From: Chryseobacterium binzhouense
GTDB lineage: Bacteria; Bacteroidota; Bacteroidia; Flavobacteriales; Weeksellaceae
Direction: 5' to 3'
Assembly: GCF_007474545.1 (NCBI RefSeq)
Contig: NZ_VKOG01000001.1
Coordinates: forward strand, 372,001-436,000
Length of the DNA: 64,000 nt
The notes beneath the pieces were generated by a model. It worked only from the letters and a program-made list of their open reading frames with translations, made no database searches and was not told where the DNA came from. The translations under genes and the position numbers were made by a program. Positions 1-64,000 of the stretch are shown here, piece after piece (position 1 is the stretch's first letter; every line of letters starts with the position of its first letter).

Positions 1-35
1 CACAGCATTCCTGAGATGATAAATTTCTTAATCAT
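1..35 (-). CDS. Start of an exported protein (partial, runs off the left edge)
   Basis: Only the first eleven codons are inside the window (reading leftwards from ATG at 35): MIKKFIISGML. A Met, two lysines and a hydrophobic run are what a signal peptide or lipoprotein start looks like. It lies 31 bases after the stop of the probable anti-sigma gene and in the same direction, so it is probably the third gene of the sigma/anti-sigma unit. No function can be given from eleven residues. Confidence 0.45.
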   Translation of the reverse strand, partial: MIKKFIISGML

Positions 36-66
36 TTTTATTATTTTTTAAAGTTAAATTAAATAA

Positions 67-672
67 TTATTTAGCGTTGAGATCTATTTTAGCAACATTG
101 CTACCATCTTTGGTTTTCTCAATAGCATCTTTGTGTTCTACCGAAAAAAGCAGGGTAGAAGGATCTACATATCTTTTTTTCTTGGGTGATCTTATAGAGT
201 CAGCCTTTGCGATAATTTTTGACGGTTGACTCTGAATTATTTGTGATGCAACCTCAGTAGGGTTTTCCTTGATCAATGGAAGATCAGTATTGACAGGAAT
301 TTCTTTTTCATTTTTTAATCCGGGAGAATTTTTGATTTGAGTAAATTTTTCCTGTTTTGGTGTTACAATAGCGTTCTGAGAAAAAGTTGTTGCGGGCTGT
401 AAAACAATATCTTCTTTTTGAGTAGATGACTTTTCTGTTTCTGCGATTTGTATTTTGGGTTCAGTTTCATTGGTTAAAAACAAAACGGTTCCTAAGCCAA
501 ACAGCAGTACAAAACAAGCAGCCAGTAAAATCGGGTTAAGATTAGATTTTTTTGAATAAGTATTTTCGGTCTGAGCCTGAATCTCTGACCATAAATCTCT
601 TGACGGGCTGATTTCTCTGCCGGAAATCTGCTCTTTTATCTGATGATCCAAATTATTTTTATACGAGTTCAT
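67..672 (-). CDS. Probable anti-sigma factor-like membrane protein
   Basis: 201 residues with a short hydrophilic N-terminus, one hydrophobic segment at about residues 46-66 and a long polar, Lys/Pro/Thr-rich tail that would lie in the periplasm. The start overlaps the end of the ECF sigma gene by 14 bases, a translational coupling typical of sigma/anti-sigma pairs. The N-terminal stretch (about 1-40) would be the cytoplasmic sigma-binding part; no zinc HxxxCxxC motif is present, so it is not a classical ZAS-type anti-sigma factor. The role is inferred from position and topology, not from a recognised domain. Confidence 0.6.
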   Translation of the reverse strand: MNSYKNNLDHQIKEQISGREISPSRDLWSEIQAQTENTYSKKSNLNPILLAACFVLLFGLGTVLFLTNETEPKIQIAETEKSSTQKEDIVLQPATTFSQNAIVTPKQEKFTQIKNSPGLKNEKEIPVNTDLPLIKENPTEVASQIIQSQPSKIIAKADSIRSPKKKRYVDPSTLLFSVEHKDAIEKTKDGSNVAKIDLNAK

Positions 673-1219
673 TTTTCAGTTTTTTTTGTTGTTGAAAGTA
701 GATCTTTCTCAGTTTTTCTTTAGCTCTGAAGAGTTGCGTCTTGCTTACTGCAGTAGAAATATTCAATGTATCTGCAATTTCCTGATGGGAATATTCTTCC
801 AGTACATAGAGATTAAAAACCATTCTGTAGGAATCCGGAAGCTGATCCAGAAGTTCCTGTGCATTAAAATCGAAAACAATTTCCTCCTCATGAATTTCCT
901 CCAGAACAGAAGCGTGAACATCATCCAGATAAAAAACCGTTTTGTGACTTTTAATAAAATTAAGACATTCGTTCACCACTATTTTTCTCGCCCAGCCATC
1001 AAAGTTTCCTTCACCACGATAGCTTTCTATGTGTTTGAAAATTTTGCAGAAAGCTTTGATAACGCAGTCTTCTGCCTGATACAAATCACTGATGTAGCCT
1101 CTCGCCGTACCGAGATATTTTTTCACATTCTGATCATAAAATATTTTCTGGGCAGCGGGATCATGTTTTTTAAGCCGGCTCAGCAAATCTTCTTTTTTAT
1201 TTCCAAACAAAAGCTTCAT
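659..1219 (-). CDS. RNA polymerase ECF-type sigma-70 factor
   Basis: 186 residues, the usual ECF length. Region 2 lies at about residues 25-90 (helices around YDQNVKKYLGTARGYISD and the FDGWARKIVVNECLNF motif). Region 4 lies at about 120-175, with LPDSYRMVFNLYVLEEYSHQ followed by EIADTLNISTAVSKTQLFRA as the helix-turn-helix that reads the -35 element. It directs RNA polymerase to a small regulon, normally under the control of the co-transcribed membrane protein that overlaps its 3' end. The signal cannot be deduced. Start chosen at MKLLFGNKKEDLL, which gives a normal ECF N-terminus. Confidence 0.93.
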   Translation of the reverse strand: MKLLFGNKKEDLLSRLKKHDPAAQKIFYDQNVKKYLGTARGYISDLYQAEDCVIKAFCKIFKHIESYRGEGNFDGWARKIVVNECLNFIKSHKTVFYLDDVHASVLEEIHEEEIVFDFNAQELLDQLPDSYRMVFNLYVLEEYSHQEIADTLNISTAVSKTQLFRAKEKLRKIYFQQQKKLKNELV

Positions 1220-1365
1220 GGTTGTATGCTGTTTCTATATAAAAGACAGAGAAAGTTTAAAATGGTTACAGAAAACTTTGAAAAATTATTACACAACAAT
1301 GTAAATAACTGATTTTCATAGTGTAAAATTTAATTTTGTTTTGCTTTTTATTTGCAGTATAAGAA

Positions 1366-1388
1366 AAACCGCAGCGTTACTGCGGTTT
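1366..1388 (-). terminator. Rho-independent terminator closing the mutL-lipoprotein unit
   Basis: A perfect 9-bp stem AAACCGCAG / CTGCGGTTT with a 5-base loop lies just after the stop of the lipoprotein gene. Read leftwards it is followed by a T-rich tail (TTTTTCTT). Confidence 0.85.
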
Positions 1389-1394
1389 GGTTGG

Positions 1395-1769
1395 TTATCT
1401 TTTCAGATCTTCTTTAAGTTTTTTAGCACCGTCTTCTACTTTTTGTGCTCCTTTTGCGGCGGCATCTTTTGCATCACGGCTCACCTCCTGTACTCCTTTT
1501 TTGAGGTCTTGACCTACAGCATTAATATCCTGTTTGGCTTTCTCTGCACTGTTATCAATCTTTTGTCCGGCATTATCTACGGTATTTTTAATGTCATTTT
1601 TAGCCTGATTGATTTTTGATGAGTCTACAAGTCCGGTTGTAGTTTCAGTAGTTGTTGTGGTGGTTACAGATCCGTCAGGATTTTCAACTGTTTCGGTTTT
1701 AGTAGTGGATTCTTTGCAAGAAATAATCATTGATGTTGCTGCAAAAGCGGCTAAAATGTGTTTTTTCAT
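1395..1769 (-). CDS. Small lipoprotein with amphipathic helical repeats
   Basis: 124 residues. The N-terminus MKKHILAAFAATSMIISCKE is a lipoprotein signal with the lipobox Cys at 18. A Thr-rich stretch follows (about residues 32-46). From about residue 50 the chain is Lys/Ala/Asp/Gln-rich with an 11-residue-like periodicity (NAGQKIDNSAEKAKQDINAV), predicting long amphipathic helices as in apolipoprotein- or YtxH-like proteins. It is last in the leftward unit, 28 bases after the preceding lipoprotein gene and just before a terminator. Probably an envelope or stress protein; the precise role is unknown. Confidence 0.75.
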   Translation of the reverse strand: MKKHILAAFAATSMIISCKESTTKTETVENPDGSVTTTTTTETTTGLVDSSKINQAKNDIKNTVDNAGQKIDNSAEKAKQDINAVGQDLKKGVQEVSRDAKDAAAKGAQKVEDGAKKLKEDLKR

Positions 1770-1797
1770 TGTGTGAATTTTTTTAATGTATATAAAA

Positions 1798-2124
1798 TTA
1801 TTGATTAGGATCTTTCAACGGTTTTTCCTTCAGTTTATTTTCTTCCTCGGCTTTCTTTTTTTCTTTATCCAGCTCTTCTTTTATCCGCTTTTCTTCCTGC
1901 TGCATTTTTAAAACTTCCTTCAAAGAATCCTGGTATTTTTGCGAAGACATTCTGATTTGTCTTGCGACATCAACAGAAACAGCACCATCTGAAAAAGAAT
2001 CTATCGCAGTAGTGTCATAATGTGGCTGTAATACTTCGGTACTGCTTTCTGCAAGAGGTTTGTTTTTTGAACACGCTGTCAAAAACGCTCCCAAAAGAGC
2101 TGAACCGAAAATTATTCTTTTCAT
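1798..2124 (-). CDS. Small hypothetical lipoprotein
   Basis: About 108 residues when started at the internal Met (MKRIIFGSALLGAFLTACSK), which gives a clean lipoprotein signal with the lipobox Cys at 18. An upstream ATG at 2154 would put ten charged residues in front of the signal and is less likely. The second half is a highly charged Glu/Lys helix, probably coiled coil. No family recognised. It lies 34 bases after the endonuclease/exonuclease/phosphatase paralogue and 28 bases before the next lipoprotein, in one transcription unit. Confidence 0.7.
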   Translation of the reverse strand: MKRIIFGSALLGAFLTACSKNKPLAESSTEVLQPHYDTTAIDSFSDGAVSVDVARQIRMSSQKYQDSLKEVLKMQQEEKRIKEELDKEKKKAEEENKLKEKPLKDPNQ

Positions 2125-2158
2125 GTGATAATTTCTTGTTTTTCTTATTTTCAAAAAA

Positions 2159-3145
2159 CTAATTTATAATAAATTCAGCAATTACGGCATAATGGTCTGA
2201 TAATTTTACAGAATAATCTACCTTGTAGCTTATGGCTTTAATGTTTTTAGATGTAAAAATATAGTCTAGCCTTAATGGAAATTTAAAATCATGAAATGTA
2301 GTGGAGCTCCCGCAGCCTGATTGCAGAAAAGCATCATCAAGATTTTTCCCTAAATTGTAATATTCCCAAGAATTGGGAACCGCATTGAAATCTCCAGCCA
2401 GAATTACCGGATATGGAGAATTCTCAACAGCAGTTCGTATTTTTTTAATCTGATTTTCGTGTGCCTTAAAAGTTTCTGTTAAACGGCAGAATAGTGTCAA
2501 AATACTGTGTTTTTCTTTGGAAGGATTGTCATCGTCTTTCATTCCGATCATACTTTTTGTGACTCTGAAGGGTTCCAGATATACATTCACAACACGGATT
2601 GTCTCGCCCTTTATTTCGAGATCTGCAAAAAAGGAACTTCCTTTTGACGTATCTTTCAGCAGATCCTGCTGATTCAGAATTTTATGTTTTGTCTTTAAAA
2701 TTGCTGCAGGATATTTTACAAGATCTTCTCTGAAATTTCTGTTGGTATCTTTTTCCTGAACCAGAATAACATCAGCATCATGGCTTCTGATATATTTTCT
2801 GACGTTTTCCCATCCTTTGCTCCCATATTTTACATTGTAAGTGATTATTTTAACAGATTTATTTTCTGATAAATTTTCTTTAGGTGATGCAGAAATATTT
2901 ATCCATCTTCGGATAGGTTGTATAAAGATGATGGTGCTCATCAAAAAAAGAAGAGCTGTTTTTTTTGCCTTAAAAAACCAGATGGTAATAAGAAGTAAAT
3001 GAGTGATAATTAAATACGGAAAAAGCAGAGACAGAAAATTAAGAGATCCAAATAGACTTGGTGCAACCCATTGATTTGCCATGGTTGCCACTAAAAGCAA
3101 TAGAACTAAAAAGTGAAGAACAAAAAGTAATGAAACTTTCCTCAT
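2159..3145 (-). CDS. Membrane-anchored endonuclease/exonuclease/phosphatase family protein (copy 2)
   Basis: 328 residues from MRKVSLLFVLHFLVL; an ATG 45 bases upstream would add a hydrophilic extension and spoil the match in length to the neighbouring paralogue (329 residues). Three hydrophobic segments (about 5-25, 35-60, 65-80) are followed by an EEP catalytic domain from about residue 95. Its motifs are KIITYNVKYGS, VILVQEKD with the metal-binding Glu, LAGDFNAVPNSWEYYN and the C-terminal SDHYAVIAEF with the catalytic His. The family hydrolyses phosphodiester or phosphomonoester bonds. The topology puts the catalytic domain outside the inner membrane, but the substrate is unknown. It is a tandem duplicate of the next gene. 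Confidence 0.85.
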   Translation of the reverse strand: MRKVSLLFVLHFLVLLLLVATMANQWVAPSLFGSLNFLSLLFPYLIITHLLLITIWFFKAKKTALLFLMSTIIFIQPIRRWINISASPKENLSENKSVKIITYNVKYGSKGWENVRKYIRSHDADVILVQEKDTNRNFREDLVKYPAAILKTKHKILNQQDLLKDTSKGSSFFADLEIKGETIRVVNVYLEPFRVTKSMIGMKDDDNPSKEKHSILTLFCRLTETFKAHENQIKKIRTAVENSPYPVILAGDFNAVPNSWEYYNLGKNLDDAFLQSGCGSSTTFHDFKFPLRLDYIFTSKNIKAISYKVDYSVKLSDHYAVIAEFIIN

Positions 3146-3225
3146 CAGGATATATTTAATACGGCTTCCATGAATCAAAAACACAGCCAAAGCGATGCAT
3201 TAAAATCATAAAATCTATTAAATTA

Positions 3226-4215
3226 TCATTCTATTTTGAAGCTGGCAATTACAGGAAAATGGTCAGAAAGATGTACTGAGTGATCTACATAATAACTCAC
3301 AGGCTGAATAGATTTTGAAGTAAAAATATAGTCTATTCTTAAAGGGTATCTGAAGTCATGAAAGCTGGTTCCGCTTCCTTTTCCGACCTCGTAAAAAGGA
3401 TCTTTCAACACATCAGATATATGATAGTACTCATAGGAATTGGGAACAGCGTTGAAATCTCCGGCAACAATCACGGGATAAGGAGACTGCTCAATACTTT
3501 TTCTGATAAGCTGCACCTGCTCCTGATGGCTTTTAAAAGTAGGAATAAGCCTTTTAACCAGATCCTTCATTTTCTTTTCGTCCTCATTACCGTTCCCGTC
3601 AAGTTTTACCATATCTTTTACAACACCAAAAGATTGAAGGTGTACGTTGAAGACACGATAGGTTTTCCCATTGATTTTAAGATCAATCTGCTCACACTGA
3701 GAAGTGATATCACCATCGGAGAGATGTTCAAAAACATTTTTTCTAGCAAGAATTGTGTATTTTGAATAAAAACAAATGACAGGTAAGGTATATTCTCCTT
3801 TGAGGTTATCCAATTCATAATCAGGACCGGATTCTTGAAGAAAAACAATATCTGCCTTTTGCTCATTGATATAATCCTGAATTTCTTTTTGACCTAATTT
3901 TCCGCCTTTTGTATTGAATGTGACAATTTTCAGATTCGGAATTTCTTTTTTCTCTGATGAATAATTAAGCCATCTTTTTGCAGGATTAAAAAAAAACAAT
4001 CCTAAAAACATAAAAGCAAACGCTCTTTTTTTCCAGCTGAAAATCCAGAAAAAAGTAATAAAAATGTAAAGAATAAACATTACCGGAAAGCCCAAAGACA
4101 AAAAATTGAAACCCCAGAAAGCTTTTGGCGGAATATAAGCATTCAGCAAAACTCCGAGTAAGAGAAAAAGCAATGCTAAATGTGCAATGAAAAGAAGGGT
4201 GCGGAATACTTTCAC
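3226..4215 (-). CDS. Membrane-anchored endonuclease/exonuclease/phosphatase family protein (copy 1)
   Basis: 329 residues: three membrane segments within the first 80 residues, then the EEP fold with NLKIVTFNTKGG, DIVFLQESG (metal Glu), VAGDFNAVPNSYEYYH and LSDHFPVIASF (catalytic His). It is co-linear with the downstream paralogue along the whole length, so the pair arose by tandem duplication. It starts five bases after the rhomboid protease stop and belongs to the mutL-led unit. Such proteins are common in Bacteroidota; the activity is predicted as Mg-dependent phosphodiesterase on an unknown periplasmic substrate. Confidence 0.87.
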   Translation of the reverse strand: MKVFRTLLFIAHLALLFLLLGVLLNAYIPPKAFWGFNFLSLGFPVMFILYIFITFFWIFSWKKRAFAFMFLGLFFFNPAKRWLNYSSEKKEIPNLKIVTFNTKGGKLGQKEIQDYINEQKADIVFLQESGPDYELDNLKGEYTLPVICFYSKYTILARKNVFEHLSDGDITSQCEQIDLKINGKTYRVFNVHLQSFGVVKDMVKLDGNGNEDEKKMKDLVKRLIPTFKSHQEQVQLIRKSIEQSPYPVIVAGDFNAVPNSYEYYHISDVLKDPFYEVGKGSGTSFHDFRYPLRIDYIFTSKSIQPVSYYVDHSVHLSDHFPVIASFKIE

Positions 4216-4220
4216 AGCGA

Positions 4221-4976
4221 TTAATTGAATCTGTATAAATGTTTTTTCCAGATTTTGGCTAAAATATATCCGACAATAGCTCCTCCCACGTGAGCTAAAT
4301 GAGCAATACCACCAACATTTCCTGTAACTCCTAAAATAACCGAACCTACAATAATGATAGGAAGCAGAATTTTTACCTTTATCGGAACCGGGATAAACAT
4401 AATTCCAATTTTTGCATCAGGATAGAGTGTAGCAAATGCGGCAACCACTCCAAATATAGCTCCGGAAGCTCCAAGCATTGGAGATCTTAAGCTAATTAGA
4501 AGTTTTCTTGATAATTCAAAAATTTCTGGTGTTTTATTGTTTAAAAGAATTTGTTCTGAAAAATTTATGTCAGATTGTCTGTATATTTCAAATACATCAA
4601 CGCCTAAATTTTGCAGATTAGCTGTAATCTGCTGAATTTCAATAAAATTCCAAAGGTTGAATAGGAAAAATGCTCCAAAACCACTTAAAAAATACAGAAT
4701 TATATATTTATTTCTTTTTAAATTATACTCTAAAATAGGTCCAAAACTATACAAGGTAAACATATTAAAAAGGATATGCATTATTCCGCTTGGTTCTTTA
4801 AAAGGAGCATGCATAAACATATGTGTAATAATTTGCCAAGATTTAAAATTAGGTGAAAAAGGATAAAATGCAGATAGTGTATTGTATAGATCAAAAAAAA
4901 CAAAATTTGCAATGATATAAACAACAATATTCAAAATGATAATATTCTTGGTGATTGGCGGTATATTATTAAACAT
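4221..4976 (-). CDS. Rhomboid family intramembrane serine protease
   Basis: 251 residues, six or more hydrophobic segments. The catalytic motif GASGAIFG places the nucleophile at Ser171, with the partner His at 229 in the HLAHVGG motif. The HxxxN motif MHILFNMF (His67, Asn71) forms the oxyanion side. It cleaves transmembrane segments within the inner membrane; its substrates cannot be told from sequence. A long insertion (about residues 110-165) between the third and fourth membrane segments is somewhat unusual. It sits four bases after mutL in the same operon. Confidence 0.93.
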   Translation of the reverse strand: MFNNIPPITKNIIILNIVVYIIANFVFFDLYNTLSAFYPFSPNFKSWQIITHMFMHAPFKEPSGIMHILFNMFTLYSFGPILEYNLKRNKYIILYFLSGFGAFFLFNLWNFIEIQQITANLQNLGVDVFEIYRQSDINFSEQILLNNKTPEIFELSRKLLISLRSPMLGASGAIFGVVAAFATLYPDAKIGIMFIPVPIKVKILLPIIIVGSVILGVTGNVGGIAHLAHVGGAIVGYILAKIWKKHLYRFN

Positions 4977-4980
4977 TTAC

Positions 4981-6759
4981 TTAAAATTTATTTTTAAAAT
5001 CATTAAACGGAACTTCAAAATAGCATCTTTTTCCGTTGGGTAAAAACTCAGGAAATCCTAGAGCTGTAAAATCTTTAATGACCTGTTCCGCATCAATTTT
5101 ATAGATAAAATCGAAACGTGATTTGCTCTGCATTTTGTTCCATTGGTTTTGATAATACTGCAAAAACTCGTCCTCTGTTCTGTATTCCAGAATTTCAAAC
5201 AGATTTTCCAGAAATTTCATTACCTGAGATTCTTTCAGACCTTCAGGAACGGCATCTATCCTCAAAACACTCTCATGAGCAATTGTCATTTCAAAACCCA
5301 GCTCCGGAAGATATTTTTTGATGGATCTGTATTTGTTTTTTTCAATTTCATTCATGTGATATTCCAGAGAAAACAAAAGAGACTGGCTGTTGACGGCTCC
5401 TTTTTTTACTGTTTTATTATGATCTGAAACTACAAGCCTGTGCATTCTTCCCAAATCCAGCATCAAAGTACGGTCACCTTTATTGAAAAGCCAGTATCCA
5501 TTCGGAAGCCTCATCAAATCCTCATCAAAATCTTCGTCTTCAAAAAGATTAATTTTTGATGGCTCCGGAGTGATGTTTTGCTGGTACATTTCCGTGAGAT
5601 TGTGAATTTCGGTTTTAGAAACTGTTTTTTCTTCCAAAAAAGGATTGTAATCTCTGTCAACAATAATCTCGGGCATTTTGAAACTTGCCGAATTGCTTTT
5701 GCTTGGAAAGCTTTTCTGCATTATCTCATCAAGCTGCGGATCTCGCTCAAAATCAAGGCTTGGAGCAATATTGTAAATTCCCAGAGAGCGTTTGATAGTA
5801 GATCGAAGCAATGCAAAAATAAGGTGCTCATCTTCGAACTTCACTTCTGTTTTCTGCGGATGAATGTTGACATCTATTTTCTCAGGATCCAACTCAAGAA
5901 AAAGAAAGAAAGTCGGGATATATCCCGGCAGAAGCAAGCCTTCAAAAGCTTCCTGAACCGCTTTATTAAAATAAGGACTTTTAAAAAACCTTCCGTTAAC
6001 AAAAAGAAACTGTTCGCCGCGTGTTTTTTTGGCCCCTTCAGGTTTAGCAACGAAACCGTGAAGCTGACACCATACAATATCTTCTTTAATAGGAATGAGC
6101 TGAGGCTGAAGTTTTCTTCCGAAAATATCAACAATTCTCTGCATCTGGGTTCCTTTTCTGAGTCTGAAGACAGGCTCATCATCATGAAACAGGCAAAACT
6201 CTAAATTTTCGTGAGCCAGTGCCACCCTTTGGAACTCATCAATAACGTGACGAAATTCAATATTGTTATTCTTGAGAAACTTTCTCCTTGCAGGAACATT
6301 GTAAAATAAATTTTTAACCAAAAAATTGGATCCTTCTGCGGTCTGTATCGGCTCCTGAAACTGAAAGACTCCGCCTTCAATGTAGATATTGGTTCCCAAA
6401 GGGGCTTCATGACGTTTTGTTTTCAGCTCCACCTGTGCAACAGCAGCAATGGAAGCCAGAGCTTCGCCGCGGAATCCTTTGGTGGCGATTTTGAAAATAT
6501 CTTCAGTTCCTCTTATTTTAGATGTAGCGTGTCGCTCAAAAGCCATTCTTGCATCAGTTTCAGACATTCCTTTTCCGTCATCCACTACCTGAATAAGGTT
6601 TTTCCCGGCATCACGTACAATCAGCTCAATTTTTGTGGCTCCTGCATCAATAGAGTTTTCCAGAAGCTCTTTTACAATAGATGCGGGCCGCTGAACGACT
6701 TCACCTGCTGCAATCTGGTTGGCTACATGATCGGGTAAAAGCTGAATAATATCTGACAT
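4981..6759 (-). CDS. mutL: DNA mismatch repair protein MutL, without the usual endonuclease motif
   Basis: 592 residues. The N-terminal GHKL ATPase is intact: IAAGEVVQRPASIVKELLEN, the DDGKGM Mg/ATP motif, ATSKI and GFRGEALASI. The transducer domain ends near residue 330 (DVNIHPQKTEVKF). The C-terminal dimerisation domain (about 400-592) lacks the DQHA(X)2E(X)4E nuclease motif; where it should be the sequence reads LMLDLGRMHRLVVSDHN, and the CPHGRP zinc motif is replaced by LPNGKRCYFEV. It coordinates MutS with downstream repair steps. It leads the leftward unit down to the terminator at 1366. Confidence 0.95.
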   Translation of the reverse strand: MSDIIQLLPDHVANQIAAGEVVQRPASIVKELLENSIDAGATKIELIVRDAGKNLIQVVDDGKGMSETDARMAFERHATSKIRGTEDIFKIATKGFRGEALASIAAVAQVELKTKRHEAPLGTNIYIEGGVFQFQEPIQTAEGSNFLVKNLFYNVPARRKFLKNNNIEFRHVIDEFQRVALAHENLEFCLFHDDEPVFRLRKGTQMQRIVDIFGRKLQPQLIPIKEDIVWCQLHGFVAKPEGAKKTRGEQFLFVNGRFFKSPYFNKAVQEAFEGLLLPGYIPTFFLFLELDPEKIDVNIHPQKTEVKFEDEHLIFALLRSTIKRSLGIYNIAPSLDFERDPQLDEIMQKSFPSKSNSASFKMPEIIVDRDYNPFLEEKTVSKTEIHNLTEMYQQNITPEPSKINLFEDEDFDEDLMRLPNGYWLFNKGDRTLMLDLGRMHRLVVSDHNKTVKKGAVNSQSLLFSLEYHMNEIEKNKYRSIKKYLPELGFEMTIAHESVLRIDAVPEGLKESQVMKFLENLFEILEYRTEDEFLQYYQNQWNKMQSKSRFDFIYKIDAEQVIKDFTALGFPEFLPNGKRCYFEVPFNDFKNKF

Positions 6760-6777
6760 ACATGAATAATGAACTTA

Positions 6778-6785
6778 CAAAAATA
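6778..6785 (-). promoter_or_regulatory. Probable -7 promoter element of the mutL unit
   Basis: TATTTTTG on the minus strand fits the Bacteroidota TAnnTTTG box exactly and lies 19 bases before the mutL ATG, giving a short leader. No convincing -33 TTG at the usual distance was seen. Confidence 0.45.
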
Positions 6786-6869
6786 GGTAAAGCAATTAAG
6801 ATTTAAAATAATAATCCACTGAATTACAAATTTAGTTATCCTCAGGTTACTCACGATAGAAAATAAAAA

Positions 6870-6898
6870 GCTCCCATCATTTTTCAATAAATGGAAGC
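6870..6898 (-). terminator. Rho-independent terminator after the DUF1275 gene
   Basis: On the minus strand GCTTCCAT pairs with ATGGGAGC (one G-U pair, 13-base loop), followed by TTTTTATTTTC. It lies about 40 bases beyond the stop codon of the DUF1275 gene. Confidence 0.7.
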
Positions 6899-6939
6899 CA
6901 AACTAAGTAAACTATGATTGTCTTGTGTTTAAAAATTTA

Positions 6940-7791
6940 TTACGTCATTTTTTCTTCTAAAACGAGTTTAGATTTCTCTGTCCTTTTTCTTTCAATTTTT
7001 TCACCGTTTCCATGTATTTTATCGTACAGAAAGGCCAATGGATTAGGCTTTTTGTATATTCTGGAATATCTGTATTGCGTATTAAAATGTCTTACATGAA
7101 TTTTATAAAAATCATATCCAATTACGACAACAAGACAGGTGCTGATTACATAAAACACACTGAATTCCAGATAATAATATGTAAGACCTGAGAAAACGGC
7201 TCCCAAAACATAAGAAATCATGATGCTGACCAGCAGTTTTGCTCTTGCCTTAAGCTCGGGATTTTTCCTGTATCTTTTCTGAGTAAACATAGACGCTAAA
7301 ATTCCCAGATCAGTGGTCGTTCCGGTAAGGTGGGTTGTTTTTACCAAAAAATTGGAGATACTCGCCGTTAAACCATTCTGAAGACCTGTTGCAAACAACA
7401 TAAGCGCTACCATAACCTGTGCTTCTTCTATGGTTTTCTGATAGTAAAGATGTCCGTAAATTCCTACTGTCAAGAGACAGATAATTTCTAGAACGAGCGG
7501 AAATGCGTGGGCAAAATATTTACTTTTTTTATTGAAATTAATGACCGAAAAGTTAGCAGTAAAACTTCCGAAAAAGAAAAGAAAAATCCATGCTCCTATT
7601 ACAGCTACCTGTGTCCAGTTTCCTTTGCTTATTTCTGCTGAAAAAACAGCATAATGTCCTGTAACATTGGATGTAAAAGACAGAAAAATAAGCAGTGAGG
7701 CAACATTTATAGTTCCTGCCGTAAAGGCGGTCAGCGTTCCCAGTCTTATATTGTCTCCCAACGTTCTGCTGTTACTATAATTCCTTAACAT
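6940..7791 (-). CDS. DUF1275 (YoaK-like) integral membrane protein
   Basis: About 283 residues from MLRNYSNSRTLGDN; the longer frame starting at 7845 would overlap the upstream gene. The hallmark is the N-terminal LGTLTAFTAGTINVASLLIF followed by the SNVTGHYAVFSAEISKG segment, and later VKTTHLTGTTTDLGILAS, both typical of the DUF1275 family. Six hydrophobic segments are visible, with a basic C-terminal tail of about 55 residues. The biochemical function of this family is unsettled; a transporter-like role is often assumed. It is probably co-transcribed with the Usp-like gene upstream. Confidence 0.85.
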   Translation of the reverse strand: MLRNYSNSRTLGDNIRLGTLTAFTAGTINVASLLIFLSFTSNVTGHYAVFSAEISKGNWTQVAVIGAWIFLFFFGSFTANFSVINFNKKSKYFAHAFPLVLEIICLLTVGIYGHLYYQKTIEEAQVMVALMLFATGLQNGLTASISNFLVKTTHLTGTTTDLGILASMFTQKRYRKNPELKARAKLLVSIMISYVLGAVFSGLTYYYLEFSVFYVISTCLVVVIGYDFYKIHVRHFNTQYRYSRIYKKPNPLAFLYDKIHGNGEKIERKRTEKSKLVLEEKMT

Positions 7792-7819
7792 TTTTTTTAA
7801 ATTTAAAAGTGAATTTGTA

Positions 7820-8317
7820 TTAAACTTCTGCGAAAACTTCCGCAAGCCTGCCTTTTTCAGGCATTACTTTAGGAGTTTCCAGTACCAGCTCGAAAGAAGG
7901 CAGCTCTTTGCATTTTCTGATATAAGGAGCCAGATCAAACTTTCCTTTTGTATTCATGTCTTTCAATGACGGAGAATAATAAGCTTCTGTGATATTTTCC
8001 GCTTTCACATAATTGTTGAATGCTCTTTGCATGCTTCCGGTAAAAATGTCGCATACGATTTTATCTACCAGATGAGAATATTTGTTGGCAATAATAGCAT
8101 AAGCTTCACAAAACTCTTTAGCTCTTATTTTGTTGAAAACGGTAGCTTTTGTATTGAATAGCAGATCTCTGATAGAATCTCCCATGTCATAACCAGATAC
8201 CATGAGAATTTTGTACTTCGTATCCTGCTCAGCATTATTTTTTTCTTTAAGTACTTTTTTTAAAATATTTAATGATTCAAGAGAATAATCTGTTGCTATT
8301 AAAATGGTTGTGCTCAT
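7820..8317 (-). CDS. Universal-stress-protein-like hypothetical protein
   Basis: 165 residues. The start MSTTILIATDYSLESLNILKKVL looks like the first beta-strand and Asp of a Usp/HUP-fold protein (ILIATDYS), and YKILMVSGYDM could be the second strand. The C-terminal half does not show the G-(X)2-G-(X)9-G(S/T) ATP-binding signature, so any resemblance covers the first half only. It sits 28 bases before the DUF1275 gene. Function unknown. Confidence 0.6.
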   Translation of the reverse strand: MSTTILIATDYSLESLNILKKVLKEKNNAEQDTKYKILMVSGYDMGDSIRDLLFNTKATVFNKIRAKEFCEAYAIIANKYSHLVDKIVCDIFTGSMQRAFNNYVKAENITEAYYSPSLKDMNTKGKFDLAPYIRKCKELPSFELVLETPKVMPEKGRLAEVFAEV

Positions 8318-8354
8318 ATCTTTCAGATTTAGAAGTGTAACATTTTTGATATTA

Positions 8355-8362
8355 CAAAACTA
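8355..8362 (-). promoter_or_regulatory. Probable -7 promoter element of the Usp-like/DUF1275 unit
   Basis: TAGTTTTG on the minus strand matches TAnnTTTG and lies about 38 bases before the ATG at 8317. No clear -33 element. Confidence 0.4.
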
Positions 8363-8486
8363 TCGCTGCCAAATTAAAAGCTCTTTGGAAAGAAATTAAA
8401 ATGTAATTAAAGAGATTAAAATGAGATTAGAATTGATGTTAGTTTTAAAAAAACGTATTTTATTCTAAGTGAAAAATTGAACTGAA

Positions 8487-9896
8487 TTAAGAATTTTCTT
8501 CCTTTTTTAAAATCCCGTAAATGGTGGGAAATCGCATTTGTACTGTAGTTCCTTCGTTTTCCTGTGAACTTACCAGAAGTTCGCCGTTGTGCATTCTTAC
8601 AATATTTCTGGCAAGCGGAAGACCAATTCCGTAACCTTCATAGTTTCGGGTATTTGAAGCTCTGAAGAAAGGATCGTAAATTTTGTTCATTTCAGATTCA
8701 GGAATCCCGATTCCAATATCTTTTACGATGATATACAGGTCGTTATCTGTAGCGCCTAAAGAGACCTTTACTTTTTGAAAATCAGAGTATTTGCAGCCAT
8801 TGCTGATGATGTTGGCTACTGCGAGATGAAGCAGTTGCTCGTTCCCCTGAACTTTCAGTTTTTTAGGATTATCCGGAAGCATGCTGATATCAAGGTAAAT
8901 GTTATTTCTGGAATCTATTTTCCTTAATGTTTCAATGACATCCCATAGAAGCTGATCCATTCTTACACGATCTATTTTTTGAATTTTTCCGTCAAAACCC
9001 GTCTGTGCAATGAGAAGAAGCGCTTTTATTTTTTTATCTAATTTTTCGGCTTCATCTAATATGATACCCAGTGTTTCTTTATATTCTTCGGCAGTACGGT
9101 TGATGGAAAGTGCAACATCGGCTTCTCCCATAATGGAAGTAAGGGGCGTTCGCAGCTCATGAGAAACATTTCCGATAAGATGATTTTGTGTTTCAAAGGA
9201 GGTTTCTATTCTGGTCAGCATGGTGTTGAAAGTTTCTACCAGTTCGTTAAGCTCTTTGTTTCCCGGTTGAGGTTCCAGCCTTAAGTGAAGATTTTCTGAG
9301 CTGATTTCTTTTACCTTCCCTGTAATTTTTAAGATAGGCTTAAAAAGTGTTTTAGAAAGATAAAAAGAAAAAATCATGCTGAAGAATATTGAGAGAATCA
9401 TACACGTAATTAATGTACGTTTCAGAAAACCAAGATAATGAACTACATAATGGTTTTTAGCAGAAGCAATAGCAATATAATCTTTGTTGCGGTGTTTAAA
9501 AGACTGACCGATGTAATAGAACTCCGAGTCATTAAAGTTGGCTTCACCTTTTTTCAGAATATTTTTTAAAAAGGAGCTTGGAATATGTATTTTATTGGAA
9601 ATATCTGTGAAGTTGGAATCAGAAGGAACTGCAAAAACATAGTCTCTTTCCATGGGCAGCTCTTCATCGTTGTTGCTGTTGAGTACATAGTTTTCCGGCA
9701 GATCCAGAAGATCTTTGTTTTTCTCTATCTGAACAATTGTTGTCGTTCTGATTTTAAGTAATTCATAGAACCTCTGATGTGAAAAATTAACGATAGAAAA
9801 GTAAACCGAACCTCCAAAAATGAGAATGACGGTTGTAAAAACAGCCATCAGAAGAATCATCGTTTTGGTTTGATTGGTAATTACTCTATTGAACAT
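8487..9896 (-). CDS. Two-component sensor histidine kinase (HAMP-HisKA-HATPase)
   Basis: 469 residues. Membrane segments at about 12-34 and 159-181 enclose a periplasmic sensor region of about 120 residues. A HAMP segment follows (about 182-235), then the HisKA H-box NVSHELRTPLTSIMGE with the phosphorylated His246. The ATPase part has the N-box ISNGCKYS, the G1 motif DIGIGIPESE and the G2 motif GYGIGLPLARNIV. The coding region starts three bases after the stop of the OmpR-type regulator, so the two form one operon. The signal is unknown; the sensor domain has no recognised fold. Confidence 0.95.
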   Translation of the reverse strand: MFNRVITNQTKTMILLMAVFTTVILIFGGSVYFSIVNFSHQRFYELLKIRTTTIVQIEKNKDLLDLPENYVLNSNNDEELPMERDYVFAVPSDSNFTDISNKIHIPSSFLKNILKKGEANFNDSEFYYIGQSFKHRNKDYIAIASAKNHYVVHYLGFLKRTLITCMILSIFFSMIFSFYLSKTLFKPILKITGKVKEISSENLHLRLEPQPGNKELNELVETFNTMLTRIETSFETQNHLIGNVSHELRTPLTSIMGEADVALSINRTAEEYKETLGIILDEAEKLDKKIKALLLIAQTGFDGKIQKIDRVRMDQLLWDVIETLRKIDSRNNIYLDISMLPDNPKKLKVQGNEQLLHLAVANIISNGCKYSDFQKVKVSLGATDNDLYIIVKDIGIGIPESEMNKIYDPFFRASNTRNYEGYGIGLPLARNIVRMHNGELLVSSQENEGTTVQMRFPTIYGILKKEENS

Positions 9897-9899
9897 ATT

Positions 9900-10607
9900 C
9901 TAAGGTTTTTTCAGCACATAACCCATTCCTATTACCGTATGTATGAGTTTTTTATCTTCCTGATTATCAATTTTTTTCCGCAGATAATTTACGTATACAT
10001 CTACCACATTGGTTCCCAGCTCATAGTTTACTCCCCATACAGCATCTAAAATTTCTGCTCTTGAAATTACTTTTTCCGGGTTATTGAGAAAATACATAAG
10101 GAGTTTGTATTCTGTGGAGGTAAGAGAAACCTCTTCACCTGCACGGGTTACTTTTTTGGTATAATCGTTTACGATAAGATCAGAAAACTGATAAATATGT
10201 TTACTGTCGGTGCTTTCTTCCGGAATTTCTTCCACTTTTCCTGAACTGCTTCTTCTGAGAAGGGATTTGATCCTTGCCACAAGTTCAATAAATTTAAAGG
10301 GTTTTACCAGATAATCATCACCGCCATTTTCAAGTCCCAAAACAATATTTTCTGAAGTTCCTAATGCAGTAAGAAATAGAATAGGAACGCTTTTGTTGGT
10401 TTTCCGGATTTCTTTGCAGACTTCCAGACCATTCATCTCAGGAAGCATGATATCTAAGATGACAAGATCAAAATCGTTTTCCTGCACAAGATTTACTCCG
10501 GTGCGACCGTCGAAAGCCACAGAAATTTCATACCCTTTTTCCTGAAGTCCTTTTTTTATAAAAGAAACAACGCTGGTTTCATCTTCAATCAGAACAATTT
10601 TTTTCAT
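9900..10607 (-). CDS. OmpR/PhoB-type response regulator
   Basis: About 235 residues from MKKIVLIEDETSVVSF. An ATG 30 bases upstream is possible, but this start gives the standard receiver N-terminus and leaves room for the promoter box. The receiver has the acidic pair ED at 8-9, the phosphoacceptor Asp52 in LVILDIMLPEMNG, the Thr in LFLTALG and the Lys in YLVKPFKF. The C-terminal winged helix (about 140-235) reads LTSTEYKLLMYFLNNPEKVI and ends in VIGMGYVLKKP. It controls genes for the adjacent kinase's signal. Confidence 0.95.
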   Translation of the reverse strand: MKKIVLIEDETSVVSFIKKGLQEKGYEISVAFDGRTGVNLVQENDFDLVILDIMLPEMNGLEVCKEIRKTNKSVPILFLTALGTSENIVLGLENGGDDYLVKPFKFIELVARIKSLLRRSSSGKVEEIPEESTDSKHIYQFSDLIVNDYTKKVTRAGEEVSLTSTEYKLLMYFLNNPEKVISRAEILDAVWGVNYELGTNVVDVYVNYLRKKIDNQEDKKLIHTVIGMGYVLKKP

Positions 10608-10624
10608 ATCAGTAACCAATAACA

Positions 10625-10632
10625 CAAAAATA
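10625..10632 (-). promoter_or_regulatory. Probable -7 promoter element of the OmpR-type two-component operon
   Basis: TATTTTTG on the minus strand fits TAnnTTTG and lies 18 bases before the ATG at 10607. Confidence 0.45.
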
Positions 10633-10671
10633 GGCAAAAGAATATTAATGAAAACGAACCTGTAAAAAAGA

Positions 10672-10697
10672 AAAAAAGCAGAATGTTCCGCTTTTTT
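10672..10697 (-). terminator. Rho-independent terminator of the ten-gene operon
   Basis: On the minus strand AGCGGA pairs with TCTGCT around a 4-base loop (one G-U pair), preceded by an A run and followed by TTTTTTTCTTTTTT. It lies about 25 bases after the stop of the VWA-like lipoprotein gene. Confidence 0.85.
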
Positions 10698-10721
10698 TCC
10701 AAATATATATATTGAGTGTTT

Positions 10722-11612
10722 TTATTTTTTTGAAGGCATCATAGCGTTCAGAATTACCGGCTCCAGATTAGAAGGTAAATCTGCTGACTTGATCTGATAT
10801 TTTTTTATTTTCATTTCTCTAAACCAGTTTTCCCAGTATTCTTTGATGACATCAGCTTCAAAAGGATTTCCTTTTACAGGATTAATTCCCAAAACAATCA
10901 CTTCCAGATCTTCAAGATTTTCATTAGCTTTCACAAAGCCAAGGTTTTTATCCTGTATTGCAGATTTAAAACCGGAAGAATTAAGATTTAAAGATTTTAT
11001 CAGCTCAGGAGTAAGATAAGATGTCTTTTGACCTTCCGAAAACTTGGAGTCTTTATGATACATATACCCGTCTGTAAGAATATAAAGAATATTTTTGTGA
11101 TCATCTTTTACACAGTAATCATTCACTTTATTCTTGAAAAATTCCCAAATATCCGACCCTACATATTTTTTGTCTTTTATTGCTGACTGATAAATGGCTA
11201 AAGGTAATTGTGAATATTTCTTTTCAACCAGACTGATGTTTTCTTTCGTTGTATTTTTATCGAAAGAAACTTTTAATTCTTTGGTAAGCTCATTCATTTT
11301 CGGATCTGAAGGTTCAGGATTGAAGAAAACCTGCATCTGATCGTTGAGCTGAATTACTTTTTTGCTTTTAATGTGATCTAAAAATCCTTTTTCTATCGCT
11401 TTAATGTATTCTGTATCTCTCTGGAAATATTCCATCGTAGGATTGGGATTTTTTTCTGGATCTATTCTATCGGAAAGATCGATTAATACACTTACATTCA
11501 GATTTTTTGCCGAGTTATTTGGCGTAACTGGATTTTCTGAAACTTTTTCCTTCGGTTTTCCGCATTGGATAAAAAATACAGAAGCTATAATGAGGTAGAA
11601 TATTTTTTTCAT
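10722..11612 (-). CDS. VWA-like lipoprotein, last gene of the ten-gene operon
   Basis: About 296 residues from MKKIFYLIIASVFFIQCGKP, a lipoprotein signal with the lipobox Cys at 17. The longer frame from 11714 would overlap the upstream gene and hide the signal. The mature part begins with NLNVSVLIDLSDRID, which resembles the first strand and MIDAS-like DxS of a von Willebrand A fold. Further on, NILYILTDGYMY resembles the strand carrying the second metal-binding Asp. The fold is an inference from these two stretches. It starts ten bases after the coiled-coil membrane protein, suggesting they work together at the envelope. Confidence 0.72.
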   Translation of the reverse strand: MKKIFYLIIASVFFIQCGKPKEKVSENPVTPNNSAKNLNVSVLIDLSDRIDPEKNPNPTMEYFQRDTEYIKAIEKGFLDHIKSKKVIQLNDQMQVFFNPEPSDPKMNELTKELKVSFDKNTTKENISLVEKKYSQLPLAIYQSAIKDKKYVGSDIWEFFKNKVNDYCVKDDHKNILYILTDGYMYHKDSKFSEGQKTSYLTPELIKSLNLNSSGFKSAIQDKNLGFVKANENLEDLEVIVLGINPVKGNPFEADVIKEYWENWFREMKIKKYQIKSADLPSNLEPVILNAMMPSKK

Positions 11613-11622
11613 AATTAAAATT

Positions 11623-12966
11623 TTAAAGAACAGACATATAAACAGAGTTTTGACTGTCAGAATTTGCACCAACTTTGTTGAGATTGTAGTTGTATTGTTT
11701 TTTACATTCTTCAATCATATCCTGTTTTACCGGGTAGGAAACGGCAAGCTTTTCACCGATAAACGTAATCCATCCCTGCATATATTCCGAAGCATATGAT
11801 TTATAATCTTTGGTGGGAATGATAACCCCATCAATGATATTCTGCAATTCTTCCACCCTTCCTTTGGCTTTGGCAATCAGTTCTTTAATGCTTCCTATGC
11901 TGTTTCTTATCTCTTCCTTTTGTTTTTCAAAGTCAACAATTTTTTCTTGGTGTACTAAGATATTTTTTTGTCTTATTATCTGTTCATTTTTAATTTTATC
12001 TTTCTCTTTATGCTCTTTCATTACAAAATCAAACACAAGTCCCCAAATGATATACACGATAAATCCTGCGAAAATAATTCCCCAGAACTGATTTTTTGTA
12101 AACGCAACAGATAGATCGAATGGAGCAGAGCTGAAAGTCTTGTTTAGTTCGTAAAGTTTTGACTCAATTTCGTACGCCAGAATAGCATCGAAAACGAATG
12201 TAATAATGAATAGCAAGGCAATTTTTGAATAATTGATCCAGTTTTTATTCTCTCCAAACATATGAATCAAATATCCCAGACCCAAAAATACAAAAGGAAT
12301 TAATGTTACAAAAGCACCTTCCAACGGACCTTCTTCCCATGCTTTATTGAAAGCCTGTGCATCTAGAACGCTTTGAATAATATTGCCGTTGGCATCAAAA
12401 TTTTTGAAAAATGCAGAGTAAGATGTTGAAATATAAAATGTAAACAGGTATAAACTGATAGGTAAAAGCAGAAAAAGACCGATCCAGAATTTTGTAGAAG
12501 CCCCTTTTGTGGCTTTTACGCTATATGCTTCCGGATTTCTGGGCAGATCATTAATTTCAAATTTAATAGTTTCAATTATACTCTGCACATTTTTAATTTC
12601 TCCATCAATATTAACCAGTTTTTCCTCTTTATTATCTAAAGAAACGGTTAAACCTTTAATTTCGGTTTCCTTGTTTTTCTGCTCATTCAGATAAGGTTCT
12701 TTGAGCTTGTTCTGCTTATCAACAAGTTCTTTTTCTTCGTTTTGAAATTTGGAGTAAATGGCATCCAGACAGATGGATAAAGCAGTATGGTTGCCACTAT
12801 TTCGAGAGCTGTCTCTGTAACCGGATTCATGATAAGTACGCTTTCTGCTTTCTTCACTGGCTTCTTCTGACAGCTTTTCGGTCTGAGCCGCAGATGTTAT
12901 ATTTTCTTCTGATGAAACGGGCTTCAGCCGAAAAAGATTCTTAATATTCGAGGTCATGGTGTTCAT
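11623..12966 (-). CDS. Four-helix membrane protein with flanking coiled coils
   Basis: 447 residues, no family recognised. The N-terminus (1-60) is polar and Ser-rich; residues about 70-135 are a coiled coil. Four hydrophobic segments follow at about 161-180, 217-237, 248-266 and 292-315, then a second charged coiled coil (about 318-377) and a Tyr-rich C-terminus. Both coiled coils would lie on the cytoplasmic side. A second ATG three codons in (12957) is equally possible. The layout suggests a membrane scaffold for its operon partners, the TerB-like protein before it and the VWA-like lipoprotein after it. Confidence 0.7.
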   Translation of the reverse strand: MNTMTSNIKNLFRLKPVSSEENITSAAQTEKLSEEASEESRKRTYHESGYRDSSRNSGNHTALSICLDAIYSKFQNEEKELVDKQNKLKEPYLNEQKNKETEIKGLTVSLDNKEEKLVNIDGEIKNVQSIIETIKFEINDLPRNPEAYSVKATKGASTKFWIGLFLLLPISLYLFTFYISTSYSAFFKNFDANGNIIQSVLDAQAFNKAWEEGPLEGAFVTLIPFVFLGLGYLIHMFGENKNWINYSKIALLFIITFVFDAILAYEIESKLYELNKTFSSAPFDLSVAFTKNQFWGIIFAGFIVYIIWGLVFDFVMKEHKEKDKIKNEQIIRQKNILVHQEKIVDFEKQKEEIRNSIGSIKELIAKAKGRVEELQNIIDGVIIPTKDYKSYASEYMQGWITFIGEKLAVSYPVKQDMIEECKKQYNYNLNKVGANSDSQNSVYMSVL

Positions 12967-12969
12967 GAT

Positions 12970-13377
12970 TTAATTATTTAAGGCATTAATAATTTCAGTT
13001 TTGGTTTTTCCGTTTTTTACCGCTTCAATGAAATAATCTACAATGTCATTTACATTTTCTTCCAAAAAGCCAAACATTAATACATATTTCTGAAGCGCAG
13101 AATACTCATTGGGACTTACTATTCCATCTGCCCAGATCATTGCAGTAAGATCATAGAGATATTCTACTTTTTCGTCAAGATTTTCAGGGATTAAGTTTTT
13201 GGAATTGATAGGATTAAGAAGAATTTCGTCTAGATTTTTTTGTGAAATTCCTCTTTCTTCTGCAGATTTATACAACATTTTCAGTTCAAGCGGACTAAAA
13301 TCTTCGTCGCATATCGCCATTTGATACAATCTTAAAAAATGTGCTTTAAGATTTTCAGGTATTTGTGTGGTTTCCAT
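12970..13377 (-). CDS. TerB-like helical protein
   Basis: 135 residues, all helical. Two similar halves carry the pattern of TerB/TerB-like folds: MAICDEDFSPLELKMLYKSA near the start and MIWADGIVSPNEYSALQKYV in the second half. Each half has an acidic residue pair that could bind a metal. TerB-type domains occur in tellurite-resistance and phage-defence-associated systems, usually beside VWA-type proteins and membrane partners, as here. The assignment is by pattern, not by a search. It lies three to four bases from both neighbours. Confidence 0.65.
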   Translation of the reverse strand: METTQIPENLKAHFLRLYQMAICDEDFSPLELKMLYKSAEERGISQKNLDEILLNPINSKNLIPENLDEKVEYLYDLTAMIWADGIVSPNEYSALQKYVLMFGFLEENVNDIVDYFIEAVKNGKTKTEIINALNN

Positions 13378-13381
13378 ATTT

Positions 13382-13744
13382 TTATTTAATTATTCTGTCT
13401 CTGGTTCGAGGGATTTCTATGTGATTAGTATTGATGGTTTCTGGTTCTTTTGTTTTTTTCTTCGGGATTAGCGTGTAGAAATAGTAGAGTAATAAAAGTC
13501 CTACAATGCAGTCTATGATAATCCAAAATGGCTTTAAATAAAGGTAAATCGGCACAATTGGATTGAAAAGAATAAAGATTAAAACAAAAGTGATAAACCA
13601 AAATCTTCTGCTTCTGAATTCATTCACAATAATGACAAATGCCATGAATGAAACGATGATCCGAAGAAAAGTGTAATAGCCAATCGGTAAATCGATAATG
13701 CCGATAAAACAGCATAGTGAAGCTATGATGATGAGGTATTTCAT
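13382..13744 (-). CDS. Small membrane protein (DUF6804-like)
   Basis: 120 residues with four hydrophobic segments in the first 95, including FVLIFILFNPIVPIYLYLKP, and a charged C-terminal tail. The segment with FNPIVPIYL and the following FWIIIDCIVG resembles small membrane proteins that I recall as DUF6804; I hold that name loosely. No enzymatic motif. It starts two bases after the upstream gene's stop. Confidence 0.6.
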   Translation of the reverse strand: MKYLIIIASLCCFIGIIDLPIGYYTFLRIIVSFMAFVIIVNEFRSRRFWFITFVLIFILFNPIVPIYLYLKPFWIIIDCIVGLLLLYYFYTLIPKKKTKEPETINTNHIEIPRTRDRIIK

Positions 13745-13746
13745 GG

Positions 13747-14358
13747 TTATTTTAGTTTTACTGCCTCAATTTTTTTAATTAAATAATTAGGAAGTACTTT
13801 GTCATAGGAACTTACATATCTAAAACTTCTACTGATTTTGTCTTTACTGATTCTCCATCCATAATTTGAAACTAAGTCTAAAGCGTCTTGAGGAGTTAAA
13901 TTATTTTTATTGAAAGAATGATTTACCTCATCAAATGCCCAATCATCAATTATGTTTTTTGAAATAGGGCAAATATCTATGACCTTATCATTGTAATAGA
14001 GAACTGATAAATAAATAATATTACCATCTTCCGTCTCAAAATCAGAATTTTGAATAGAAATTAAATTTGATTTCTCAATTCTATCTCCATTATAATTAGA
14101 TGTAGAAGCTAAATAGTCACCAGAAGATGTTTTTTTAGATTTAGAGTAGCTTTCATCAGAACTTGATGAATAAGATGGTGAGCTTTGATAACTACTGGAT
14201 GAATAGCTGCTTCCTGAATTGTAACTTCTTGTATGTGGTCTTACATAAGTTCCATCTTTTCTTGTATAGCCTTTTACACTTGTAGTTCTTCTTTGTGCTT
14301 CAATTTGTGTAAGAAAAGAAAATGAGAAAATTATTAAAAGTAAAAATTTGAGTTTCAT
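13747..14358 (-). CDS. Small exported protein with a Ser/Tyr-rich linker
   Basis: 203 residues. Signal peptide MKLKFLLLIIFSFSFLTQIE (cleavage near residue 21), then VKGYTRKDGTYVRPHTRSYN, a short motif often found in small exported bacterial proteins. A low-complexity Ser/Tyr stretch follows (about 47-80), then a C-terminal domain (about 85-203) of unknown fold. The second domain contains DLVSNYGWRISKDKIS. Codon spacing places it in the ten-gene operon, twelve bases from the next gene. Confidence 0.65.
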   Translation of the reverse strand: MKLKFLLLIIFSFSFLTQIEAQRRTTSVKGYTRKDGTYVRPHTRSYNSGSSYSSSSYQSSPSYSSSSDESYSKSKKTSSGDYLASTSNYNGDRIEKSNLISIQNSDFETEDGNIIYLSVLYYNDKVIDICPISKNIIDDWAFDEVNHSFNKNNLTPQDALDLVSNYGWRISKDKISRSFRYVSSYDKVLPNYLIKKIEAVKLK

Positions 14359-14370
14359 AATTATTTTTTA

Positions 14371-14673
14371 TTAGTTACAATTAGAACAATACGATCTGTC
14401 TACATATTCTTTACTATTTCCGGAATAGTAATAACAACCTCCTCTCGGACCAACAATTAATTCGTGCCCGTTGTAAGTACAACCTCTTTTTGCTGTTGAT
14501 CTTGATCTTTTCGCTTTGCTTCTTTTACTTTTTGCGCTTTTTCTGCTTTTCTTTTTCTTTCCTTTGGAGAAAGACACTTCTTTTGCTGAAGCTGTGCTGT
14601 TATCAGAAGCTGAAATAGCTGTAGGTAATAATAAGGCTAAACCTAAAAGGCTTGTAAGTAGTAATTTTTTCAT
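14371..14673 (-). CDS. Small exported basic protein with a GPRGGCYYY motif
   Basis: 100 residues. Signal peptide MKKLLLTSLLGLALLLPTAI, then a very basic Lys/Arg/Ser stretch (about 35-63). It ends in a compact C-terminal module with five cysteines: GCTYNGHELIVGPRGGCYYY, then YVDRSYCSNCN. The GPRGG-C-Y-Y and YVDRS-C pattern resembles the short PBCV-type basic adaptor module seen at the ends of many bacterial proteins, possibly a surface or DNA-binding tag. Function unproven. Confidence 0.65.
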   Translation of the reverse strand: MKKLLLTSLLGLALLLPTAISASDNSTASAKEVSFSKGKKKKSRKSAKSKRSKAKRSRSTAKRGCTYNGHELIVGPRGGCYYYSGNSKEYVDRSYCSNCN

Positions 14674-14682
14674 AGTGATTGT

Positions 14683-15756
14683 TTAAATGTTATAATTTTC
14701 TAAAGTCTGATGAAGCTGATTTCTGAAATTGTAGATTTCATCGAGATTATTGAGCAAAACTTTTTCTCCCGCTTCTTTTCCGTTGTGAAACGTTTCCAGA
14801 TACTTGTTTGCCGTGTTGAAATGAAATCTGCAAAGTGGCTTTCTGTTGTTGTCATCGAGCAGAACTCCGAAATACGACAGCGTGTCTCTGTGTGCAATTC
14901 TTTCAGATGGAATTTTTTCCCGCAAGATGGCTTTTACAATTTGAAAAGCTTCCAGTTCTTCTTCTGTGGTAACGATTTTAGATTCGTTGTTGTCGTCAAT
15001 AGGAGAAGAGGTGACTATTTTTTCTTCCTGCTTTTCTATTTGTTCGTTGATGCTTAATGCCGATTTTAATCTAAAACTAATAGATTCGTTGATGGATGTT
15101 GTCAACGCTTTTTTAGTATATTCTTTAAAGGCAATCATTCGGTTTGCGATAAGTGGCTTATTGAAAAATCGGCTGACCAACATTTTTACCATTTCGTCGG
15201 AAGGATTTTCAATTTCTTTTTCAAATTCTTTTCGAATGGCTTTTATGTATTTTAATGCTTCTGCAGAATCTAAAATAGTTTCAAGATTGTACTCTTTCTT
15301 GGTAAAGCTTTCCAGAATTTTGATAGAACTGTCTTTGATGTCTTCAATATTAATGGTAAAGAAAGGTTTTTCGTCCATAATATTCGGTTTCTCCAAATCT
15401 GTGTAAAAATTATAGACAATTCCGTTGGTAAGAACTCCAAACCTGGATTTTGAAACATGAAAATAACGGTGAAGCTGAGAATTGTGAGCATCGGCATTTT
15501 CTTTCCAGTGTTTGCATTCGATGATAATAATGGGTTCGTCATTTTTCTTGATGACATAGTCTATTTTCTCCCCTTTTTTCGTTCCGATATCACAGATGTG
15601 TTCCGGAATAACCTCAGTCGGATTAAAAATATCATATCCCAAAATCTGAATAAAAGGCATTACGAAAGCATTCTTTGTGGCTTCTTCTGTTCCGATCTGA
15701 TCTTTCAGTCCAACAACTTTTTGATGCAGCTGTTCTAGTTTTATTTTAAGATCCAT
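14683..15756 (-). CDS. HsdR N-terminal-type nuclease domain protein
   Basis: About 357 residues from MDLKIKLEQLHQKVVGLKDQ; the longer start at 15783 would overlap the YegP-like gene. Residues about 15-140 match the N-terminal domain of type I restriction enzyme R subunits (HSDR_N). The PD-(D/E)xK-type residues are Asp66 (EKIDYV) and Glu80-Cys-Lys82 (IIIIECKHW), followed by QLHRYF. There is no helicase motor, methylase or specificity subunit nearby. The C-terminal part (about 265-357) is a conserved-looking domain with YFGVLLDDNNRKPLCRFHFN that often follows HSDR_N in such stand-alone proteins. DNA or RNA cleavage is plausible but unproven. Confidence 0.82.
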   Translation of the reverse strand: MDLKIKLEQLHQKVVGLKDQIGTEEATKNAFVMPFIQILGYDIFNPTEVIPEHICDIGTKKGEKIDYVIKKNDEPIIIIECKHWKENADAHNSQLHRYFHVSKSRFGVLTNGIVYNFYTDLEKPNIMDEKPFFTINIEDIKDSSIKILESFTKKEYNLETILDSAEALKYIKAIRKEFEKEIENPSDEMVKMLVSRFFNKPLIANRMIAFKEYTKKALTTSINESISFRLKSALSINEQIEKQEEKIVTSSPIDDNNESKIVTTEEELEAFQIVKAILREKIPSERIAHRDTLSYFGVLLDDNNRKPLCRFHFNTANKYLETFHNGKEAGEKVLLNNLDEIYNFRNQLHQTLENYNI

Positions 15757-15766
15757 GGTTTTTGGT

Positions 15767-16099
15767 TTAAATGGTTTCGTCAACAGTTTCTGCTGTCGGA
15801 GCGTTGGCTTTTACTGATGCAATCCCGGTTTCCATAGCAGATTTTGAACTGTAATACTGACTTTTACCTATGATTTCTCCGTTTCTTGCTTTCAGCACAA
15901 AATAATCTTTGTTGTTAACGGTCATTCGTCTGTCGTATCTGGAATCGTCCTGCGAATTGTTTTTCACAGATTCTATCCCTTTAAGACAAGATGATTTCTG
16001 AACGCAGCCTTCACTCATTAAAATGATTTCTCCGTTGCCGGCTTTCAGATTAAACTGATACTCGTTGTTTACTCTTTGAGTGATTACAAATTTTCCCAT
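15767..16099 (-). CDS. YegP/DUF1508 family protein, two repeats
   Basis: 110 residues made of two tandem DUF1508 units: YQFNLKAGNGEIILMSEGC in the first and YFVLKARNGEIIGKSQYY in the second. Each unit is followed by a helix ending in a GIxSVK motif (GIESVKNN and GIASVKAN). The family forms small swapped beta-alpha dimers of unknown biochemical function. The C-terminal eleven residues are acidic. It starts four bases after the small Cys/His gene. Confidence 0.85.
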   Translation of the reverse strand: MGKFVITQRVNNEYQFNLKAGNGEIILMSEGCVQKSSCLKGIESVKNNSQDDSRYDRRMTVNNKDYFVLKARNGEIIGKSQYYSSKSAMETGIASVKANAPTAETVDETI

Positions 16100-16103
16100 G
16101 ATT

Positions 16104-16253
16104 TTAGTTTTTGCAGCCGTTTTTATCGCATGTTATTTTATCGGAAGTATTTGTCCAGTGGTCTGAATGAACATTTGTATTGGTTCCACAACCAGTTGTT
16201 CCTCCTTTTTGCCCTTTATGTACAATTTCTGTTGGTGTATGTTTTACATTCAT
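16104..16253 (-). CDS. Small 49-residue Cys/His-containing protein, first gene of the operon
   Basis: A short frame reads MNVKHTPTEIVHKGQKGG, then a TTGCGTNTNVH segment, and ends in KITCDKNGCKN before TAA. It has three Cys (22, 42, 47) and four His (5, 12, 29, 32), so metal binding is possible. It has no signal peptide. Its stop is four bases before the YegP-like start, matching the tight spacing of the rest of the operon. A good -7 promoter box lies 34 bases upstream of its ATG, which supports the frame being real. Confidence 0.62.
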   Translation of the reverse strand: MNVKHTPTEIVHKGQKGGTTGCGTNTNVHSDHWTNTSDKITCDKNGCKN

Positions 16254-16286
16254 AATAAATATTTTTTTAAATTGTTTTTAATACTC

Positions 16287-16294
16287 CAAAAGTA
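16287..16294 (-). promoter_or_regulatory. Probable promoter of the ten-gene operon
   Basis: TACTTTTG on the minus strand is an exact TAnnTTTG box, 34 bases before the ATG at 16253. A TTG (16312-16310) lies 15 bases upstream of it, slightly closer than the usual -33 spacing. A palindrome lies immediately upstream of that TTG. Confidence 0.55.
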
Positions 16295-16315
16295 TAACCC
16301 TTTAGAAACCAATCC

Positions 16316-16331
16316 TTACGGGAAACCGTAA
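16316..16331. promoter_or_regulatory. Palindromic operator candidate TTACGG-N4-CCGTAA (copy 1)
   Basis: A perfect 6-4-6 inverted repeat sits directly upstream of the -33 position of the operon promoter. A second copy with one mismatch lies at 19298-19313, upstream of another gene. The NarL-type regulator gene is between the two copies. Confidence 0.5.
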
Positions 16332-16339
16332 AACGAAAA

Positions 16340-16364
16340 AACCTTTCAAAAAAATTGAAAGGTT
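16340..16364 (-). terminator. Rho-independent terminator after the NarL-type regulator
   Basis: A perfect 10-bp stem AACCTTTCAA / TTGAAAGGTT with a 5-base loop lies 26 bases beyond the regulator's stop. On the minus strand it is followed by TTTTCGTTTT. Confidence 0.8.
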
Positions 16365-16390
16365 CGTATGAATGTTTTATGAAAATAAGA

Positions 16391-17056
16391 TTAAATAATT
16401 CCCCAATCTTTGCAAAGAGCAATCAGTTGTTCGTTATTACCTACTCCTAAAGATTCTTTCATATTGTTGAGACATTTTTCTACACTGCTCAAGCTGGATG
16501 GTTTGATGTTGTTTTCCTTTAAATATTCAGGGATGTTTTTCTGCATCATGCCTTCTGAAAGTAATTTTACAAGAATAATTTCAAATCTTGTGAAATCATA
16601 AGAATTTTTCGTTTTTATCGAATTTTTAATATTGGTTGAAATATATTTTTGATTATTAAATACAGCTTTTATAGCTTGTTTTAGTTCTTTAAGATCTTCC
16701 CGACCTTTGGAAACGAAACCATTGATTTCGTGTGTTTTGAATAGGTCGTCAACAATTTCGGCTCTGTCTTCTATGGAGAAAGCGATTATTTTGATACTTG
16801 GAGATTCATTTTTTATAATATTGATTAAATCGCGACCATTTGTTATATTTTGCTCTCTGTGATCACTTACAAACGAAAGATCGGTAATCAGCAGATCATA
16901 AGGTTTTTTTTCACGAATACTTTTTTTGATCTTCATAAATGCATCGTCGCAATACTGAACATTATCTATGATTTCAATTTTTAATTCTTCAAGGGCTTTT
17001 TGTACAGAGGAGTTGTAACTCTCGAAATCTTCTGCTATCAGTGTTTTTTTAAACAT
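16391..17056 (-). CDS. NarL/FixJ-type response regulator
   Basis: 221 residues. The receiver domain (1-125) has the acidic pocket around AEDFES, the phosphoacceptor Asp59 in YDLLITDLSF, the Ser in IIAFSIED and the Lys in GFVSKGRED. The C-terminal part (about 150-221) is a LuxR-like helix-turn-helix with DFTRFEIILVKLLSEGMMQK and SSVEKCLNNMKESLGVGNNE. It pairs with the kinase that ends five bases upstream. Probable targets are the promoters next to the TTACGG palindromes. Confidence 0.9.
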   Translation of the reverse strand: MFKKTLIAEDFESYNSSVQKALEELKIEIIDNVQYCDDAFMKIKKSIREKKPYDLLITDLSFVSDHREQNITNGRDLINIIKNESPSIKIIAFSIEDRAEIVDDLFKTHEINGFVSKGREDLKELKQAIKAVFNNQKYISTNIKNSIKTKNSYDFTRFEIILVKLLSEGMMQKNIPEYLKENNIKPSSLSSVEKCLNNMKESLGVGNNEQLIALCKDWGII

Positions 17057-17061
17057 AATTA

Positions 17062-18717
17062 TTAATTTTTTGCTGGAAATGAAAGGGTTATTTTCAAACC
17101 ATTTTCTGTTTTCGTGTCAAAATTAATTGTTCCACCAATAGAATTTATACGGGATTCCGTATTTTGCACACCATTTTTTGGAGAAAATTCCGAAATTCCT
17201 ATTCCGTTATCAGAATATACAATATTTATCAAGTCATTTTCGCGTGAAAAATCAAGAAGAACTTTATCTGCTTTGCTGTGTTTTTTCATATTGGTCATCA
17301 GTTCCTGTAAAATATAAAAAACTTCAACCTTCGAATGATCTCCAACATCTTCCCACAAAGATTCTTCGTTACCAATAATCGGAACTTTGATATTTTCTGA
17401 TGAGTAAGATTTTAGCATTTGAGATAAATGTTGTGAAAAATTATGCTCAAGAACGACATCATTTTTTTCATAAGATATATCTCTTGAAATTTGATAAATC
17501 CCATCAAGTTTGTACAGTAAAACTTCTTTGTTCATGTTTTCAGTATTCTCTACTTCAGACATGACATGATAAACTTTGTTGGCTACTTTATCATGTACTT
17601 TTTTAGAATACCGAAGCTCTGTGTTTTTTACTTCGAGTTCTTTTTCCTGCTTTAGCCTTATTTGTCTTTTTCTCAAAAAAACAATAACCAAAATTGATAA
17701 TAGTAAGCTTCCAAAAAGAATTAATATTTTGTTTTCATCTTCAAGCTTCTGAAGTTTTAAATTTTTGTTTTCGGCATTTTTCTGTTCAACATCATATCTT
17801 ACGACAGCAAATTGATTTTTAGCTTTATTTCTGGCGGTTTGTATGCTGTCATTAAGTTTTTGAAATCGATTAAAATATTTTAAATAATTCTTTTCATCTA
17901 AGTTGATGATTTTTTGTAATGCTTCAAGCTGATCATCGGGACTTTTATTTTTTATTGCTCTGTCTAACATCAACTTTGCATAGAATAATGACTGGTTTTT
18001 ATCTTTATTCATAAAAAAATCTGCAAGGGTGGCAAAGCTGGAATTTAATCCTAAAGAATCTTGTTTTGCTTTTCTAATTAGTAGGGCTTTTTCTAATTCT
18101 GGAATTGCGTTATATTCTGTATTACTTAGGAATTTAGCTTTTGCTAAATTATTCAAAACGCGTGCATAGTTGATGCTGTCTTTTGTTTTTGAAAGTCTCT
18201 GTAAAAGCTTTATTGCTGATTCGGTTTTGTTTTGAAGAATTAAAGCATCACTTATATTATTTTTAATAACTGATTTGTACTCCTCTTTGTCAGTTGTTTG
18301 TAAAGCATTTTGATAATACTTTTCAGCATCATTATAATTTTTTAATGATTTTGATGATATTGCGAGGTTATTGTAATTTGATGAATAAAGATTGTTTACA
18401 AAATCATTCTTCGCAGCAGTTTTTAAATATTTATCAGCTTCCAGAGAAGTTTCAATGCTACCATAAAAATCTCCTGTGTCAGACTGTATAATAGCCATAT
18501 TTATTAAAGATCTTGCGGCTCCTACAGAATCATTTACGTTAAGAAAATCATTTTTGGCAATATTAAAATATATAAATGCTGAATCTACATTTAGATTTTT
18601 GAGTTTTTTTGCTTTTTCAAAATTAGAATTTGATGTAACGCCAGAAGCTTCTGTGTTGTGTTTTTTACAGTGATGTAATAAGCAAACTAATAAAATAGCG
18701 GTTAAAAAATTTTTCAT
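17062..18717 (-). CDS. TPR-containing sensor histidine kinase (NarX-like HisKA_3 type), membrane-anchored
   Basis: About 551 residues from MKNFLTAILLVCLLHHCKKH, a lipoprotein-like signal (Cys17); an ATG 18 bases upstream is less likely. Residues about 30-290 form tetratricopeptide repeats outside the inner membrane. One membrane segment follows (about 325-343), then a coiled coil. The dimerisation helix carries the candidate phospho-His in YSKKVHDKVANKVYHVMSEV. The ATPase has the N-box ILQELMTNMKKHSKA and the G1 motif SDNGIGISEF. It phosphorylates the regulator encoded immediately downstream. TPR-kinase/LuxR pairs of this layout are common in Flavobacteriia; the ligand is unknown. Confidence 0.9.
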   Translation of the reverse strand: MKNFLTAILLVCLLHHCKKHNTEASGVTSNSNFEKAKKLKNLNVDSAFIYFNIAKNDFLNVNDSVGAARSLINMAIIQSDTGDFYGSIETSLEADKYLKTAAKNDFVNNLYSSNYNNLAISSKSLKNYNDAEKYYQNALQTTDKEEYKSVIKNNISDALILQNKTESAIKLLQRLSKTKDSINYARVLNNLAKAKFLSNTEYNAIPELEKALLIRKAKQDSLGLNSSFATLADFFMNKDKNQSLFYAKLMLDRAIKNKSPDDQLEALQKIINLDEKNYLKYFNRFQKLNDSIQTARNKAKNQFAVVRYDVEQKNAENKNLKLQKLEDENKILILFGSLLLSILVIVFLRKRQIRLKQEKELEVKNTELRYSKKVHDKVANKVYHVMSEVENTENMNKEVLLYKLDGIYQISRDISYEKNDVVLEHNFSQHLSQMLKSYSSENIKVPIIGNEESLWEDVGDHSKVEVFYILQELMTNMKKHSKADKVLLDFSRENDLINIVYSDNGIGISEFSPKNGVQNTESRINSIGGTINFDTKTENGLKITLSFPAKN

Positions 18718-18748
18718 GTTAATAGTTTCCCGCAAAATAAGAAAAAAA

Positions 18749-18771
18749 GGACAGATTACTAAAATCTGTCC
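18749..18771 (-). terminator. Rho-independent terminator after the small Gly/Pro-rich gene
   Basis: A perfect 9-bp stem GGACAGATT / AATCTGTCC with a 5-base loop. On the minus strand it is followed by TTTTTTTC, just after the stop codon at 18781. Confidence 0.85.
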
Positions 18772-18780
18772 GTTTATAAT

Positions 18781-18984
18781 TTATGGTTTTGGTAAGGGTG
18801 GAGGTAATTGTCCTGTATTTCCACCTGTTCCTCCATCATCTCCTCCTCCTGTTCCGCTTCCCGGATCAAAGCCCGTTCCTGGGTTGTTTTGAGTGGTTAC
18901 TGTATTTCCATTATTACAATTTGTTGTGTTTGCTGTATTGTTTCCGAATGCTAAGCCAAGTAGCATTAAAAGTAATTGTATCAT
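18781..18984 (-). CDS. Small Gly/Asn/Pro-rich exported peptide
   Basis: 67 residues. MIQLLLMLLGLAFGNNTANT is a hydrophobic start that could be a short signal or membrane anchor. The rest is low-complexity Asn/Thr/Gly/Asp and ends in a proline-rich tail (QLPPPLPKP). The frame is supported by a strong terminator placed right after its stop. It lies upstream of and in line with the TPR kinase gene, separated by that terminator. No family recognised; a small signalling or surface peptide is a guess only. Confidence 0.5.
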   Translation of the reverse strand: MIQLLLMLLGLAFGNNTANTTNCNNGNTVTTQNNPGTGFDPGSGTGGGDDGGTGGNTGQLPPPLPKP

Positions 18985-19007
18985 TTTGTCAAAAAATTTA
19001 TTGTTAA

Positions 19008-19359
19008 AGCATTCGTGTTCTTCCCTGCGAAACAGATCACAGATAGTTTTACACGATTAAAAAAATTGAAGCGCTTCTAAATTTTTTGGGAAGTGGACCT
19101 TCAAAAACGGAAGAGAAACATCTGCTTCCCAACCCGGAGTTTTCTTCCGTTTTATCAGGTAGTCTAGAAATCAGATTAAATGTTTGTTTTTATAATTTTT
19201 AGTTTGTCACTGATTTCTATGGCAAAGATGCATCAGAAAATGAGGTAAGGGTTAGACAGATCTTAGACAGCGGTAGACAACGGGACGGAAATTTGTATTA
19301 CGGAAAACCATAATGCTATATGGTTGAAAATCATTTAATTTGTAGTAAACTAAATAATC
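19008..19359. other. Non-coding, repeat-rich stretch between divergent genes
   Basis: No convincing gene. It holds two interleaved perfect inverted repeats: TTGGGAAG (19086-19093) with CTTCCCAA (19125-19132), and AAAACGGAAGA (19104-19114) with TCTTCCGTTTT (19143-19153). It also has three direct repeats TTAGACAG, TTAGACAG and GTAGACAA (19252, 19263 and 19273; spacing 10-11 bases), and the second TTACGG palindrome. Such density suggests a control region or a structured RNA. Confidence 0.55.
19298..19313. promoter_or_regulatory. Palindromic operator candidate TTACGG-N4-CCATAA (copy 2)
   Basis: Same 6-4-6 layout as the element at 16316-16331, with one mismatch in the right arm. It lies 46 bases before the ATG of the gene at 19360. 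Confidence 0.45.
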
Positions 19360-20196
19360 ATGTCCAAGAAAAAGTTGCTTATCAAGGAAATGTTTAATAA
19401 GGCTAAAGAAGAAACAGGCAAGAAAACTAAAAATGCTTTAGCATCTTACTTGTGGTCTTACTTTGATGAGAGATTTCCCAAATGTATTTCTGACAGGACG
19501 CTGTCAAGATATTATGACGCATTCATAGATGAGACCAGGGATGAAATTGAAGTGGAAGATTTTATGCTTGATAGATTCAGTGAGTATGTAGGTTTTAAAA
19601 ACTTCACCGATTTTTCAAGAACATTCATTAAGAAAGATGAGGCTGCTAATAAAACAATGGTAAAAATAAGTGTTGGTGAGGATGAAGAATCTCTAACTGA
19701 AAAACTTTCCAATATCATCATTAATATTACCAATGAGCAAAACTTTAAAATTCCTGATTTTATCAAAAAAAACGGATTGGGTATTTTAGAAATGACTTTT
19801 GTATTGCTTCTGGTTACAGGAGGCGTCATGTTTTCTAATAAAAAAACACCCGAACCTTTCAATTGGATGTCTGGTTGGGGTTCTCCCGCTATTGATAAGC
19901 CCTATATGTATTGGGAAAATGATAGATATATGGCAACAGACAGCAGTTATTTGGGACCGCAAATTAATGTTGTCCCAATGAATCCTAGTACGTTTACATA
20001 TCTTAAAAAAATTACAAGACCAGATACCCTTAATATTAATAATTTCAGAGGGAAAGTCTGGTATGATAAAAGTAATAATAGAGTGGATTTTTTTACGAGT
20101 TTTGGACGACATCCTGAGAATGGAAAAACTTTAAAAGAAGCCACTGATCGTATTATTGAAAACTATGCAGGATCAGATAATGAAAATCAGGACTGA
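19360..20196 (+). CDS. Membrane-anchored protein with an HTH-like N-terminal domain
   Basis: 278 residues, no firm family. The N-terminal part (1-95) has CISDRTLSRYYDAFIDETRD and FSEYVGFKNFTDFSRTF, a pattern seen in Bacteroidota proteins with a DNA-binding-like or HTH-like head that ends in a Y(L/V)GF..(W/F).DF motif. One membrane segment follows (about 144-162). The outer C-terminal part (165-278) contains WMSGWGSPAIDKPYMYWEND and looks like a small binding domain. It could pass a signal from outside to DNA. Its 3' end overlaps the convergent HlyD gene by ten bases. Confidence 0.6.
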   Translation: MSKKKLLIKEMFNKAKEETGKKTKNALASYLWSYFDERFPKCISDRTLSRYYDAFIDETRDEIEVEDFMLDRFSEYVGFKNFTDFSRTFIKKDEAANKTMVKISVGEDEESLTEKLSNIIINITNEQNFKIPDFIKKNGLGILEMTFVLLLVTGGVMFSNKKTPEPFNWMSGWGSPAIDKPYMYWENDRYMATDSSYLGPQINVVPMNPSTFTYLKKITRPDTLNINNFRGKVWYDKSNNRVDFFTSFGRHPENGKTLKEATDRIIENYAGSDNENQD

Positions 20197-21482
20197 TATC
20201 CTAATAATTTCCTGATCTGATAAAAAAACCGTTCTATTAATCTTAAATCCTGTGTAACAATTTCTGCATTTCCACGGAGTTCTTTGTCGAACTTAAGGAT
20301 TTTATTGTAAGAAGTTTGCAAACCTTTCGGAAGAACAACATCTACATAATAATTTCCTTTGTCATCGGGTGTAAGAGAGATATTCTGTACTTTTCCTTCG
20401 ATGATTCCGTATTCCTGAAAACGGTAATTATCCAGTTTGATCAGAACTTTTTCTCCCGCAATTATTTTTCCTGAATTAACAGCAGGAACAGACATTCTGC
20501 CTACCAATTGTTCTGTATGATCGGGTAGAATAGAGATGATAGGATCTCCTGCTTTTACAAACTGATTTTCACCAAAAAACTGCTGAAAGCTCGCCATTCC
20601 GTTAGTAGAAGAAACGATGAGATATGTCTGTTCCCATTGTTTTAGAGATTTTCTGAGATTTTCAAAAAGCTGTAAAGTCTGAGAAGAGTAGGTAATTTTA
20701 TCCTTCTCTGTGTTGATTGCCGTTCCGCTTTTTGTTTTATTAAGATTGGTTATGTTTTCCTGTAACTGTGACAAAGAAATATTGATGTTTTCGAGGTTTT
20801 GCTGAGCCTGGAGGAATTTTATTTTTTCATTTTCCAGCTCCATCGCTGCAATAACTCCCTGATTGAATAATTCCTGAGAACGCTGATAATTTTTTTTGGT
20901 AAGCTCGTATTTTGTAATCTCCAGATTTTTCTGCTGCATTAAATTAGCAATTCTTATTCTCGCTTCTGTCATGCTTTGATTGGCAGCAAGGTTTTCCGGA
21001 GCATACGGCTGTAATCTGGTGAATAAATTTTCGTCCTGAAAAGCTTTTGCAAAACTGTTGTAATCACCCTGCAGTTCGCCCAGTTTGAAATTGGAAACTT
21101 TACTCAACGGGAATGAAAGCAGCTCATCAGATTTTATAGAATCAACAATTGTCTTAAGTTCCAAAACATCCTGATAGTTTGCGGTAGACTGTAAAACCAT
21201 CATTACATCACCTTTTTTTACTTTCTGATGATCTTTAATAAAGATTTTTTCTATTTTTGAATTACTTCTCGCTTCAATTTTTTCCGGCGGATTCTGGGAG
21301 GTCACAATAATCGGAGCGGGAACAAATTCCGGATATTTGATGATGTAACTCATCACCATAATCATAATCAAAATAATAAAAATAACCGTGTTTCCCCATC
21401 TGATCATCCAGTGAGGAGGCTGTGTAAGAATATCCTGAACGCTTTCTGAGCGGAGTTCTATGTTATCTAAAATATCTTTCAT
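20187..21482 (-). CDS. HlyD-family membrane fusion protein of a peptide exporter
   Basis: About 431 residues from MKDILDNIELRSESVQDILT; an ATG four codons upstream is possible. One membrane segment (about 30-50) follows a cytoplasmic N-terminus. The periplasmic part begins with a lipoyl-like half (IEARSNSKIEKIFIKDHQKV), continues with a long coiled-coil hairpin (about 155-245), then the second lipoyl half and a beta-barrel region (QLVGRMSVPAVNSGKIIAGE). Such proteins join a C39-type ABC exporter to the outer membrane. Its partner is the ABC exporter gene two frames upstream in the same direction. No outer-membrane TolC gene is beside it. Confidence 0.92.
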   Translation of the reverse strand: MKDILDNIELRSESVQDILTQPPHWMIRWGNTVIFIILIMIMVMSYIIKYPEFVPAPIIVTSQNPPEKIEARSNSKIEKIFIKDHQKVKKGDVMMVLQSTANYQDVLELKTIVDSIKSDELLSFPLSKVSNFKLGELQGDYNSFAKAFQDENLFTRLQPYAPENLAANQSMTEARIRIANLMQQKNLEITKYELTKKNYQRSQELFNQGVIAAMELENEKIKFLQAQQNLENINISLSQLQENITNLNKTKSGTAINTEKDKITYSSQTLQLFENLRKSLKQWEQTYLIVSSTNGMASFQQFFGENQFVKAGDPIISILPDHTEQLVGRMSVPAVNSGKIIAGEKVLIKLDNYRFQEYGIIEGKVQNISLTPDDKGNYYVDVVLPKGLQTSYNKILKFDKELRGNAEIVTQDLRLIERFFYQIRKLLGYQS

Positions 21483-21483
21483 T

Positions 21484-21548
21484 TTAATTAGCAATTAGCA
21501 GTTAGTACGTAGCAATTAATAGTTAGCAATTAGTTGTTAGTTAGTTTA
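21484..21548. repeat. Degenerate TTAGCAATTAG-type short tandem repeats
   Basis: The stretch is built from variants of TTAGCAATTAG and AGTTAG, with no open frame. Together with TACTTACTAA and TAAATACTAC words at 21549-21572 and again at 21991-22007, it brackets the four-helix-bundle gene. Confidence 0.55.
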
Positions 21549-21582
21549 TACTTACTAATTTCTAAATACTACCAAAACCAAC

Positions 21583-21936
21583 CTATTTTGATTTTAATGT
21601 TTTTGTTATTGAGATTAATAGCTTCAGTAATTCTGTTGCATCTTTTGATATAGAATTGAATTCTTTTGTTGACAGAAAGTTGGTTTCATACAAAAGATCA
21701 AGCCAATATAAGGTTTCATTTGCTTCTTTTAATGCAATGTATAATTTGTTTAAAAAATCTTTATCACTTTGTGCGAATTTACTTTCTGCAATTAATGCTC
21801 CTATAGCAGTTCCGCTTCTCAGAAGCTGTTTAGAGAGAATAAATTCTCTCATACTATCCGTCAAAAATTTGTAACAATGAATAATACGTATTGCAAATTT
21901 CTTTGATTTATCATGGAGTACATTATCTTTTTTCAT
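21583..21936 (-). CDS. Four-helix bundle protein (23S rRNA intervening-sequence protein family)
   Basis: 117 residues, all helical. KFAIRIIHCYKFLTDSMREF, then LLRSGTAIGALIAESKFAQS, then FLNKLYIALKEANETLYWLD are the typical blocks of the S23/IVS four-helix-bundle family. These proteins are widespread in Bacteroidota; some are encoded inside rRNA intervening sequences and the fold is related to the Avd protein of diversity-generating retroelements. A nucleic-acid-binding role is assumed. Here it interrupts the exporter genes and is flanked by short AT-rich repeats, so it looks like an inserted passenger rather than part of the peptide pathway. Confidence 0.85.
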   Translation of the reverse strand: MKKDNVLHDKSKKFAIRIIHCYKFLTDSMREFILSKQLLRSGTAIGALIAESKFAQSDKDFLNKLYIALKEANETLYWLDLLYETNFLSTKEFNSISKDATELLKLLISITKTLKSK

Positions 21937-22007
21937 TTGATCAATTAGTAGAAATAATTATCAATCGGGTTGAACTAAAATACTAATTACTACTTACTAA
22001 ATACTAC

Positions 22008-24203
22008 TTAATTACCAAGTTCTAACTGATTTTTAACAAGTCTGTAATATTCACCTTTTAAAGTAACCAATTCTGCATGATTACCTTCTTCTACCACTTT
22101 ACCTTTATCTAAAACAATAATTTTATCGGCATGTTTCACGGTTGATAATCTGTGTGCAATCACAATTGCCGTTTTGCCTTTGAAGAACTGTTCAAGATTT
22201 TCCATGATTACTTTTTCGTTGTTGGCATCCAAAGCACTTGTAGCTTCATCAAAGAAAATGTATTCCGGAGATTTATACACTGCTCTTGCAATGAACAGCC
22301 TTTGTTTTTGTCCGCCACTGATCCCAATGCCTTCGTTTCCGATTTTCGTATTGTAGCTTAATGGCAATTCTTCAATGAAATCTTTAATATTGGCAATTTC
22401 TACTGCTTTTCTCAGTTTATTTTTATCTACATAATCTTCTCCTACCGCAATATTATTGGCAATGGTATCATTGAATACATAACCTTCCTGCATCACAACA
22501 CCGCATTGATCTCTCCAGAATCTTGGAGAAATATTCTTCATCTGAGTATTACCGATTTTTATTTCCCCTTCATTGGGTTCATAAAATTTCATTAAAAGTT
22601 TTAGCAATGTAGTTTTTCCGCTTCCGCTGGCTCCGACAATAGCGGTAGTTTTCTGAAATGGAATATTTAAGCTTAAATTTTCAAAAACGAACTGGTCAGA
22701 ACCAATATATCTGAAAGACATATTGTTGATTTCAATATCTTTTTCAGGAATCTCATTGGCATATTGTTCGTTTTTATTTTCTTCATCTTCTTTATCATGA
22801 ATTTCGCCTAATCTTTCTAATGAAATCTTGGCATCCTGCGTTTGTTTAATAAAATCAATTAATTGTAAAAGAGGACTGTTGAGCTGTCCAATAATATATT
22901 GAACCGAAAGCATCATCCCTAAAGTAAGATTTCCTTCCAAAACCAATTTAGCGGAAAGAAAACTCACCAAAATATCTTTCATCTGATTGATGAAATTTCC
23001 GCCAACCGATTGCCATTGCTCTAACGAAAGCGATTTTATTCTCAATTTAAACAATTTGACTTGCAGAAATTCCCAATCCCAACGTTTTTGTTTTTCGGCA
23101 TTGTGCATTTTGATTTCCTGCATACCATTAATGAGTTCAATCACTTTGCTTTGTTCCTGAGAAACCTGTGAGAATCTTTTATAGTCAAGTTCTTTTCTTT
23201 TATTAAGAAAAAAAGTAATCCATCCGACATACAGAACAGCTCCAACCAAATAGACAACAAACAATCTGTAATCATAAAACAGCAAAACGATACTAAAAAT
23301 AATCAGGTTGACTAACGAAAATAAAGTGTTTAGTGATGAGTTGGTGAGAAGTTGCTCAATCCTGTGATGATCGTTGATTCTCTGCATGATATCTCCGGTC
23401 ATCCTCGTGTCAAAGAAACTGATTGGAAGTTTCATCAGTTTGATAAAGAAATCAGAGATAATGGAAATATTGATTCTTGTGGAAAGATGAAGCAATATCC
23501 AGCTTCGGATGACTTCAATTCCCATTCTGCCGAGAAAAAGCATCACCTGTGCAAGGAGCACAAGATAAATAAAATTAATGTCCTGATTCTGAATCCCGAT
23601 ATCCACTATGCTTTGGGTAAGAAACGGCATTATAAGGGAAAGCAAACTTCCTGCAAGCAAACCTACCGCTAACTGAAAAATAAGCGATTTATATTTCAGT
23701 AGATATTTTGAAAGAAAAGAAAAACTTGCTTTGCTTTCTTCATCATCAAATTCCGTTTGAAAAAACGCAGGTGTGGTTTCCAGAATAAGAGCAATACCTT
23801 CTTCCGTATTTTCATTAGCGTTTTCACCGATCCAGAATTTGATAAATTCTTCTCTTGCGTAGGTTATCAATCCATAACTTGGATCAGAGATATAAACATT
23901 ATTATTCTTATCAATTTTATAAACGACAACAAAATGCTGCTTATTCCAGTGTACAATACACGGAAAAGGAACTTCAGAGGCAAGTGTATTAAAATCAATC
24001 TGAACACCCAATGAACGGAAACCTAAGTCTTCAGCTGCATCGCTCAACCCTAATAAACTGCTTCCTTCACGAGTCGTCTCCGAAAGATTACGAATTTGCT
24101 GCAAAGAAATGCTTTTGCCGTAATGTTTACTGATGATTCTGAGACATGTGGGACCGCAGTCTTTGGCATCGGGTTGAAGGTAAAAGGGAAATTTTTTTTT
24201 CAA
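22008..24203 (-). CDS. C39-peptidase-containing ABC exporter for double-glycine peptides
   Basis: 731 residues in three parts. The C39 peptidase (1-125) has the catalytic Cys16 in KDCGPTCLRI, His90 in HWNKQHFVVVY and Asp107 in ISDPSYG. The ABC membrane domain (about 165-450) follows. The ATPase (about 490-731) has the Walker A VGASGSGKTTLLKL, the signature ISGGQKQR, the Walker B YIFFDEATSALD and the switch His in VIAHRLSTV. It removes a leader after Gly-Gly and exports the rest across the inner membrane. Two double-glycine peptide genes in this island are likely cargo. Confidence 0.96.
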   Translation of the reverse strand: MKKKFPFYLQPDAKDCGPTCLRIISKHYGKSISLQQIRNLSETTREGSSLLGLSDAAEDLGFRSLGVQIDFNTLASEVPFPCIVHWNKQHFVVVYKIDKNNNVYISDPSYGLITYAREEFIKFWIGENANENTEEGIALILETTPAFFQTEFDDEESKASFSFLSKYLLKYKSLIFQLAVGLLAGSLLSLIMPFLTQSIVDIGIQNQDINFIYLVLLAQVMLFLGRMGIEVIRSWILLHLSTRINISIISDFFIKLMKLPISFFDTRMTGDIMQRINDHHRIEQLLTNSSLNTLFSLVNLIIFSIVLLFYDYRLFVVYLVGAVLYVGWITFFLNKRKELDYKRFSQVSQEQSKVIELINGMQEIKMHNAEKQKRWDWEFLQVKLFKLRIKSLSLEQWQSVGGNFINQMKDILVSFLSAKLVLEGNLTLGMMLSVQYIIGQLNSPLLQLIDFIKQTQDAKISLERLGEIHDKEDEENKNEQYANEIPEKDIEINNMSFRYIGSDQFVFENLSLNIPFQKTTAIVGASGSGKTTLLKLLMKFYEPNEGEIKIGNTQMKNISPRFWRDQCGVVMQEGYVFNDTIANNIAVGEDYVDKNKLRKAVEIANIKDFIEELPLSYNTKIGNEGIGISGGQKQRLFIARAVYKSPEYIFFDEATSALDANNEKVIMENLEQFFKGKTAIVIAHRLSTVKHADKIIVLDKGKVVEEGNHAELVTLKGEYYRLVKNQLELGN

Positions 24204-24208
24204 CGGTT

Positions 24209-25720
24209 TTATATTTTCTTCATTATTTCTTCATCCTCCAAAAGATCATCTATAAAATAGAAAATATCATCTCTTTCATATTTATCTGGAAACTGATACC
24301 CATTAATAATAAAAATTGGAGTGAAATTAAGTTGAGCTTCTATGTTTTCTACAGTATTCTGAATAATGTCAGTTAAATCTTCACTCACCTTCGATTTCGT
24401 TTTTTTACTGATTTCTTCTTCATCTCTATTTTCAAACCAAGAGTCAATAGCTTTTAGAAACTCTTGTTGAGATTTGTTTTTATAAATATTTAGGAAACCC
24501 GAGATTAACTGCGTGTATTTTTCTTCAACATTTCCTCCTAAATAATTAAACCTTAATTGTGCAGAAATTTTATCAGGATATTTTGATAGTAAATCTTCTA
24601 ATATTTTATGGGCGTCTTTGCAAAAACCACAATAAGGATTAGAAATAACGGATATATGGAGTTTTGCATTTTTATTTCCTAAGAAAAAGATATTTTCATC
24701 TGAAAACTCAATTTTATCTTTACTTAAAAGCTCGCGTTTAAACAATTCATAATTTCTTTTAAATCTAAGATTTTTTGCATTCAAAACTTTTAGAGTTTCT
24801 TTTTCTTTTATAATTGTGTTTATATATGCAACAGTAAAAAATAAAGTAACAAATAAAACAATTCCGATAAAAATAAAATTGATGGAGAAATTAAAATTTA
24901 AGTAAATCAGACTTATGGTTAAATTAGACAATAAAATGAAAATAATTATTAGGCATACTCTACACAGTGTTTTTTCTAAAAAAAACTGAACATACAATGA
25001 GTATATAATAATAAATACTGAAGTTATTGCCGCAATTTTTAAAATAATCTCTGCCTGAGGAAAAAGAGTTCCTACGATAGTAATTCCTAAAAAGTAAATT
25101 AGGCTAAAGTCAGATAATTTTAGTCCTAATATATCTATTTTATCTGAAGAAAATACCCTTTTACAGGAACTTTGTAAATTGTTATTTGAAGTAACTCCAC
25201 AAATGCTATTTACTATTAAAGAGTCATGACCAAATTTTTGACTAAATAATTCTAAAGAAATAAACAAGCCCAATAATGACAGCATATTGAACAAACTTTT
25301 ATACCAATCAAGCTGAAATATAGAATACATTATTAGAAAGAAAATAACGAAGTAAATAGAATACTTAAAATTAAAATCTGATTTTGTGGTATTCTGCTTT
25401 ATATTTTTTTCTAATATAAAAACAAGATTATTGGTTTTTTCGTGCAACTCTTCTTTAGTAAGACTTTCTATTTTATCAGAATATATTATAAACTCATTAT
25501 TTTTTTTCTGAACAAACGAAAAGGAATTATCAAGAAATGTAATAAATTCGTCAGGAAGTTCATCCCAATATTCTTTGTCCAACTCATAAGCATCATTTTT
25601 TATTCCCATAAACCTTAAAGTATCACTAAAAGCTAAAGCTGATGGATAACTAGGATGTGATTGAAATTGAAAGAGATACTCTTCTTTTGAAATTTTTATT
25701 TTATTACAAAAAGCTATCAT
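24209..25720 (-). CDS. VKOR-thioredoxin disulfide-forming protein with a degenerate C39-like N-terminus
   Basis: 503 residues in three parts. Residues 1-110 resemble a C39 domain without its catalytic residues (HPSYPSALAFSDTLRFMGI, then FSFVQKKNNEFIIYS). Residues about 118-310 are a vitamin K epoxide reductase-like membrane domain with the loop pair Cys174/Cys186 and the CRVC pair Cys253/Cys256. Residues about 345-503 are a DsbA/DsbG-like thioredoxin domain with CGFC (364-367) and the cis-Pro in FTPIFIING. VKOR homologues pass electrons from thiols to quinones, making disulfides. It starts three bases after the TlpA-like gene and stops five before the exporter, so disulfide formation in the exported peptide is the likely job. 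Confidence 0.88.
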   Translation of the reverse strand: MIAFCNKIKISKEEYLFQFQSHPSYPSALAFSDTLRFMGIKNDAYELDKEYWDELPDEFITFLDNSFSFVQKKNNEFIIYSDKIESLTKEELHEKTNNLVFILEKNIKQNTTKSDFNFKYSIYFVIFFLIMYSIFQLDWYKSLFNMLSLLGLFISLELFSQKFGHDSLIVNSICGVTSNNNLQSSCKRVFSSDKIDILGLKLSDFSLIYFLGITIVGTLFPQAEIILKIAAITSVFIIIYSLYVQFFLEKTLCRVCLIIIFILLSNLTISLIYLNFNFSINFIFIGIVLFVTLFFTVAYINTIIKEKETLKVLNAKNLRFKRNYELFKRELLSKDKIEFSDENIFFLGNKNAKLHISVISNPYCGFCKDAHKILEDLLSKYPDKISAQLRFNYLGGNVEEKYTQLISGFLNIYKNKSQQEFLKAIDSWFENRDEEEISKKTKSKVSEDLTDIIQNTVENIEAQLNFTPIFIINGYQFPDKYERDDIFYFIDDLLEDEEIMKKI

Positions 25721-25723
25721 AAA

Positions 25724-26812
25724 TTACTTTTTTAGCAACTCTATTAGTTCTTTTTCGTTTGATAAACCGGTAGTTTTTGAAAGTATTTTGTTGTTGCTGT
25801 CTATTAGGACAGTATATGGTATTGCTTGGTCAAGTTTATAATTTATTTGTAGGGCTTCATAGTCTGTGATATTTTTTTTGTTTACAATAAGCTGTTTCCA
25901 TGTCATATTTTCAAGAGCTAAAGCCTCTTTCCACGACTTTTTATCTTCGTCTAAAGAAATTGAAATGAACTCTACCTTATCTTTATATTGAGAATGGATT
26001 TTCTTTAAAATAGGAATTTCCTGTCTACATGGACCACACCAACTTGCCCAGAAAACAATCAGATGCTTTTTGTATTTTTTATTTATTATTTCAGTTTTTT
26101 TCCCTGTGTTATCTTCAAGTAATGGAAGGACGACAGTTTTTTCATTAAATCTTTTATCGTTATATGCTTTCAGGTTTTTATATGTTTCGCTTTTACGAAT
26201 ATCACCTTTAAAAGAGTCTAAAAGAGAGACTAACTGTTTTGCTGAGAAACTATTTTTAGTTTCGTTAATTTTATATAATAAGTGATATGAATAAGGATAA
26301 ATTTTTATTTTTTCTTTTATAATCTCAACTTTTCCATTACTAATTTGATCAAATATGTCATTATCAATATTGTAAAAAGCAAGTGTTTGCTTTCCAGCAA
26401 CAATTTTTTGTGTCGTTACAAATTTAAAATTATCAGGTAGTTTTAAATCTTTAAGTTCAAAATCAATTATTTTTCCAGTAATTTTAATAATTGAATCGGA
26501 TAAAAAATTAGGAGAGTTCCAGCCAGCCCCTAAATATTTAGATTCAGTAGGAAAATTAAATGCTCTTGTGACTTTTTTTTTATCAACATGATCTAGACCT
26601 AAATAAACAGGTTCACTATCATTCCATATATAATTAAAATTAAACTTGCCATTTTTTACAATTGTGCTATCAATTCGGTTATTTACATTGTCCTTATATA
26701 AGTACATTTTTCCATCAGGCAAATTATTAATATCTCCTGAAATTAAGGTATGCTTGGTTTCTGTACACGATAAAGTACAAAGAATCAAAAAATAAGAATA
26801 ATATTTTTTCAT
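25724..26812 (-). CDS. TlpA-like thioredoxin lipoprotein with a DUF4369-like N-terminus
   Basis: 362 residues. MKKYYSYFLILCTLSCTETK is a lipoprotein signal (Cys16). Residues about 22-110 resemble the DUF4369 beta-domain that precedes thioredoxins in Bacteroidota (LISGDINNLPDGKMYLYKDN). The C-terminal thioredoxin/AhpC-like domain has the active site FWASWCGPCRQE (Cys259, Cys262) and the cis-Pro in AIPYTVLID. It would reduce or isomerise disulfides in the periplasm. Its ATG lies nine bases after a hairpin that separates it from the precursor peptide gene, in the same operon. Confidence 0.9.
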   Translation of the reverse strand: MKKYYSYFLILCTLSCTETKHTLISGDINNLPDGKMYLYKDNVNNRIDSTIVKNGKFNFNYIWNDSEPVYLGLDHVDKKKVTRAFNFPTESKYLGAGWNSPNFLSDSIIKITGKIIDFELKDLKLPDNFKFVTTQKIVAGKQTLAFYNIDNDIFDQISNGKVEIIKEKIKIYPYSYHLLYKINETKNSFSAKQLVSLLDSFKGDIRKSETYKNLKAYNDKRFNEKTVVLPLLEDNTGKKTEIINKKYKKHLIVFWASWCGPCRQEIPILKKIHSQYKDKVEFISISLDEDKKSWKEALALENMTWKQLIVNKKNITDYEALQINYKLDQAIPYTVLIDSNNKILSKTTGLSNEKELIELLKK

Positions 26813-26820
26813 AAAGTTTT

Positions 26821-26842
26821 AAGGAGGCTAAAAAACCTCCTT
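26821..26842 (-). promoter_or_regulatory. Intercistronic hairpin between the precursor peptide and the thioredoxin gene
   Basis: AAGGAGG / CCTCCTT with an 8-base T-rich loop; on the minus strand no T-run follows it. It sits nine bases upstream of the downstream ATG, so it could lower expression of the enzymes relative to the peptide, or protect the peptide mRNA 3' end. Confidence 0.5.
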
Positions 26843-26858
26843 ATTTTGATTTAGTACA

Positions 26859-27095
26859 TTAACAACGAGATCTTCCACCATTTGATGTTACATTTACTTG
26901 CCCTAAACCTGTTTCACAATAACTTGTAAAAGTAGGAATGGTAAGTTCGCCAACATGTATTAATTCCATCTTTTTTTCACAAGTCCCAGTTCTGGTTACC
27001 CATTGTCCATTTGATCCTTGAATTGATAATGTACAAGCTTGTCCACCCAGTATATTACCTAAATCATTTCTTGAAAGTTTTTTAAGATTTTTCAT
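26859..27095 (-). CDS. Double-glycine precursor peptide with four cysteines (bacteriocin-like)
   Basis: 78 residues. The leader MKNLKKLSRNDLGNILGG ends in Gly-Gly at 17-18, the recognition and cut site of C39 exporters. The 60-residue core has Cys21, Cys39, Cys60 and Cys78 with gaps of 18, 21 and 18 residues, and the last Cys is the C-terminal residue. The core contains Trp32 and several Gly/Ser/Thr. The even spacing suggests two disulfides. It is first in the operon with a thioredoxin, a VKOR-thioredoxin protein and the C39 exporter, all suited to its oxidation and export. The activity (toxin, signal) is unknown. Confidence 0.85.
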   Translation of the reverse strand: MKNLKKLSRNDLGNILGGQACTLSIQGSNGQWVTRTGTCEKKMELIHVGELTIPTFTSYCETGLGQVNVTSNGGRSRC

Positions 27096-27266
27096 TTTAA
27101 AAAAATTTTATTTAATAATAATTTTTGCCGTACAAACCCCGACATGGGTTTTTTGCTGATCAGCGTTTTCATTTATAATTTTGCTGTGCGCACAAACAAA
27201 ATATAAACATTTGTGTTTTGTTGAAGCAAAGATGCGGTAGTGCTGGGAAATAGACAAACAAGAGAT

Positions 27267-27302
27267 GTCGAAATTGGTAAGTTTTGGGGTCGAAATTGAT
27301 AA
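27267..27302 (+). promoter_or_regulatory. Direct-repeat operator candidate GTCGAAATTGRTAA (x2)
   Basis: Two 14-base copies differing at one base, start to start 22 bases (about two helix turns), upstream of the AraC-type regulator. A related palindrome GAAATT-GGTA-AATTTC (29201-29216) lies upstream of the second precursor peptide. The layout suits a dimeric AraC-type regulator. Confidence 0.5.
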
Positions 27303-27390
27303 AAATCGAAAATGTTATTTTTTGTAAATTATATAAAGTCAATTGATTATATGTTAATCTTGAAACCCCTATTAAATTCTAAAAAAATTG

Positions 27391-27398
27391 TAGTTTTG
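27391..27398 (+). promoter_or_regulatory. -7 promoter box abutting the regulator start
   Basis: TAGTTTTG fits TAnnTTTG and ends four bases before the ATG at 27403. Transcription would start at or next to the ATG, giving a leaderless mRNA, unless translation starts at the internal Met codon at 27415. Confidence 0.45.
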
Positions 27399-27402
27399 TA
27401 AG

Positions 27403-29157
27403 ATGAAAATACAAATGCTTCGTTCTTATTTTATAATTTTGGCATTATTAAATTATACATTGATTTCTTCACAAAGTATAAAGGGATTTAAAATCCCAGA
27501 TACTTTAAAAAATAAAAACTATGAAGAATTGGTTAAAGCATATAATGAAGTATTTCAAATTGATAATTCTAAAGCAGAAATATATGCCAATACCATTTTA
27601 AGCAAAGGCAAGAAAGCTAGAAAAAATGACCTTATATATGATGGGTATTACAAAATTGCGCATTCAAAAGGTTTAAAACCAAGGGAAGGTCAGCCTTATG
27701 CAGATTCGCTTTTAATTATTACAAAAGATGTTTACACAAAAGAGTATCCTGCTAAAGCCCATATTATAAAAGGTATATTAGATTACAAAGAATTTAATTA
27801 TAAAAGCGCATTAGATCATTATATAACAGCACAAACTTTATCAAAAGACAGGAATCCCGACCAGTTTTATTACATCAAGAAACTTATTGGTATATTAAAA
27901 ACAGCAACCGACGAAAATGAAGATGCACTACAACTTTTTATTGAGTATTATAAATACCAAAGGCAAAAACTGAACTCTAACACAAAAGATGTAAAAAGCT
28001 ATATTGGTTCTGTTTTTTCAGTATCAAACGCTTACAATAAAACAAAAAATTATTCTCAAAGTAAAGTCTTTAACAAAATTGGAATTTCGGAGTGTAAGAA
28101 GTATAATGATTATTCTCATTTTGTTTATTTTTTGATGTCTGAAGGTATTGCTGACTATCATTTAAGGAGTTACGACAATGCCGTCAGGAATCTTTTAACG
28201 GTAGAAGAAAAGCTAAAGAAAAATGAAGATCAGCCCAATCTGGCAATTGTCTATTATTTTTTAGGTAAAATTAATCATGAAAAAAAGAATCAATTAAAAT
28301 CAATTAGTTATTTTAAAAAGTCAGATTCACTTTCTTTTATTTCTAACGAATTTCTTCCGGTAACAAGAGATGGTTACGAAATTCTGATAGACTATTACAA
28401 ATCCATTGGGGATAAAGAAAATCAACTTACTTACATCAATAAGTTATTTCATGCAGATAGCATTATAAATAATAGTAAGCAATATCTCTCAAAGGATATT
28501 TATAAAAAATACGATACACCCATACTGTTACAAGAAAAAGAACAGTTAATCTCTGATTTAAATAATAAAAATTCTATTCTGTATTGTTCTTTGGGATTAG
28601 GCAGCACTGTTATTTTAATACTGTTCTTTTTATTTATTAAGAATATAAGGAAAGTAAAAGAATATAAAAAACAGGCAAAAATTTTACTAACCCACCGGAT
28701 AAATGAGTCTGAACCTAAATTTCCAAATCCTATCTCTACTACAAATGAAAAAATTGAGGATAATACTGTAAATATTGAGAAACCTAAATATACGGTACCC
28801 AATAATATCTTAAAAGAAATAAATCTAAAGTTAGAACACTTTGAGACTAGTAAAGGTTTCCTTCAAAAAAACATTACAATTGATGCATTAGCAAAAGATT
28901 TGGGAACTAATCGTGATTATCTTTCCAAATCTATTAATGAACTTAAAGAGAAGAACTTTTCAAAATATTTGAATGAATTGCGTATCAACTATATAATAAA
29001 AGAATTACAAGATAACAAAAAACTTAGAAAATTTACAATTTCAGCTATTGCAGACCAAGCAGGTTTCAATAATTCAGAATCATTTTCTAATGCTTTTAAA
29101 AAAATTACAGGGACATTGCCTTCGTATTATATAAAAGTATTACAAGAAAGAAATTAG
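27403..29157 (+). CDS. TPR membrane-bound AraC-type transcriptional regulator
   Basis: 584 residues. A signal-like N-terminus (MLRSYFIILALLNYTLISSQ after four extra residues) leads to TPR-like helical repeats (about 35-380) outside the membrane. One membrane segment follows (about 394-414). A basic linker is followed by an AraC-type double helix-turn-helix (about 465-584) with ITIDALAKDLGTNRDYLSKS and FTISAIADQAGFNNSESFSN, then FKKITGTLPSYYIK. This layout joins outside sensing to DNA binding in one chain and is common next to Bacteroidota peptide clusters. Divergent from the four-Cys peptide and directly upstream of the Cys-free peptide, it probably controls both arms. Confidence 0.9.
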   Translation: MKIQMLRSYFIILALLNYTLISSQSIKGFKIPDTLKNKNYEELVKAYNEVFQIDNSKAEIYANTILSKGKKARKNDLIYDGYYKIAHSKGLKPREGQPYADSLLIITKDVYTKEYPAKAHIIKGILDYKEFNYKSALDHYITAQTLSKDRNPDQFYYIKKLIGILKTATDENEDALQLFIEYYKYQRQKLNSNTKDVKSYIGSVFSVSNAYNKTKNYSQSKVFNKIGISECKKYNDYSHFVYFLMSEGIADYHLRSYDNAVRNLLTVEEKLKKNEDQPNLAIVYYFLGKINHEKKNQLKSISYFKKSDSLSFISNEFLPVTRDGYEILIDYYKSIGDKENQLTYINKLFHADSIINNSKQYLSKDIYKKYDTPILLQEKEQLISDLNNKNSILYCSLGLGSTVILILFFLFIKNIRKVKEYKKQAKILLTHRINESEPKFPNPISTTNEKIEDNTVNIEKPKYTVPNNILKEINLKLEHFETSKGFLQKNITIDALAKDLGTNRDYLSKSINELKEKNFSKYLNELRINYIIKELQDNKKLRKFTISAIADQAGFNNSESFSNAFKKITGTLPSYYIKVLQERN

Positions 29158-29200
29158 GATAATATTCTGAAAATATGATATTTGTAAAAATGATGAATAA

Positions 29201-29216
29201 GAAATTGGTAAATTTC
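29201..29216. promoter_or_regulatory. Palindrome GAAATT-GGTA-AATTTC upstream of the second precursor
   Basis: A perfect 6-4-6 inverted repeat containing the GAAATTGGTAA word of the operator at 27267. A possible promoter (TTG at 29230-29232, 20 bases, then TTATTTTG, one base off TAnnTTTG, ending at 29259) begins 13 bases downstream, so a bound regulator could contact RNA polymerase. Confidence 0.45.
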
Positions 29217-29288
29217 GAGATTAATTTCTTTGATAACCCTTTTAAAGGAACTTATTTTGTACCGTTTATTAAGATTTAATTTATTGCA

Positions 29289-29486
29289 ATGAGAAAGGTA
29301 AAAAACAATCAAAAAAAGCTTTCATTAAATAAGCTAAAAATGGTTAAAATTCAAAATGGATTAAACACTATTATGGGAGGTAGTGCTGTTGCAGGAGGTA
29401 TTGGAGGAGATAATCAGACTGTTTTGGACAATACCGACAACCCGGGAGGCGTCAACGGACCTCTTCAACCTAGAACAAATAGGTAA
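29289..29486 (+). CDS. Cysteine-free double-glycine precursor peptide of the LanB cluster
   Basis: 65 residues. The leader (1-31) has KKLSLNKLKMVKIQN and ends in IMGG, which resembles leaders of Bacteroidota class I lanthipeptide-like precursors. The 34-residue core is Gly/Asn/Pro/Asp-rich (GGIGGDNQTVLDNTDNPGG) and contains Ser32, Thr44, Thr49 and Thr63 but no cysteine, so lanthionine rings cannot form within it. It is followed by a hairpin, then an exported hydrolase and a split lantibiotic dehydratase. Dehydrated or otherwise tailored Ser/Thr residues are the expected modification. The mature product is unknown. Confidence 0.8.
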   Translation: MRKVKNNQKKLSLNKLKMVKIQNGLNTIMGGSAVAGGIGGDNQTVLDNTDNPGGVNGPLQPRTNR

Positions 29487-29493
29487 AACAAGA

Positions 29494-29520
29494 TGAGGCT
29501 GTTAAAAGTTTACAGCCTCA
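29494..29520 (+). terminator. Hairpin after the Cys-free precursor (attenuator or weak terminator)
   Basis: Perfect 9-bp stem TGAGGCTGT / ACAGCCTCA with a 9-base loop, followed by ATTTTAAAT. It lies between the peptide and its maturation genes, and would allow more peptide than enzyme to be made. Confidence 0.6.
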
Positions 29521-29585
29521 ATTTTAAATCTAAGTTATGAGCATTTTATAATACTCTTTCGCTAGTAAATTTCGCTACAGATATA

Positions 29586-31820
29586 ATGAAAAACATTCTA
29601 ATTATTTGTTTTCTTACTTTTTTCAATTTTATTTTTTGTCAAAAAATAAATGTAAAAGGAGTTACGACCTCGAATCCAGAAAATCTTGTAAAATATTTAG
29701 CAACTCAACTTAAAGATAAATATTCAGAAAAAGAGCCATCAACTTTTTATGAGAATGCTTTCAGGATTAATATGATTAATGAAGATTATGATTTATCACT
29801 TTCTCAATTGGAATCAATTCGAGATATTTATCGGTCTGACTATCCCATTGAAGCGTCTGCAATGGGAACGCAGTTTGAAATTTACATGAATACTATAAAA
29901 AGAGCAAAAAACACTGATGAGTTAAAAAAAATATATGAGGAGGAGTTTGTAAAAAAATATAAAAAACTACCCGTGAAGTCACAAATTATCCTCCCTGAAT
30001 ATTTTGATTTTGATCTCGCAGATATTGAAAAATACATTAGTGAAACCATTCAAACTAAAATAAAAAATGACAGTATTGAAATAACTGATGCAGTACAGCT
30101 TTGCAGAGAATACAACTCGCTTAATGTTGCCAGAAAAACCTTCCATTTTGCAAAGCCATTATTAAAACAACTGGATCAAGAAAATTACACAGTATATGAT
30201 AGTGTGAAAATTGTTACTAAAGATAATGTTGATCTTACACTAAGTATCGTAGTAAATAATAAAACGTCCAAACCCTTAAATACTATTTTAATAAATACAA
30301 TTTATTCAAGTGCAGCAAATATTAATGAAGCTAAAGAATACGCTTCAGAAGGTTATGCTTGTGTTATCTTAAATACACGTGGTAAATATTTGAGTAGTAA
30401 CAAAATAGAGCCATTTGAGAATGAGACAGAAGATATCAACAAAGTCATAGACTGGATTGTGAAGCAGCCATGGAGTAACGGAAAAATAGGGATGATGGGC
30501 GGAAGCTATTTAGGGTTTAGTCAATGGGCAGCAACAAAAAACCTACATCCTGCATTAAAAACAATAATACCGCAAGCTCCTGTAGGAATTGGAACAATGG
30601 ATTTTCCTATGAATAATAATATTTTTTCATCTTATGCGCTAAGATGGCTAAACTATGTCACTAACAACAAAATGATTAGCTACAAGGATTTTGAAGAGAA
30701 AAAATGGAATCCAATTTATAAAAAATGGTATGAAACAGGTAAATCTTTCAAAAAATTAGATTCATTAAGTGGAAAAACGGATGTTATTTTTCAAAGATGG
30801 CTTACACATCCCGCATACGATAATTACTGGAAAAGTATGGTGCCTTATAAAAAGGAATTTTCTAAAATAAACATCCCTGTTCTGACAATGACAGGATATT
30901 ACGATTCAGATCAGTTAGGAGCATTATATTATCTAAAGCAGCATTATAAATATAATAAAAAAGCTGAGCATTATTTAATCATTGGTCCATACGATCATTC
31001 GGGTGCTCAGGGGAATATCAAGAAAAAACTAAGAGGTTACACAATAGATAAAGTCGCTGATATAGATTTGAATAAAATTTGTATTGATTGGTTCGATTAT
31101 ATTTTAAAAGATAAAGAAAAGCCGACATTTATAAAAGATAGAATCAATTATCAGGTGATGGGTTCAAATCAGTGGAAAAGTACAAATTCCATTCATAACT
31201 TTGAGGAGAATAAAGTGAAGTTCTATTTAGAAAGTGAAAAAAAGAACTTATCTGCCTCAAAAAATAAGACCACAAATTTTTCCTCACTTAAAATAGATTT
31301 TAGAGATAGATCTGATGCAGACGAATTACTTGCATTAAAGTATGATGTAATTGAAAAAACAATTTATGAAAAAAATAATTTAATTTTTTCTACAGATGCT
31401 TTCGATAAAACCTTTGAATTTTCAGGTAATTTTTCAGGAAAACTTAAATTTTCAATTAATAAAAAAGATGTAGACATCTATGTCAATTTATATGAACTTT
31501 TGCCAGATGGTAAATACTTTTTATTGTCAAGCTATTTGGGGAGAGCAAGTTATTCACAAAACCACGAGAAAAGAAATTTACTTGTTCCAAATAAAAAAGA
31601 ATCCCTGCTTATCTCTAACAATGAATTTGTAAGTAAGAAAATCGAAAAAGGAAATAAACTTGTTTTAATAGTTGGTGTTAATAAAAATCCTTTGTGGCAA
31701 GTTAATTATGGAACAGGAAAAGATGTAAGCGAAGAAACAATAGATGATGCTAAAGAGCCTCTTGAAATAAAGTTTTATAACGACAGTTATATTGAAATTC
31801 CTGTTTCAGAAAACAAATAA
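29586..31820 (+). CDS. Exported CocE/NonD (S15-like) alpha/beta hydrolase in the LanB cluster
   Basis: 744 residues. Signal peptide MKNILIICFLTFFNFIFCQK. A helical extension of about 180 residues with no recognised fold precedes the hydrolase domain. The S15/CocE-type domain has the nucleophile Ser307 in GMMGGSYLGFSQWA, the acid in MTGYYDSDQLGALYYL and the His in IIGPYDHSGAQGN, then a C-terminal jelly-roll part. S15 enzymes cut dipeptides ending in Pro from N-termini; CocE-like members cleave esters or amides. Lying between the peptide and LanB, it may act on the peptide or on a target molecule outside the inner membrane. Its stop codon is adjacent to the LanB start. Confidence 0.85.
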   Translation: MKNILIICFLTFFNFIFCQKINVKGVTTSNPENLVKYLATQLKDKYSEKEPSTFYENAFRINMINEDYDLSLSQLESIRDIYRSDYPIEASAMGTQFEIYMNTIKRAKNTDELKKIYEEEFVKKYKKLPVKSQIILPEYFDFDLADIEKYISETIQTKIKNDSIEITDAVQLCREYNSLNVARKTFHFAKPLLKQLDQENYTVYDSVKIVTKDNVDLTLSIVVNNKTSKPLNTILINTIYSSAANINEAKEYASEGYACVILNTRGKYLSSNKIEPFENETEDINKVIDWIVKQPWSNGKIGMMGGSYLGFSQWAATKNLHPALKTIIPQAPVGIGTMDFPMNNNIFSSYALRWLNYVTNNKMISYKDFEEKKWNPIYKKWYETGKSFKKLDSLSGKTDVIFQRWLTHPAYDNYWKSMVPYKKEFSKINIPVLTMTGYYDSDQLGALYYLKQHYKYNKKAEHYLIIGPYDHSGAQGNIKKKLRGYTIDKVADIDLNKICIDWFDYILKDKEKPTFIKDRINYQVMGSNQWKSTNSIHNFEENKVKFYLESEKKNLSASKNKTTNFSSLKIDFRDRSDADELLALKYDVIEKTIYEKNNLIFSTDAFDKTFEFSGNFSGKLKFSINKKDVDIYVNLYELLPDGKYFLLSSYLGRASYSQNHEKRNLLVPNKKESLLISNNEFVSKKIEKGNKLVLIVGVNKNPLWQVNYGTGKDVSEETIDDAKEPLEIKFYNDSYIEIPVSENK

Positions 31821-34016
31821 ATGCCCCAGTTCCCATATCAGTTTTTTCAGGAGTTTGCAGTGCGTACTCCACATTATTCGCAGAAAGATTTTCATAAAAA
31901 AATCTCAAAAGAGAAATTATCAGAGTCAGATTTTCGTGAAATCTGTATTAATCCTATTTTTCAGGAAGCCATTTATCTTGCTTCACCGGAATTATATAAG
32001 AAAATGTCTCAATGGCTGCTTTCGGAAAAAGATTTTGCTTTCAAAAATGTGCAAAAGCTTCATCATACCATTCTGAAATATTATATCAGAATGAGTACAA
32101 GAGCAACTCCGTTTGGTTTATTTTCAGGAATTGGTTTGGGCTCTTTTGACAAGTCCGATCTGAAAACTTCAGTTTCAAGAAAATTAAGAGATACTAAACT
32201 GGATATGCATTTCCTTGTATCTTTAGGCAGAAAACTAGGGAATACGAAAGAAATCAGAAGACAATTGATATATTTTCCCAATAATAGTATCTATAAGGTT
32301 GGAAAAAGAATAAGGTACATAGAGTACGAATATGTAAACAGAAAAAGAGATTATATTATTTCCTCTGCACCGTTTTCGGAAGAGCTTTTTCATTTATTAG
32401 CTTTTTCAAAGAAAGGAAAAACAATACAACAGATTGCACAATCATTAGTTGCAGAAGAAATTTCTTATACAGAAGCCGAAGAATTTGTTGAAGAATTAAT
32501 TGAAAATCAGGTCTTAGTAAGCGAATTGGAACCTGTGGTATCAGGTGAAAATTATTTCGATCATATCATTTCAATTTTAGATAAGGTTGAAACTTCAAGG
32601 GAAACAAAAATTTTAAAAGAGATTAAAGAAAAACTCTTACAACTGGATCAGGCAATAGGAAACCCTATTTCAGAATATCAGAAAATTGAGAGTTTAATTC
32701 AGTTTCTAAATACTGAATATGAGCAAAAATATCTCTTTCAGACCGATCTGTATTTTCAAAATAAATTTTATGTTTGTCCCGACACGAAAAAGAAAATTAA
32801 AGAGGGGATTATATTTTTAAATAAAATTAATTCTTATAATAAAAATACTTACATTGAAGAGTTTAAAAAAGCGTTTGCTGAACGTTATGAATCTGAGGAA
32901 ATATCTTTATCTCTTGTTTTGGATACTGAAATAGGAATTGGATACAGACAAAATACTCAAACTAGAGGAGTGCATTCTTACCTTGAAGAGCTAAAAATTC
33001 CAAGGTCTCGAAATAAAGACGAACTTGAATTTACTCTGACCCCTTTCCAAGAAGTTCTTAATCAAAAAATACAAAAAGCATCTCTAGAAAACCAACTCAT
33101 TATTGAATTTTCCGACGAAGATGTAAAAGATTTTGAAGAAAAATGGGAAGATTTACCCAAAACTTTTTCCGTAATGGCGGAGCTGATTTCCGAAAATAAC
33201 AAAGAAAAATTATCTCTCGGAGGCATTGGAGGAAGCAGTGCTGCAAATCTGCTTGGCAGATTCTGCTCCGAAAAAAGTAAAGTACAGGATTTAACTAAAA
33301 AGATTACAGATAAGGAAGAACAATTGCAAACTGACAATAATGTAATCTTAGCAGAAATAATTCATCTTCCTGATTCCAGAATTGGAAATATCATCAGAAG
33401 ACCTACTTTAAGAAAATACGAAATTACTTATCTGGCGCAGTCTGTTGTATCAGAAGAAAGACGGGTTTTTGTGAATGATCTTTATATTTCATTACAAAAT
33501 GATCACCTTATTTTAAGATCGAAAAAACTTAACAAGAAAGTTATCCCTTTTCTAACCAACGCACACAATTATCAAAATAGTTCTTCGCTTCCCGTATATA
33601 ATTTTTTATGCGATTTAAGTTCACAGAACAAACGGCGAAGTCTACATTTTAACTGGGGAGCATTAAGCCGGCTTTATCGGTTTTTACCGAGAGTTGAATA
33701 TAAAAATATTATTTTATCTAAAGCTAAATGGAGTATTACAGAGCAGGAAATACAATCTTTACAAATATTTGATAATAAAGAAGAGAAGAAAATCGTATCT
33801 GAAATACAAAACTGGAGAATTAAAAGAAATATTCCACAGTGGATTGAGTGGGTGCAGTCTGATAATATTTTGCCGATCAATCTGGGAAATTCAGATATGA
33901 TCAAAATCTTTCTGGAGATTATCCTGAAACATAAATCTGTCACAGTAGAAGAATATTTGTATCACGGCAGAGAAGATCTCAAAAAAGAGTTTGTTTTTCC
34001 AATGTTTAAAATATAA
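31821..34016 (+). CDS. Lantibiotic dehydratase LanB, glutamylation part (split form)
   Basis: 731 residues against about 1000 for full-length LanB; the missing part is encoded by the next gene. Conserved blocks include the N-terminal FAVRTPHYS, the motif RMSTRATPFGLFSGIGLGSF (90-109) and, near the middle, NVILAEIIHLPDSRIGNIIR followed by RRPTLRKYEITY. The family uses glutamyl-tRNA to glutamylate Ser/Thr of a peptide, a step before elimination to dehydro-residues. The start follows directly on the hydrolase stop. No LanC-type cyclase is encoded nearby. Confidence 0.93.
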   Translation: MPQFPYQFFQEFAVRTPHYSQKDFHKKISKEKLSESDFREICINPIFQEAIYLASPELYKKMSQWLLSEKDFAFKNVQKLHHTILKYYIRMSTRATPFGLFSGIGLGSFDKSDLKTSVSRKLRDTKLDMHFLVSLGRKLGNTKEIRRQLIYFPNNSIYKVGKRIRYIEYEYVNRKRDYIISSAPFSEELFHLLAFSKKGKTIQQIAQSLVAEEISYTEAEEFVEELIENQVLVSELEPVVSGENYFDHIISILDKVETSRETKILKEIKEKLLQLDQAIGNPISEYQKIESLIQFLNTEYEQKYLFQTDLYFQNKFYVCPDTKKKIKEGIIFLNKINSYNKNTYIEEFKKAFAERYESEEISLSLVLDTEIGIGYRQNTQTRGVHSYLEELKIPRSRNKDELEFTLTPFQEVLNQKIQKASLENQLIIEFSDEDVKDFEEKWEDLPKTFSVMAELISENNKEKLSLGGIGGSSAANLLGRFCSEKSKVQDLTKKITDKEEQLQTDNNVILAEIIHLPDSRIGNIIRRPTLRKYEITYLAQSVVSEERRVFVNDLYISLQNDHLILRSKKLNKKVIPFLTNAHNYQNSSSLPVYNFLCDLSSQNKRRSLHFNWGALSRLYRFLPRVEYKNIILSKAKWSITEQEIQSLQIFDNKEEKKIVSEIQNWRIKRNIPQWIEWVQSDNILPINLGNSDMIKIFLEIILKHKSVTVEEYLYHGREDLKKEFVFPMFKI

Positions 34017-34017
34017 T

Positions 34018-34896
34018 ATGTCAGCAAAAAGAAAATTTTTTCCGGGAAGTGAGTGGCTGTATTTTAAAGTTTATACAGGAATAAAGACCGCAGATCTGGT
34101 CTTAGAAGAATTAATGCCTTTAATTGACAGCCTTGAAGAAAGAAATCAAATCTCAAAATGGTTTTTTATACGGTATAATGATCCGAAACCCCATTTAAGA
34201 ATTCGCTTTAATTTAGCTGAAAAAGAGTTTTTTCAGTCGGTTGTGCAGGAGATAAATAACGGTTTGGAAAGTTTTTTGGAAAGTGGCGAAATATCAGACA
34301 TATCCGTCAATACATATACCAGAGAACTGGAAAGATATGGTTATAATACCATAGAAAACGCAGAAAGTTTTTTCTTTATCAACAGCAAGATTACTTTAGA
34401 ATGGCTGGAGTATGATGATGAAGAAAAGTTATTGGTCAGCATTTTTTATATCGAATGTTTGTTAAATCTGCTTAAACTTTCTATAACCGAAAAATCAGAA
34501 TGGATAAAGCGTTTTAATGATGCGTTCAAAGCAGAATTTAATGCTGACAAAAATCTTAATTCACAGCTTGATAAAAAATACAGGACATTTAAGCTGAAAT
34601 ATATTGAGTTTCTGCATTCTCCTGAATTTTCGTCAGAAAGAAATCAGATTGTATCAAATCTTTTTAATATAGAAAGTGATATTCAGGTTATTTTAAGTAA
34701 AAATAAAACGAATAGCCTTGATGTCAATCTACCATCATTTTTTCAAAGCATTTTTCATATGAATATCAACCGCCTTTTTGTTTCAGACCAAAGGCTTTTT
34801 GAAATGGTTGTTTACGATTTTTTAAACAGGCATTGTAAAAGCCTTCTATATCTTAACTCTAAAACAACCTCAGCTGCTGCTCCTTTGTCCCCGTAA
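34018..34896 (+). CDS. SpaB_C / thiopeptide-type elimination protein (second half of split LanB)
   Basis: About 292 residues from MSAKRKFFPGSEWLYFKVYT, one base after the LanB stop; the earlier in-frame ATG overlaps LanB. Family blocks: GSEWLYFKVYTG, KWFFIRYNDPKPHLRIRF, NTYTRELERYG and FHMNINRLFVSDQRLFEMVV. In full-length LanB this domain removes the glutamate to give dehydroalanine or dehydrobutyrine. Stand-alone relatives can also carry out other chemistry, such as cycloaddition in thiopeptides. The last ten residues (TTSAAAPLSP) overlap the antisense end of the convergent radical SAM gene. Confidence 0.9.
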   Translation: MSAKRKFFPGSEWLYFKVYTGIKTADLVLEELMPLIDSLEERNQISKWFFIRYNDPKPHLRIRFNLAEKEFFQSVVQEINNGLESFLESGEISDISVNTYTRELERYGYNTIENAESFFFINSKITLEWLEYDDEEKLLVSIFYIECLLNLLKLSITEKSEWIKRFNDAFKAEFNADKNLNSQLDKKYRTFKLKYIEFLHSPEFSSERNQIVSNLFNIESDIQVILSKNKTNSLDVNLPSFFQSIFHMNINRLFVSDQRLFEMVVYDFLNRHCKSLLYLNSKTTSAAAPLSP

Positions 34897-35902
34897 AGCC
34901 ATCCGTTGAAAGCTTCGGAAACTCTTTTCCATCAAAGAATTTTTTTCTGCCGATTTTAAAAGTATTGTGAATCATTTCGGCAATATTTCCTTTACCTTTC
35001 TGTCGGTCAAAGTATCTTTTTTCGCCCAGTTTTCCGCCATGCATAGACTTTATTAAATTTAAAACCTTTTGTGCACGATCAGGAAATGCATTTTCAATCC
35101 ATTGTACAAAAACAGGTTCTACCGTATCGTTCAGCCTTACCAATGTGTAACCAAAACTTTGTGCGCCTGCTTCTGAAATAGCTTTTAAAATAGCTAAAGG
35201 CTCATCACTGTTAAGTCCCGGAATGATTGGTGCTACCATAACATGCGTGGGAATTCCGTTTTCTGACAGAATCTCAATTGCCTTCAGTTTATTTTTCGCA
35301 GAACTCGTTCGTGGTTCCATCTTTCTGCGCAGATCCTCGTTTATGGTCGGAATACTAAGAGATACAGAAACTAAATTCTGTTCTGCCATCGGTTTTAAAA
35401 TATCCAAATCCCGCAGCACCAAAGCATTTTTCGTTAAAACATTGACAGGATGTCGGTAATCAAGACAAACCTGTAAAAGCTGTCTGGTAATTTCAAATTG
35501 TCTTTCGGCAGGTTGATAGCAGTCTGTATTTCCGGAAAGCAGAATCGGAAAAGGTTGGTACCCTCTTTTCTTGAAAAATTTCTCCAGCAATTCCGGAGCA
35601 TTTTTCTTTACCATTATTTTTCTTTCAAAATCAATTCCTGCACTGTAACCCCAATATTCGTGGGTGGGTCTTGCAAAACAGTAGGAACAGCCGTGTTCAC
35701 AGCCTTGATAAGGATTCATGGAATATTCCATAGGTAAATCTTCACTTTTTACCTTATTGACAATCGTTTTAGGAAAAATCTCCGTGAAAGTAGTTTTTAT
35801 GGATTCTAAATCTTCATCATCAGGTTCATAGGTAAATCTGTCGAAACGGTTATTAACATTCCGTTGCGCTCCCTGACCTTTTTTGAAATTTTCGTTCTGC
35901 AT
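34859..35902 (-). CDS. PA0069-family radical SAM protein
   Basis: 347 residues. The SAM cluster motif CEHGCSYC has Cys68, Cys72 and Cys75 in MNPYQGCEHGCSYCFARPTH; then LSGNTDCYQPAERQ, VLTKNALVLRDLDIL and MVAPIIPGLNSDE, all typical of the PA0069/spore-photoproduct-lyase-like group. The C-terminus (about 275-347) is basic. The exact reaction of PA0069 proteins is not established. It is convergent with, and overlaps by 38 bases, the split LanB partner gene; nothing links it to the peptide pathway except position. Confidence 0.9.
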   Translation of the reverse strand: MQNENFKKGQGAQRNVNNRFDRFTYEPDDEDLESIKTTFTEIFPKTIVNKVKSEDLPMEYSMNPYQGCEHGCSYCFARPTHEYWGYSAGIDFERKIMVKKNAPELLEKFFKKRGYQPFPILLSGNTDCYQPAERQFEITRQLLQVCLDYRHPVNVLTKNALVLRDLDILKPMAEQNLVSVSLSIPTINEDLRRKMEPRTSSAKNKLKAIEILSENGIPTHVMVAPIIPGLNSDEPLAILKAISEAGAQSFGYTLVRLNDTVEPVFVQWIENAFPDRAQKVLNLIKSMHGGKLGEKRYFDRQKGKGNIAEMIHNTFKIGRKKFFDGKEFPKLSTDGFTGTKEQQLRLF

Positions 35903-36040
35903 ATTTTTATAAACGTAAAAATAGGCTTAGAAGTATTGAAAATAATAAGTTTTAACAGGATAGTTTTCCACAAAAAATCCGAAATCAAAAAATGATTCCG
36001 GATTTTAAAAAATTATATTCTTACTATTTCTTACGGGTCG

Positions 36041-36232
36041 CTACTTAAGGGCATAAAATTCTATTCCATGATCATCATCAGAATTTTTGTTGTCAAAATG
36101 TCTGTGATAATCAGAGTAATAGTCGTTATATTTTCTATTTTTCTTAGATAATATTTTTTTTACGCCAAAAAAACTCAAAACTGCCAAAAGTCCTACGCCT
36201 CCTGCCAGTAAAACTCCTACTTCTTTTTTCAT
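36041..36232 (-). CDS. Small single-pass membrane protein
   Basis: 63 residues. MKKEVGVLLAGGVGLLAVLS begins a Gly/Leu/Val-rich membrane segment (about 5-26), followed by a basic stretch and a polar Asp/Tyr/His-rich tail (NDYYSDYHRHFDNKNSDDDH). The frame sits alone between two larger genes and has a normal start. No family known to me. Confidence 0.55.
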   Translation of the reverse strand: MKKEVGVLLAGGVGLLAVLSFFGVKKILSKKNRKYNDYYSDYHRHFDNKNSDDDHGIEFYALK

Positions 36233-36417
36233 ATGTAGATATTATTTAATGTTCCAAGATCAATAAGATTTAAAGAAATATTACCGATCTGTTTCAAACT
36301 ATATCAAATAATATACCTTTTTGTTTTTTAATTAATGATAAATTTTGTTAATTATCAAAATAATGCTTTCAGTGTTTTATGGTTTAAAAATTGTACTAAA
36401 CATAAAAAAATATTATT

Positions 36418-36762
36418 ATGGAAAGTTCAGAAAACATAGACAGAATGACAACGCTTACCGGTGTCATGGAAACTTTAAGACAAAGAGGAATTCACAGAGA
36501 ATTCAGAATGAATGAAGACTGCGAAATGAAATATGAAGGATCAGACAAAAACTATAAGCCGGAGGAGCTTAGAATTGTAAAAACATACAGGTTTGAAGGT
36601 CCGAGTAATCCTGATGATAATGCTGTTTTGTATGTAGTGCAGGATGCCGAAAAAAACATAGGAATCATTCTTGATTCTTATGGAGCAGACAGCAATTATC
36701 CGGGTCAGGAATTTGATGCTTTCCTAAGAGATATTCCTATTGAAGAAAGCGATGAGTACTAA
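36418..36762 (+). CDS. Small conserved Bacteroidota protein of unknown function
   Basis: 114 residues, soluble, acidic. The order MTTLTGVMETLRQRGIHREF, then EELRIVKTYRFEGPSNPDDN, then AVLYVVQDAEKNIGIILDSY is that of a small conserved protein widespread in Bacteroidota. It is often mis-named as phosphoribosylpyrophosphate synthetase in databases (from memory); it has none of that enzyme's motifs. A strong terminator follows. Confidence 0.8.
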   Translation: MESSENIDRMTTLTGVMETLRQRGIHREFRMNEDCEMKYEGSDKNYKPEELRIVKTYRFEGPSNPDDNAVLYVVQDAEKNIGIILDSYGADSNYPGQEFDAFLRDIPIEESDEY

Positions 36763-36787
36763 TTTTTAATTCATATTAGCATAAAAG

Positions 36788-36818
36788 AACATCCCGAAAT
36801 ATTCACTTTCGGGATGTT
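36788..36818 (+). terminator. Bidirectional rho-independent terminator
   Basis: Perfect 12-bp stem AACATCCCGAAA / TTTCGGGATGTT, 7-base loop, followed by TTATTTTAA on the plus strand. It lies between convergent genes and can serve both. Confidence 0.88.
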
Positions 36819-36862
36819 TTATTTTAAACTTTTCTACGGTATAATTCAGGTTTTAGCTATTT

Positions 36863-39370
36863 TTATTTTTTTGAAGACTCATTTTTCGTATTGTTTTTAG
36901 CTTTATCGGGATTGATTCCTAATAAAGTTTTTTTCAAACCACTTTCCACACCTTTCCAAAACATATTGAAAAAAGATTTTGTAGGATCTCTTTCCACACC
37001 TTCTACGATCACAGATTCGGGAAACTGACCGGAGTCTGTTTTAATAAAGATATTGGCAACCGCACTTAGGAGATTCTTTTTTTCTTTGCTTTTTTTGTCT
37101 AAAACAGAGATCTTTAAATCTTTGTGTTTGATATTGAATGTTCCACCGATTCCCTCCGGATTGCCTTTAAAGTTAAAAAGCATTTGCTGAATAGATCCTG
37201 TTGCCGAAACACTCATATAAGGAACAATAAACGAATTTAGTGCGACAGCCGGAATATTGTCTAAATTTCCTGAAATCGCAAAACGGTCACTCTGATCAGC
37301 AGTATTAAAAGTCCAGTTTACCGCCAACGGCGATGTATTCATAAACTTACAGTCAATCTTTATACTAACCTGAGTGGGTTTCCCCTTCATTTTTGCTGAA
37401 TTGAGATTATTAACATTCATATTAAAATTACTGAAAGTCAATTTTCCAGGGCCACTGCTTTTCGGAGTGTCTTCTTCATATTCTAAAGTCGAATTTTTAA
37501 GTTGAAGATTAGTGACAAACATGGGAATTTTAATGGTTCGCAATAACTTTGAATATAAAGGCTTTATTTTCGGATCATCTTCCGGAATTTTACTTCTGAA
37601 AATATTGGCATTTGCAGACTGAATGATAACTTGTGATGCATAAAATGATTTATTTTCGGAAAATAAATCCCAGTTGCCCTGCGCGGATATCTGATCTGCT
37701 TTAATATCATACAGATCCTGTTCTACAGGAATCATTCTTATAAATTCCGCTCTTGATACAAGCGGAATCATTGCAAAACGATTGATCTGAAGTTTATTTT
37801 GATCTAAACTCAATGCGGCCGTTTTCATCTGATAGAACTTAGTTTTGTAACTGAAATCGTTTGCAGTAATATGATAATTTTTTACTTTCACAGCCATTCC
37901 GTCTTTTGCAGAATTATCTGTTAGTTCAAGATTTTCAATAGAAGCATTAAGATTATTGAGACTTAAAGGTTGCTGGTTACTCTCATAAGTAATATTGGAA
38001 TTTTTAAGATCAATTTTTCCAATTTTAATGGGAAAATTAATTCCTTTTGCTGAATTTTTCTTTTTTTGTGACGTTTTTGAAGAGGCTATTTTACCGTTTA
38101 CGCCATCAATAAAAATATCATTTACATCCAGATTGAGTTTTTTATTTTTAAAATCAAACGTATTGATGTTGAATTTTATCAGGTTGGTTTTAAAATCCAT
38201 TACCAGATCAGAGTTTGTAGGTTTGGCGATAATGTTTTTAATATGACCGCTTTTGGGTGTTAAACTGAAACTTTCTGCATACAGATTCTGTTGGTCATTG
38301 TAATAGATTCCGTTTCCCGAAATTTTGAAATCTTTATATAAAACAGGAATCACTTCTTCCGAACTCTCTTTAGTCATCTGCAATTCGGAAATGTCCATAT
38401 TCAGATCCTGTGCAAAAAAGAAATCTTTTGCATTCGTTTTCACCATCTGTATTTTTGCATGGCTCACTTTTACATTTTTCAGATCAAGTTCAAAACTTTT
38501 TTCCTTTACTGCCTTTTTAACCGAGACACCGGTGTCATAAGTTCTTATAAATGGGTTTACAAAGATGGCGTTGGCGAGAGAAACTTTATTTTTTTTGAGA
38601 AAAATATCCTTGAAAGTCATTTTGGGAACCATAAACTGAAACATTTTAGATTTTTCAGGATATGTTTTCTTAAACTGCTCAAATGAAATCAGCGGTTGAA
38701 GATGAAAATTCTCAACAGAAATTTGACCGTTGGTGGTTGCAATTTTAGCAATTTTAAGCTCATAAATATCATCGGGCTGAAAAAAGAAATTTTTTCCCTT
38801 AATTTTATACTGGTCAAAAATTACAGGAAGTTTTTCTTCAACAGATTCTTCCGTTAATTGAAGGTTTTCCACATAGAGATTAAGCTCTTCCACACCAACG
38901 AATTTTTGTCTGGTATGACGGAAAACAGCAATAGTTCCGTCATTGATTCTGATGTTTTCAAATTTAACCGGATTGGGCTTTTTACCTGTTTTTTTATCAA
39001 TAGGTTTTGCAAGAATAATATTTAAGTTGGGTTTAGAAAGCAAAAGATCATTGGAGCTTATTATTTTATTAAACACAGCATCGTAGATCCCAAAACGACT
39101 GACTTTTAGTGTATCAATCGTTCCCTGAAGTCCTATAACCGAAGTATTTGTCGGGTTTTTATTATTAACAGTAACTCCGGTTGCAAGAATATTTCCTGTT
39201 CCCAAGTCTACATTCAAAGATTTATAAGTTACTCGGTAAACCGTATTTTTCTTAATATAGTCTGGAAGTTGGGTTTTGAGCCAGATATTTAAGCCAAAAT
39301 TTGCCAGTAAAATTATTCCCAGCAATATGCCAAAGCCAATAAGAAGCTTCTTAACCCAAGGTTTTTTCAT
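36863..39370 (-). CDS. Large AsmA-like/DUF748-like envelope protein
   Basis: 835 residues. One membrane anchor (MKKPWVKKLLIGFGILLGII) is followed by a periplasmic region of repeated beta-strand units. Units recur with similar sequence: FENIRINDGTIAVFRHTR, LKNVKVSHAKIQMVKTNA, IGKIDLKNSNITYESNQQPL and LQLKNSTLEYEEDTP. This repeated layout is typical of AsmA/TamB-like bridge proteins, which in other bacteria take part in moving lipids to the outer membrane or in envelope homeostasis. The C-terminus is Lys/Asn-rich. Assigned by repeat pattern only. Confidence 0.72.
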   Translation of the reverse strand: MKKPWVKKLLIGFGILLGIILLANFGLNIWLKTQLPDYIKKNTVYRVTYKSLNVDLGTGNILATGVTVNNKNPTNTSVIGLQGTIDTLKVSRFGIYDAVFNKIISSNDLLLSKPNLNIILAKPIDKKTGKKPNPVKFENIRINDGTIAVFRHTRQKFVGVEELNLYVENLQLTEESVEEKLPVIFDQYKIKGKNFFFQPDDIYELKIAKIATTNGQISVENFHLQPLISFEQFKKTYPEKSKMFQFMVPKMTFKDIFLKKNKVSLANAIFVNPFIRTYDTGVSVKKAVKEKSFELDLKNVKVSHAKIQMVKTNAKDFFFAQDLNMDISELQMTKESSEEVIPVLYKDFKISGNGIYYNDQQNLYAESFSLTPKSGHIKNIIAKPTNSDLVMDFKTNLIKFNINTFDFKNKKLNLDVNDIFIDGVNGKIASSKTSQKKKNSAKGINFPIKIGKIDLKNSNITYESNQQPLSLNNLNASIENLELTDNSAKDGMAVKVKNYHITANDFSYKTKFYQMKTAALSLDQNKLQINRFAMIPLVSRAEFIRMIPVEQDLYDIKADQISAQGNWDLFSENKSFYASQVIIQSANANIFRSKIPEDDPKIKPLYSKLLRTIKIPMFVTNLQLKNSTLEYEEDTPKSSGPGKLTFSNFNMNVNNLNSAKMKGKPTQVSIKIDCKFMNTSPLAVNWTFNTADQSDRFAISGNLDNIPAVALNSFIVPYMSVSATGSIQQMLFNFKGNPEGIGGTFNIKHKDLKISVLDKKSKEKKNLLSAVANIFIKTDSGQFPESVIVEGVERDPTKSFFNMFWKGVESGLKKTLLGINPDKAKNNTKNESSKK

Positions 39371-39397
39371 GATTATATCTTGTTTTTCATTAAATTA

Positions 39398-40189
39398 TTA
39401 GATTTTCAATTCTACTAAATATCCTTCATGTCCTCTTACATTCATGAAATTTCCGCCTTCAAAAGCTAAATACTGCCCTTTTATTCCGGTAAGTCTTCCT
39501 ATAAATTCAGGGTTTTTATCCAGTGTAAAAGAAGTTACTTTTTCAGGTTTGTCAAACGGATAATCAAACTTCCAGAGATTTTCTCCTTCCGAATAAAATT
39601 TTTGGAAATCTTCAGGAAAGTATTCTTTAATCTTCTGCTGAAAATCTGCTAAATCCATTTCGCCTTCAAAATCATCCTGAAGCATTTTTTTCCAGCTTGT
39701 TTTATCTGCAACATGTTGTTTTAGGGCGACTTCTATCATGCCTGCTTCATAGCGGTTTTCTGTTCTGGCAATAGGAAGAGCAAAAGTCGCTCCCTGATCA
39801 ATCCATCGTGTCGGAATTTGGGTGTTTCTTGTTACTCCTACTTTCACATCACCTGTGTAAGCCAGATATACGGTATGTGGCTGCAGTTGGATTTCTTTCT
39901 CAACATTCAAATCCCGTTCCGCAATTCCAAGATGTGCAGTAGAAAGTTCAGGACGAATGATCGTATCACTTGCATAAGGGCTTTCAAAAAAGCAGTTTTT
40001 GCAGAATCCCATTCTGTAAACTGTTTTGTCTAATCCGCAATTGACGCATTGGTAACCAATATGTCTTATGGTTAATTCTTTGCCGAACAGCTCATTCATG
40101 TGAATCAAATCATTGGAAAGATTAAGATAATACTGAATAGGCTCATCATTGAAGCTCGTCATTTTTAAAATTTGTCCCTGAAACTGCAT
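39398..40189 (-). CDS. DUF2797 family protein
   Basis: 263 residues. The N-terminal part has two CxxC pairs (Cys48/51 in YQCVNCGLD and Cys63/66 in GFCKNCFFESPYASD), a likely zinc site. The central block VYLAYTGDVKVGVTRNTQIP, then TRWIDQGATFALPIARTENR, resembles a GIY-YIG-like module and is the family hallmark. A nucleic-acid role is plausible but unproven. The start at 40189 is kept, though the internal Met10 is possible. Confidence 0.85.
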   Translation of the reverse strand: MQFQGQILKMTSFNDEPIQYYLNLSNDLIHMNELFGKELTIRHIGYQCVNCGLDKTVYRMGFCKNCFFESPYASDTIIRPELSTAHLGIAERDLNVEKEIQLQPHTVYLAYTGDVKVGVTRNTQIPTRWIDQGATFALPIARTENRYEAGMIEVALKQHVADKTSWKKMLQDDFEGEMDLADFQQKIKEYFPEDFQKFYSEGENLWKFDYPFDKPEKVTSFTLDKNPEFIGRLTGIKGQYLAFEGGNFMNVRGHEGYLVELKI

Positions 40190-40582
40190 GTTTTAAAATT
40201 TTAAATAAATATAGAAATTAAAATTTACTTTGATTTGTTCTATTTCACATAAAATAACATGGTAATCCCAAGCTAAAATTTTAAGGGATTGAGAATAAAT
40301 CTTTTTTAGAGTAGGTTTTATGTTAAAATATCAGTTAAATACTTTTGGTTTTTGTTCTCATATTAATGTATAGAAAGTTCTTTTTATAAGTTAATTTTAT
40401 TGCGTTTAAGTTGTAAATGGTTGTTTTTCAATATTTTAATTGTTGTATATTAAATGTATATATATAAGATTTATGAACTAATTGTTAACATTTTTAAATT
40501 AGGCATGTTAAGATTCTTAAAGAATAATATGACAGCGCTTATTTAAGACAGCATAATAAAACTTAAAAAAATTATATAAATC
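40190..40582. other. Non-coding leader region of the beta-glucan locus
   Basis: AT-rich with no gene. The only recognisable element is TACTTTTG (40340-40347), an exact TAnnTTTG box on the plus strand without a clear -33 partner; transcription from it would give a leader of about 230 bases. A purine/pyrimidine-alternating TATATATA stretch lies near 40455. No strong hairpin was seen. Confidence 0.4.
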
Positions 40583-43500
40583 ATGAGAAGAATATTACTT
40601 TTTTTAGTTTGTTTAAGCACTCATATCTATTACTCCCAATCTCAAAAAGTGGAAGTAGTAAATGACTTAAACGGACAAAAATTAGAAGTCAACGGGAAGC
40701 CTTTTATTGTAAATGGTATGAATTGGGATTACTTCCCGGTAGGAACTAATTATAATTATTCATTCTGGACTCAGTCAGATGATTTCATCAGGAAAGCATT
40801 GGATGATGAAATGTCATTGCTGAAAAATATGAATGTAAATGCAATCCGTGTATATACAGGAATTCCCAAAAAATGGATTACCTATATTTATGAAAACTAT
40901 GGCATTTATACGATGCTCAATCACTCCTTCGGAAGATACGGACTTACTATTGACGGTGTTTGGACACCCGTTACCCATTATGATGATGCTAAAACTCAAG
41001 AGCTTCTAATAAAGGAAGTGAAACAACTGGCGTCTCAATACAAGAATACACCAGGCTTATTACTCTATTTATTAGGAAACGAAAATAACTATGGTTTATT
41101 TTGGCAAGGTGCAGAAACTGAAGATTTTCCAGATGATGAAGAACAGAAAAAATTTGTTGGAGAAAAAAGAGGACGGCCTATGTATCGTTTGATGAACGAT
41201 GCAGCTAAAGAAATGAAATCGTTGGACGGAAATGTTCCGGTGGCGATTTGTAATGGCGATTTATTGTTCCTAAACATTATTAATGATGAATGTAAAGATG
41301 TTGATATCCTCGGAATCAATTCTTACCGTGGTGTTTCTTTTACCGATTTATTTGACAGAGTAAAAAAGGAATACGGAAAACCGGTACTTTTTACAGAGTT
41401 CGGAGCAGATGCCTTCAACGAACTTTCTCAGCAGGAAGATCAGGATGCACAAGCCTACTATCTTAAGGGGAATTGGCAGGAAATCTACGAAAATGCAGCG
41501 GGAATGGGAAAAGCTGGAAACTCCATAGGCGGTTTTACGTTCCAGTTTAGCGATGGATGGTGGAAGTACAAACAAACCGAAAATCTGGAAGTTCATGATT
41601 CTAATGCTTCTTGGAGTAACGGCGGCTATATCAAAGATTTCAAACAGGGACAAAACAATATGAACGAAGAATGGTTCGGTATCTGTGCCAAAGGGAAAAC
41701 CGATGCTACGGGTCATTACCAACTCTACCCAAGAGCGGCGTATTATACTTTGAAGGAAATCCATCAGTTTAATCCTTACAACACTAGTGCTTCCAGATCT
41801 GGAAATCCTGTGCAGTCTTATTTTGGAAATGTAAATACTGCCGATGCTCAACTTCGTGCGAGAGGAGACAAAGCCGCTTTAAAAGGGGAAAGTACTGATT
41901 TGATTAGAATTAGCCAGCTTAGAGCAGATTTCACCACGTTTAATACAGGCGGAAGTCTTACAGAAACACCAAAAGACAAATCAGACGCATATACCAAATA
42001 TCCTAACAAACAAGGTTTTGACCATATGCAATCGTATTTTGTAGGAATTGAAGGAAATCCTGCACCCAATATGAGAGCCAATGTCAATTTCAACATTTTA
42101 GGAAATGTAGCAGAAAATCCTATCGATCAGATTTTCTACGAAAACCGAGGCAGACCTATCAAAGTAATGAATGCCGACGGAACCATTACCGAAATGAGAG
42201 ACCTGAACAGGTTACAAGTCTATAGCGCAAGTTACAACTGGAATCACAAAAATTTCGACTTGCACGGTTTCTACAGAACAGGTCATTATCATTGGGCTTA
42301 TGAAGGAGATTTCTTTAACCTATATCCTGAAGCCAACTATGGGCAAATGATTGATATCTACAATGGTGAAGCTCCTTTTGGTTTTGAATTCACAGGTAAA
42401 AAAGAACTAAACGGTCTAAAGATCGCTTTCGGGCCAGAATTGTGGTGGGGAGCTAACCCAGCGTTTTTGGTAAAATATTCTAAAAATTTAGGCAAATTCA
42501 ATTTTACAGGGATTTTCCACGAAGATATAGACCAAAGAGGAGATTCTCAGAGTTCTTTTGCTGTTCCTCAACCCAAAACCAGAAGAGCAACTTTAGCCTT
42601 ACAAAGAAAATTAGGAAAATTTGCAGTAGATTTAGGAGGTATTTGGGCAGGTCAGCCGCTTAATGGAAGAGATTTCCAATTATACAGAGACGGAAATATC
42701 TACCAAGACCAAATCAATGGTAATGACAACTGGGGAGGAAAAGCAAAACTTACCTACACTGGAGGAAAATTCAACTGGTACGCACAAGGTTCTGCAATGG
42801 GATTGGTTGCTAACGGAGGTTGGGATCAAACACAGACCTTCACCGGTTGGAGACTAAAAGATACCGGAAGCGGTAACCAATACAATTTCCTTACAGGTTT
42901 TACCTACAAAATAGGAAACTTTGAAATTGCACCCAATTTCCTTTGGCAAGAACCCATCGAAGGGCCAATTCCTGCCACAGCAGCAGCTCCGGGAAGACCA
43001 AGAAACATTCTTCAAGATCCTTTTGTAGTAAGAGTGAATAGAAAACAAACCGCAGGAGAAATTTTGTTTACTTATGATCCTACTCCTGCAACGTGGATGT
43101 ACGCTTGGGATAGCGACAGAACAGAAGATGCACCATTTGCATTCAGTGCGGGGTTTGTGTACAGACATTTACCAACCACTCAAGATGCTGCTATCGGTAT
43201 TTTAGGAGACGGAAGATCGTTATTTGCGTTTCCAGGTGCAGCTCCAGCTGCAGATCTTTGGGAAGCCAATGCCAGAATTGTTTCCAAAATATCGCACGAT
43301 TTCGGGGTAATTGCTAACATTTATGGAGGAACAGGTCAGGCAAACGGAAGCGACCCTCGAAAAGTAGAACGATTCGGTCTAGACCTAAGAACCATCTACA
43401 AAAAAATGAAATTTATTTCTGGAATTAAATTCAACGATTGGGGACCATACGATTTCCACAGAGACTTCAATCAGACATTCCCGATGCAGTTAATGGGAGA

Positions 43501-43723
43501 TTTATCTCTTGAAATCGGAAAACCGGATTGGTGGATTCTTCCTGGAACGAGAATCGGAATCAGAGGAACCTACAGAACGCTAGACCAATACTCTCCAAGA
43601 TACAACCCGACACAAACAATTGACGGTGCAGGAAACTGGGTTCCTGATCCAACTGCAATTGGCTTTCCCAACGGAAATGAATGGGAAATCAGAACGTACA
43701 TTCAAATTAATATAGGTAAATAA
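40583..43723 (+). CDS. Clan GH-A glycoside hydrolase fused to a predicted outer-membrane beta-barrel
   Basis: 1046 residues. Signal peptide (1-20), then a (beta/alpha)8 hydrolase domain (about 25-400). Catalytic candidates are Glu167 in LLYLLGNENNYG (acid/base) and Glu272 in VLFTEFGADAF (nucleophile), as in GH2-like members of clan GH-A. Residues about 440-1046 show many alternating amphipathic beta-strands such as KNFDLHGFYRTGHYHWAYEG, GKFNWYAQGSAMG and RFGLDLRTIYKKMKFISGIK, with a last strand EIRTYIQINIGK at the C-terminus, as in outer-membrane barrels. It would hold the enzyme at the cell surface. It is the first gene of the glucan locus; the exact GH family is unclear. Confidence 0.78.
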   Translation: MRRILLFLVCLSTHIYYSQSQKVEVVNDLNGQKLEVNGKPFIVNGMNWDYFPVGTNYNYSFWTQSDDFIRKALDDEMSLLKNMNVNAIRVYTGIPKKWITYIYENYGIYTMLNHSFGRYGLTIDGVWTPVTHYDDAKTQELLIKEVKQLASQYKNTPGLLLYLLGNENNYGLFWQGAETEDFPDDEEQKKFVGEKRGRPMYRLMNDAAKEMKSLDGNVPVAICNGDLLFLNIINDECKDVDILGINSYRGVSFTDLFDRVKKEYGKPVLFTEFGADAFNELSQQEDQDAQAYYLKGNWQEIYENAAGMGKAGNSIGGFTFQFSDGWWKYKQTENLEVHDSNASWSNGGYIKDFKQGQNNMNEEWFGICAKGKTDATGHYQLYPRAAYYTLKEIHQFNPYNTSASRSGNPVQSYFGNVNTADAQLRARGDKAALKGESTDLIRISQLRADFTTFNTGGSLTETPKDKSDAYTKYPNKQGFDHMQSYFVGIEGNPAPNMRANVNFNILGNVAENPIDQIFYENRGRPIKVMNADGTITEMRDLNRLQVYSASYNWNHKNFDLHGFYRTGHYHWAYEGDFFNLYPEANYGQMIDIYNGEAPFGFEFTGKKELNGLKIAFGPELWWGANPAFLVKYSKNLGKFNFTGIFHEDIDQRGDSQSSFAVPQPKTRRATLALQRKLGKFAVDLGGIWAGQPLNGRDFQLYRDGNIYQDQINGNDNWGGKAKLTYTGGKFNWYAQGSAMGLVANGGWDQTQTFTGWRLKDTGSGNQYNFLTGFTYKIGNFEIAPNFLWQEPIEGPIPATAAAPGRPRNILQDPFVVRVNRKQTAGEILFTYDPTPATWMYAWDSDRTEDAPFAFSAGFVYRHLPTTQDAAIGILGDGRSLFAFPGAAPAADLWEANARIVSKISHDFGVIANIYGGTGQANGSDPRKVERFGLDLRTIYKKMKFISGIKFNDWGPYDFHRDFNQTFPMQLMGDLSLEIGKPDWWILPGTRIGIRGTYRTLDQYSPRYNPTQTIDGAGNWVPDPTAIGFPNGNEWEIRTYIQINIGK

Positions 43724-43736
43724 ATCAGAATTTTCA

Positions 43737-43818
43737 GGGCAGCTTTATCCGCCTTCCGCTCCCAATCTTTTTGTTTCGCTTTGCTCCACAAAAAGGATTT
43801 CCGCTTAAGTCGGGCTGC
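43737..43818. repeat. Dispersed intergenic element, 82 bases (copy 1)
   Basis: Bounded by GGGCAGC and GGGCTGC. The left part (ATCCGCCTTCCGCTCCC) and the right end (AAGTCGGGCTGC) recur in a longer form at 56544-56656. Both copies lie just after a stop codon in the glucan locus. Confidence 0.65.
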
Positions 43819-43857
43819 AACATTCAACCTTAAAATTTAGAATTAAAAAAAATCAAA

Positions 43858-45741
43858 ATGAAAAATATATTTAAAAATAGAATCATAAAATCCGTATTAG
43901 GATTATCCATGCTGTTGGTTTTGGGTTGTCAGCGTGATCTGAATGAATTAGAAGAAGCCAGCTATCCTAAAAATCCCGAGATTTTTATAGATGGTTTCAG
44001 TTCAGGACTCAATTATGCTGCATTTGGAGGCTCTGCTCCTAAAGCATTTCAGGTAGATAATGAAGTAAAATATGCCGGAACAGCATCTATGCGTTTTGAA
44101 GTTCCGGATTTTGGAAGTCCGGAAGGAGCTTATGCAGGCGGAAGTTTCTTTACATCTGTCGGCAGAGATTTATCAGACTACAATGCATTAACATTTTGGG
44201 TAAAAGCGACCCAATCTGCAAACATTGATATTATCGGATTCGGTAACGATTTAGGAGAAAACAAATATCAGGTTTCTATCAGTGCATTAGCTGTAAACAC
44301 CAATTGGAAAAAAGTCTATATTCCGATTCCGGATGCAAGCAAACTCATTGCTGAAAAAGGAATGTTTTTCTATTCCGAAGGTCCGGAAAACAACAACGGA
44401 TACACTTTCTGGATTGATGAGGTGAAGTTTGAAAAAGTTCCGGGTGTTGCTCAGGGAACAGCAGGAATTCTAAACGGGGATGCAAAAACAGTCACTTCTT
44501 TTGTGGGAGTAAACCAAAATGTTGACGGTTTAATTTCCACATTCAGCCTTCCGAACGGAATCAATCAGGTGGTGAATCTTACTCCGTATTATTTTAATTT
44601 TTCATCTTCCAATCCTTCGGTTGCGACAGTAAATACTCTGGGAAATGTAGCTACAGTTTCAGGAGGTTCTGCGGTAATTACAGCAACTTTGGGTGGAAAA
44701 CCAGCTTCTGGTAGTTTAACAATCAACTCTCAGGGGAATTTTCTGGCAGCTCCAACACCTACACTTCCTGCAGATAAAGTAATTTAGGTTTTCAGTGACG
44801 CATATACGAATGTTCCGGTAGATTATTACAACGGATATTGGGCGCCTTATCAGACGACACAATCTGCAGATTTTACAGTAAACGGAAACAATGTGCTCAA
44901 TTATTATAATTTTAATTTTGTAGGAATACAGTCTGCCGCCAACCCAATTAATGCTTCTGCAACTTCGCATTTTCACGCAGATATTTACCTTCCAAATGCA
45001 TTAGCAGCGGGAGCAAATTTCAAAGTAAATATTGTAGATTTTGGACCAAATGGAGCTTTTGGAGGAAATGATGACAGCAATCACGTTACAACCATTACCG
45101 CACCTGCTTTGCAGGGGCAAAACTGGGTAAGTATCAACATTCCTTTTAGTGCGATGACAGGTTTAACTTCCAGAAGCAAAATCGGACAGATTATTTTTGA
45201 AGGTACCAATATTCCGGCTTTCTACGCAGACAATATATATTTCTACAATGACGGAAGCATTATCCCATCTACACCAGCTACAGCTGCACCAGCACCTTCT
45301 CATCCGGCTTCTGGAGTTCTTTCGGTTTTCAGTGATGCGTATACAAATGTTGCCGGAACAGATTTTAATCCAAACTGGGGACAAAATACGGTAGTTTCCC
45401 AACTTCTGATTGCGGGAAATAATACTTTGAAATATGCAGGTCTTAATTATCAAGGAACACAATTCGCAAGTCCGCTTAATGTATCTTCTTATGGTTTTGT
45501 TCATTTGGATTATTACTCTGCCAATTCTACCAGCCTAAAGTTCTATTTAATCAGTCCCGGACCGGTTGAGAAAGTGTACACTTTGTCTGTACCTTCAGGT
45601 ATTGGAACTAATACAAATGGATGGAAGAGCATCAGTATTCCACTCTCTGCATTTTCAGGAGTGAATTTGAGCAATATTATTCAGTTCAAAGTAGATGGGA
45701 ACGGAGATGTTTTCTTTGATAATATGTATTTCCACAATTAA
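43858..45741 (+). pseudogene. Carbohydrate-binding lipoprotein gene interrupted by an in-frame TAG
   Basis: One frame of 627 sense and stop codons is split by TAG at 44785-44787 (residue 310). The first part is a lipoprotein (LGLSMLLVLGCQRDLNELEE) with a jelly-roll binding module (about 40-200) and a Big-like module (about 210-300). After the TAG two more binding modules follow, starting VFSDAYTNVPVDYYNG and VFSDAYTNVAGTDFNP. In the second, the codon at the matching place is TCG (45322-45324, VLSVFSDAY), so one C-to-A change explains the stop. Position beside the enzymes suggests a surface glucan-binding (SusE/F-like) role. The truncated 309-residue lipoprotein may still be made. Confidence 0.8.
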
Positions 45742-45758
45742 AATCAAAAAGAAGAATT

Positions 45759-46601
45759 ATGAAATTTTTAAATCAACATAAATTTTTAATGTTTACATCG
45801 CTTGTTGCTTTTGCATTTTTTGCAGTTTCTTGCGAAGAAGAATCGGTTCAGACGTTACCCGAAAGAAGCTGGGAGCTTACCTGGAGCGATGAGTTTGATG
45901 GTGTGGCGGGAACTTTACCTGATGCTGCCAAATGGTCTTATGATATCGGTACCGGAAGTGGTGGCTGGGGAAATCAGGAGTTACAATATTATACCAACCG
46001 TCCTGAAAACGTTTCGCTGGACGGAAACGGAAATCTTGTCATCACAGCCAGAAAAGAAAATTATAATGGCTCAGCATTTACATCTGCAAGAATCAAAACC
46101 AAAGGGCTTTTCGACCAGCAATACGGAAGATTCGAAGCAAGATTAAAAACGCCTTACGGACCTGGATTATGGCCGGCTTTCTGGATGCTGGGTGCAAACA
46201 TAGACACTGTTCAGTGGCCTCAATGTGGTGAAATTGATATTATGGAATTACGTGGACAGGAACCGCACATAGCTCACGGAACTCTTCATGGACCAGGTTA
46301 TTCTGCTGGAAATGCAATTACAAAAGCTTATGCATTAAAAGACGGAAGATTTGATGTTGATTTTCATCTTTTCGCAGTAGAATGGGACGCAGACAAAATT
46401 GATTTTTTTGTAGATGATTATCTGTATCAACGTTTGACCCGCGATGAAGTAGAAAAAAAAGGTCAATGGGTGTATAATTCACCGTTCTTTATGATTCTAA
46501 ATGTCGCTGTTGGAGGAAATTATGTTGGCTTCCCGGTGGATGGAACGCCTTTCCCACAAAAAATGACTATAGATTATGTAAGAGTTTACAAAACAAAATA
46601 A
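45759..46601 (+). CDS. GH16 family laminarinase-like lipoprotein
   Basis: 280 residues. Lipoprotein signal with Cys25 (FAFFAVSCEE). The GH16 domain fills the rest: ELTWSDEFDG at the start, WGNQELQYYT, RFEARLKTPYGPGLWPAFWM, and the catalytic CGEIDIMELRG with Glu158 (nucleophile) and Glu163 (acid/base). The extra Met between Asp and Glu (ExDxxE) is the form typical of beta-1,3-glucanases/laminarinases. It would cut beta-1,3-glucan inside the chain at the cell surface or in the periplasm. It is 17 bases after the broken binding-protein gene. Confidence 0.94.
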   Translation: MKFLNQHKFLMFTSLVAFAFFAVSCEEESVQTLPERSWELTWSDEFDGVAGTLPDAAKWSYDIGTGSGGWGNQELQYYTNRPENVSLDGNGNLVITARKENYNGSAFTSARIKTKGLFDQQYGRFEARLKTPYGPGLWPAFWMLGANIDTVQWPQCGEIDIMELRGQEPHIAHGTLHGPGYSAGNAITKAYALKDGRFDVDFHLFAVEWDADKIDFFVDDYLYQRLTRDEVEKKGQWVYNSPFFMILNVAVGGNYVGFPVDGTPFPQKMTIDYVRVYKTK

Positions 46602-46616
46602 ATTTTCAAAAATCTT

Positions 46617-46648
46617 AAACCTTATAGTTTTCAAAACCTATAAGGTTT
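46617..46648. repeat. Palindrome AAACCTTATAG...CTATAAGGTTT
   Basis: Arms of 11 bases extended by TTTT/AAAA (one bulged C) form a long imperfect hairpin after the GH16 stop codon. It resembles in its outer bases the AACCTTGT/ACAAGGTT palindrome at 56674. Confidence 0.65.
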
Positions 46649-46750
46649 CACTATAAAACAACATTTTTCAGACCATTACATCCGAGGATCTTTTTTCCTT
46701 CGGAAGGGTTTTACAACCAATTTTAAAATTAATTTATCAAAATTTCAATA

Positions 46751-49700
46751 ATGCAATCCACGATTTCCCATATCGAATCCTCTATAGAAACTGTAAAAAT
46801 CAACCACGAAGTTTTTTTTAAAATCTCCGATGCAGAAACCTTGCGTCCGTTTTTTATGACCATCGTGAGCGACTCCAATCATTGGATGTTCGTGTCCAGC
46901 AATGGCGGACTTTCCGCAGGAAGAAAAAACTCAGAATTTGCCCTTTTTCCGTATTACACCGATGACAAAATCACCGAATCGGCAGAAATTACCGGAAGCA
47001 AAACAATGGTTCAGGTGCATAAAAATGGGGAAACACTAGTTTGGGAACCTTTTTCCGTTCGCAACGAAGCACAATTTCGCACCAGCAGAAATGTGTACAA
47101 AAACGAATTTGGAAACAAGATTATTTTTGAAGAAATCAACCACGATTTAGCCCTCGCTTTTTCTTATGAATGGAATAACAGCAGCGAATTTGGCTTCATC
47201 AAAAAATCAAAAATCAAAAATTTAGCCTCCGATAATCAAAACGTTACTGTTTTAGATGGACTGCAAAACATTTTACCGTACGGAATCGGCAGCGATTTGC
47301 AAATGAGGGTTAGCAATTTGGGCGATGCCTACAAACGTACCGAACTCGATGCAACATCAGGACTCGGAATTTTCGCATTGAGTGCCATTATCGTGGATAA
47401 AGCCGAACCTAGCGAAGCTTTGAAAGCAAACACCGTTTTCTCCATCGGAACAGAAAATCCAACGTATTTGCTGTCTTCGCTTCAATTGAAAAATTTCAGA
47501 AAAGGCAAAAAAGTAAGTCAGGAAGCCGACATCAAAGGCGAAAAAGGAGCGTATTTCGTTCAACAGGAATTAGCATTAAACACCAACGATGAAAAAAATT
47601 GGTGGTTTGTAGCCAATGTGAATCAGTCGCAATCGAATGTTATTAACTGGATTGAACGCATTAAAACCGAAAAAAATCTTGCTTCAAGCATTCAAAAAGA
47701 TATTGATTTAGGCACCGAAAATCTTAAAAAATTAGTGGCTGCTGCCGATGGTTTGCAGTTTACCAACGACGATTTGCGAGACAGCCGTCATTTCTCCAAC
47801 ACGCTGTTCAACATTATGCGTGGCGGAATTTTCGATGACAATTACACCATCGAAAAGTGGGATTTTTCCAAATATATGGAGAAAGCCAACCAACAAGTTT
47901 TAAAAAATTCAGCAGCCATCATCAACCAACTTCCAGAGAAATTTTCTTTGTTTGAGTTGATAGCAGCGCTAGAGAATGCTGATGATGCCGATTTTATCCG
48001 ATTGGCAAAAGAATATCTACCGCTCAAATTTTCCCGCCGTCACGGCGATCCTTCCCGTCCGTGGAACAAATTTTCCATCAACACCAGAAGTGAAGTGGAC
48101 GGCTCTAAAATTCTCGATTACGAAGGAAACTGGAGAGATATTTTCCAAAATTGGGAAGCTTTGGCGCATTCCTATCCGTATTTTATCGAAGGAATGATTT
48201 TTAAATTCCTGAATGCGACAACCTTTGACGGGTACAATCCGTATCGGGTAACCAAAGACGGTTTCGATTGGGAAACCATTGAAGAAGACGACCCTTGGAG
48301 CTACATCGGTTATTGGGGTGATCATCAGATTATTTATTTACAGAAATTTTTAGAATTTACCGAAAATTATTTCCCTAATTCGTTAGAAAATCTGTTGGAC
48401 CAAGAACTTTTTGTGTACGCCAACGTACCGTACAAAATAAAATCGTACGAAGAAATCCTGAAAAATCCGAAAGATACCATCGACTTTGATTTTGAATTGG
48501 ATTCAACAATTCGTGAAAGAAGAAAAGAAATGGGAGCAGACGGCGCTTTACTTACCGATGAAAACGGAGATGTCTTGAAAGTGAATTTCATAGAAAAAAT
48601 ATTGGCAACTGTTTTAGCAAAACTGTCCAATTTCATTTTGGAAGGCGGTATTTGGATGAATACGCAACGACCAGAATGGAACGATGCCAACAACGCTTTG
48701 GTAGGAAACGGCGTTTCGATGGTGACGCTGTATTATTTGCGACGAATGATGCAATTTTTCCAAGGTATTTTTGAAAATTCGGTTTTGGAAAATGTAAAAG
48801 TTTCTACCGAATTGGTGGATTTTTACAAAAAAATACGAGAAGGTTTTCAGGAAAATCTTCACTTACTCGAAGGAACTATTAGCAACGAAGACCGCAAAAA
48901 AATCCTCGATGTTTTTGGCGAAGCGGCTTCGGAATACCGAAATCACGTGTACACCAAAGGTTTTTGGGGTAAAAAACGTACCGTTTCTCTGGAAGGGTTG
49001 AGAAGATTTACCAACCTTTCGTTGCAGTTTTTGGAGCATTCCATCAAAGCCAACGAAAGAAAGGACGGTTTATATCACGCCTATAATCTGATGACTTCCA
49101 ACGAAAAATATGTTACGATTTCATACCTGAGCGAAATGTTGGAAGGACAAGTTGCGGTGTTGAGTTCTCAGTTCCTCACTTCCGAAGAAGCATTGAAAGT
49201 GTTGGATGCGTTGAAAAATTCGGCTTTGTTCCGAGAAGACCAATACAGCTATTTACTCTATCCTAACAAGCAACTGAAAGGCTTTTTGGAAAGAAACAGC
49301 ATTCCTGAAAATTTAGTTCAGCAATCAGCATTGCTTCAGCAATTAGTTGCTGAAAAAAATACACAAATCATTGAAGTAGATGTGTTAGGAAATTATCATT
49401 TTAATGGAAATTTCAAAAATGCAGGCGATTTAGAAGTAGGTTTAGATGCTTTAAAGGTTGAAAATCAAGAAAAAATCTTGATTTCAGAAATCTTTGAAGC
49501 CGTTTTCAATCACAAAGAATTTACCGGAAGAAGCGGCACTTTCTACGGGTACGAAGGTTTAGGCTCTATTTATTGGCATATGGTTTCCAAATTATTGTTA
49601 GCCGTGATGGAAGTTTGCCAAAAAGCCATCAACGAAAATGCTTCGCCCGAAACAGTGGGAAGATTATTGGAGCATTTCTACGAAATCAACGCAGGAATTG

Positions 49701-50173
49701 GCGTTCACAAATCTCCGGAATTGTACGGCGCATTCCCAACCGATGCGTATTCGCACACACCATTTACCAAAGGCGCACAACAACCAGGAATGACGGGACA
49801 GGTAAAAGAAGATTTGCTGAGCCGTTTTGGAGAACTGGGAATGATTGTGAAAAACGGACAATTGCAGTTCAAACCCGATTTATTGAGAAAAGAAGAATTT
49901 TTGGCGGAAGAAAAAACCATCGAATATTTTGATGTACAATCCAATGCTTCATCGTTGAAATTACCCGAAAATTCATTGTTTTTCACCAAATGCGAAGTTC
50001 CAGTAATTTATGAAATTTCGGAAACCGAAAGCGTAGAAGTTTTTAATGAACAGTGCGAAGCAAAAATAGAGAACAGTTTAACCATTAATAAAGAAGACTC
50101 TGAAAACATTTTTAAAAGAAACGGAAAAGTGTCTTTGATTAAAGTTAAAATCAGAAAAGAGCAGTTGAAATAA
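46751..50173 (+). CDS. GH149-like beta-1,3-glucan phosphorylase
   Basis: 1140 residues, no signal peptide, so cytoplasmic. The length and layout (beta-sandwich, linker, large alpha/alpha barrel, C-terminal cap) fit the GH94-related glucan phosphorylases, especially GH149. Motifs include SNHWMFVSSNGGLSAGRKNS, FSRRHGDPSRPWNKFSI, YEGNWRDIFQNWEALAHS and GYWGDHQIIYLQKFLEF. A further motif is RPEWNDANNALVGNGVSMVT, whose Asp is the likely catalytic acid. Such enzymes cut beta-1,3-oligoglucosides with phosphate to give alpha-glucose 1-phosphate. The neighbouring GH16/GH17/GH30 genes support this. GH161 is the nearest alternative family. Family choice is from memory of motifs, not from a search. Confidence 0.78.
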   Translation: MQSTISHIESSIETVKINHEVFFKISDAETLRPFFMTIVSDSNHWMFVSSNGGLSAGRKNSEFALFPYYTDDKITESAEITGSKTMVQVHKNGETLVWEPFSVRNEAQFRTSRNVYKNEFGNKIIFEEINHDLALAFSYEWNNSSEFGFIKKSKIKNLASDNQNVTVLDGLQNILPYGIGSDLQMRVSNLGDAYKRTELDATSGLGIFALSAIIVDKAEPSEALKANTVFSIGTENPTYLLSSLQLKNFRKGKKVSQEADIKGEKGAYFVQQELALNTNDEKNWWFVANVNQSQSNVINWIERIKTEKNLASSIQKDIDLGTENLKKLVAAADGLQFTNDDLRDSRHFSNTLFNIMRGGIFDDNYTIEKWDFSKYMEKANQQVLKNSAAIINQLPEKFSLFELIAALENADDADFIRLAKEYLPLKFSRRHGDPSRPWNKFSINTRSEVDGSKILDYEGNWRDIFQNWEALAHSYPYFIEGMIFKFLNATTFDGYNPYRVTKDGFDWETIEEDDPWSYIGYWGDHQIIYLQKFLEFTENYFPNSLENLLDQELFVYANVPYKIKSYEEILKNPKDTIDFDFELDSTIRERRKEMGADGALLTDENGDVLKVNFIEKILATVLAKLSNFILEGGIWMNTQRPEWNDANNALVGNGVSMVTLYYLRRMMQFFQGIFENSVLENVKVSTELVDFYKKIREGFQENLHLLEGTISNEDRKKILDVFGEAASEYRNHVYTKGFWGKKRTVSLEGLRRFTNLSLQFLEHSIKANERKDGLYHAYNLMTSNEKYVTISYLSEMLEGQVAVLSSQFLTSEEALKVLDALKNSALFREDQYSYLLYPNKQLKGFLERNSIPENLVQQSALLQQLVAEKNTQIIEVDVLGNYHFNGNFKNAGDLEVGLDALKVENQEKILISEIFEAVFNHKEFTGRSGTFYGYEGLGSIYWHMVSKLLLAVMEVCQKAINENASPETVGRLLEHFYEINAGIGVHKSPELYGAFPTDAYSHTPFTKGAQQPGMTGQVKEDLLSRFGELGMIVKNGQLQFKPDLLRKEEFLAEEKTIEYFDVQSNASSLKLPENSLFFTKCEVPVIYEISETESVEVFNEQCEAKIENSLTINKEDSENIFKRNGKVSLIKVKIRKEQLK

Positions 50174-50184
50174 TAATCAGTAGG

Positions 50185-50202
50185 AACGGGCTTTAGCCCG
50201 TT
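50185..50202. repeat. Short palindrome AACGGGC-TTTA-GCCCGTT
   Basis: A perfect 7-bp stem with a 4-base loop between the phosphorylase and GH17 genes. It is followed by a T, then A-rich sequence, so not a standard terminator. Palindromes of this wording are common between Bacteroidota genes. Confidence 0.6.
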
Positions 50203-50270
50203 TACAAATATCAAAATCGATTGAACTTTAGCCAAAACCTAAAAATGAATGAATACAGTTTCAATAACGA

Positions 50271-51542
50271 ATGAAATTATTCAGCTTAATATCATCCTTT
50301 TTTTTGACCTTTTTAATGTCGTGTAACAGTATGCAAAACACAATTAAACATAAAAGCGCAGCCGAAATTTTGGGAAATCCCAATTATTTAGCGATGTCTT
50401 ACGGCGGTTACCGAACCAACTCCAGAAGAGTGCAACCTACCGTTTCGCAGTTGAAAGAAGATATGAAAATTCTTTCAGCGATGGGCGTGAAAATCATCAG
50501 AACGTACAACGTGCATCTTCCGGAATCGGTAAATGTGCTGAAAGCAATTAAAGAACTGCGTCAGGAAAATCCTGAATTTGAAATGTATGTGATGCTTGGA
50601 GCGTGGATCGACTGCAAAAATGCTTGGACAGGTTTTGAACCCAATCACAACGAAGAAAGTGAAAGAAACGCCGCCGAAATTGCACACGCTGTAGAATTGG
50701 CAAACGAATATCCGGAAATCATCAAGGTGATTGCCGTAGGAAATGAAGCGATGGTAAAATGGGCAACAGCTTATTACGTGCAGCCTTCTGTGATTTTGAA
50801 ATGGGTGAATCATTTGCAGGATTTAAAGAAAAAAGGAGAATTGCCAAAAGATTTGTGGATAACCACTTCCGACAATTTTGCAAGTTGGGGCGGTGGTGAC
50901 AAAGAATATCACACGAAAGAACTCAATGAATTGATTAAAGCCGTGGATTACATTTCGATGCACACCTATCCGATGCACGACACACATTACAACCCGATTT
51001 TTTGGGGAATTTCAGAGGATGAATTTCAGTTTTCCAAAGAAAAACAATTGGATCTGGCGATGAATCGCTCCGTGAATTATGCAAAATCGCAGTACAATGC
51101 GGTAAAAAAATATATGCAGAGTCTGGGCGTAGAAAAACCAATTCACATTGGCGAAACCGGTTGGGCAACTTTTTCTAATGAATTGTACGGAAGCAATGAT
51201 TCCAAAGCAGTGGACGAATACAAAGCCGGCATTTTCTACCATAAAATGCGCAATTGGACGAACGAGGCGGGAATTTCGTGTTTTTATTTTGAAGCCTTCG
51301 ATGAACCTTGGAAAGATGCCGGAAATGCAGGCGGTTCGGAAAATCATTTCGGATTGTTTACCGTAGATGGAAATGCCAAATATGCGATTTGGGATTTGGT
51401 AGATGAAGGTGCTTTCAGAAAACTGAAAAGAGACGGAAATACCATTCAGAAAACCTTTAACGGAAATTTGAAACGATTGTTAGACAGCGTAGAAATGCCG
51501 CCACATCGGGAGTTTGAGAAACAATTGATGGAAACGAAGTAA
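50271..51542 (+). CDS. GH17-like beta-glucan hydrolase or transferase, lipoprotein
   Basis: 423 residues. Lipoprotein signal MKLFSLISSFFLTFLMSCNS (Cys18). The (beta/alpha)8 domain carries Glu159 in VIAVGNEAMVKWAT (acid/base) and Glu295 in PIHIGETGWATFS (nucleophile), both in the GH17 setting (GNE and ETGW). Other marks are MGVKIIRTYNVHLP near the start and VDYISMHTYPMHD. GH17 enzymes cleave or rearrange beta-1,3-glucans. Being exported and lipid-anchored, it would act on oligosaccharides in the periplasm or on the surface, unlike the signal-less GH17 gene at 55605. Confidence 0.88.
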   Translation: MKLFSLISSFFLTFLMSCNSMQNTIKHKSAAEILGNPNYLAMSYGGYRTNSRRVQPTVSQLKEDMKILSAMGVKIIRTYNVHLPESVNVLKAIKELRQENPEFEMYVMLGAWIDCKNAWTGFEPNHNEESERNAAEIAHAVELANEYPEIIKVIAVGNEAMVKWATAYYVQPSVILKWVNHLQDLKKKGELPKDLWITTSDNFASWGGGDKEYHTKELNELIKAVDYISMHTYPMHDTHYNPIFWGISEDEFQFSKEKQLDLAMNRSVNYAKSQYNAVKKYMQSLGVEKPIHIGETGWATFSNELYGSNDSKAVDEYKAGIFYHKMRNWTNEAGISCFYFEAFDEPWKDAGNAGGSENHFGLFTVDGNAKYAIWDLVDEGAFRKLKRDGNTIQKTFNGNLKRLLDSVEMPPHREFEKQLMETK

Positions 51543-51544
51543 AC

Positions 51545-51616
51545 TCTCGCAGATTGAGCTAATTAGGCAGATTTTATTTGGTTCTTAAATCTGCGAAATC
51601 TGCACAATCAGCGAGA
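51545..51616. repeat. Nested palindrome in the GH17-GH30 gap
   Basis: Outer arms TCTCGCAGATT / AATCAGCGAGA (one mismatch) enclose inner arms GCAGATTT / AAATCTGC with a 12-base loop. No T-run follows. It looks like a REP-like intergenic repeat. Confidence 0.6.
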
Positions 51617-51648
51617 TAAAAAATATTTGGAAATTAACTCCAAAAGAT

Positions 51649-53133
51649 ATGAAAACAAAAAATTTACATATTGCCTTAATAACCAGTTTGATGATGAGTT
51701 GTACTGCACAAAAATCGTGGAAAGCCAATATCTACGAAACTTCGGCAAGCGGAAATCAATTAACTAAAATTGATGCGAGAAATGCTGTTGAAAATTCAAT
51801 TAAAATAAACATTAAACCCGAAGAAAAATTCCAAAAAATTACGGGATTTGGTGGCGCTTTTACCGAAAGTTCAGCGTATTTATTGAATAAATTAAGCCCC
51901 AAAAATCGGGAAAAAGTATTGCAATTGTACTTTGGCGAAGAAGGTGCGAATTATTCTTTAACCCGCACCACGATTGCTTCTTGCGATTTTTCTTTGAACA
52001 ATTACACCTACGCTCCGGTTGCCGATGATAAAGAACTGAAACATTTTTCGGTAAAGGAAGATATGGACGATTTGGTGCCGATGATTAAAGACGCACAAAA
52101 AATTTCCAAAGATGGTTTTAAAATTTTGGCTTCACCTTGGACTTCACCACCGTGGATGAAGGACAACAACTCTTGGATCAACGGAAAATTATTGCCGCAA
52201 TACAACGAAACTTTTGCACTTTATTTTTCCAAATATTTAACCGAATATAAAAAATTAGGCATTCCGATTTGGGGAATTACCGTGGTGAACGAACCTCACG
52301 GAAACGGCGGAAATTGGGAAAGTATGCTCTTCACGCCTAAAGAAATGACGGATTTTGTAGAAAATTTCCTCGGGCCAAAATTAGAAAAAGACGGCTACGG
52401 AAACGTGAAAATTTTTGGGTACGACCAAAACCGAGCGGAACTCAAAAATTGGGTGGACGAAATGTACCGCTCCGAAAAATCGTCGAAATATTTCGCAGGA
52501 ACGGCCATTCATTGGTACGAAAGCACTTGGAAAGTGTTTGAAGATGAGTTGCAATACGCACACAAAAAAAATCCAACTAAGCATCTCATCCAAACCGAAG
52601 CCTGCATTGATGGCGATATTCCGAAATGGAAAGACGATTCTTGGTATTGGAGTCCTGAAGCTACCGATTGGGGTTGTGATTGGGCAAAAGAAGAAGAAAA
52701 ATATTTGCACCCGAAATACGTTCCGGTGTTCCGTTATGCAGGAGATATTATTGGTTGTTTGAACAATCAAGTCGATGGTTGGATTGATTGGAATATGGTT
52801 TTAGACAAAAACGGCGGTCCAAACTGGTTCAAAAACTGGTGTGGCGCTCCGATTTTGGTTGATCCCGAAACCGATGAAGTGTATGTAACGCCTTTGTTCT
52901 ACACGATGGCACATTTCAGCAAATTTATTCGTCCCGAAGCGGTACGAATTGGTTTTGAAAATCCTGATAAAGAAGTGCAAGTAACCGCTGCTAAAAATCC
53001 CGACGGTTCGGTGGCGGTAGTGATCTTCAATCCATCGGAACAAGCAAAAAATATCGAAATTTTTGTAGAAAATCAAACCATATCCACCAATATCAATGCG
53101 AAAGCATTACAAACGGTTCATTTAACTTTTTAA
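51649..53133 (+). CDS. GH30 family beta-glucanase, lipoprotein
   Basis: 494 residues. Lipoprotein signal MKTKNLHIALITSLMMSCTA (Cys18). The GH30 fold shows ITGFGGAFTESSAYLLNKLS, NYSLTRTTIASCDFS, ILASPWTSPPWMK, WGITVVNEPHGNGGNW (acid/base Glu215) and LIQTEACIDGD (nucleophile Glu317), ending in a beta-sandwich (about 420-494). In a beta-1,3-glucan locus the expected activity is removal of beta-1,6-linked glucose branches (GH30_3-type), although a beta-glucosylceramidase-like subgroup cannot be excluded. It sits 15 bases before the transporter fusion. Confidence 0.92.
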   Translation: MKTKNLHIALITSLMMSCTAQKSWKANIYETSASGNQLTKIDARNAVENSIKINIKPEEKFQKITGFGGAFTESSAYLLNKLSPKNREKVLQLYFGEEGANYSLTRTTIASCDFSLNNYTYAPVADDKELKHFSVKEDMDDLVPMIKDAQKISKDGFKILASPWTSPPWMKDNNSWINGKLLPQYNETFALYFSKYLTEYKKLGIPIWGITVVNEPHGNGGNWESMLFTPKEMTDFVENFLGPKLEKDGYGNVKIFGYDQNRAELKNWVDEMYRSEKSSKYFAGTAIHWYESTWKVFEDELQYAHKKNPTKHLIQTEACIDGDIPKWKDDSWYWSPEATDWGCDWAKEEEKYLHPKYVPVFRYAGDIIGCLNNQVDGWIDWNMVLDKNGGPNWFKNWCGAPILVDPETDEVYVTPLFYTMAHFSKFIRPEAVRIGFENPDKEVQVTAAKNPDGSVAVVIFNPSEQAKNIEIFVENQTISTNINAKALQTVHLTF

Positions 53134-53147
53134 ACAATTAAAAGTAT

Positions 53148-55511
53148 ATGTCACAATCAGTAATTTCAAAAAATAAAGTTCCACTAGGACAGAAAATAGC
53201 TTTCGGTTTGGGAATGTTGGCGAACCAAATGTTTCCTGCAGCACTAGGAATCTTCATCGTAGTATTGGTGCAGAATTTAGGATTTTCTGGTTGGATGTTA
53301 GGATTAATTTATTTTATTCCAAAGTTATTTGATGCCATTACTGATCCATTGATGGGGTTTATATCGGATAATACCAAGTCGAAATGGGGCAGAAGAAGGC
53401 AATATGTTATCATTGGTGGCATCATTACAGGGATTGCGTTTGCATTAATGTTTCAATTATATTCTTCTAATTCGCCAACGTTCAATTTCTTTTATTTTTT
53501 ACTGATTTCATTAGTTTTCTTTTTGGGAATTACCATATTTAGTGTTCCGTATGTGGCAATGGGTTATGAAATGAGTGATGATTTCCACGAACGAACCAAT
53601 ATTATGGCGGTGTCACAATTAATCGGACAATTGGCTTGGGTTATTGCGCCTTGGTTTTGGGTGATTATGTACGATCCCGATTTTTTCCCTACCGCAGAAA
53701 TAGCCACCAGAACTTTGGCCATTTATGTTGCCATCGGTTGTACGATATTGGCTGTTATTCCGGGTATTTTTATCAAAAGTAAATCAACGCTCAACGAAAA
53801 TTATGAACCCTTAAATTTAAAAAACGCGAGTAGAAGTTTTGATTTAATCATCGAAGGATTTAAAGAAGCTTTAAAAATAAAGCCGTTTAAAAAACTATGT
53901 ATTGCTACTTTTTTAATTTTTAATGCATTTAATACGGTTGCAAGCTTTACATTTTTTGTAATTGTTTATCATTTATTTAATGGAAGTCCAGCTGATGCTG
54001 GTATTTGGCCTACGCTTTTTGGCTGTTTGGGAGCAACCTCTACAACGCTTTTTGTAATACCCATTGTGAGATGGATGGCCAATAAATATGGCAAAAAGAA
54101 CGCTTTTATCATCTCTCAAAGCATTTCTATTTTAGGGTACATTTTACTTTGGTTTTTATTAGTTCCAGGCAAACCCTATTTGTTTATTATTGCATTGCCT
54201 TTTTTCTCCTTTGGTATAGGAAGTTTGTTTACCATTATGATGTCGATGACCTCCGATGTGATTGATATTGACGAACTCAATACCGGAAAAAGAAGAGAAG
54301 GAATATTTGGCGCTATTTATTGGTGGATGGTAAAATTTGGCGCTGCTATTGCGGGTGGATTAAGTGGTTTAATTCTAACTTGGGTAGGCTTCAAAGAAGG
54401 GATTTCTACAACACAACAAGAAGGGGCAATTTCTATGTTGCATATTCTTTTCTCGGTAATTCCAATTGCAGGTACATTAATAGCCATTTGGGTAATGTGG
54501 GATTATGATGTGTCAGAAGAAAAAGCCAAAGAAATAAGTGCAGAATTAGCCAGAAGAAAAGCACCAAAACCGTCTGGATACGGTGCCAACAATGTTTTGA
54601 AAGGAATGAATTTGGCTGGACTTTCCCGACTGCAACTGCAACAGCAATTCCCGCAGTATTATTTCCCAACGTTTGATTACACCAATGTTGAAGGCATAAA
54701 AACTGAATTTTACAATGTTTTCAAAGCAGGAATGAGCGGCATTTGTTTCAGTGCATTCACCGAAAAACAATTTCCGGGAGATTACATCACCGAAGAACAA
54801 ATCCGAAAACGCCTTGAAGTGCTGCAACATCATACACAATGGATCAGAGTCTTTTCTTCCACGCACGGACACGAAAATATCCCGAAAATCGCCAAAGAAA
54901 TGGGCTTCAACGTATTAATGGGAGCTTGGATTGGCAAAGATGAAACCGAAAACCAACAAGAAATTCAGGCTTTAATTCAGTTAATCAAAGAAGGAAATGT
55001 AGATATGGCAGCCGTTGGAAACGAAGTATTGTTCCGTGGCGACCAAAACGAAGAAACATTGTTGAGCTACATTCAGCAGGTTAAGAGTCAAACGATTGAT
55101 GTTCCTGTAACGTATATTGATGTGTATTACGAAATCATCAATCACCCGAAATTGGCATCAGCAACCGATAAAATTTTAATCAACTGTTATCCGTTCTGGG
55201 AAGGTGCTTCTATAGACAACGCTGGAATGTATTTGCAGGAAATGCATCATCAAACCAAAAAAATTGCGGGTGGAAAAGAAATCATCATCGCAGAAACCGG
55301 TTGGCCAAGTAAAGGCGAAGCCGTACAAAATGCCGTTCCTTCTTCCGAAAACCTGATGAGATATTATGTAGAAGCACAAAAATGGGCATCGAAAGAAAAC
55401 GTAACGCTGTTTTATTTCTCTTCTTTTGACGAATCTTGGAAAATCCATTTCGAAGGTTGGGCAGGAACTTCGTGGGGATTATGGGATGCCAACGAAAAAT
55501 TCAAATTTTAA
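53148..55511 (+). CDS. GPH-type MFS sugar transporter fused to a GH17 domain
   Basis: 787 residues. Residues 1-455 are a glycoside-pentoside-hexuronide:cation symporter with twelve membrane segments and the motif DAITDPLMGFISDNTKSKWG followed by RRR (62-84). A basic linker (460-478) leads to a GH17-like domain (about 485-787) with Glu626 in MAAVGNEVLFRG and Glu716 in IIAETGWPSKGE. With an even number of membrane segments and a cytoplasmic N-terminus, the enzyme part would face the cytoplasm, cutting oligosaccharides as they enter. The frame is continuous with no stop, so the fusion is real in this sequence. The next gene is a stand-alone relative of the same GH17 domain. Confidence 0.9.
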   Translation: MSQSVISKNKVPLGQKIAFGLGMLANQMFPAALGIFIVVLVQNLGFSGWMLGLIYFIPKLFDAITDPLMGFISDNTKSKWGRRRQYVIIGGIITGIAFALMFQLYSSNSPTFNFFYFLLISLVFFLGITIFSVPYVAMGYEMSDDFHERTNIMAVSQLIGQLAWVIAPWFWVIMYDPDFFPTAEIATRTLAIYVAIGCTILAVIPGIFIKSKSTLNENYEPLNLKNASRSFDLIIEGFKEALKIKPFKKLCIATFLIFNAFNTVASFTFFVIVYHLFNGSPADAGIWPTLFGCLGATSTTLFVIPIVRWMANKYGKKNAFIISQSISILGYILLWFLLVPGKPYLFIIALPFFSFGIGSLFTIMMSMTSDVIDIDELNTGKRREGIFGAIYWWMVKFGAAIAGGLSGLILTWVGFKEGISTTQQEGAISMLHILFSVIPIAGTLIAIWVMWDYDVSEEKAKEISAELARRKAPKPSGYGANNVLKGMNLAGLSRLQLQQQFPQYYFPTFDYTNVEGIKTEFYNVFKAGMSGICFSAFTEKQFPGDYITEEQIRKRLEVLQHHTQWIRVFSSTHGHENIPKIAKEMGFNVLMGAWIGKDETENQQEIQALIQLIKEGNVDMAAVGNEVLFRGDQNEETLLSYIQQVKSQTIDVPVTYIDVYYEIINHPKLASATDKILINCYPFWEGASIDNAGMYLQEMHHQTKKIAGGKEIIIAETGWPSKGEAVQNAVPSSENLMRYYVEAQKWASKENVTLFYFSSFDESWKIHFEGWAGTSWGLWDANEKFKF

Positions 55512-55600
55512 AGAAAGACACAAGACACGAGATGTTAGACACAAGACTTTTTTTATCATCAATCATCTTTTATCATTCATCATTCATCACTTTAATTTAA
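55512..55600. repeat. Degenerate ACACAAGAC / ATCATTCATC short repeats
   Basis: The gap is made of near-repeats: GACACAAGACACGAGA with a second ACACAAGAC, then TATCATCAATCATC and TATCATTCATCATTCATC. No hairpin with a T-run. Similar word-like repeats occur at 21484 and 56503. Confidence 0.5.
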
Positions 55601-55604
55601 GAAT

Positions 55605-56501
55605 ATGTCATACAGAGCAGAGCAATATTTATCCTTACCCAAACTCAATCAGGATAATTATATCATAGGAAAAACCGAAACCGAAAAAAGAGATTTGTTT
55701 CGGGAAATTCTCAACAATGGCGTTCACGGCTTTTGTTTCAGTTTGTATGAAGACGGACAAAAACCCGGCGACATCATTTCCGAGGAACAAGTTCGCCGAA
55801 GAATGGAAATCCTGAAACCGCACACATCGTGGGTTCGCTCGTTTTCTTGCACCGAAGGCAACGAACACATCCCGAAAATCGCCAAAGAATTCGGAATGAA
55901 AACCTTGGTGGGAGCGTGGCTCGGCGACGATCCCGAAATCAACGAAAGAGAAGTAGAAGGATTGATAAAACTTGCCAAAGAAGGTTATGTGGACATTGCA
56001 GCGGTAGGAAATGAAGTGATGTACCGCAAAGATTTAACCGAAGACGAGTTGTTGGATTTCATCCACCGTGTAAAAAAAGAAATCCCCGAAATTCCGGTAG
56101 GTTATGTAGATGCCTATTACGAATTTATCATAAAACCAAGAATTACAGAAGTTTGCGACGTTATTTTGGCGAACTGTTATCCGTTTTGGGAAAGTTGCCC
56201 TGCAGAACATTCGCTCAATTATATGAAGCAAATGTATTGGCAAGCCAAAAACGCAGCTGGCGAAAAACCCGTCATCATTTCCGAAACCGGTTGGCCAAGT
56301 AAAGGCGAAGATTTGAAGGGCGCATTTCCGTCCAGAGAAAACGCTTTGAATTACTTCATCAACACCCAATTGTGGTGTATGGACGAGCAAATCGACTGTT
56401 TCTATTTTTCCTCCTTCGACGAAAGTTGGAAAGTAGGTCCCGAAGGCGAAGTCGGCGCACATTGGGGAATTTGGGACAAGCACGAGAAGTTGAAGTATTG
56501 A
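55605..56501 (+). CDS. Cytoplasmic GH17-like glucan hydrolase
   Basis: 298 residues, no signal peptide. Glu137 in IAAVGNEVMYRKD and Glu227 in VIISETGWPSKGED are the GH17 catalytic pair. It aligns along its full length with the C-terminal domain of the transporter fusion (shared PGDIISEEQVRRRMEIL / PGDYITEEQIRKRLEVL and NCYPFWE). They are therefore paralogues, and this gene may be the source or the free copy of the fused domain. It would act on beta-1,3-oligosaccharides in the cytoplasm together with the phosphorylase. Confidence 0.88.
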   Translation: MSYRAEQYLSLPKLNQDNYIIGKTETEKRDLFREILNNGVHGFCFSLYEDGQKPGDIISEEQVRRRMEILKPHTSWVRSFSCTEGNEHIPKIAKEFGMKTLVGAWLGDDPEINEREVEGLIKLAKEGYVDIAAVGNEVMYRKDLTEDELLDFIHRVKKEIPEIPVGYVDAYYEFIIKPRITEVCDVILANCYPFWESCPAEHSLNYMKQMYWQAKNAAGEKPVIISETGWPSKGEDLKGAFPSRENALNYFINTQLWCMDEQIDCFYFSSFDESWKVGPEGEVGAHWGIWDKHEKLKY

Positions 56502-56543
56502 GAAGAATTACGAGTTACGAGATGCAAGTTGCGAGTTTTTTTT

Positions 56544-56656
56544 GGGCAGCTTAATCCGCCTTCCGTTCCCGCTTTTTTTATTTTTTTTTGCCCCTCTAAC
56601 TCCCCAAAGGGGAGAACCAAAAAAAATAAAAAATAGCTCCACTCAAGTCGGGCTGC
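56544..56656. repeat. Dispersed intergenic element, 113 bases (copy 2)
   Basis: Same ends as the element at 43737-43818 (GGGCAGC...GGGCTGC), same left block ATCCGCCTTCCG and same right block AAGTCGGGCTGC, with a different middle. Confidence 0.65.
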
Positions 56657-56673
56657 GAGAGATTCAACGCAAA

Positions 56674-56706
56674 AACCTTGTCAGGGTTTCACACCCTGAC
56701 AAGGTT
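56674..56706. repeat. Perfect 14-bp palindrome AACCTTGTCAGGGT...ACCCTGACAAGGTT
   Basis: Loop of 5 bases (TTCAC), flanked by A-runs on both sides. Read on the minus strand it ends in TTTTTGCG, so it could stop leftward transcription; on the plus strand it has no T-run. Confidence 0.7.
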
Positions 56707-57037
56707 GAAAAAAAATAAAAAAATAAAAATTTTTAAAAAAAATAAATGACATAAGGAAACGGAGGCGTTAACAAAACGAAGTTTCGCTGATTCCATTGAA
56801 ACATTAAAAATGGTGAAGCAAATTTTAAAAGATTTCCGTTAAGAAATTTCCACTGTTTGAGTGGCGGCAAAAAATGAAATAAAAAAACTAAATGTTCTTT
56901 CCGCCCGAGTTTTGGAAATTTTAGGAAATGTTTTAAAATTTTAGCCGAGTTTCCAAGTCTTTAACTTTTGGTTCTTTTGTTTGACTTCGTCGAATCTTCG
57001 ATTTCAAGACAAAAGAACATTAATAAAAAAAAATAGT

Positions 57038-58735
57038 ATGATCAAAAAATTACACCATATCGTTCTACTCCTTTTCAGCACACTCTATTTGGCGCAGGTC
57101 GATGTTGTGTACAATGATTTGGTTTGGTCCGACGAATTTTCCACCAACGGTGCGGTGGATAATGCAAAATGGCACCATCAAACCCAATTACCAAGTGGCG
57201 GAAGTTGGTACAATGGAGAACAACAACATTACACCAATCTCATTACGAATTCTTTCGCCAACAACGGCGAACTGAATATTGTGGCCAAAAAAGAAACGTT
57301 TATCGACCAAGGATTCACAAAAAATTACACTTCCGCACGATTGAATTCAAAATTTGCCTTTACATACGGAAGAGTAGACGTTCGTGCAAAAGTTCCAAAA
57401 AACCAAGGAACGTGGCCTGCAATTTGGCTTTTGGGCAGAAACATTAATGAACCGGGCGGATTTTTCGCTTCCACTTACGGAACCACCAATTGGCCGGCTT
57501 GCGGAGAAATCGATATGATGGAATACGGAATTTTCCCATCTGCTCCCGATAATTTTATTCAGAGTACATTGCACACACCATCTTCGTCTGGAAATTCGGT
57601 GAATCACGGCGGAATGTTGGCTTCATCGGATATTACGGATAATTATCACATTTATTCGATGAACTGGTCGCCGAATCAGATTACCTTTTTGTTGGATGGA
57701 GTTGCCTATTACACCTACAATCCTTCCGTAAAAAATGCATCAACCTGGCCTTTTGATAAAGAGCAATATCTACTTCTAAACATTGCAATGGGCGGTGTTG
57801 CAGGAACTATTCCGTCTACTTTTACAGAAGCTTCAATGGTAATAGATTATGTAAGATTATATCAAAACACCACTCCGGATACGGTTGCACCAACCAATTT
57901 TACGGCAAATGTAGGAACAGTAACCAGCGATTCTGTAGAATTATTACTGAATGCGACGGACAATTTTGGTGCGATTACCTATCAGATTTCTGGTGGTGCT
58001 ACGCAAACGGTTTACGGAACTTCGGGCGTCCAAAAATCGGTCATCATTTCAGGATTAAGTCCTACCACAACGTACAATTTTACCATAACAGCAAGCGATG
58101 CCGCAGGAAATACGGCCGCCAATAATCCCATTGCATTAAGTGCAACCACACTTTCCAATATCAATACTGCCTGCAACGGAACATCTACATTAGCTTCACA
58201 AGGCGCATTTTCTACGGGATACAAATATGGTTTTCAAACCATTGGAACAGATGTAAAAGTAACGTTTGAATTGTTAGACACCGATAAAACGGGCGTTGTT
58301 GCCTATTTGTGGAAACAAACACCTTTCACCGAAATCGCAATGACGAATACTTCTGGAAAGATTTTTACTCAAACTTTAACAGGGCAAACGTTGGGATCTA
58401 CCATCAATTACGCCGTTAAATTTGCGTATGCAGGTGGAATGTCGGTAACGAAATATTATTCTTATGTGGTAGGAGATGCGTGTACATTGGGAGTAGAAAA
58501 CTTTTCTGCTTCGCAGGAATTCATTTACCCCAATCCGGTGGAAAATGTATTGAACTTAAAATTATCCGAAAATAAAAATGCGATTACTCTTTACGATTTT
58601 TCGGGGAAGAAAGTACTTGAGAAAAATATAATAGCCAATTCTGAAATAGATATGACTTCTTATCCTTCAGGGAATTATTTAATTAAAATTGAAAACTCAA
58701 AAGGAACAAATACTCATAAATTCATAAAAAAATAG
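57038..58735 (+). CDS. T9SS-exported GH16 laminarinase with a fibronectin type III domain
   Basis: About 565 residues from MIKKLHHIVLLLFSTLYLAQ, a signal peptide; an ATG 57 bases upstream would add a hydrophilic stretch in front. The GH16 domain (25-280) has LVWSDEFSTNG, GRVDVRAKVPKNQGTWPAIW and CGEIDMMEYG with catalytic Glu157 and Glu162. A fibronectin type III domain follows (about 284-375, APTNFTANVG to LSATT), then a beta domain, then a T9SS sorting domain (about 495-565, FIYPNPVENVLNLKLSENKN, ending GTNTHKFIKK). It would be secreted through the outer membrane to digest beta-glucan outside the cell. Confidence 0.93.
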   Translation: MIKKLHHIVLLLFSTLYLAQVDVVYNDLVWSDEFSTNGAVDNAKWHHQTQLPSGGSWYNGEQQHYTNLITNSFANNGELNIVAKKETFIDQGFTKNYTSARLNSKFAFTYGRVDVRAKVPKNQGTWPAIWLLGRNINEPGGFFASTYGTTNWPACGEIDMMEYGIFPSAPDNFIQSTLHTPSSSGNSVNHGGMLASSDITDNYHIYSMNWSPNQITFLLDGVAYYTYNPSVKNASTWPFDKEQYLLLNIAMGGVAGTIPSTFTEASMVIDYVRLYQNTTPDTVAPTNFTANVGTVTSDSVELLLNATDNFGAITYQISGGATQTVYGTSGVQKSVIISGLSPTTTYNFTITASDAAGNTAANNPIALSATTLSNINTACNGTSTLASQGAFSTGYKYGFQTIGTDVKVTFELLDTDKTGVVAYLWKQTPFTEIAMTNTSGKIFTQTLTGQTLGSTINYAVKFAYAGGMSVTKYYSYVVGDACTLGVENFSASQEFIYPNPVENVLNLKLSENKNAITLYDFSGKKVLEKNIIANSEIDMTSYPSGNYLIKIENSKGTNTHKFIKK

Positions 58736-58784
58736 TTGTTAAAAGATCAACTAAAAATATTATTAACCTTTAAATTTTTATAAA

Positions 58785-60341
58785 ATGAAAAATTTCTCTC
58801 TTTTTTTAATGCTGTTGGCATTTACGTTTGGCTTTTCTCAGCCAACAACCAATGCACCAACACCGACACACTTGCCGGCTAATGTAATTTCGATATTTAG
58901 TGATGCATATACTAATGTTGTCACTAATTATAATCCAAACTGGGGGCAGTCAGGAACAGTAAATCCTACATTTATTCCTGTTTTTGGTTCTGGAAACAAT
59001 GTTCTGGTTTATTCTAATTTTAATTATCAAGGAACGGAGCTTACAACACAAAATGCAGCTTCAATGGAGTTTTTGCATATTGATGTTTGGTCTAATACTT
59101 CCGGTGCAATTCTGAAAGTTTCTCCAATCAATAACGGAACAGGAGCAGGGGAATTTTTGGTTAATGTACCATTAACCGCAGGTAGCTGGAATAGTGTGAA
59201 TTTGCCAAAATCAGCTTTCACCGGAATGACATGGAACTCTGTTTTCCAGTTGAAGTTTGATGGTCAGTCGGGAACGACACCATCAACTGTTTATTTAGAT
59301 AATATCTACTTTTGGAAAAACCCTGTAGATCCTACTGCCGATGCTACTTTAAGTGACTTGAAAGTTAATGGAACAACTGTTGCCGGATTCAGTTCTGCAA
59401 TTACTACTTATTCTGTACAGTTTCCGCAGGGAACTACTGCTATTCCACAAATTACCGCAGCTATAACAAGCAATACAAACGCAACAAGAGTAATTACGCA
59501 AGCTGCTTCTATTCCTGGAACAGCAACAGTTGCTGTAACGGCTCAAAACGGCACAACGACGAGAATATATACGATAAATTATACGGTTTCGGGTCCCTCA
59601 ACAGCCGCTCCAAATCCACCTGCAAGAGCTGCTGCTGATGTAATATCTTTCTTTAGTGAGGCATATACTAATGTTCCTGTTTCTGAATGGTCTACTTCTT
59701 GGGATGATTCTACAATTCAGGATGTTACAGTGGCAGGAAATGCTGTGAAAAAGATTACATTTACCAACTTTCTTGGTGTACAGCTTGCTAATTATATAAA
59801 TGCTACTGCAATGACGCATTTTCATATGGATTATTTTATAGATGCAGGAACAGACTTAGTAGGAAAAGTATTCAATCCAAAATGGTCAAATCATGCTTCT
59901 CAGGCTGGGGAAACTTCATCATTTTTATTGAATCATTTACCTTCAACAACAGGAACATGGGTTTCGATTGATGTTCCGATCAGCGATTTTAACATTCCAG
60001 GAGGACAAATCAGAAACTCTTTGTATCAATTCCTAATTTCGAGTAATCTTGGAAGTGTTTATGTAGACAACATCTATTTTTATAAAAACGGAACTTTAGG
60101 AGTAAAAGATATTCAAAACAAAAAAGAAGCAAGAATATATCCAAATCCTGTAAAAGCAGGGGAAACTGTGACGGTTGATGGTAAAGTGAAATCTTTGGAG
60201 ATTTATAATATGGCTGGTCAGAAAGTGAAAAATTCAGTAGATAATACCGTAGCTACTGATGGTCTTTCTAAAGGGCTTTATATCATCAAAACCACCAACG
60301 AAAAAGGAGAAACACAATCTTCTAAGCTTGTTGTTAACTAA
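58785..60341 (+). CDS. T9SS-exported carbohydrate-binding protein with repeated modules
   Basis: 518 residues. Signal peptide MKNFSLFLMLLAFTFGFSQP. Two jelly-roll-like modules start VISIFSDAYTNVVTNYNPNW (about 35-180) and VISFFSEAYTNVPVSEWSTS (about 285-430), separated by an Ig-like module (about 185-270). The C-terminal T9SS sorting domain starts ARIYPNPVKAGETVTVDGKV. The modules match those of the broken lipoprotein gene at 43858, so this gene may supply the same binding function outside the cell. No catalytic residues seen; glucan binding is inferred from context. Confidence 0.83.
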   Translation: MKNFSLFLMLLAFTFGFSQPTTNAPTPTHLPANVISIFSDAYTNVVTNYNPNWGQSGTVNPTFIPVFGSGNNVLVYSNFNYQGTELTTQNAASMEFLHIDVWSNTSGAILKVSPINNGTGAGEFLVNVPLTAGSWNSVNLPKSAFTGMTWNSVFQLKFDGQSGTTPSTVYLDNIYFWKNPVDPTADATLSDLKVNGTTVAGFSSAITTYSVQFPQGTTAIPQITAAITSNTNATRVITQAASIPGTATVAVTAQNGTTTRIYTINYTVSGPSTAAPNPPARAAADVISFFSEAYTNVPVSEWSTSWDDSTIQDVTVAGNAVKKITFTNFLGVQLANYINATAMTHFHMDYFIDAGTDLVGKVFNPKWSNHASQAGETSSFLLNHLPSTTGTWVSIDVPISDFNIPGGQIRNSLYQFLISSNLGSVYVDNIYFYKNGTLGVKDIQNKKEARIYPNPVKAGETVTVDGKVKSLEIYNMAGQKVKNSVDNTVATDGLSKGLYIIKTTNEKGETQSSKLVVN

Positions 60342-60358
60342 ATTATGTTATTTTTTTT

Positions 60359-60387
60359 AAAAGCCCGTCATATTTGGCGGGCTTTTT
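60359..60387 (+). terminator. Rho-independent terminator of the glucan locus
   Basis: AAAAGCCCG / CGGGCTTTT (9-bp stem, 10-base loop) followed by further T's, 17 bases after the binding-protein stop. Confidence 0.85.
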
Positions 60388-60400
60388 CATTTTAATTCGT

Positions 60401-60408
60401 TATTTTTG
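60401..60408 (+). promoter_or_regulatory. -7 promoter box abutting the HTH regulator start
   Basis: TATTTTTG fits TAnnTTTG, with TTG at 60374-60376 (24-base gap). The box ends five bases before the ATG at 60414, so the transcript would be leaderless or nearly so. Confidence 0.42.
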
Positions 60409-60413
60409 ATTTG

Positions 60414-63104
60414 ATGGTGAAAAGACTTCTTAGCTGTATATTGTGTTTATTGTTTGCTTTAATATACTCACAAAGCATTCAGAATATAGGTTTGCCTTTT
60501 ATTCAGAATTATCTGCCTAAAGATTATGGCAACCATGGTAAAATCTGGGAAATAAAAGCAGCAGACAATGGGATGGTTTATATGGCAGCGGAAAATGGTG
60601 TTTTGGAGTTTGATGGTCAAAACTGGAACAGATTTAGGAATTATAAAGGATATACGAGATCTCTTCACATTGCAAATGCTTCTACCATATATGTTGGCGC
60701 AGATATGGATTTCGGCGTTTACGAAAAAGACAAATTTCAAAAGTTTTCTTACACTTCGCTTTATCCTTACCGAAAAAATAACAACGGCGTTACAGAAGAA
60801 TTTTGGGGAGCGTATCAGGTAAAAGATAAGATTGTTTTTATTTCGCATCAGAATTTATACACTTTTTATCGGGGGGAAGTTTCAAAAATATCAGCTCCGG
60901 TAAGATTCACAGACAGCTTTTTAGTAAACGGATTACTTTACCTTGCTGACGACAGGAAGGGATTGCTGCAATTTGATGGAAAAAATTTGAATTTAATCTG
61001 TTCTTATCCTGAGAACAGCCAATTAGAAATAGCTGGAGTGTTCAAAATAGCTAAAGAACTTAGAATTGTCACTAAAAACCATGGGATTTTTCAGGTTTCA
61101 GAAAAGAAAATGACACCCGCTATTTCGGAGGTCAATTCTATTCTCGAAAAAAATAAAGTTTTCAGTTTTACTTCAATTGATGATAAATATTTAGCTTTTG
61201 GAACGATTACCGATGGACTGTATATTACAGATCTAAACGGAAAAATTGTTCAGCATATTAATAAAAACAAAGGCTTATCCAATAATACTGTTCTTTCTCT
61301 TTTTTATCAAAAAAATGGCAAATTGTGGCTTGGTTTGGATTATGGAATTGCCTCTGTAGACATAAGCAGCAGTATTTCTTACTTTTACAGTGTCAACGGT
61401 AATTTTGGGACAGGATATACAGCCCTTATTAATGAAAGTAAATTATTTTTAGGTTCCAATCAGGGATTATATTATACAGACTGGAATAATTTTAGAAATA
61501 ATCAGAAAAATCCACTTTTTAATCTTATCAAAGGTTCGGACGGGCAGGTTTGGACTTTAGAAACAATTGAAGGAAATATTTATTGCGGTCATGATAGAGG
61601 ATTGTTTCTAGTAAAAGATAATATATTTCAGAAAATCAACGATGAGTATGGTGTTTCCCAAATAATTCCTTTTAGAAATAACTATGTATTAACCGGTAAT
61701 TATAAAGGAATTTCTATTTATAAAAAAGAATTTGGCGGATTGAGATTTGTGAAAAATATGAAATACATTCTCGGAGCAGTAAGCCAGATTCAAATCGAAA
61801 GCAACCAGACCATCTGGATCAATATTCCTAATTACGGAGTTATAATAACCGATTTGGATGTAAATCTTAACCCGGTGAACAGAAAAATTTTTCTGGATTC
61901 TGAATTTGAAGGAAATTCTCCTCAAATCTATAAAAATGATGGAGAGATCATGATTGTCACCGCAACTCATGCATACAAATATATTTCGGCTGACAAAAAA
62001 TTCAGATTGATGAATGATAAAATCGGCGCAGCAGTCATCAAAGAAGTGCTTCCCGGTTTTTATTTTCCTAAGAAAATTTCGCCAGAATATAACTTTTATC
62101 CTGTTTACAATGGTTTTGCGCTGGAAAAAACACCAAACCAGAAAGTAAATTTTCTTGCAGATTTAGTTTTCAGAAAAGCTAAGGCGTTTAATAATCATAA
62201 TGAAACAGCAATACATCATCAGCAAAGCATCAGCTATAAATATAATAACTTTCATTTTAGCTTTATAGCTCCTAACGAAGAAGGAGTGGAATATCAGTAT
62301 TATTTAAAGGGTTTTTCAGATAAATGGTCGCCTTGGAGTACTAAAAATGAAGTAAATTTTTTAAACCTCAAAGAAGGCGATTATACACTTCACATTAAAG
62401 CAAGAAAAGAAAATTTTTTATCGGAAACGAAAAAAATTAATTTTACGGTAAAAGCACCTTGGTACAGAACAATATACAGCTATGTTCTATATGGACTAAT
62501 CATAATTGCTTCATTTTACTTTTTGAGGAAGCATCATCAAAACAGACTTAAAAAACAAGCTTTTGATTTCCTGCAAAAACAACGGGAATTTCTTAGAGAG
62601 CAGTCCGAAAAACACCGTGAGGAAATTCTGATTGCAAAGCAAAAACAGATGGAAACAGAACAGCAAAACCTGAGAGAGGAAATCCGAAGGAAAACCATTG
62701 AGCTGGCTACTAAAGCAAAAGATGATGAAGACAAAAACAGAATACTTTCTATCATTAACTGCAAAATAAAAGAAATAGAAGATACCCCAAATATTTCTAA
62801 AATTAGGTTGGGAGAAATCCGCAGAATGCTCAGCCAGTATCTTCATACAGAAGATCACACGTTTGAAATTCAAATGGATGAGCTGCATCAGGAATTTTTC
62901 AAATCTATGAAAGTCAGGTTTCCCAATCTTTCTATTTATGAATTGCGGCTTTGTGCCTATCTTCGAATAGGCTTAAACTCAAAAGAAATGGCGGATATTT
63001 TCCAAGTGCTTCCGTCAAGCATTAATGTAAGCAGATCCCGACTAAGAAAAAAACTCGGACTAAAGCCAGAAGATGATCTTTACAACTTTCTTAATGGATT
63101 TTAA
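60414..63104 (+). CDS. Propeller/Y_Y_Y sensor with LuxR-like HTH, probable regulator of the glucan locus
   Basis: 896 residues from the ATG at 60414 (a TTG codon just before is less likely). Signal peptide MVKRLLSCILCLLFALIYSQ, then beta-propeller repeats (about 25-590) of the two-component-regulator-propeller type (GVLEFDGQNWNRF, KNKGLSNNTVLSLFYQKNGK). A Y_Y_Y domain follows (about 600-690, YQYYLKGFSDKWSPWS), a membrane segment (about 697-713), a coiled coil and a C-terminal helix-turn-helix (about 820-896, YELRLCAYLRIGLNSKEMAD, SSINVSRSRLRKKLGL). No kinase or receiver is present. It probably senses glucan fragments in the periplasm and switches on the adjacent genes. Confidence 0.9.
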   Translation: MVKRLLSCILCLLFALIYSQSIQNIGLPFIQNYLPKDYGNHGKIWEIKAADNGMVYMAAENGVLEFDGQNWNRFRNYKGYTRSLHIANASTIYVGADMDFGVYEKDKFQKFSYTSLYPYRKNNNGVTEEFWGAYQVKDKIVFISHQNLYTFYRGEVSKISAPVRFTDSFLVNGLLYLADDRKGLLQFDGKNLNLICSYPENSQLEIAGVFKIAKELRIVTKNHGIFQVSEKKMTPAISEVNSILEKNKVFSFTSIDDKYLAFGTITDGLYITDLNGKIVQHINKNKGLSNNTVLSLFYQKNGKLWLGLDYGIASVDISSSISYFYSVNGNFGTGYTALINESKLFLGSNQGLYYTDWNNFRNNQKNPLFNLIKGSDGQVWTLETIEGNIYCGHDRGLFLVKDNIFQKINDEYGVSQIIPFRNNYVLTGNYKGISIYKKEFGGLRFVKNMKYILGAVSQIQIESNQTIWINIPNYGVIITDLDVNLNPVNRKIFLDSEFEGNSPQIYKNDGEIMIVTATHAYKYISADKKFRLMNDKIGAAVIKEVLPGFYFPKKISPEYNFYPVYNGFALEKTPNQKVNFLADLVFRKAKAFNNHNETAIHHQQSISYKYNNFHFSFIAPNEEGVEYQYYLKGFSDKWSPWSTKNEVNFLNLKEGDYTLHIKARKENFLSETKKINFTVKAPWYRTIYSYVLYGLIIIASFYFLRKHHQNRLKKQAFDFLQKQREFLREQSEKHREEILIAKQKQMETEQQNLREEIRRKTIELATKAKDDEDKNRILSIINCKIKEIEDTPNISKIRLGEIRRMLSQYLHTEDHTFEIQMDELHQEFFKSMKVRFPNLSIYELRLCAYLRIGLNSKEMADIFQVLPSSINVSRSRLRKKLGLKPEDDLYNFLNGF

Positions 63105-63333
63105 ATATTTATTCTCTTTTATTTTAAGATATTGTATTGATTCTCATTAAAAAAAAGTGTAAAAATCAGTTATAATGAGTGCTAATTAATACGTTTCTTA
63201 TAAAAAGATGTGTGAATAGGTTGTTCTCATCAGCTTAAAGTATGAAACAAAATCCAGGCAATGTTAAATAGATTTGCCATTGTTCTTTTTTAAATTAAGA
63301 ATACTGATATATACTCGGTCAACTTAATTTTTA

Positions 63334-63341
63334 TAAATTTG
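63334..63341 (+). promoter_or_regulatory. Probable -7 promoter element of the last gene
   Basis: TAAATTTG matches TAnnTTTG and lies 17 bases before the ATG at 63359. The -33 region is not clear. Confidence 0.5.
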
Positions 63342-63358
63342 TGATTCTTCAAACACTT

Positions 63359-64000
63359 ATGAAAAATACACTTTACCTGTTCTTTATTTTATATACATTA
63401 ATTTTCAAAGCTCAATCTTTGAAAACAGTTTCAGTTTTCGATTCTGAAGAAAATAAACCAGTTCCTAATGCAAAAATTCTTACAGAAACAAGGGTTTATT
63501 ATACCAATGAAGATGGTAAGGTTTTAATTCCTGAAAATATTAAAGAGATTGAGATTTCTGCACCTCTTTATGAAAATAAAAAAACCGGCATTTCTGCTCA
63601 AATTTTTCTGAAACCTCTTTTTAAAGAAATTGAAGAGGTAACAATTACAAATATTGATTTAAAAAAACTATTCCAAGACTTAATTGATAATTACAAAACA
63701 GTTTACTATTCAAGCCCTTCACTTTATTCAGGAACCATAAAACAAAAGTCATTCGTTGATGGAAAAATTTCACATCTTTTGGTAGCAGATGTTAATATCT
63801 GGACTAAATTTAATTTTTTTAACTTCAGTGCATCGAAAGACGCCGACAGCTTTTTCAATATTGGTCTTAACAATATTAGGTTTTACAAAACAATAAAGCT
63901 GGACGAAAAATATCCTTTTCAATCTGTTCCGAATTTACAACCGGAAGATTTTGTAGGAACTTTCTTCATGAATCGTCAGATTGTGGGAATGCTGAATGTT
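63359..64000 (+). CDS. Exported carboxypeptidase-regulatory-like domain protein (partial, runs off the right edge)
   Basis: 214 codons are visible with no stop. Signal peptide MKNTLYLFFILYTLIFKAQS, then a beta-sandwich start of the CarboxypepD_reg type (SVFDSEENKPVPNAKILTET, then YYTNEDGKVLIPENIKEIEI). The next part (about 95-214) contains LIDNYKTVYYSSPSLYSG, a block often found in Bacteroidota outer-membrane-associated proteins with a plug-like head. Whether a barrel follows cannot be seen. It is transcribed separately from the glucan locus. Confidence 0.7.
   Translation, partial: MKNTLYLFFILYTLIFKAQSLKTVSVFDSEENKPVPNAKILTETRVYYTNEDGKVLIPENIKEIEISAPLYENKKTGISAQIFLKPLFKEIEEVTITNIDLKKLFQDLIDNYKTVYYSSPSLYSGTIKQKSFVDGKISHLLVADVNIWTKFNFFNFSASKDADSFFNIGLNNIRFYKTIKLDEKYPFQSVPNLQPEDFVGTFFMNRQIVGMLNV

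Follow-up and report, generated by a model that had tools for sequence, protein, structure and literature searches.

The locus described here raises the question of what a full class I LanB pair could make from a precursor that holds no cysteine, in a genome that gave no LanC match. It lies within a window of 64,000 nucleotides, by which we mean the whole stretch of DNA analysed, from a Chryseobacterium genome of 3.61 Mb and 99.99% completeness to which all genome-wide counts refer.

Organization of the locus

The initial annotation had described a cysteine-free GG-leader precursor with four Ser/Thr in a 34-residue core, which the sequence confirms, together with a LanB glutamylation protein and a separate elimination protein, which profile matches uphold (Table 1). 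Its grouping of precursor, S15 hydrolase and LanB genes into one unit also stands; the TPR-AraC regulator, however, it had not named as a member. The S15 and LanB-N genes abut (31820/31821) and a single base (34017) precedes LanB-C, so that they apparently form one operon. The likely start of LanB-C is the ATG at 34018, while a TTG at 33991 would give a 301-aa ORF. A promoter scan returned 5 sites versus 3.1 expected, and a terminator scan of the locus, covering loops of up to 8 bases, reported none. The inverted repeat between the precursor and S15 genes, with a 9-base loop exceeding that limit, is a possible partial terminator.

Table 1. Features of the locus, with positions counted from the first base of the window
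Feature	Position	Strand	Basis
HlyD-type membrane fusion protein, adjoins exporter	20187..21482	-	PF13437
C39 peptidase-ABC exporter, candidate	22008..24203	-	PF03412, PF00664, PF00005
TPR-AraC regulator, 584 aa	27403..29157	+	PF12833 2.1e-13; TPR_12 19.9 bits (below the 30.1 cut-off)
Precursor peptide, 65 aa, 0 Cys	29289..29486	+	leader 29289-29381, core 29382-29483
Conserved core motif TVLDNT (Thr44 to Thr49)	29418..29435	+	motif recurrence in S15-adjacent cores
Inverted repeat GAGGCTGT/ACAGCCTC, precursor/S15 intergenic	29495..29519	+	read directly from sequence
S15/CocE-family serine hydrolase, 744 aa	29586..31820	+	PF02129, PF08530, TIGR00976
LanB-N, glutamylation protein, 731 aa	31821..34016	+	PF04738 2e-135
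LanB-C, glutamate-elimination protein, 292 aa	34018..34896	+	PF14028 8.4e-62; TIGR03891 7.1e-62

No LanC match in the genome, and a clade of LanC-less related loci

The absence of LanC noted in the initial annotation holds for the entire 3.61 Mb genome, which gave 0 matches to PF05147. Searching it for a distant LanC and a second, Cys-bearing precursor, which that annotation had set against its own reading, recovered neither. We then surveyed 174 genomes of the genus with home-made annotation HMMs. The sample comprises nearly all split LanBs among the matches listed, with fused LanBs, the short contig of one genome (G138) and weaker LanBs outside it; 39 of the first 40 regions were picked by their S15 match, and nine of the 40 have no LanB-N. 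This survey yielded 99 LanC-less split-LanB loci in at least 89 genomes. In a quick tree of 124 LanB-N proteins, these 99 form one clade (SH-aLRT 100), with the LanC loci outside. L174 and L177 each have a further LanB which, like three LanC-less loci off the clade (L182, L187 and L193), is not counted in the 99. Because the clade is nested among LanC-linked LanB-N proteins, LanC was probably lost. Within the fetched stretches of the 99 loci, LanC occurs only in L101 and L102, alongside a separate fused LanB, and 37 of the 89 clade genomes have no PF05147 at all among the matches listed.

Core cysteine counts follow the same division. The LanC-less loci gave 93 counted peptides, 53 with no cysteine and 40 with one, versus 2-7 cysteines in all 23 peptides counted at LanC loci (11 of 18 loci); no precursor was found in nine of the 99 clade loci. 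These counts leave out two 3-Cys peptides next to the fused LanB and LanC of L101 and L102, peptides with other leaders, of which one in L114 has three cysteines, and two peptides with a single cysteine, each next to an S9 gene, at the LanC loci L170 and L184. At the latter two, the one-Cys precursor and S9 gene adjoin a LanC cluster holding the genome's only PF04738 match among those listed, so LanC is sometimes within reach in the wider family.

The nested position of the clade, together with shortened LanB genes in a few loci (e.g. L099, L130, L151 and L176), would also suit a decayed lanthipeptide cluster that has lost LanC and ceased to function. We regard this as highly improbable, since at least 89 of 174 genomes keep the LanC-less form, which in most cases has full-length genes, retains the conserved residues and shows specific motifs in its cores.

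The split LanB pair retains dehydratase residues

A profile search of the genome returned one PF04738 and one PF14028 match, the two halves of the pair. Solved relatives of LanB-N include NisB (4wd9) and entry 9g04. Its Tyr87, Arg90, Arg94 and Thr96 align with NisB Y80, R83, R87 and T89, and Arg15, assigned by motif, is presumably the counterpart of NisB R14. LanB-C Arg61, Arg63, Glu103, Arg106 and His247 align with NisB R784, R786, E823, R826 and H961, among which R786, E823 and R826 have catalytic-site roles. According to PMC4341554, dehydration by NisB is abolished by Y80F and H961A and reduced by changes at R83 and R87, while T89A and R784A have mild effects. Across the clade, the LanB-N motif R...R.TP.G is present in 91 of 99 proteins; the deviations include Ile at the NisB T89 position in six and loss of the motif in L099 and L176. 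The LanB-C motifs RY.D...H.R.R, E.ER[YF]G and H...NR are found in 94, 97 and 95 of 97 proteins, respectively. Judged by its domains and aligned residues, the class I dehydratase, with both glutamylation and elimination functions, thus appears to be present and intact.

LanBs can nevertheless serve other ends: LanC-less enzymes acting with Cys-free precursors have yielded pearlins (PEARL) and pyritides, as PMC11002830 describes, and the pair might likewise perform tRNA-dependent chemistry other than dehydration, such as formation of a stable glutamyl ester, pearlin-like C-terminal amino-acid addition or a pyritide-like pyridine. We consider this unlikely. The enzymes of pearlin synthesis are short LanBs that lack the elimination domain, whereas a separate PF14028 protein with NisB-type residues is encoded here; pyritides are thiopeptide-like and contain pyridine, whereas no pyridine synthase was found, the genome's sole PF14028 protein scoring 19.8 bits against the pyridine-synthase model NF045556 (cut-off 325).

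A cysteine-free precursor with a recurrent core motif

The precursor combines a 31-residue leader (LSLNK...GG) with a 34-residue core whose hydroxyl residues are Ser32, Thr44, Thr49 and Thr63. In its leader, LSLNK-LKMVK-I...GG, Ile replaces the last Leu of the Bacteroidetes LanA motif LxLxKx5L...GG (PMC7268733), and the remainder matches. Related genomes carry the same gene order and their precursors align: in the family alignment, the window's peptide is 44-61% identical to five relatives of S15-type loci and 31-40% identical to six others. The motif T[VIL][VILM][DEN]xT recurs in 17 of 24 S15-adjacent cores, the window's included, and in 0 of 65 S9-adjacent ones. Shuffling of all S15- and S9-adjacent cores gave a mean of 0.17 and a maximum of 3 in the S15-adjacent set versus the 17 observed, odds that are overstated because related cores are not independent. 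The identity to relatives and the enrichment over shuffles argue that the precursor is not a chance ORF, and we infer Thr44 and Thr49 (T-x4-T) to be the likeliest dehydration sites. The proline-bearing tail NGPLQPR, which the initial annotation had singled out, proved not to be the conserved part.

Profile searches would not recover a substrate whose leader is unrelated, and the Cys-free peptide could then be a decoy for a true LanB substrate encoded elsewhere. This seems very improbable, given that the genome-wide profile search (E up to 1) returned this precursor alone (9.8e-24), that its position is constant in relatives and that its core motif recurs.

Peptidases of different families alternate beside the precursor

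The initial annotation had also counted an exported-type S15/CocE hydrolase as part of the unit, and this is borne out: the protein matches PF02129 (3.6e-41) and TIGR00976 (4.3e-55), and 96 of the 99 clade loci have an S9 or S15 serine peptidase ahead of LanB-N, the other three having no upstream peptidase. Visual inspection and a crude measure of hydrophobicity both class the N-terminus of the window's S15 protein as signal-peptide-like, and exported-type N-termini occur in 42 of 43 S15 and 77 of 81 S9 proteins. The best-scoring solved relatives of the window's protein are cocaine esterases, followed by alpha-amino acid ester hydrolases. Ser307, Asp440 (or Asp442) and His471, which we take to be the catalytic triad, are invariant in 14 aligned cluster S15 proteins, the window's included. 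In Flavobacterium and related genera, the peptidase found with the precursor is an S8 subtilase (7/7 scanned proteins from other genera). A chance placement of S15 beside LanB was rejected, as the order TPR-AraC, precursor, S15, LanB-N, LanB-C recurs; 20 other S15 loci, chosen as having no LanB nearby among the matches listed, have no TPR-AraC either. The open-licence PMC literature returned no report linking a lanthipeptide with peptidase S15.

The core type tracks the peptidase type, both in the motif counts above and in proline, which is present in 61 of 65 S9-adjacent but 11 of 24 S15-adjacent cores. Cleavage of NGPLQPR at X-Pro as the task of S15 was accordingly discarded, proline being unconserved in S15-type cores. 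A test restricted to seven well-supported, independent pairs of the LanB tree gave no significant link between core and peptidase: for the motif, 5-6 pairs agree and 0 disagree (median p 0.0625); for proline, 4-5 agree and 0-1 disagree (median p 0.125).

Two loci, L106 and L111, keep TPR-AraC and S15 but lack both precursor and LanB, which makes S15 look odd as a pure maturation enzyme. Their intact sensor and peptidase would fit resistance without production, and so possibly, though doubtfully, the dehydrated linear peptide is a toxin, the exported peptidase an immunity factor destroying it in the periplasm of the producing cell, and the TPR sensor a means of raising the peptidase when the peptide is present. 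The tracking of core sequence by peptidase type and the filling of this position by unrelated peptidase families agree with such an arrangement. However, the pattern appears in just two of the nine fetched S15 regions without LanB-N (L103-L111), of which L103 retains its precursor; several more either lie at contig ends or have no TPR-AraC. Moreover, serine peptidases encoded with lanthipeptide genes have precedents in maturation-type proteases. LanP of the NisP type is a subtilase (S8-type). PMC7268733 describes an S9-type prolyl oligopeptidase encoded with lanthipeptide genes, proposed as the protease LanPB. The present peptidases are likewise serine peptidases, but among LanC-less clusters the family varies between S8, S9 and S15.

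A membrane-spanning TPR-AraC regulator accompanies the locus

The regulator comprises a signal-peptide-like N-terminus, a TPR region, a TM helix and an AraC HTH; it probably couples sensing in the periplasm to DNA binding in the cytoplasm. Among annotated relatives, 100 of 101 have the hydrophobic N-terminus and all 101 the central TM helix; 94 of the 99 clade loci encode TPR-AraC, and five have no full-length copy. It shares a TPR region with RRNPP receptors (Rap/Phr), but here this part is predicted to be extracytoplasmic and linked via the membrane helix to the HTH. The profile matches to RapJ (2.2e-6) and RapF (6.8e-6) reflect a generic resemblance, since TONSOKU matches better (8.1e-9) and LGN about equally (1.1e-5).

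Mantel tests uncorrected for kinship show stronger co-variation among sensor, core and peptidase than with LanB. We tentatively suggest, as one possibility, a Bacteroidota peptide-signal family in which a LanB-dehydrated, ring-free peptide is exported, tailored by the peptidase and read by the periplasmic TPR sensor linked across the membrane to its AraC domain; sensor, peptide and peptidase might then be exchanged together, in the manner of pherotypes, as a cassette that sets specificity while the dehydratase changes less.

A proposed LanC-free class I pathway

We regard as probable, though by no means assured, a LanC-free class I pathway leading to a linear dehydro-peptide, with a peptidase acting on the exported peptide, whatever its purpose. 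The 65-aa precursor, whose leader belongs to the LSLxK family, would be guided by that leader to the LanB pair. LanB-N would then transfer glutamate from Glu-tRNA to core Thr/Ser, and LanB-C would eliminate it to leave dehydrobutyrine or dehydroalanine, likeliest at Thr44 and Thr49. The product would remain linear, a thioether ring being impossible inside a core with no cysteine. The C39 exporter would cleave after GG and export the peptide; C39 alone could suffice to cut this leader. Because the genome has another C39 match (G000:C1:739525-739923), the gene in the window is a presumptive exporter, probably shared with neighbouring genes for 4-Cys peptides. Outside, the exported S15, whose gene is associated with such clusters, would act on the peptide, most likely as a LanP-like maturation peptidase, with an S9 prolyl oligopeptidase or S8 subtilase in its place in relatives. 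Finally, TPR-AraC may control the genes in response to the product, or to some cue related to it.

Relation to known systems and implications

For Bacteroidetes LanA peptides, split LanBs and C39 processing are described in PMC7268733, and PMC9993889 reports that a refactored Chryseobacterium LanABC cluster gave a dehydrated peptide with Chryseobacterium GluRS/tRNA-Glu. Bacteroidota class I lanthipeptides such as pinensin and ChmA of Chryseobacterium OV715 share the split LanB, leader type and C39 with our locus, but have LanC and cysteines where it has neither. As the precursors of PMC7268733 were apparently sought near LanC-domain proteins and Cys-free ones left out, loci like this one would presumably be missed. 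Pearlins and pyritides come closer in sharing LanB-type enzymes and Cys-free precursors with no LanC.

Goadsporin likewise undergoes LanB-type dehydration without LanC rings. The same applies to dehydrazoles (PMC10676384). Goadsporin, thiopeptides and dehydrazoles, however, also involve azole chemistry, and no azole-forming YcaO enzyme was detected among the nine proteins scanned here. Among the matches listed, the open-licence PMC literature holds no description of a LanC-free pathway of this kind. That many relatives pair these enzymes with an exported peptidase and a sensor-like regulator suggests a family of peptides, be they products or signals, that is as yet undescribed.

If this is correct, a widespread family would use the full LanB pair without ring closure, and the reactive dehydro-residues themselves would then be what matters. 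Mining keyed to LanC or to Cys-bearing precursors would presumably overlook such loci, even though at least 89 of 174 genomes of the genus have them. With a linked sensor and alternating peptidases, self-signalling by modified ribosomal peptides in Bacteroidota would become directly testable.

Gene neighborhood and genomic context of the LanC-less locus

The initial annotation described a LanB-type cluster with a Cys-free precursor and no visible LanC cyclase, an observation that proved right and more general than was visible from the window alone. In the genome holding the window (genus Chryseobacterium; 3.61 Mb, 99.99% complete), whole-genome profile searches recovered zero LanC (PF05147) matches and single matches for the glutamylation protein LanB-N (PF04738), the glutamate-elimination protein LanB-C (PF14028) and precursors of this family; the searches thus found neither a LanC nor a second, Cys-bearing family precursor elsewhere. 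Two C39 matches were found, one in the window exporter.

The S15/CocE hydrolase, LanB-N and LanB-C genes abut one another. The precursor combines a 31-residue leader (LSLNK and GG) with a Cys-free core of 34 residues that contains three Thr and one Ser. Downstream of the precursor gene, ahead of the S15 gene, lies an inverted repeat, a possible partial terminator that would favour precursor expression. The adjoining unit encodes a 4-Cys GG peptide, a VKOR-thioredoxin protein, a TlpA-like thioredoxin, HlyD and a C39 exporter. Its make-up resembles that of a system for a disulfide-bonded, bacteriocin-like peptide; the unit also lies beside several related loci annotated with home-made HMMs.

Features of the locus and its adjoining unit (window positions)
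Feature	Position	Strand	Remark
Adjoining unit	20187-27095	-	
C39 exporter	22008-24203	-	adjoining unit
4-Cys GG peptide	26859-27095	-	adjoining unit; NF047798 leader
TPR-AraC regulator	27403-29157	+	membrane-anchored; probable periplasmic TPR sensor
Precursor peptide	29289-29486	+	
Inverted repeat	29495-29519		
S15/CocE hydrolase	29586-31820	+	
LanB-N	31821-34016	+	
LanB-C	34018-34896	+	

Alignments suggest that both LanB enzymes are complete. LanB-N could be matched to NisB as well as to entry 9g04, which is titled a thiopeptide-type bacteriocin biosynthesis protein; in LanB-N, Tyr87, Arg90, Arg94 and Thr96 occupy NisB positions Y80, R83, R87 and T89. The counterpart of LanB-C is the elimination domain of NisB, with Arg61 and His247 at R784 and H961, and Arg63, Glu103 and Arg106 at R786, E823 and R826, three further residues with roles in NisB. 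Across the LanC-less clade defined below, the catalytic motif is kept in 91 of 99 LanB-N proteins and the three LanB-C motifs in 94/97, 97/97 and 95/97 proteins. According to the available text of a NisB study, Y80F and H961A abolished dehydration, changes at R83 and R87 reduced it, and T89A and R784A had mild effects (PMC4341554).

Phyletic distribution and phylogeny

PF04738 is present in 132 and PF05147 in 84 of 174 genus genomes. We fetched 128 regions, annotated them together with the window using the same HMMs, and placed 124 LanB-N proteins in a quick tree. A single clade (SH-aLRT 100) unites 99 of these, all from LanC-less loci; outside it fall all 20 LanC rows and five LanC-less ones (loci L182, L187 and L193, and the second LanBs of L174 and L177). 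The 99 loci derive from 89 of the 174 genomes, and 37 of these 89 lack any PF05147 match. LanB-C is present in 97/99 loci and full-length TPR-AraC in 94/99, and a peptidase lies upstream of LanB-N in 96/99 (S9 in 72, S15 in 24); by row label, 66 carry S9, 22 S15, eight both and three neither. Exported-type N-termini were scored in 42/43 S15 and 77/81 S9 Chryseobacterium peptidases by a crude hydrophobicity test.

Several loci depart from this pattern. L182, L187 and L193 encode split LanBs with no LanC in their stretches and form their own clade in quick trees. L174 (8160-8363) and L177 (11672-11875) encode Ser-rich GG-leader peptides with cores ending WWCL, with a C39 exporter nearby as well as a split LanB (L174_3893, L177_13939) that falls outside the main clade; no LanC was found in these fetched stretches. 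L184 (353-9975) and L170 (9140-16001) are hybrids, in which a one-Cys precursor and an S9 gene adjoin a LanC cluster containing the sole PF04738 match of its genome.

A named-genome scan, of which the best 80 of 143 relatives were kept, included Chryseobacterium, Epilithonimonas, Flavobacterium, Tenacibaculum, Polaribacter, Cellulophaga, Aquimarina and others. Among the 26 non-Chryseobacterium loci of these best 80, LanC occurs in 10 and TPR-AraC in 15, never together, with neither in one (L271). Within the same set, one of the 15 TPR-AraC loci has an S9 gene (L263, Epilithonimonas), and all 14 others have a 553-569 aa protein near TPR-AraC with a lipoprotein- or signal-like N-terminus; the seven scanned were all S8 subtilases. 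In most Flavobacterium loci, the gene for this protein lies between TPR-AraC and LanB-N, like S15 in the window; L289 has it ahead of a second TPR gene, on the upstream side, and L275, L291 and L300 read LanB-N, LanB-C, TPR-AraC, precursor, S8. A quick cross-genus tree of 64 LanB-N proteins (22 picked from the 99) places the LanC-less TPR-bearing rows in one clade of 39 (SH-aLRT 99), together with two Aquimarina rows without TPR-AraC, L271 and L273, the latter with a LanC gene on the opposite strand a few kb off. This shared clade makes one or two losses of LanC probable.

Precursor cores and their co-variation with sensor and peptidase

Precursors were located in 90 of the 99 clade loci. Left out of the Cys counts were two 3-Cys peptides next to a fused LanB that is separate and accompanied by LanC (L101, L102), peptides with other leaders, such as the 3-Cys peptide of L114, and the two one-Cys peptides that adjoin S9 genes in LanC loci L170 and L184. 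The 93 remaining cores have no Cys (53) or one (40); counted cores from LanC loci (23 peptides, 11/18 loci) have two to seven. No counted core lacks Ser/Thr, and all 51 Cys-free cores examined have at least two such residues. Pro occurs in 61/65 S9-adjacent cores versus 11/24 S15-adjacent ones. Shuffle tests, which overstate motif enrichment because related cores are not independent, were applied to T[VIL][VILM][DEN]xT, found in 17/24 S15-adjacent cores (shuffled mean 0.17, max 3) and 0/65 S9-adjacent ones, and to Cys-x6-Ser, a spacing picked after inspection, in 23/32 one-Cys S9 cores (shuffled mean 1.59, max 7). Such a fixed spacing, seen for example in L095, L112, L150, L163 and L191, could accommodate one thioether ring without LanC.

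Mantel comparisons of protein distances across 86 loci gave r = 0.74 for LanB-N against LanB-C, 0.37 for LanB-N against the TPR sensor, 0.38 for core against LanB-N, and 0.52 for core against sensor (0.44 once LanB-N was removed). Partial core-peptidase correlations were 0.63 in 22 S15 loci and 0.37 in 63 S9 loci, where core-LanB-N values, with the peptidase accounted for, were 0.00 and 0.27, respectively. Within one genome (G051), three loci have LanB-N proteins 91-93% identical and TPR sensors 28-32% identical; the peptidase is of the S15 type in one of them and of the S9 type in the other two. Against reading sensor, core and peptidase as a cassette, adjacent genes travel together anyway, and an independent-pair test of seven pairs had 5-6 agreeing and none opposing, with a median p of 0.0625.

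Functional implications of the peptidase and the locus

Maturation, immunity and signal tailoring remain as readings of the peptidase. The use of unrelated peptidase families argues that hydrolysis, rather than one particular fold, matters. LanP, of the S8 type, is linked to lanthipeptide maturation. Since the S9-type LanPB has been linked to it as well (PMC7268733, available text), we rank a putative LanP-like maturation role first. Immunity, or a locus that listens, is favoured by L106 (4900-8995) and L111 (4977-9083), which retain intact TPR-AraC and S15 genes with no adjoining precursor or LanB.

As far as the available texts go, published work already covers split LanBs, the LxLxKx5L...GG leader and Bacteroidetes lanthipeptides that depend on LanC (PMC7268733, PMC9993889), LanBs without LanC yielded pearlins and pyritides (PMC11002830), a Bacteroidales survey reports LanB absent there (PMC10352776), and the main text of a Flavobacteriaceae survey, in its available part, does not mention LanB (PMC10734526). 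Among the open-access papers that our searches listed, no title or abstract opening describes LanB with S8, S9 or S15 peptidases without LanC in Flavobacteria. That LanB dehydrates the peptide, and what the peptidase and regulator do, is our inference; the locus is most safely filed among the LanB-dependent ribosomal peptides, as a new variant, and the bold reading would make it a peptide-signal family.
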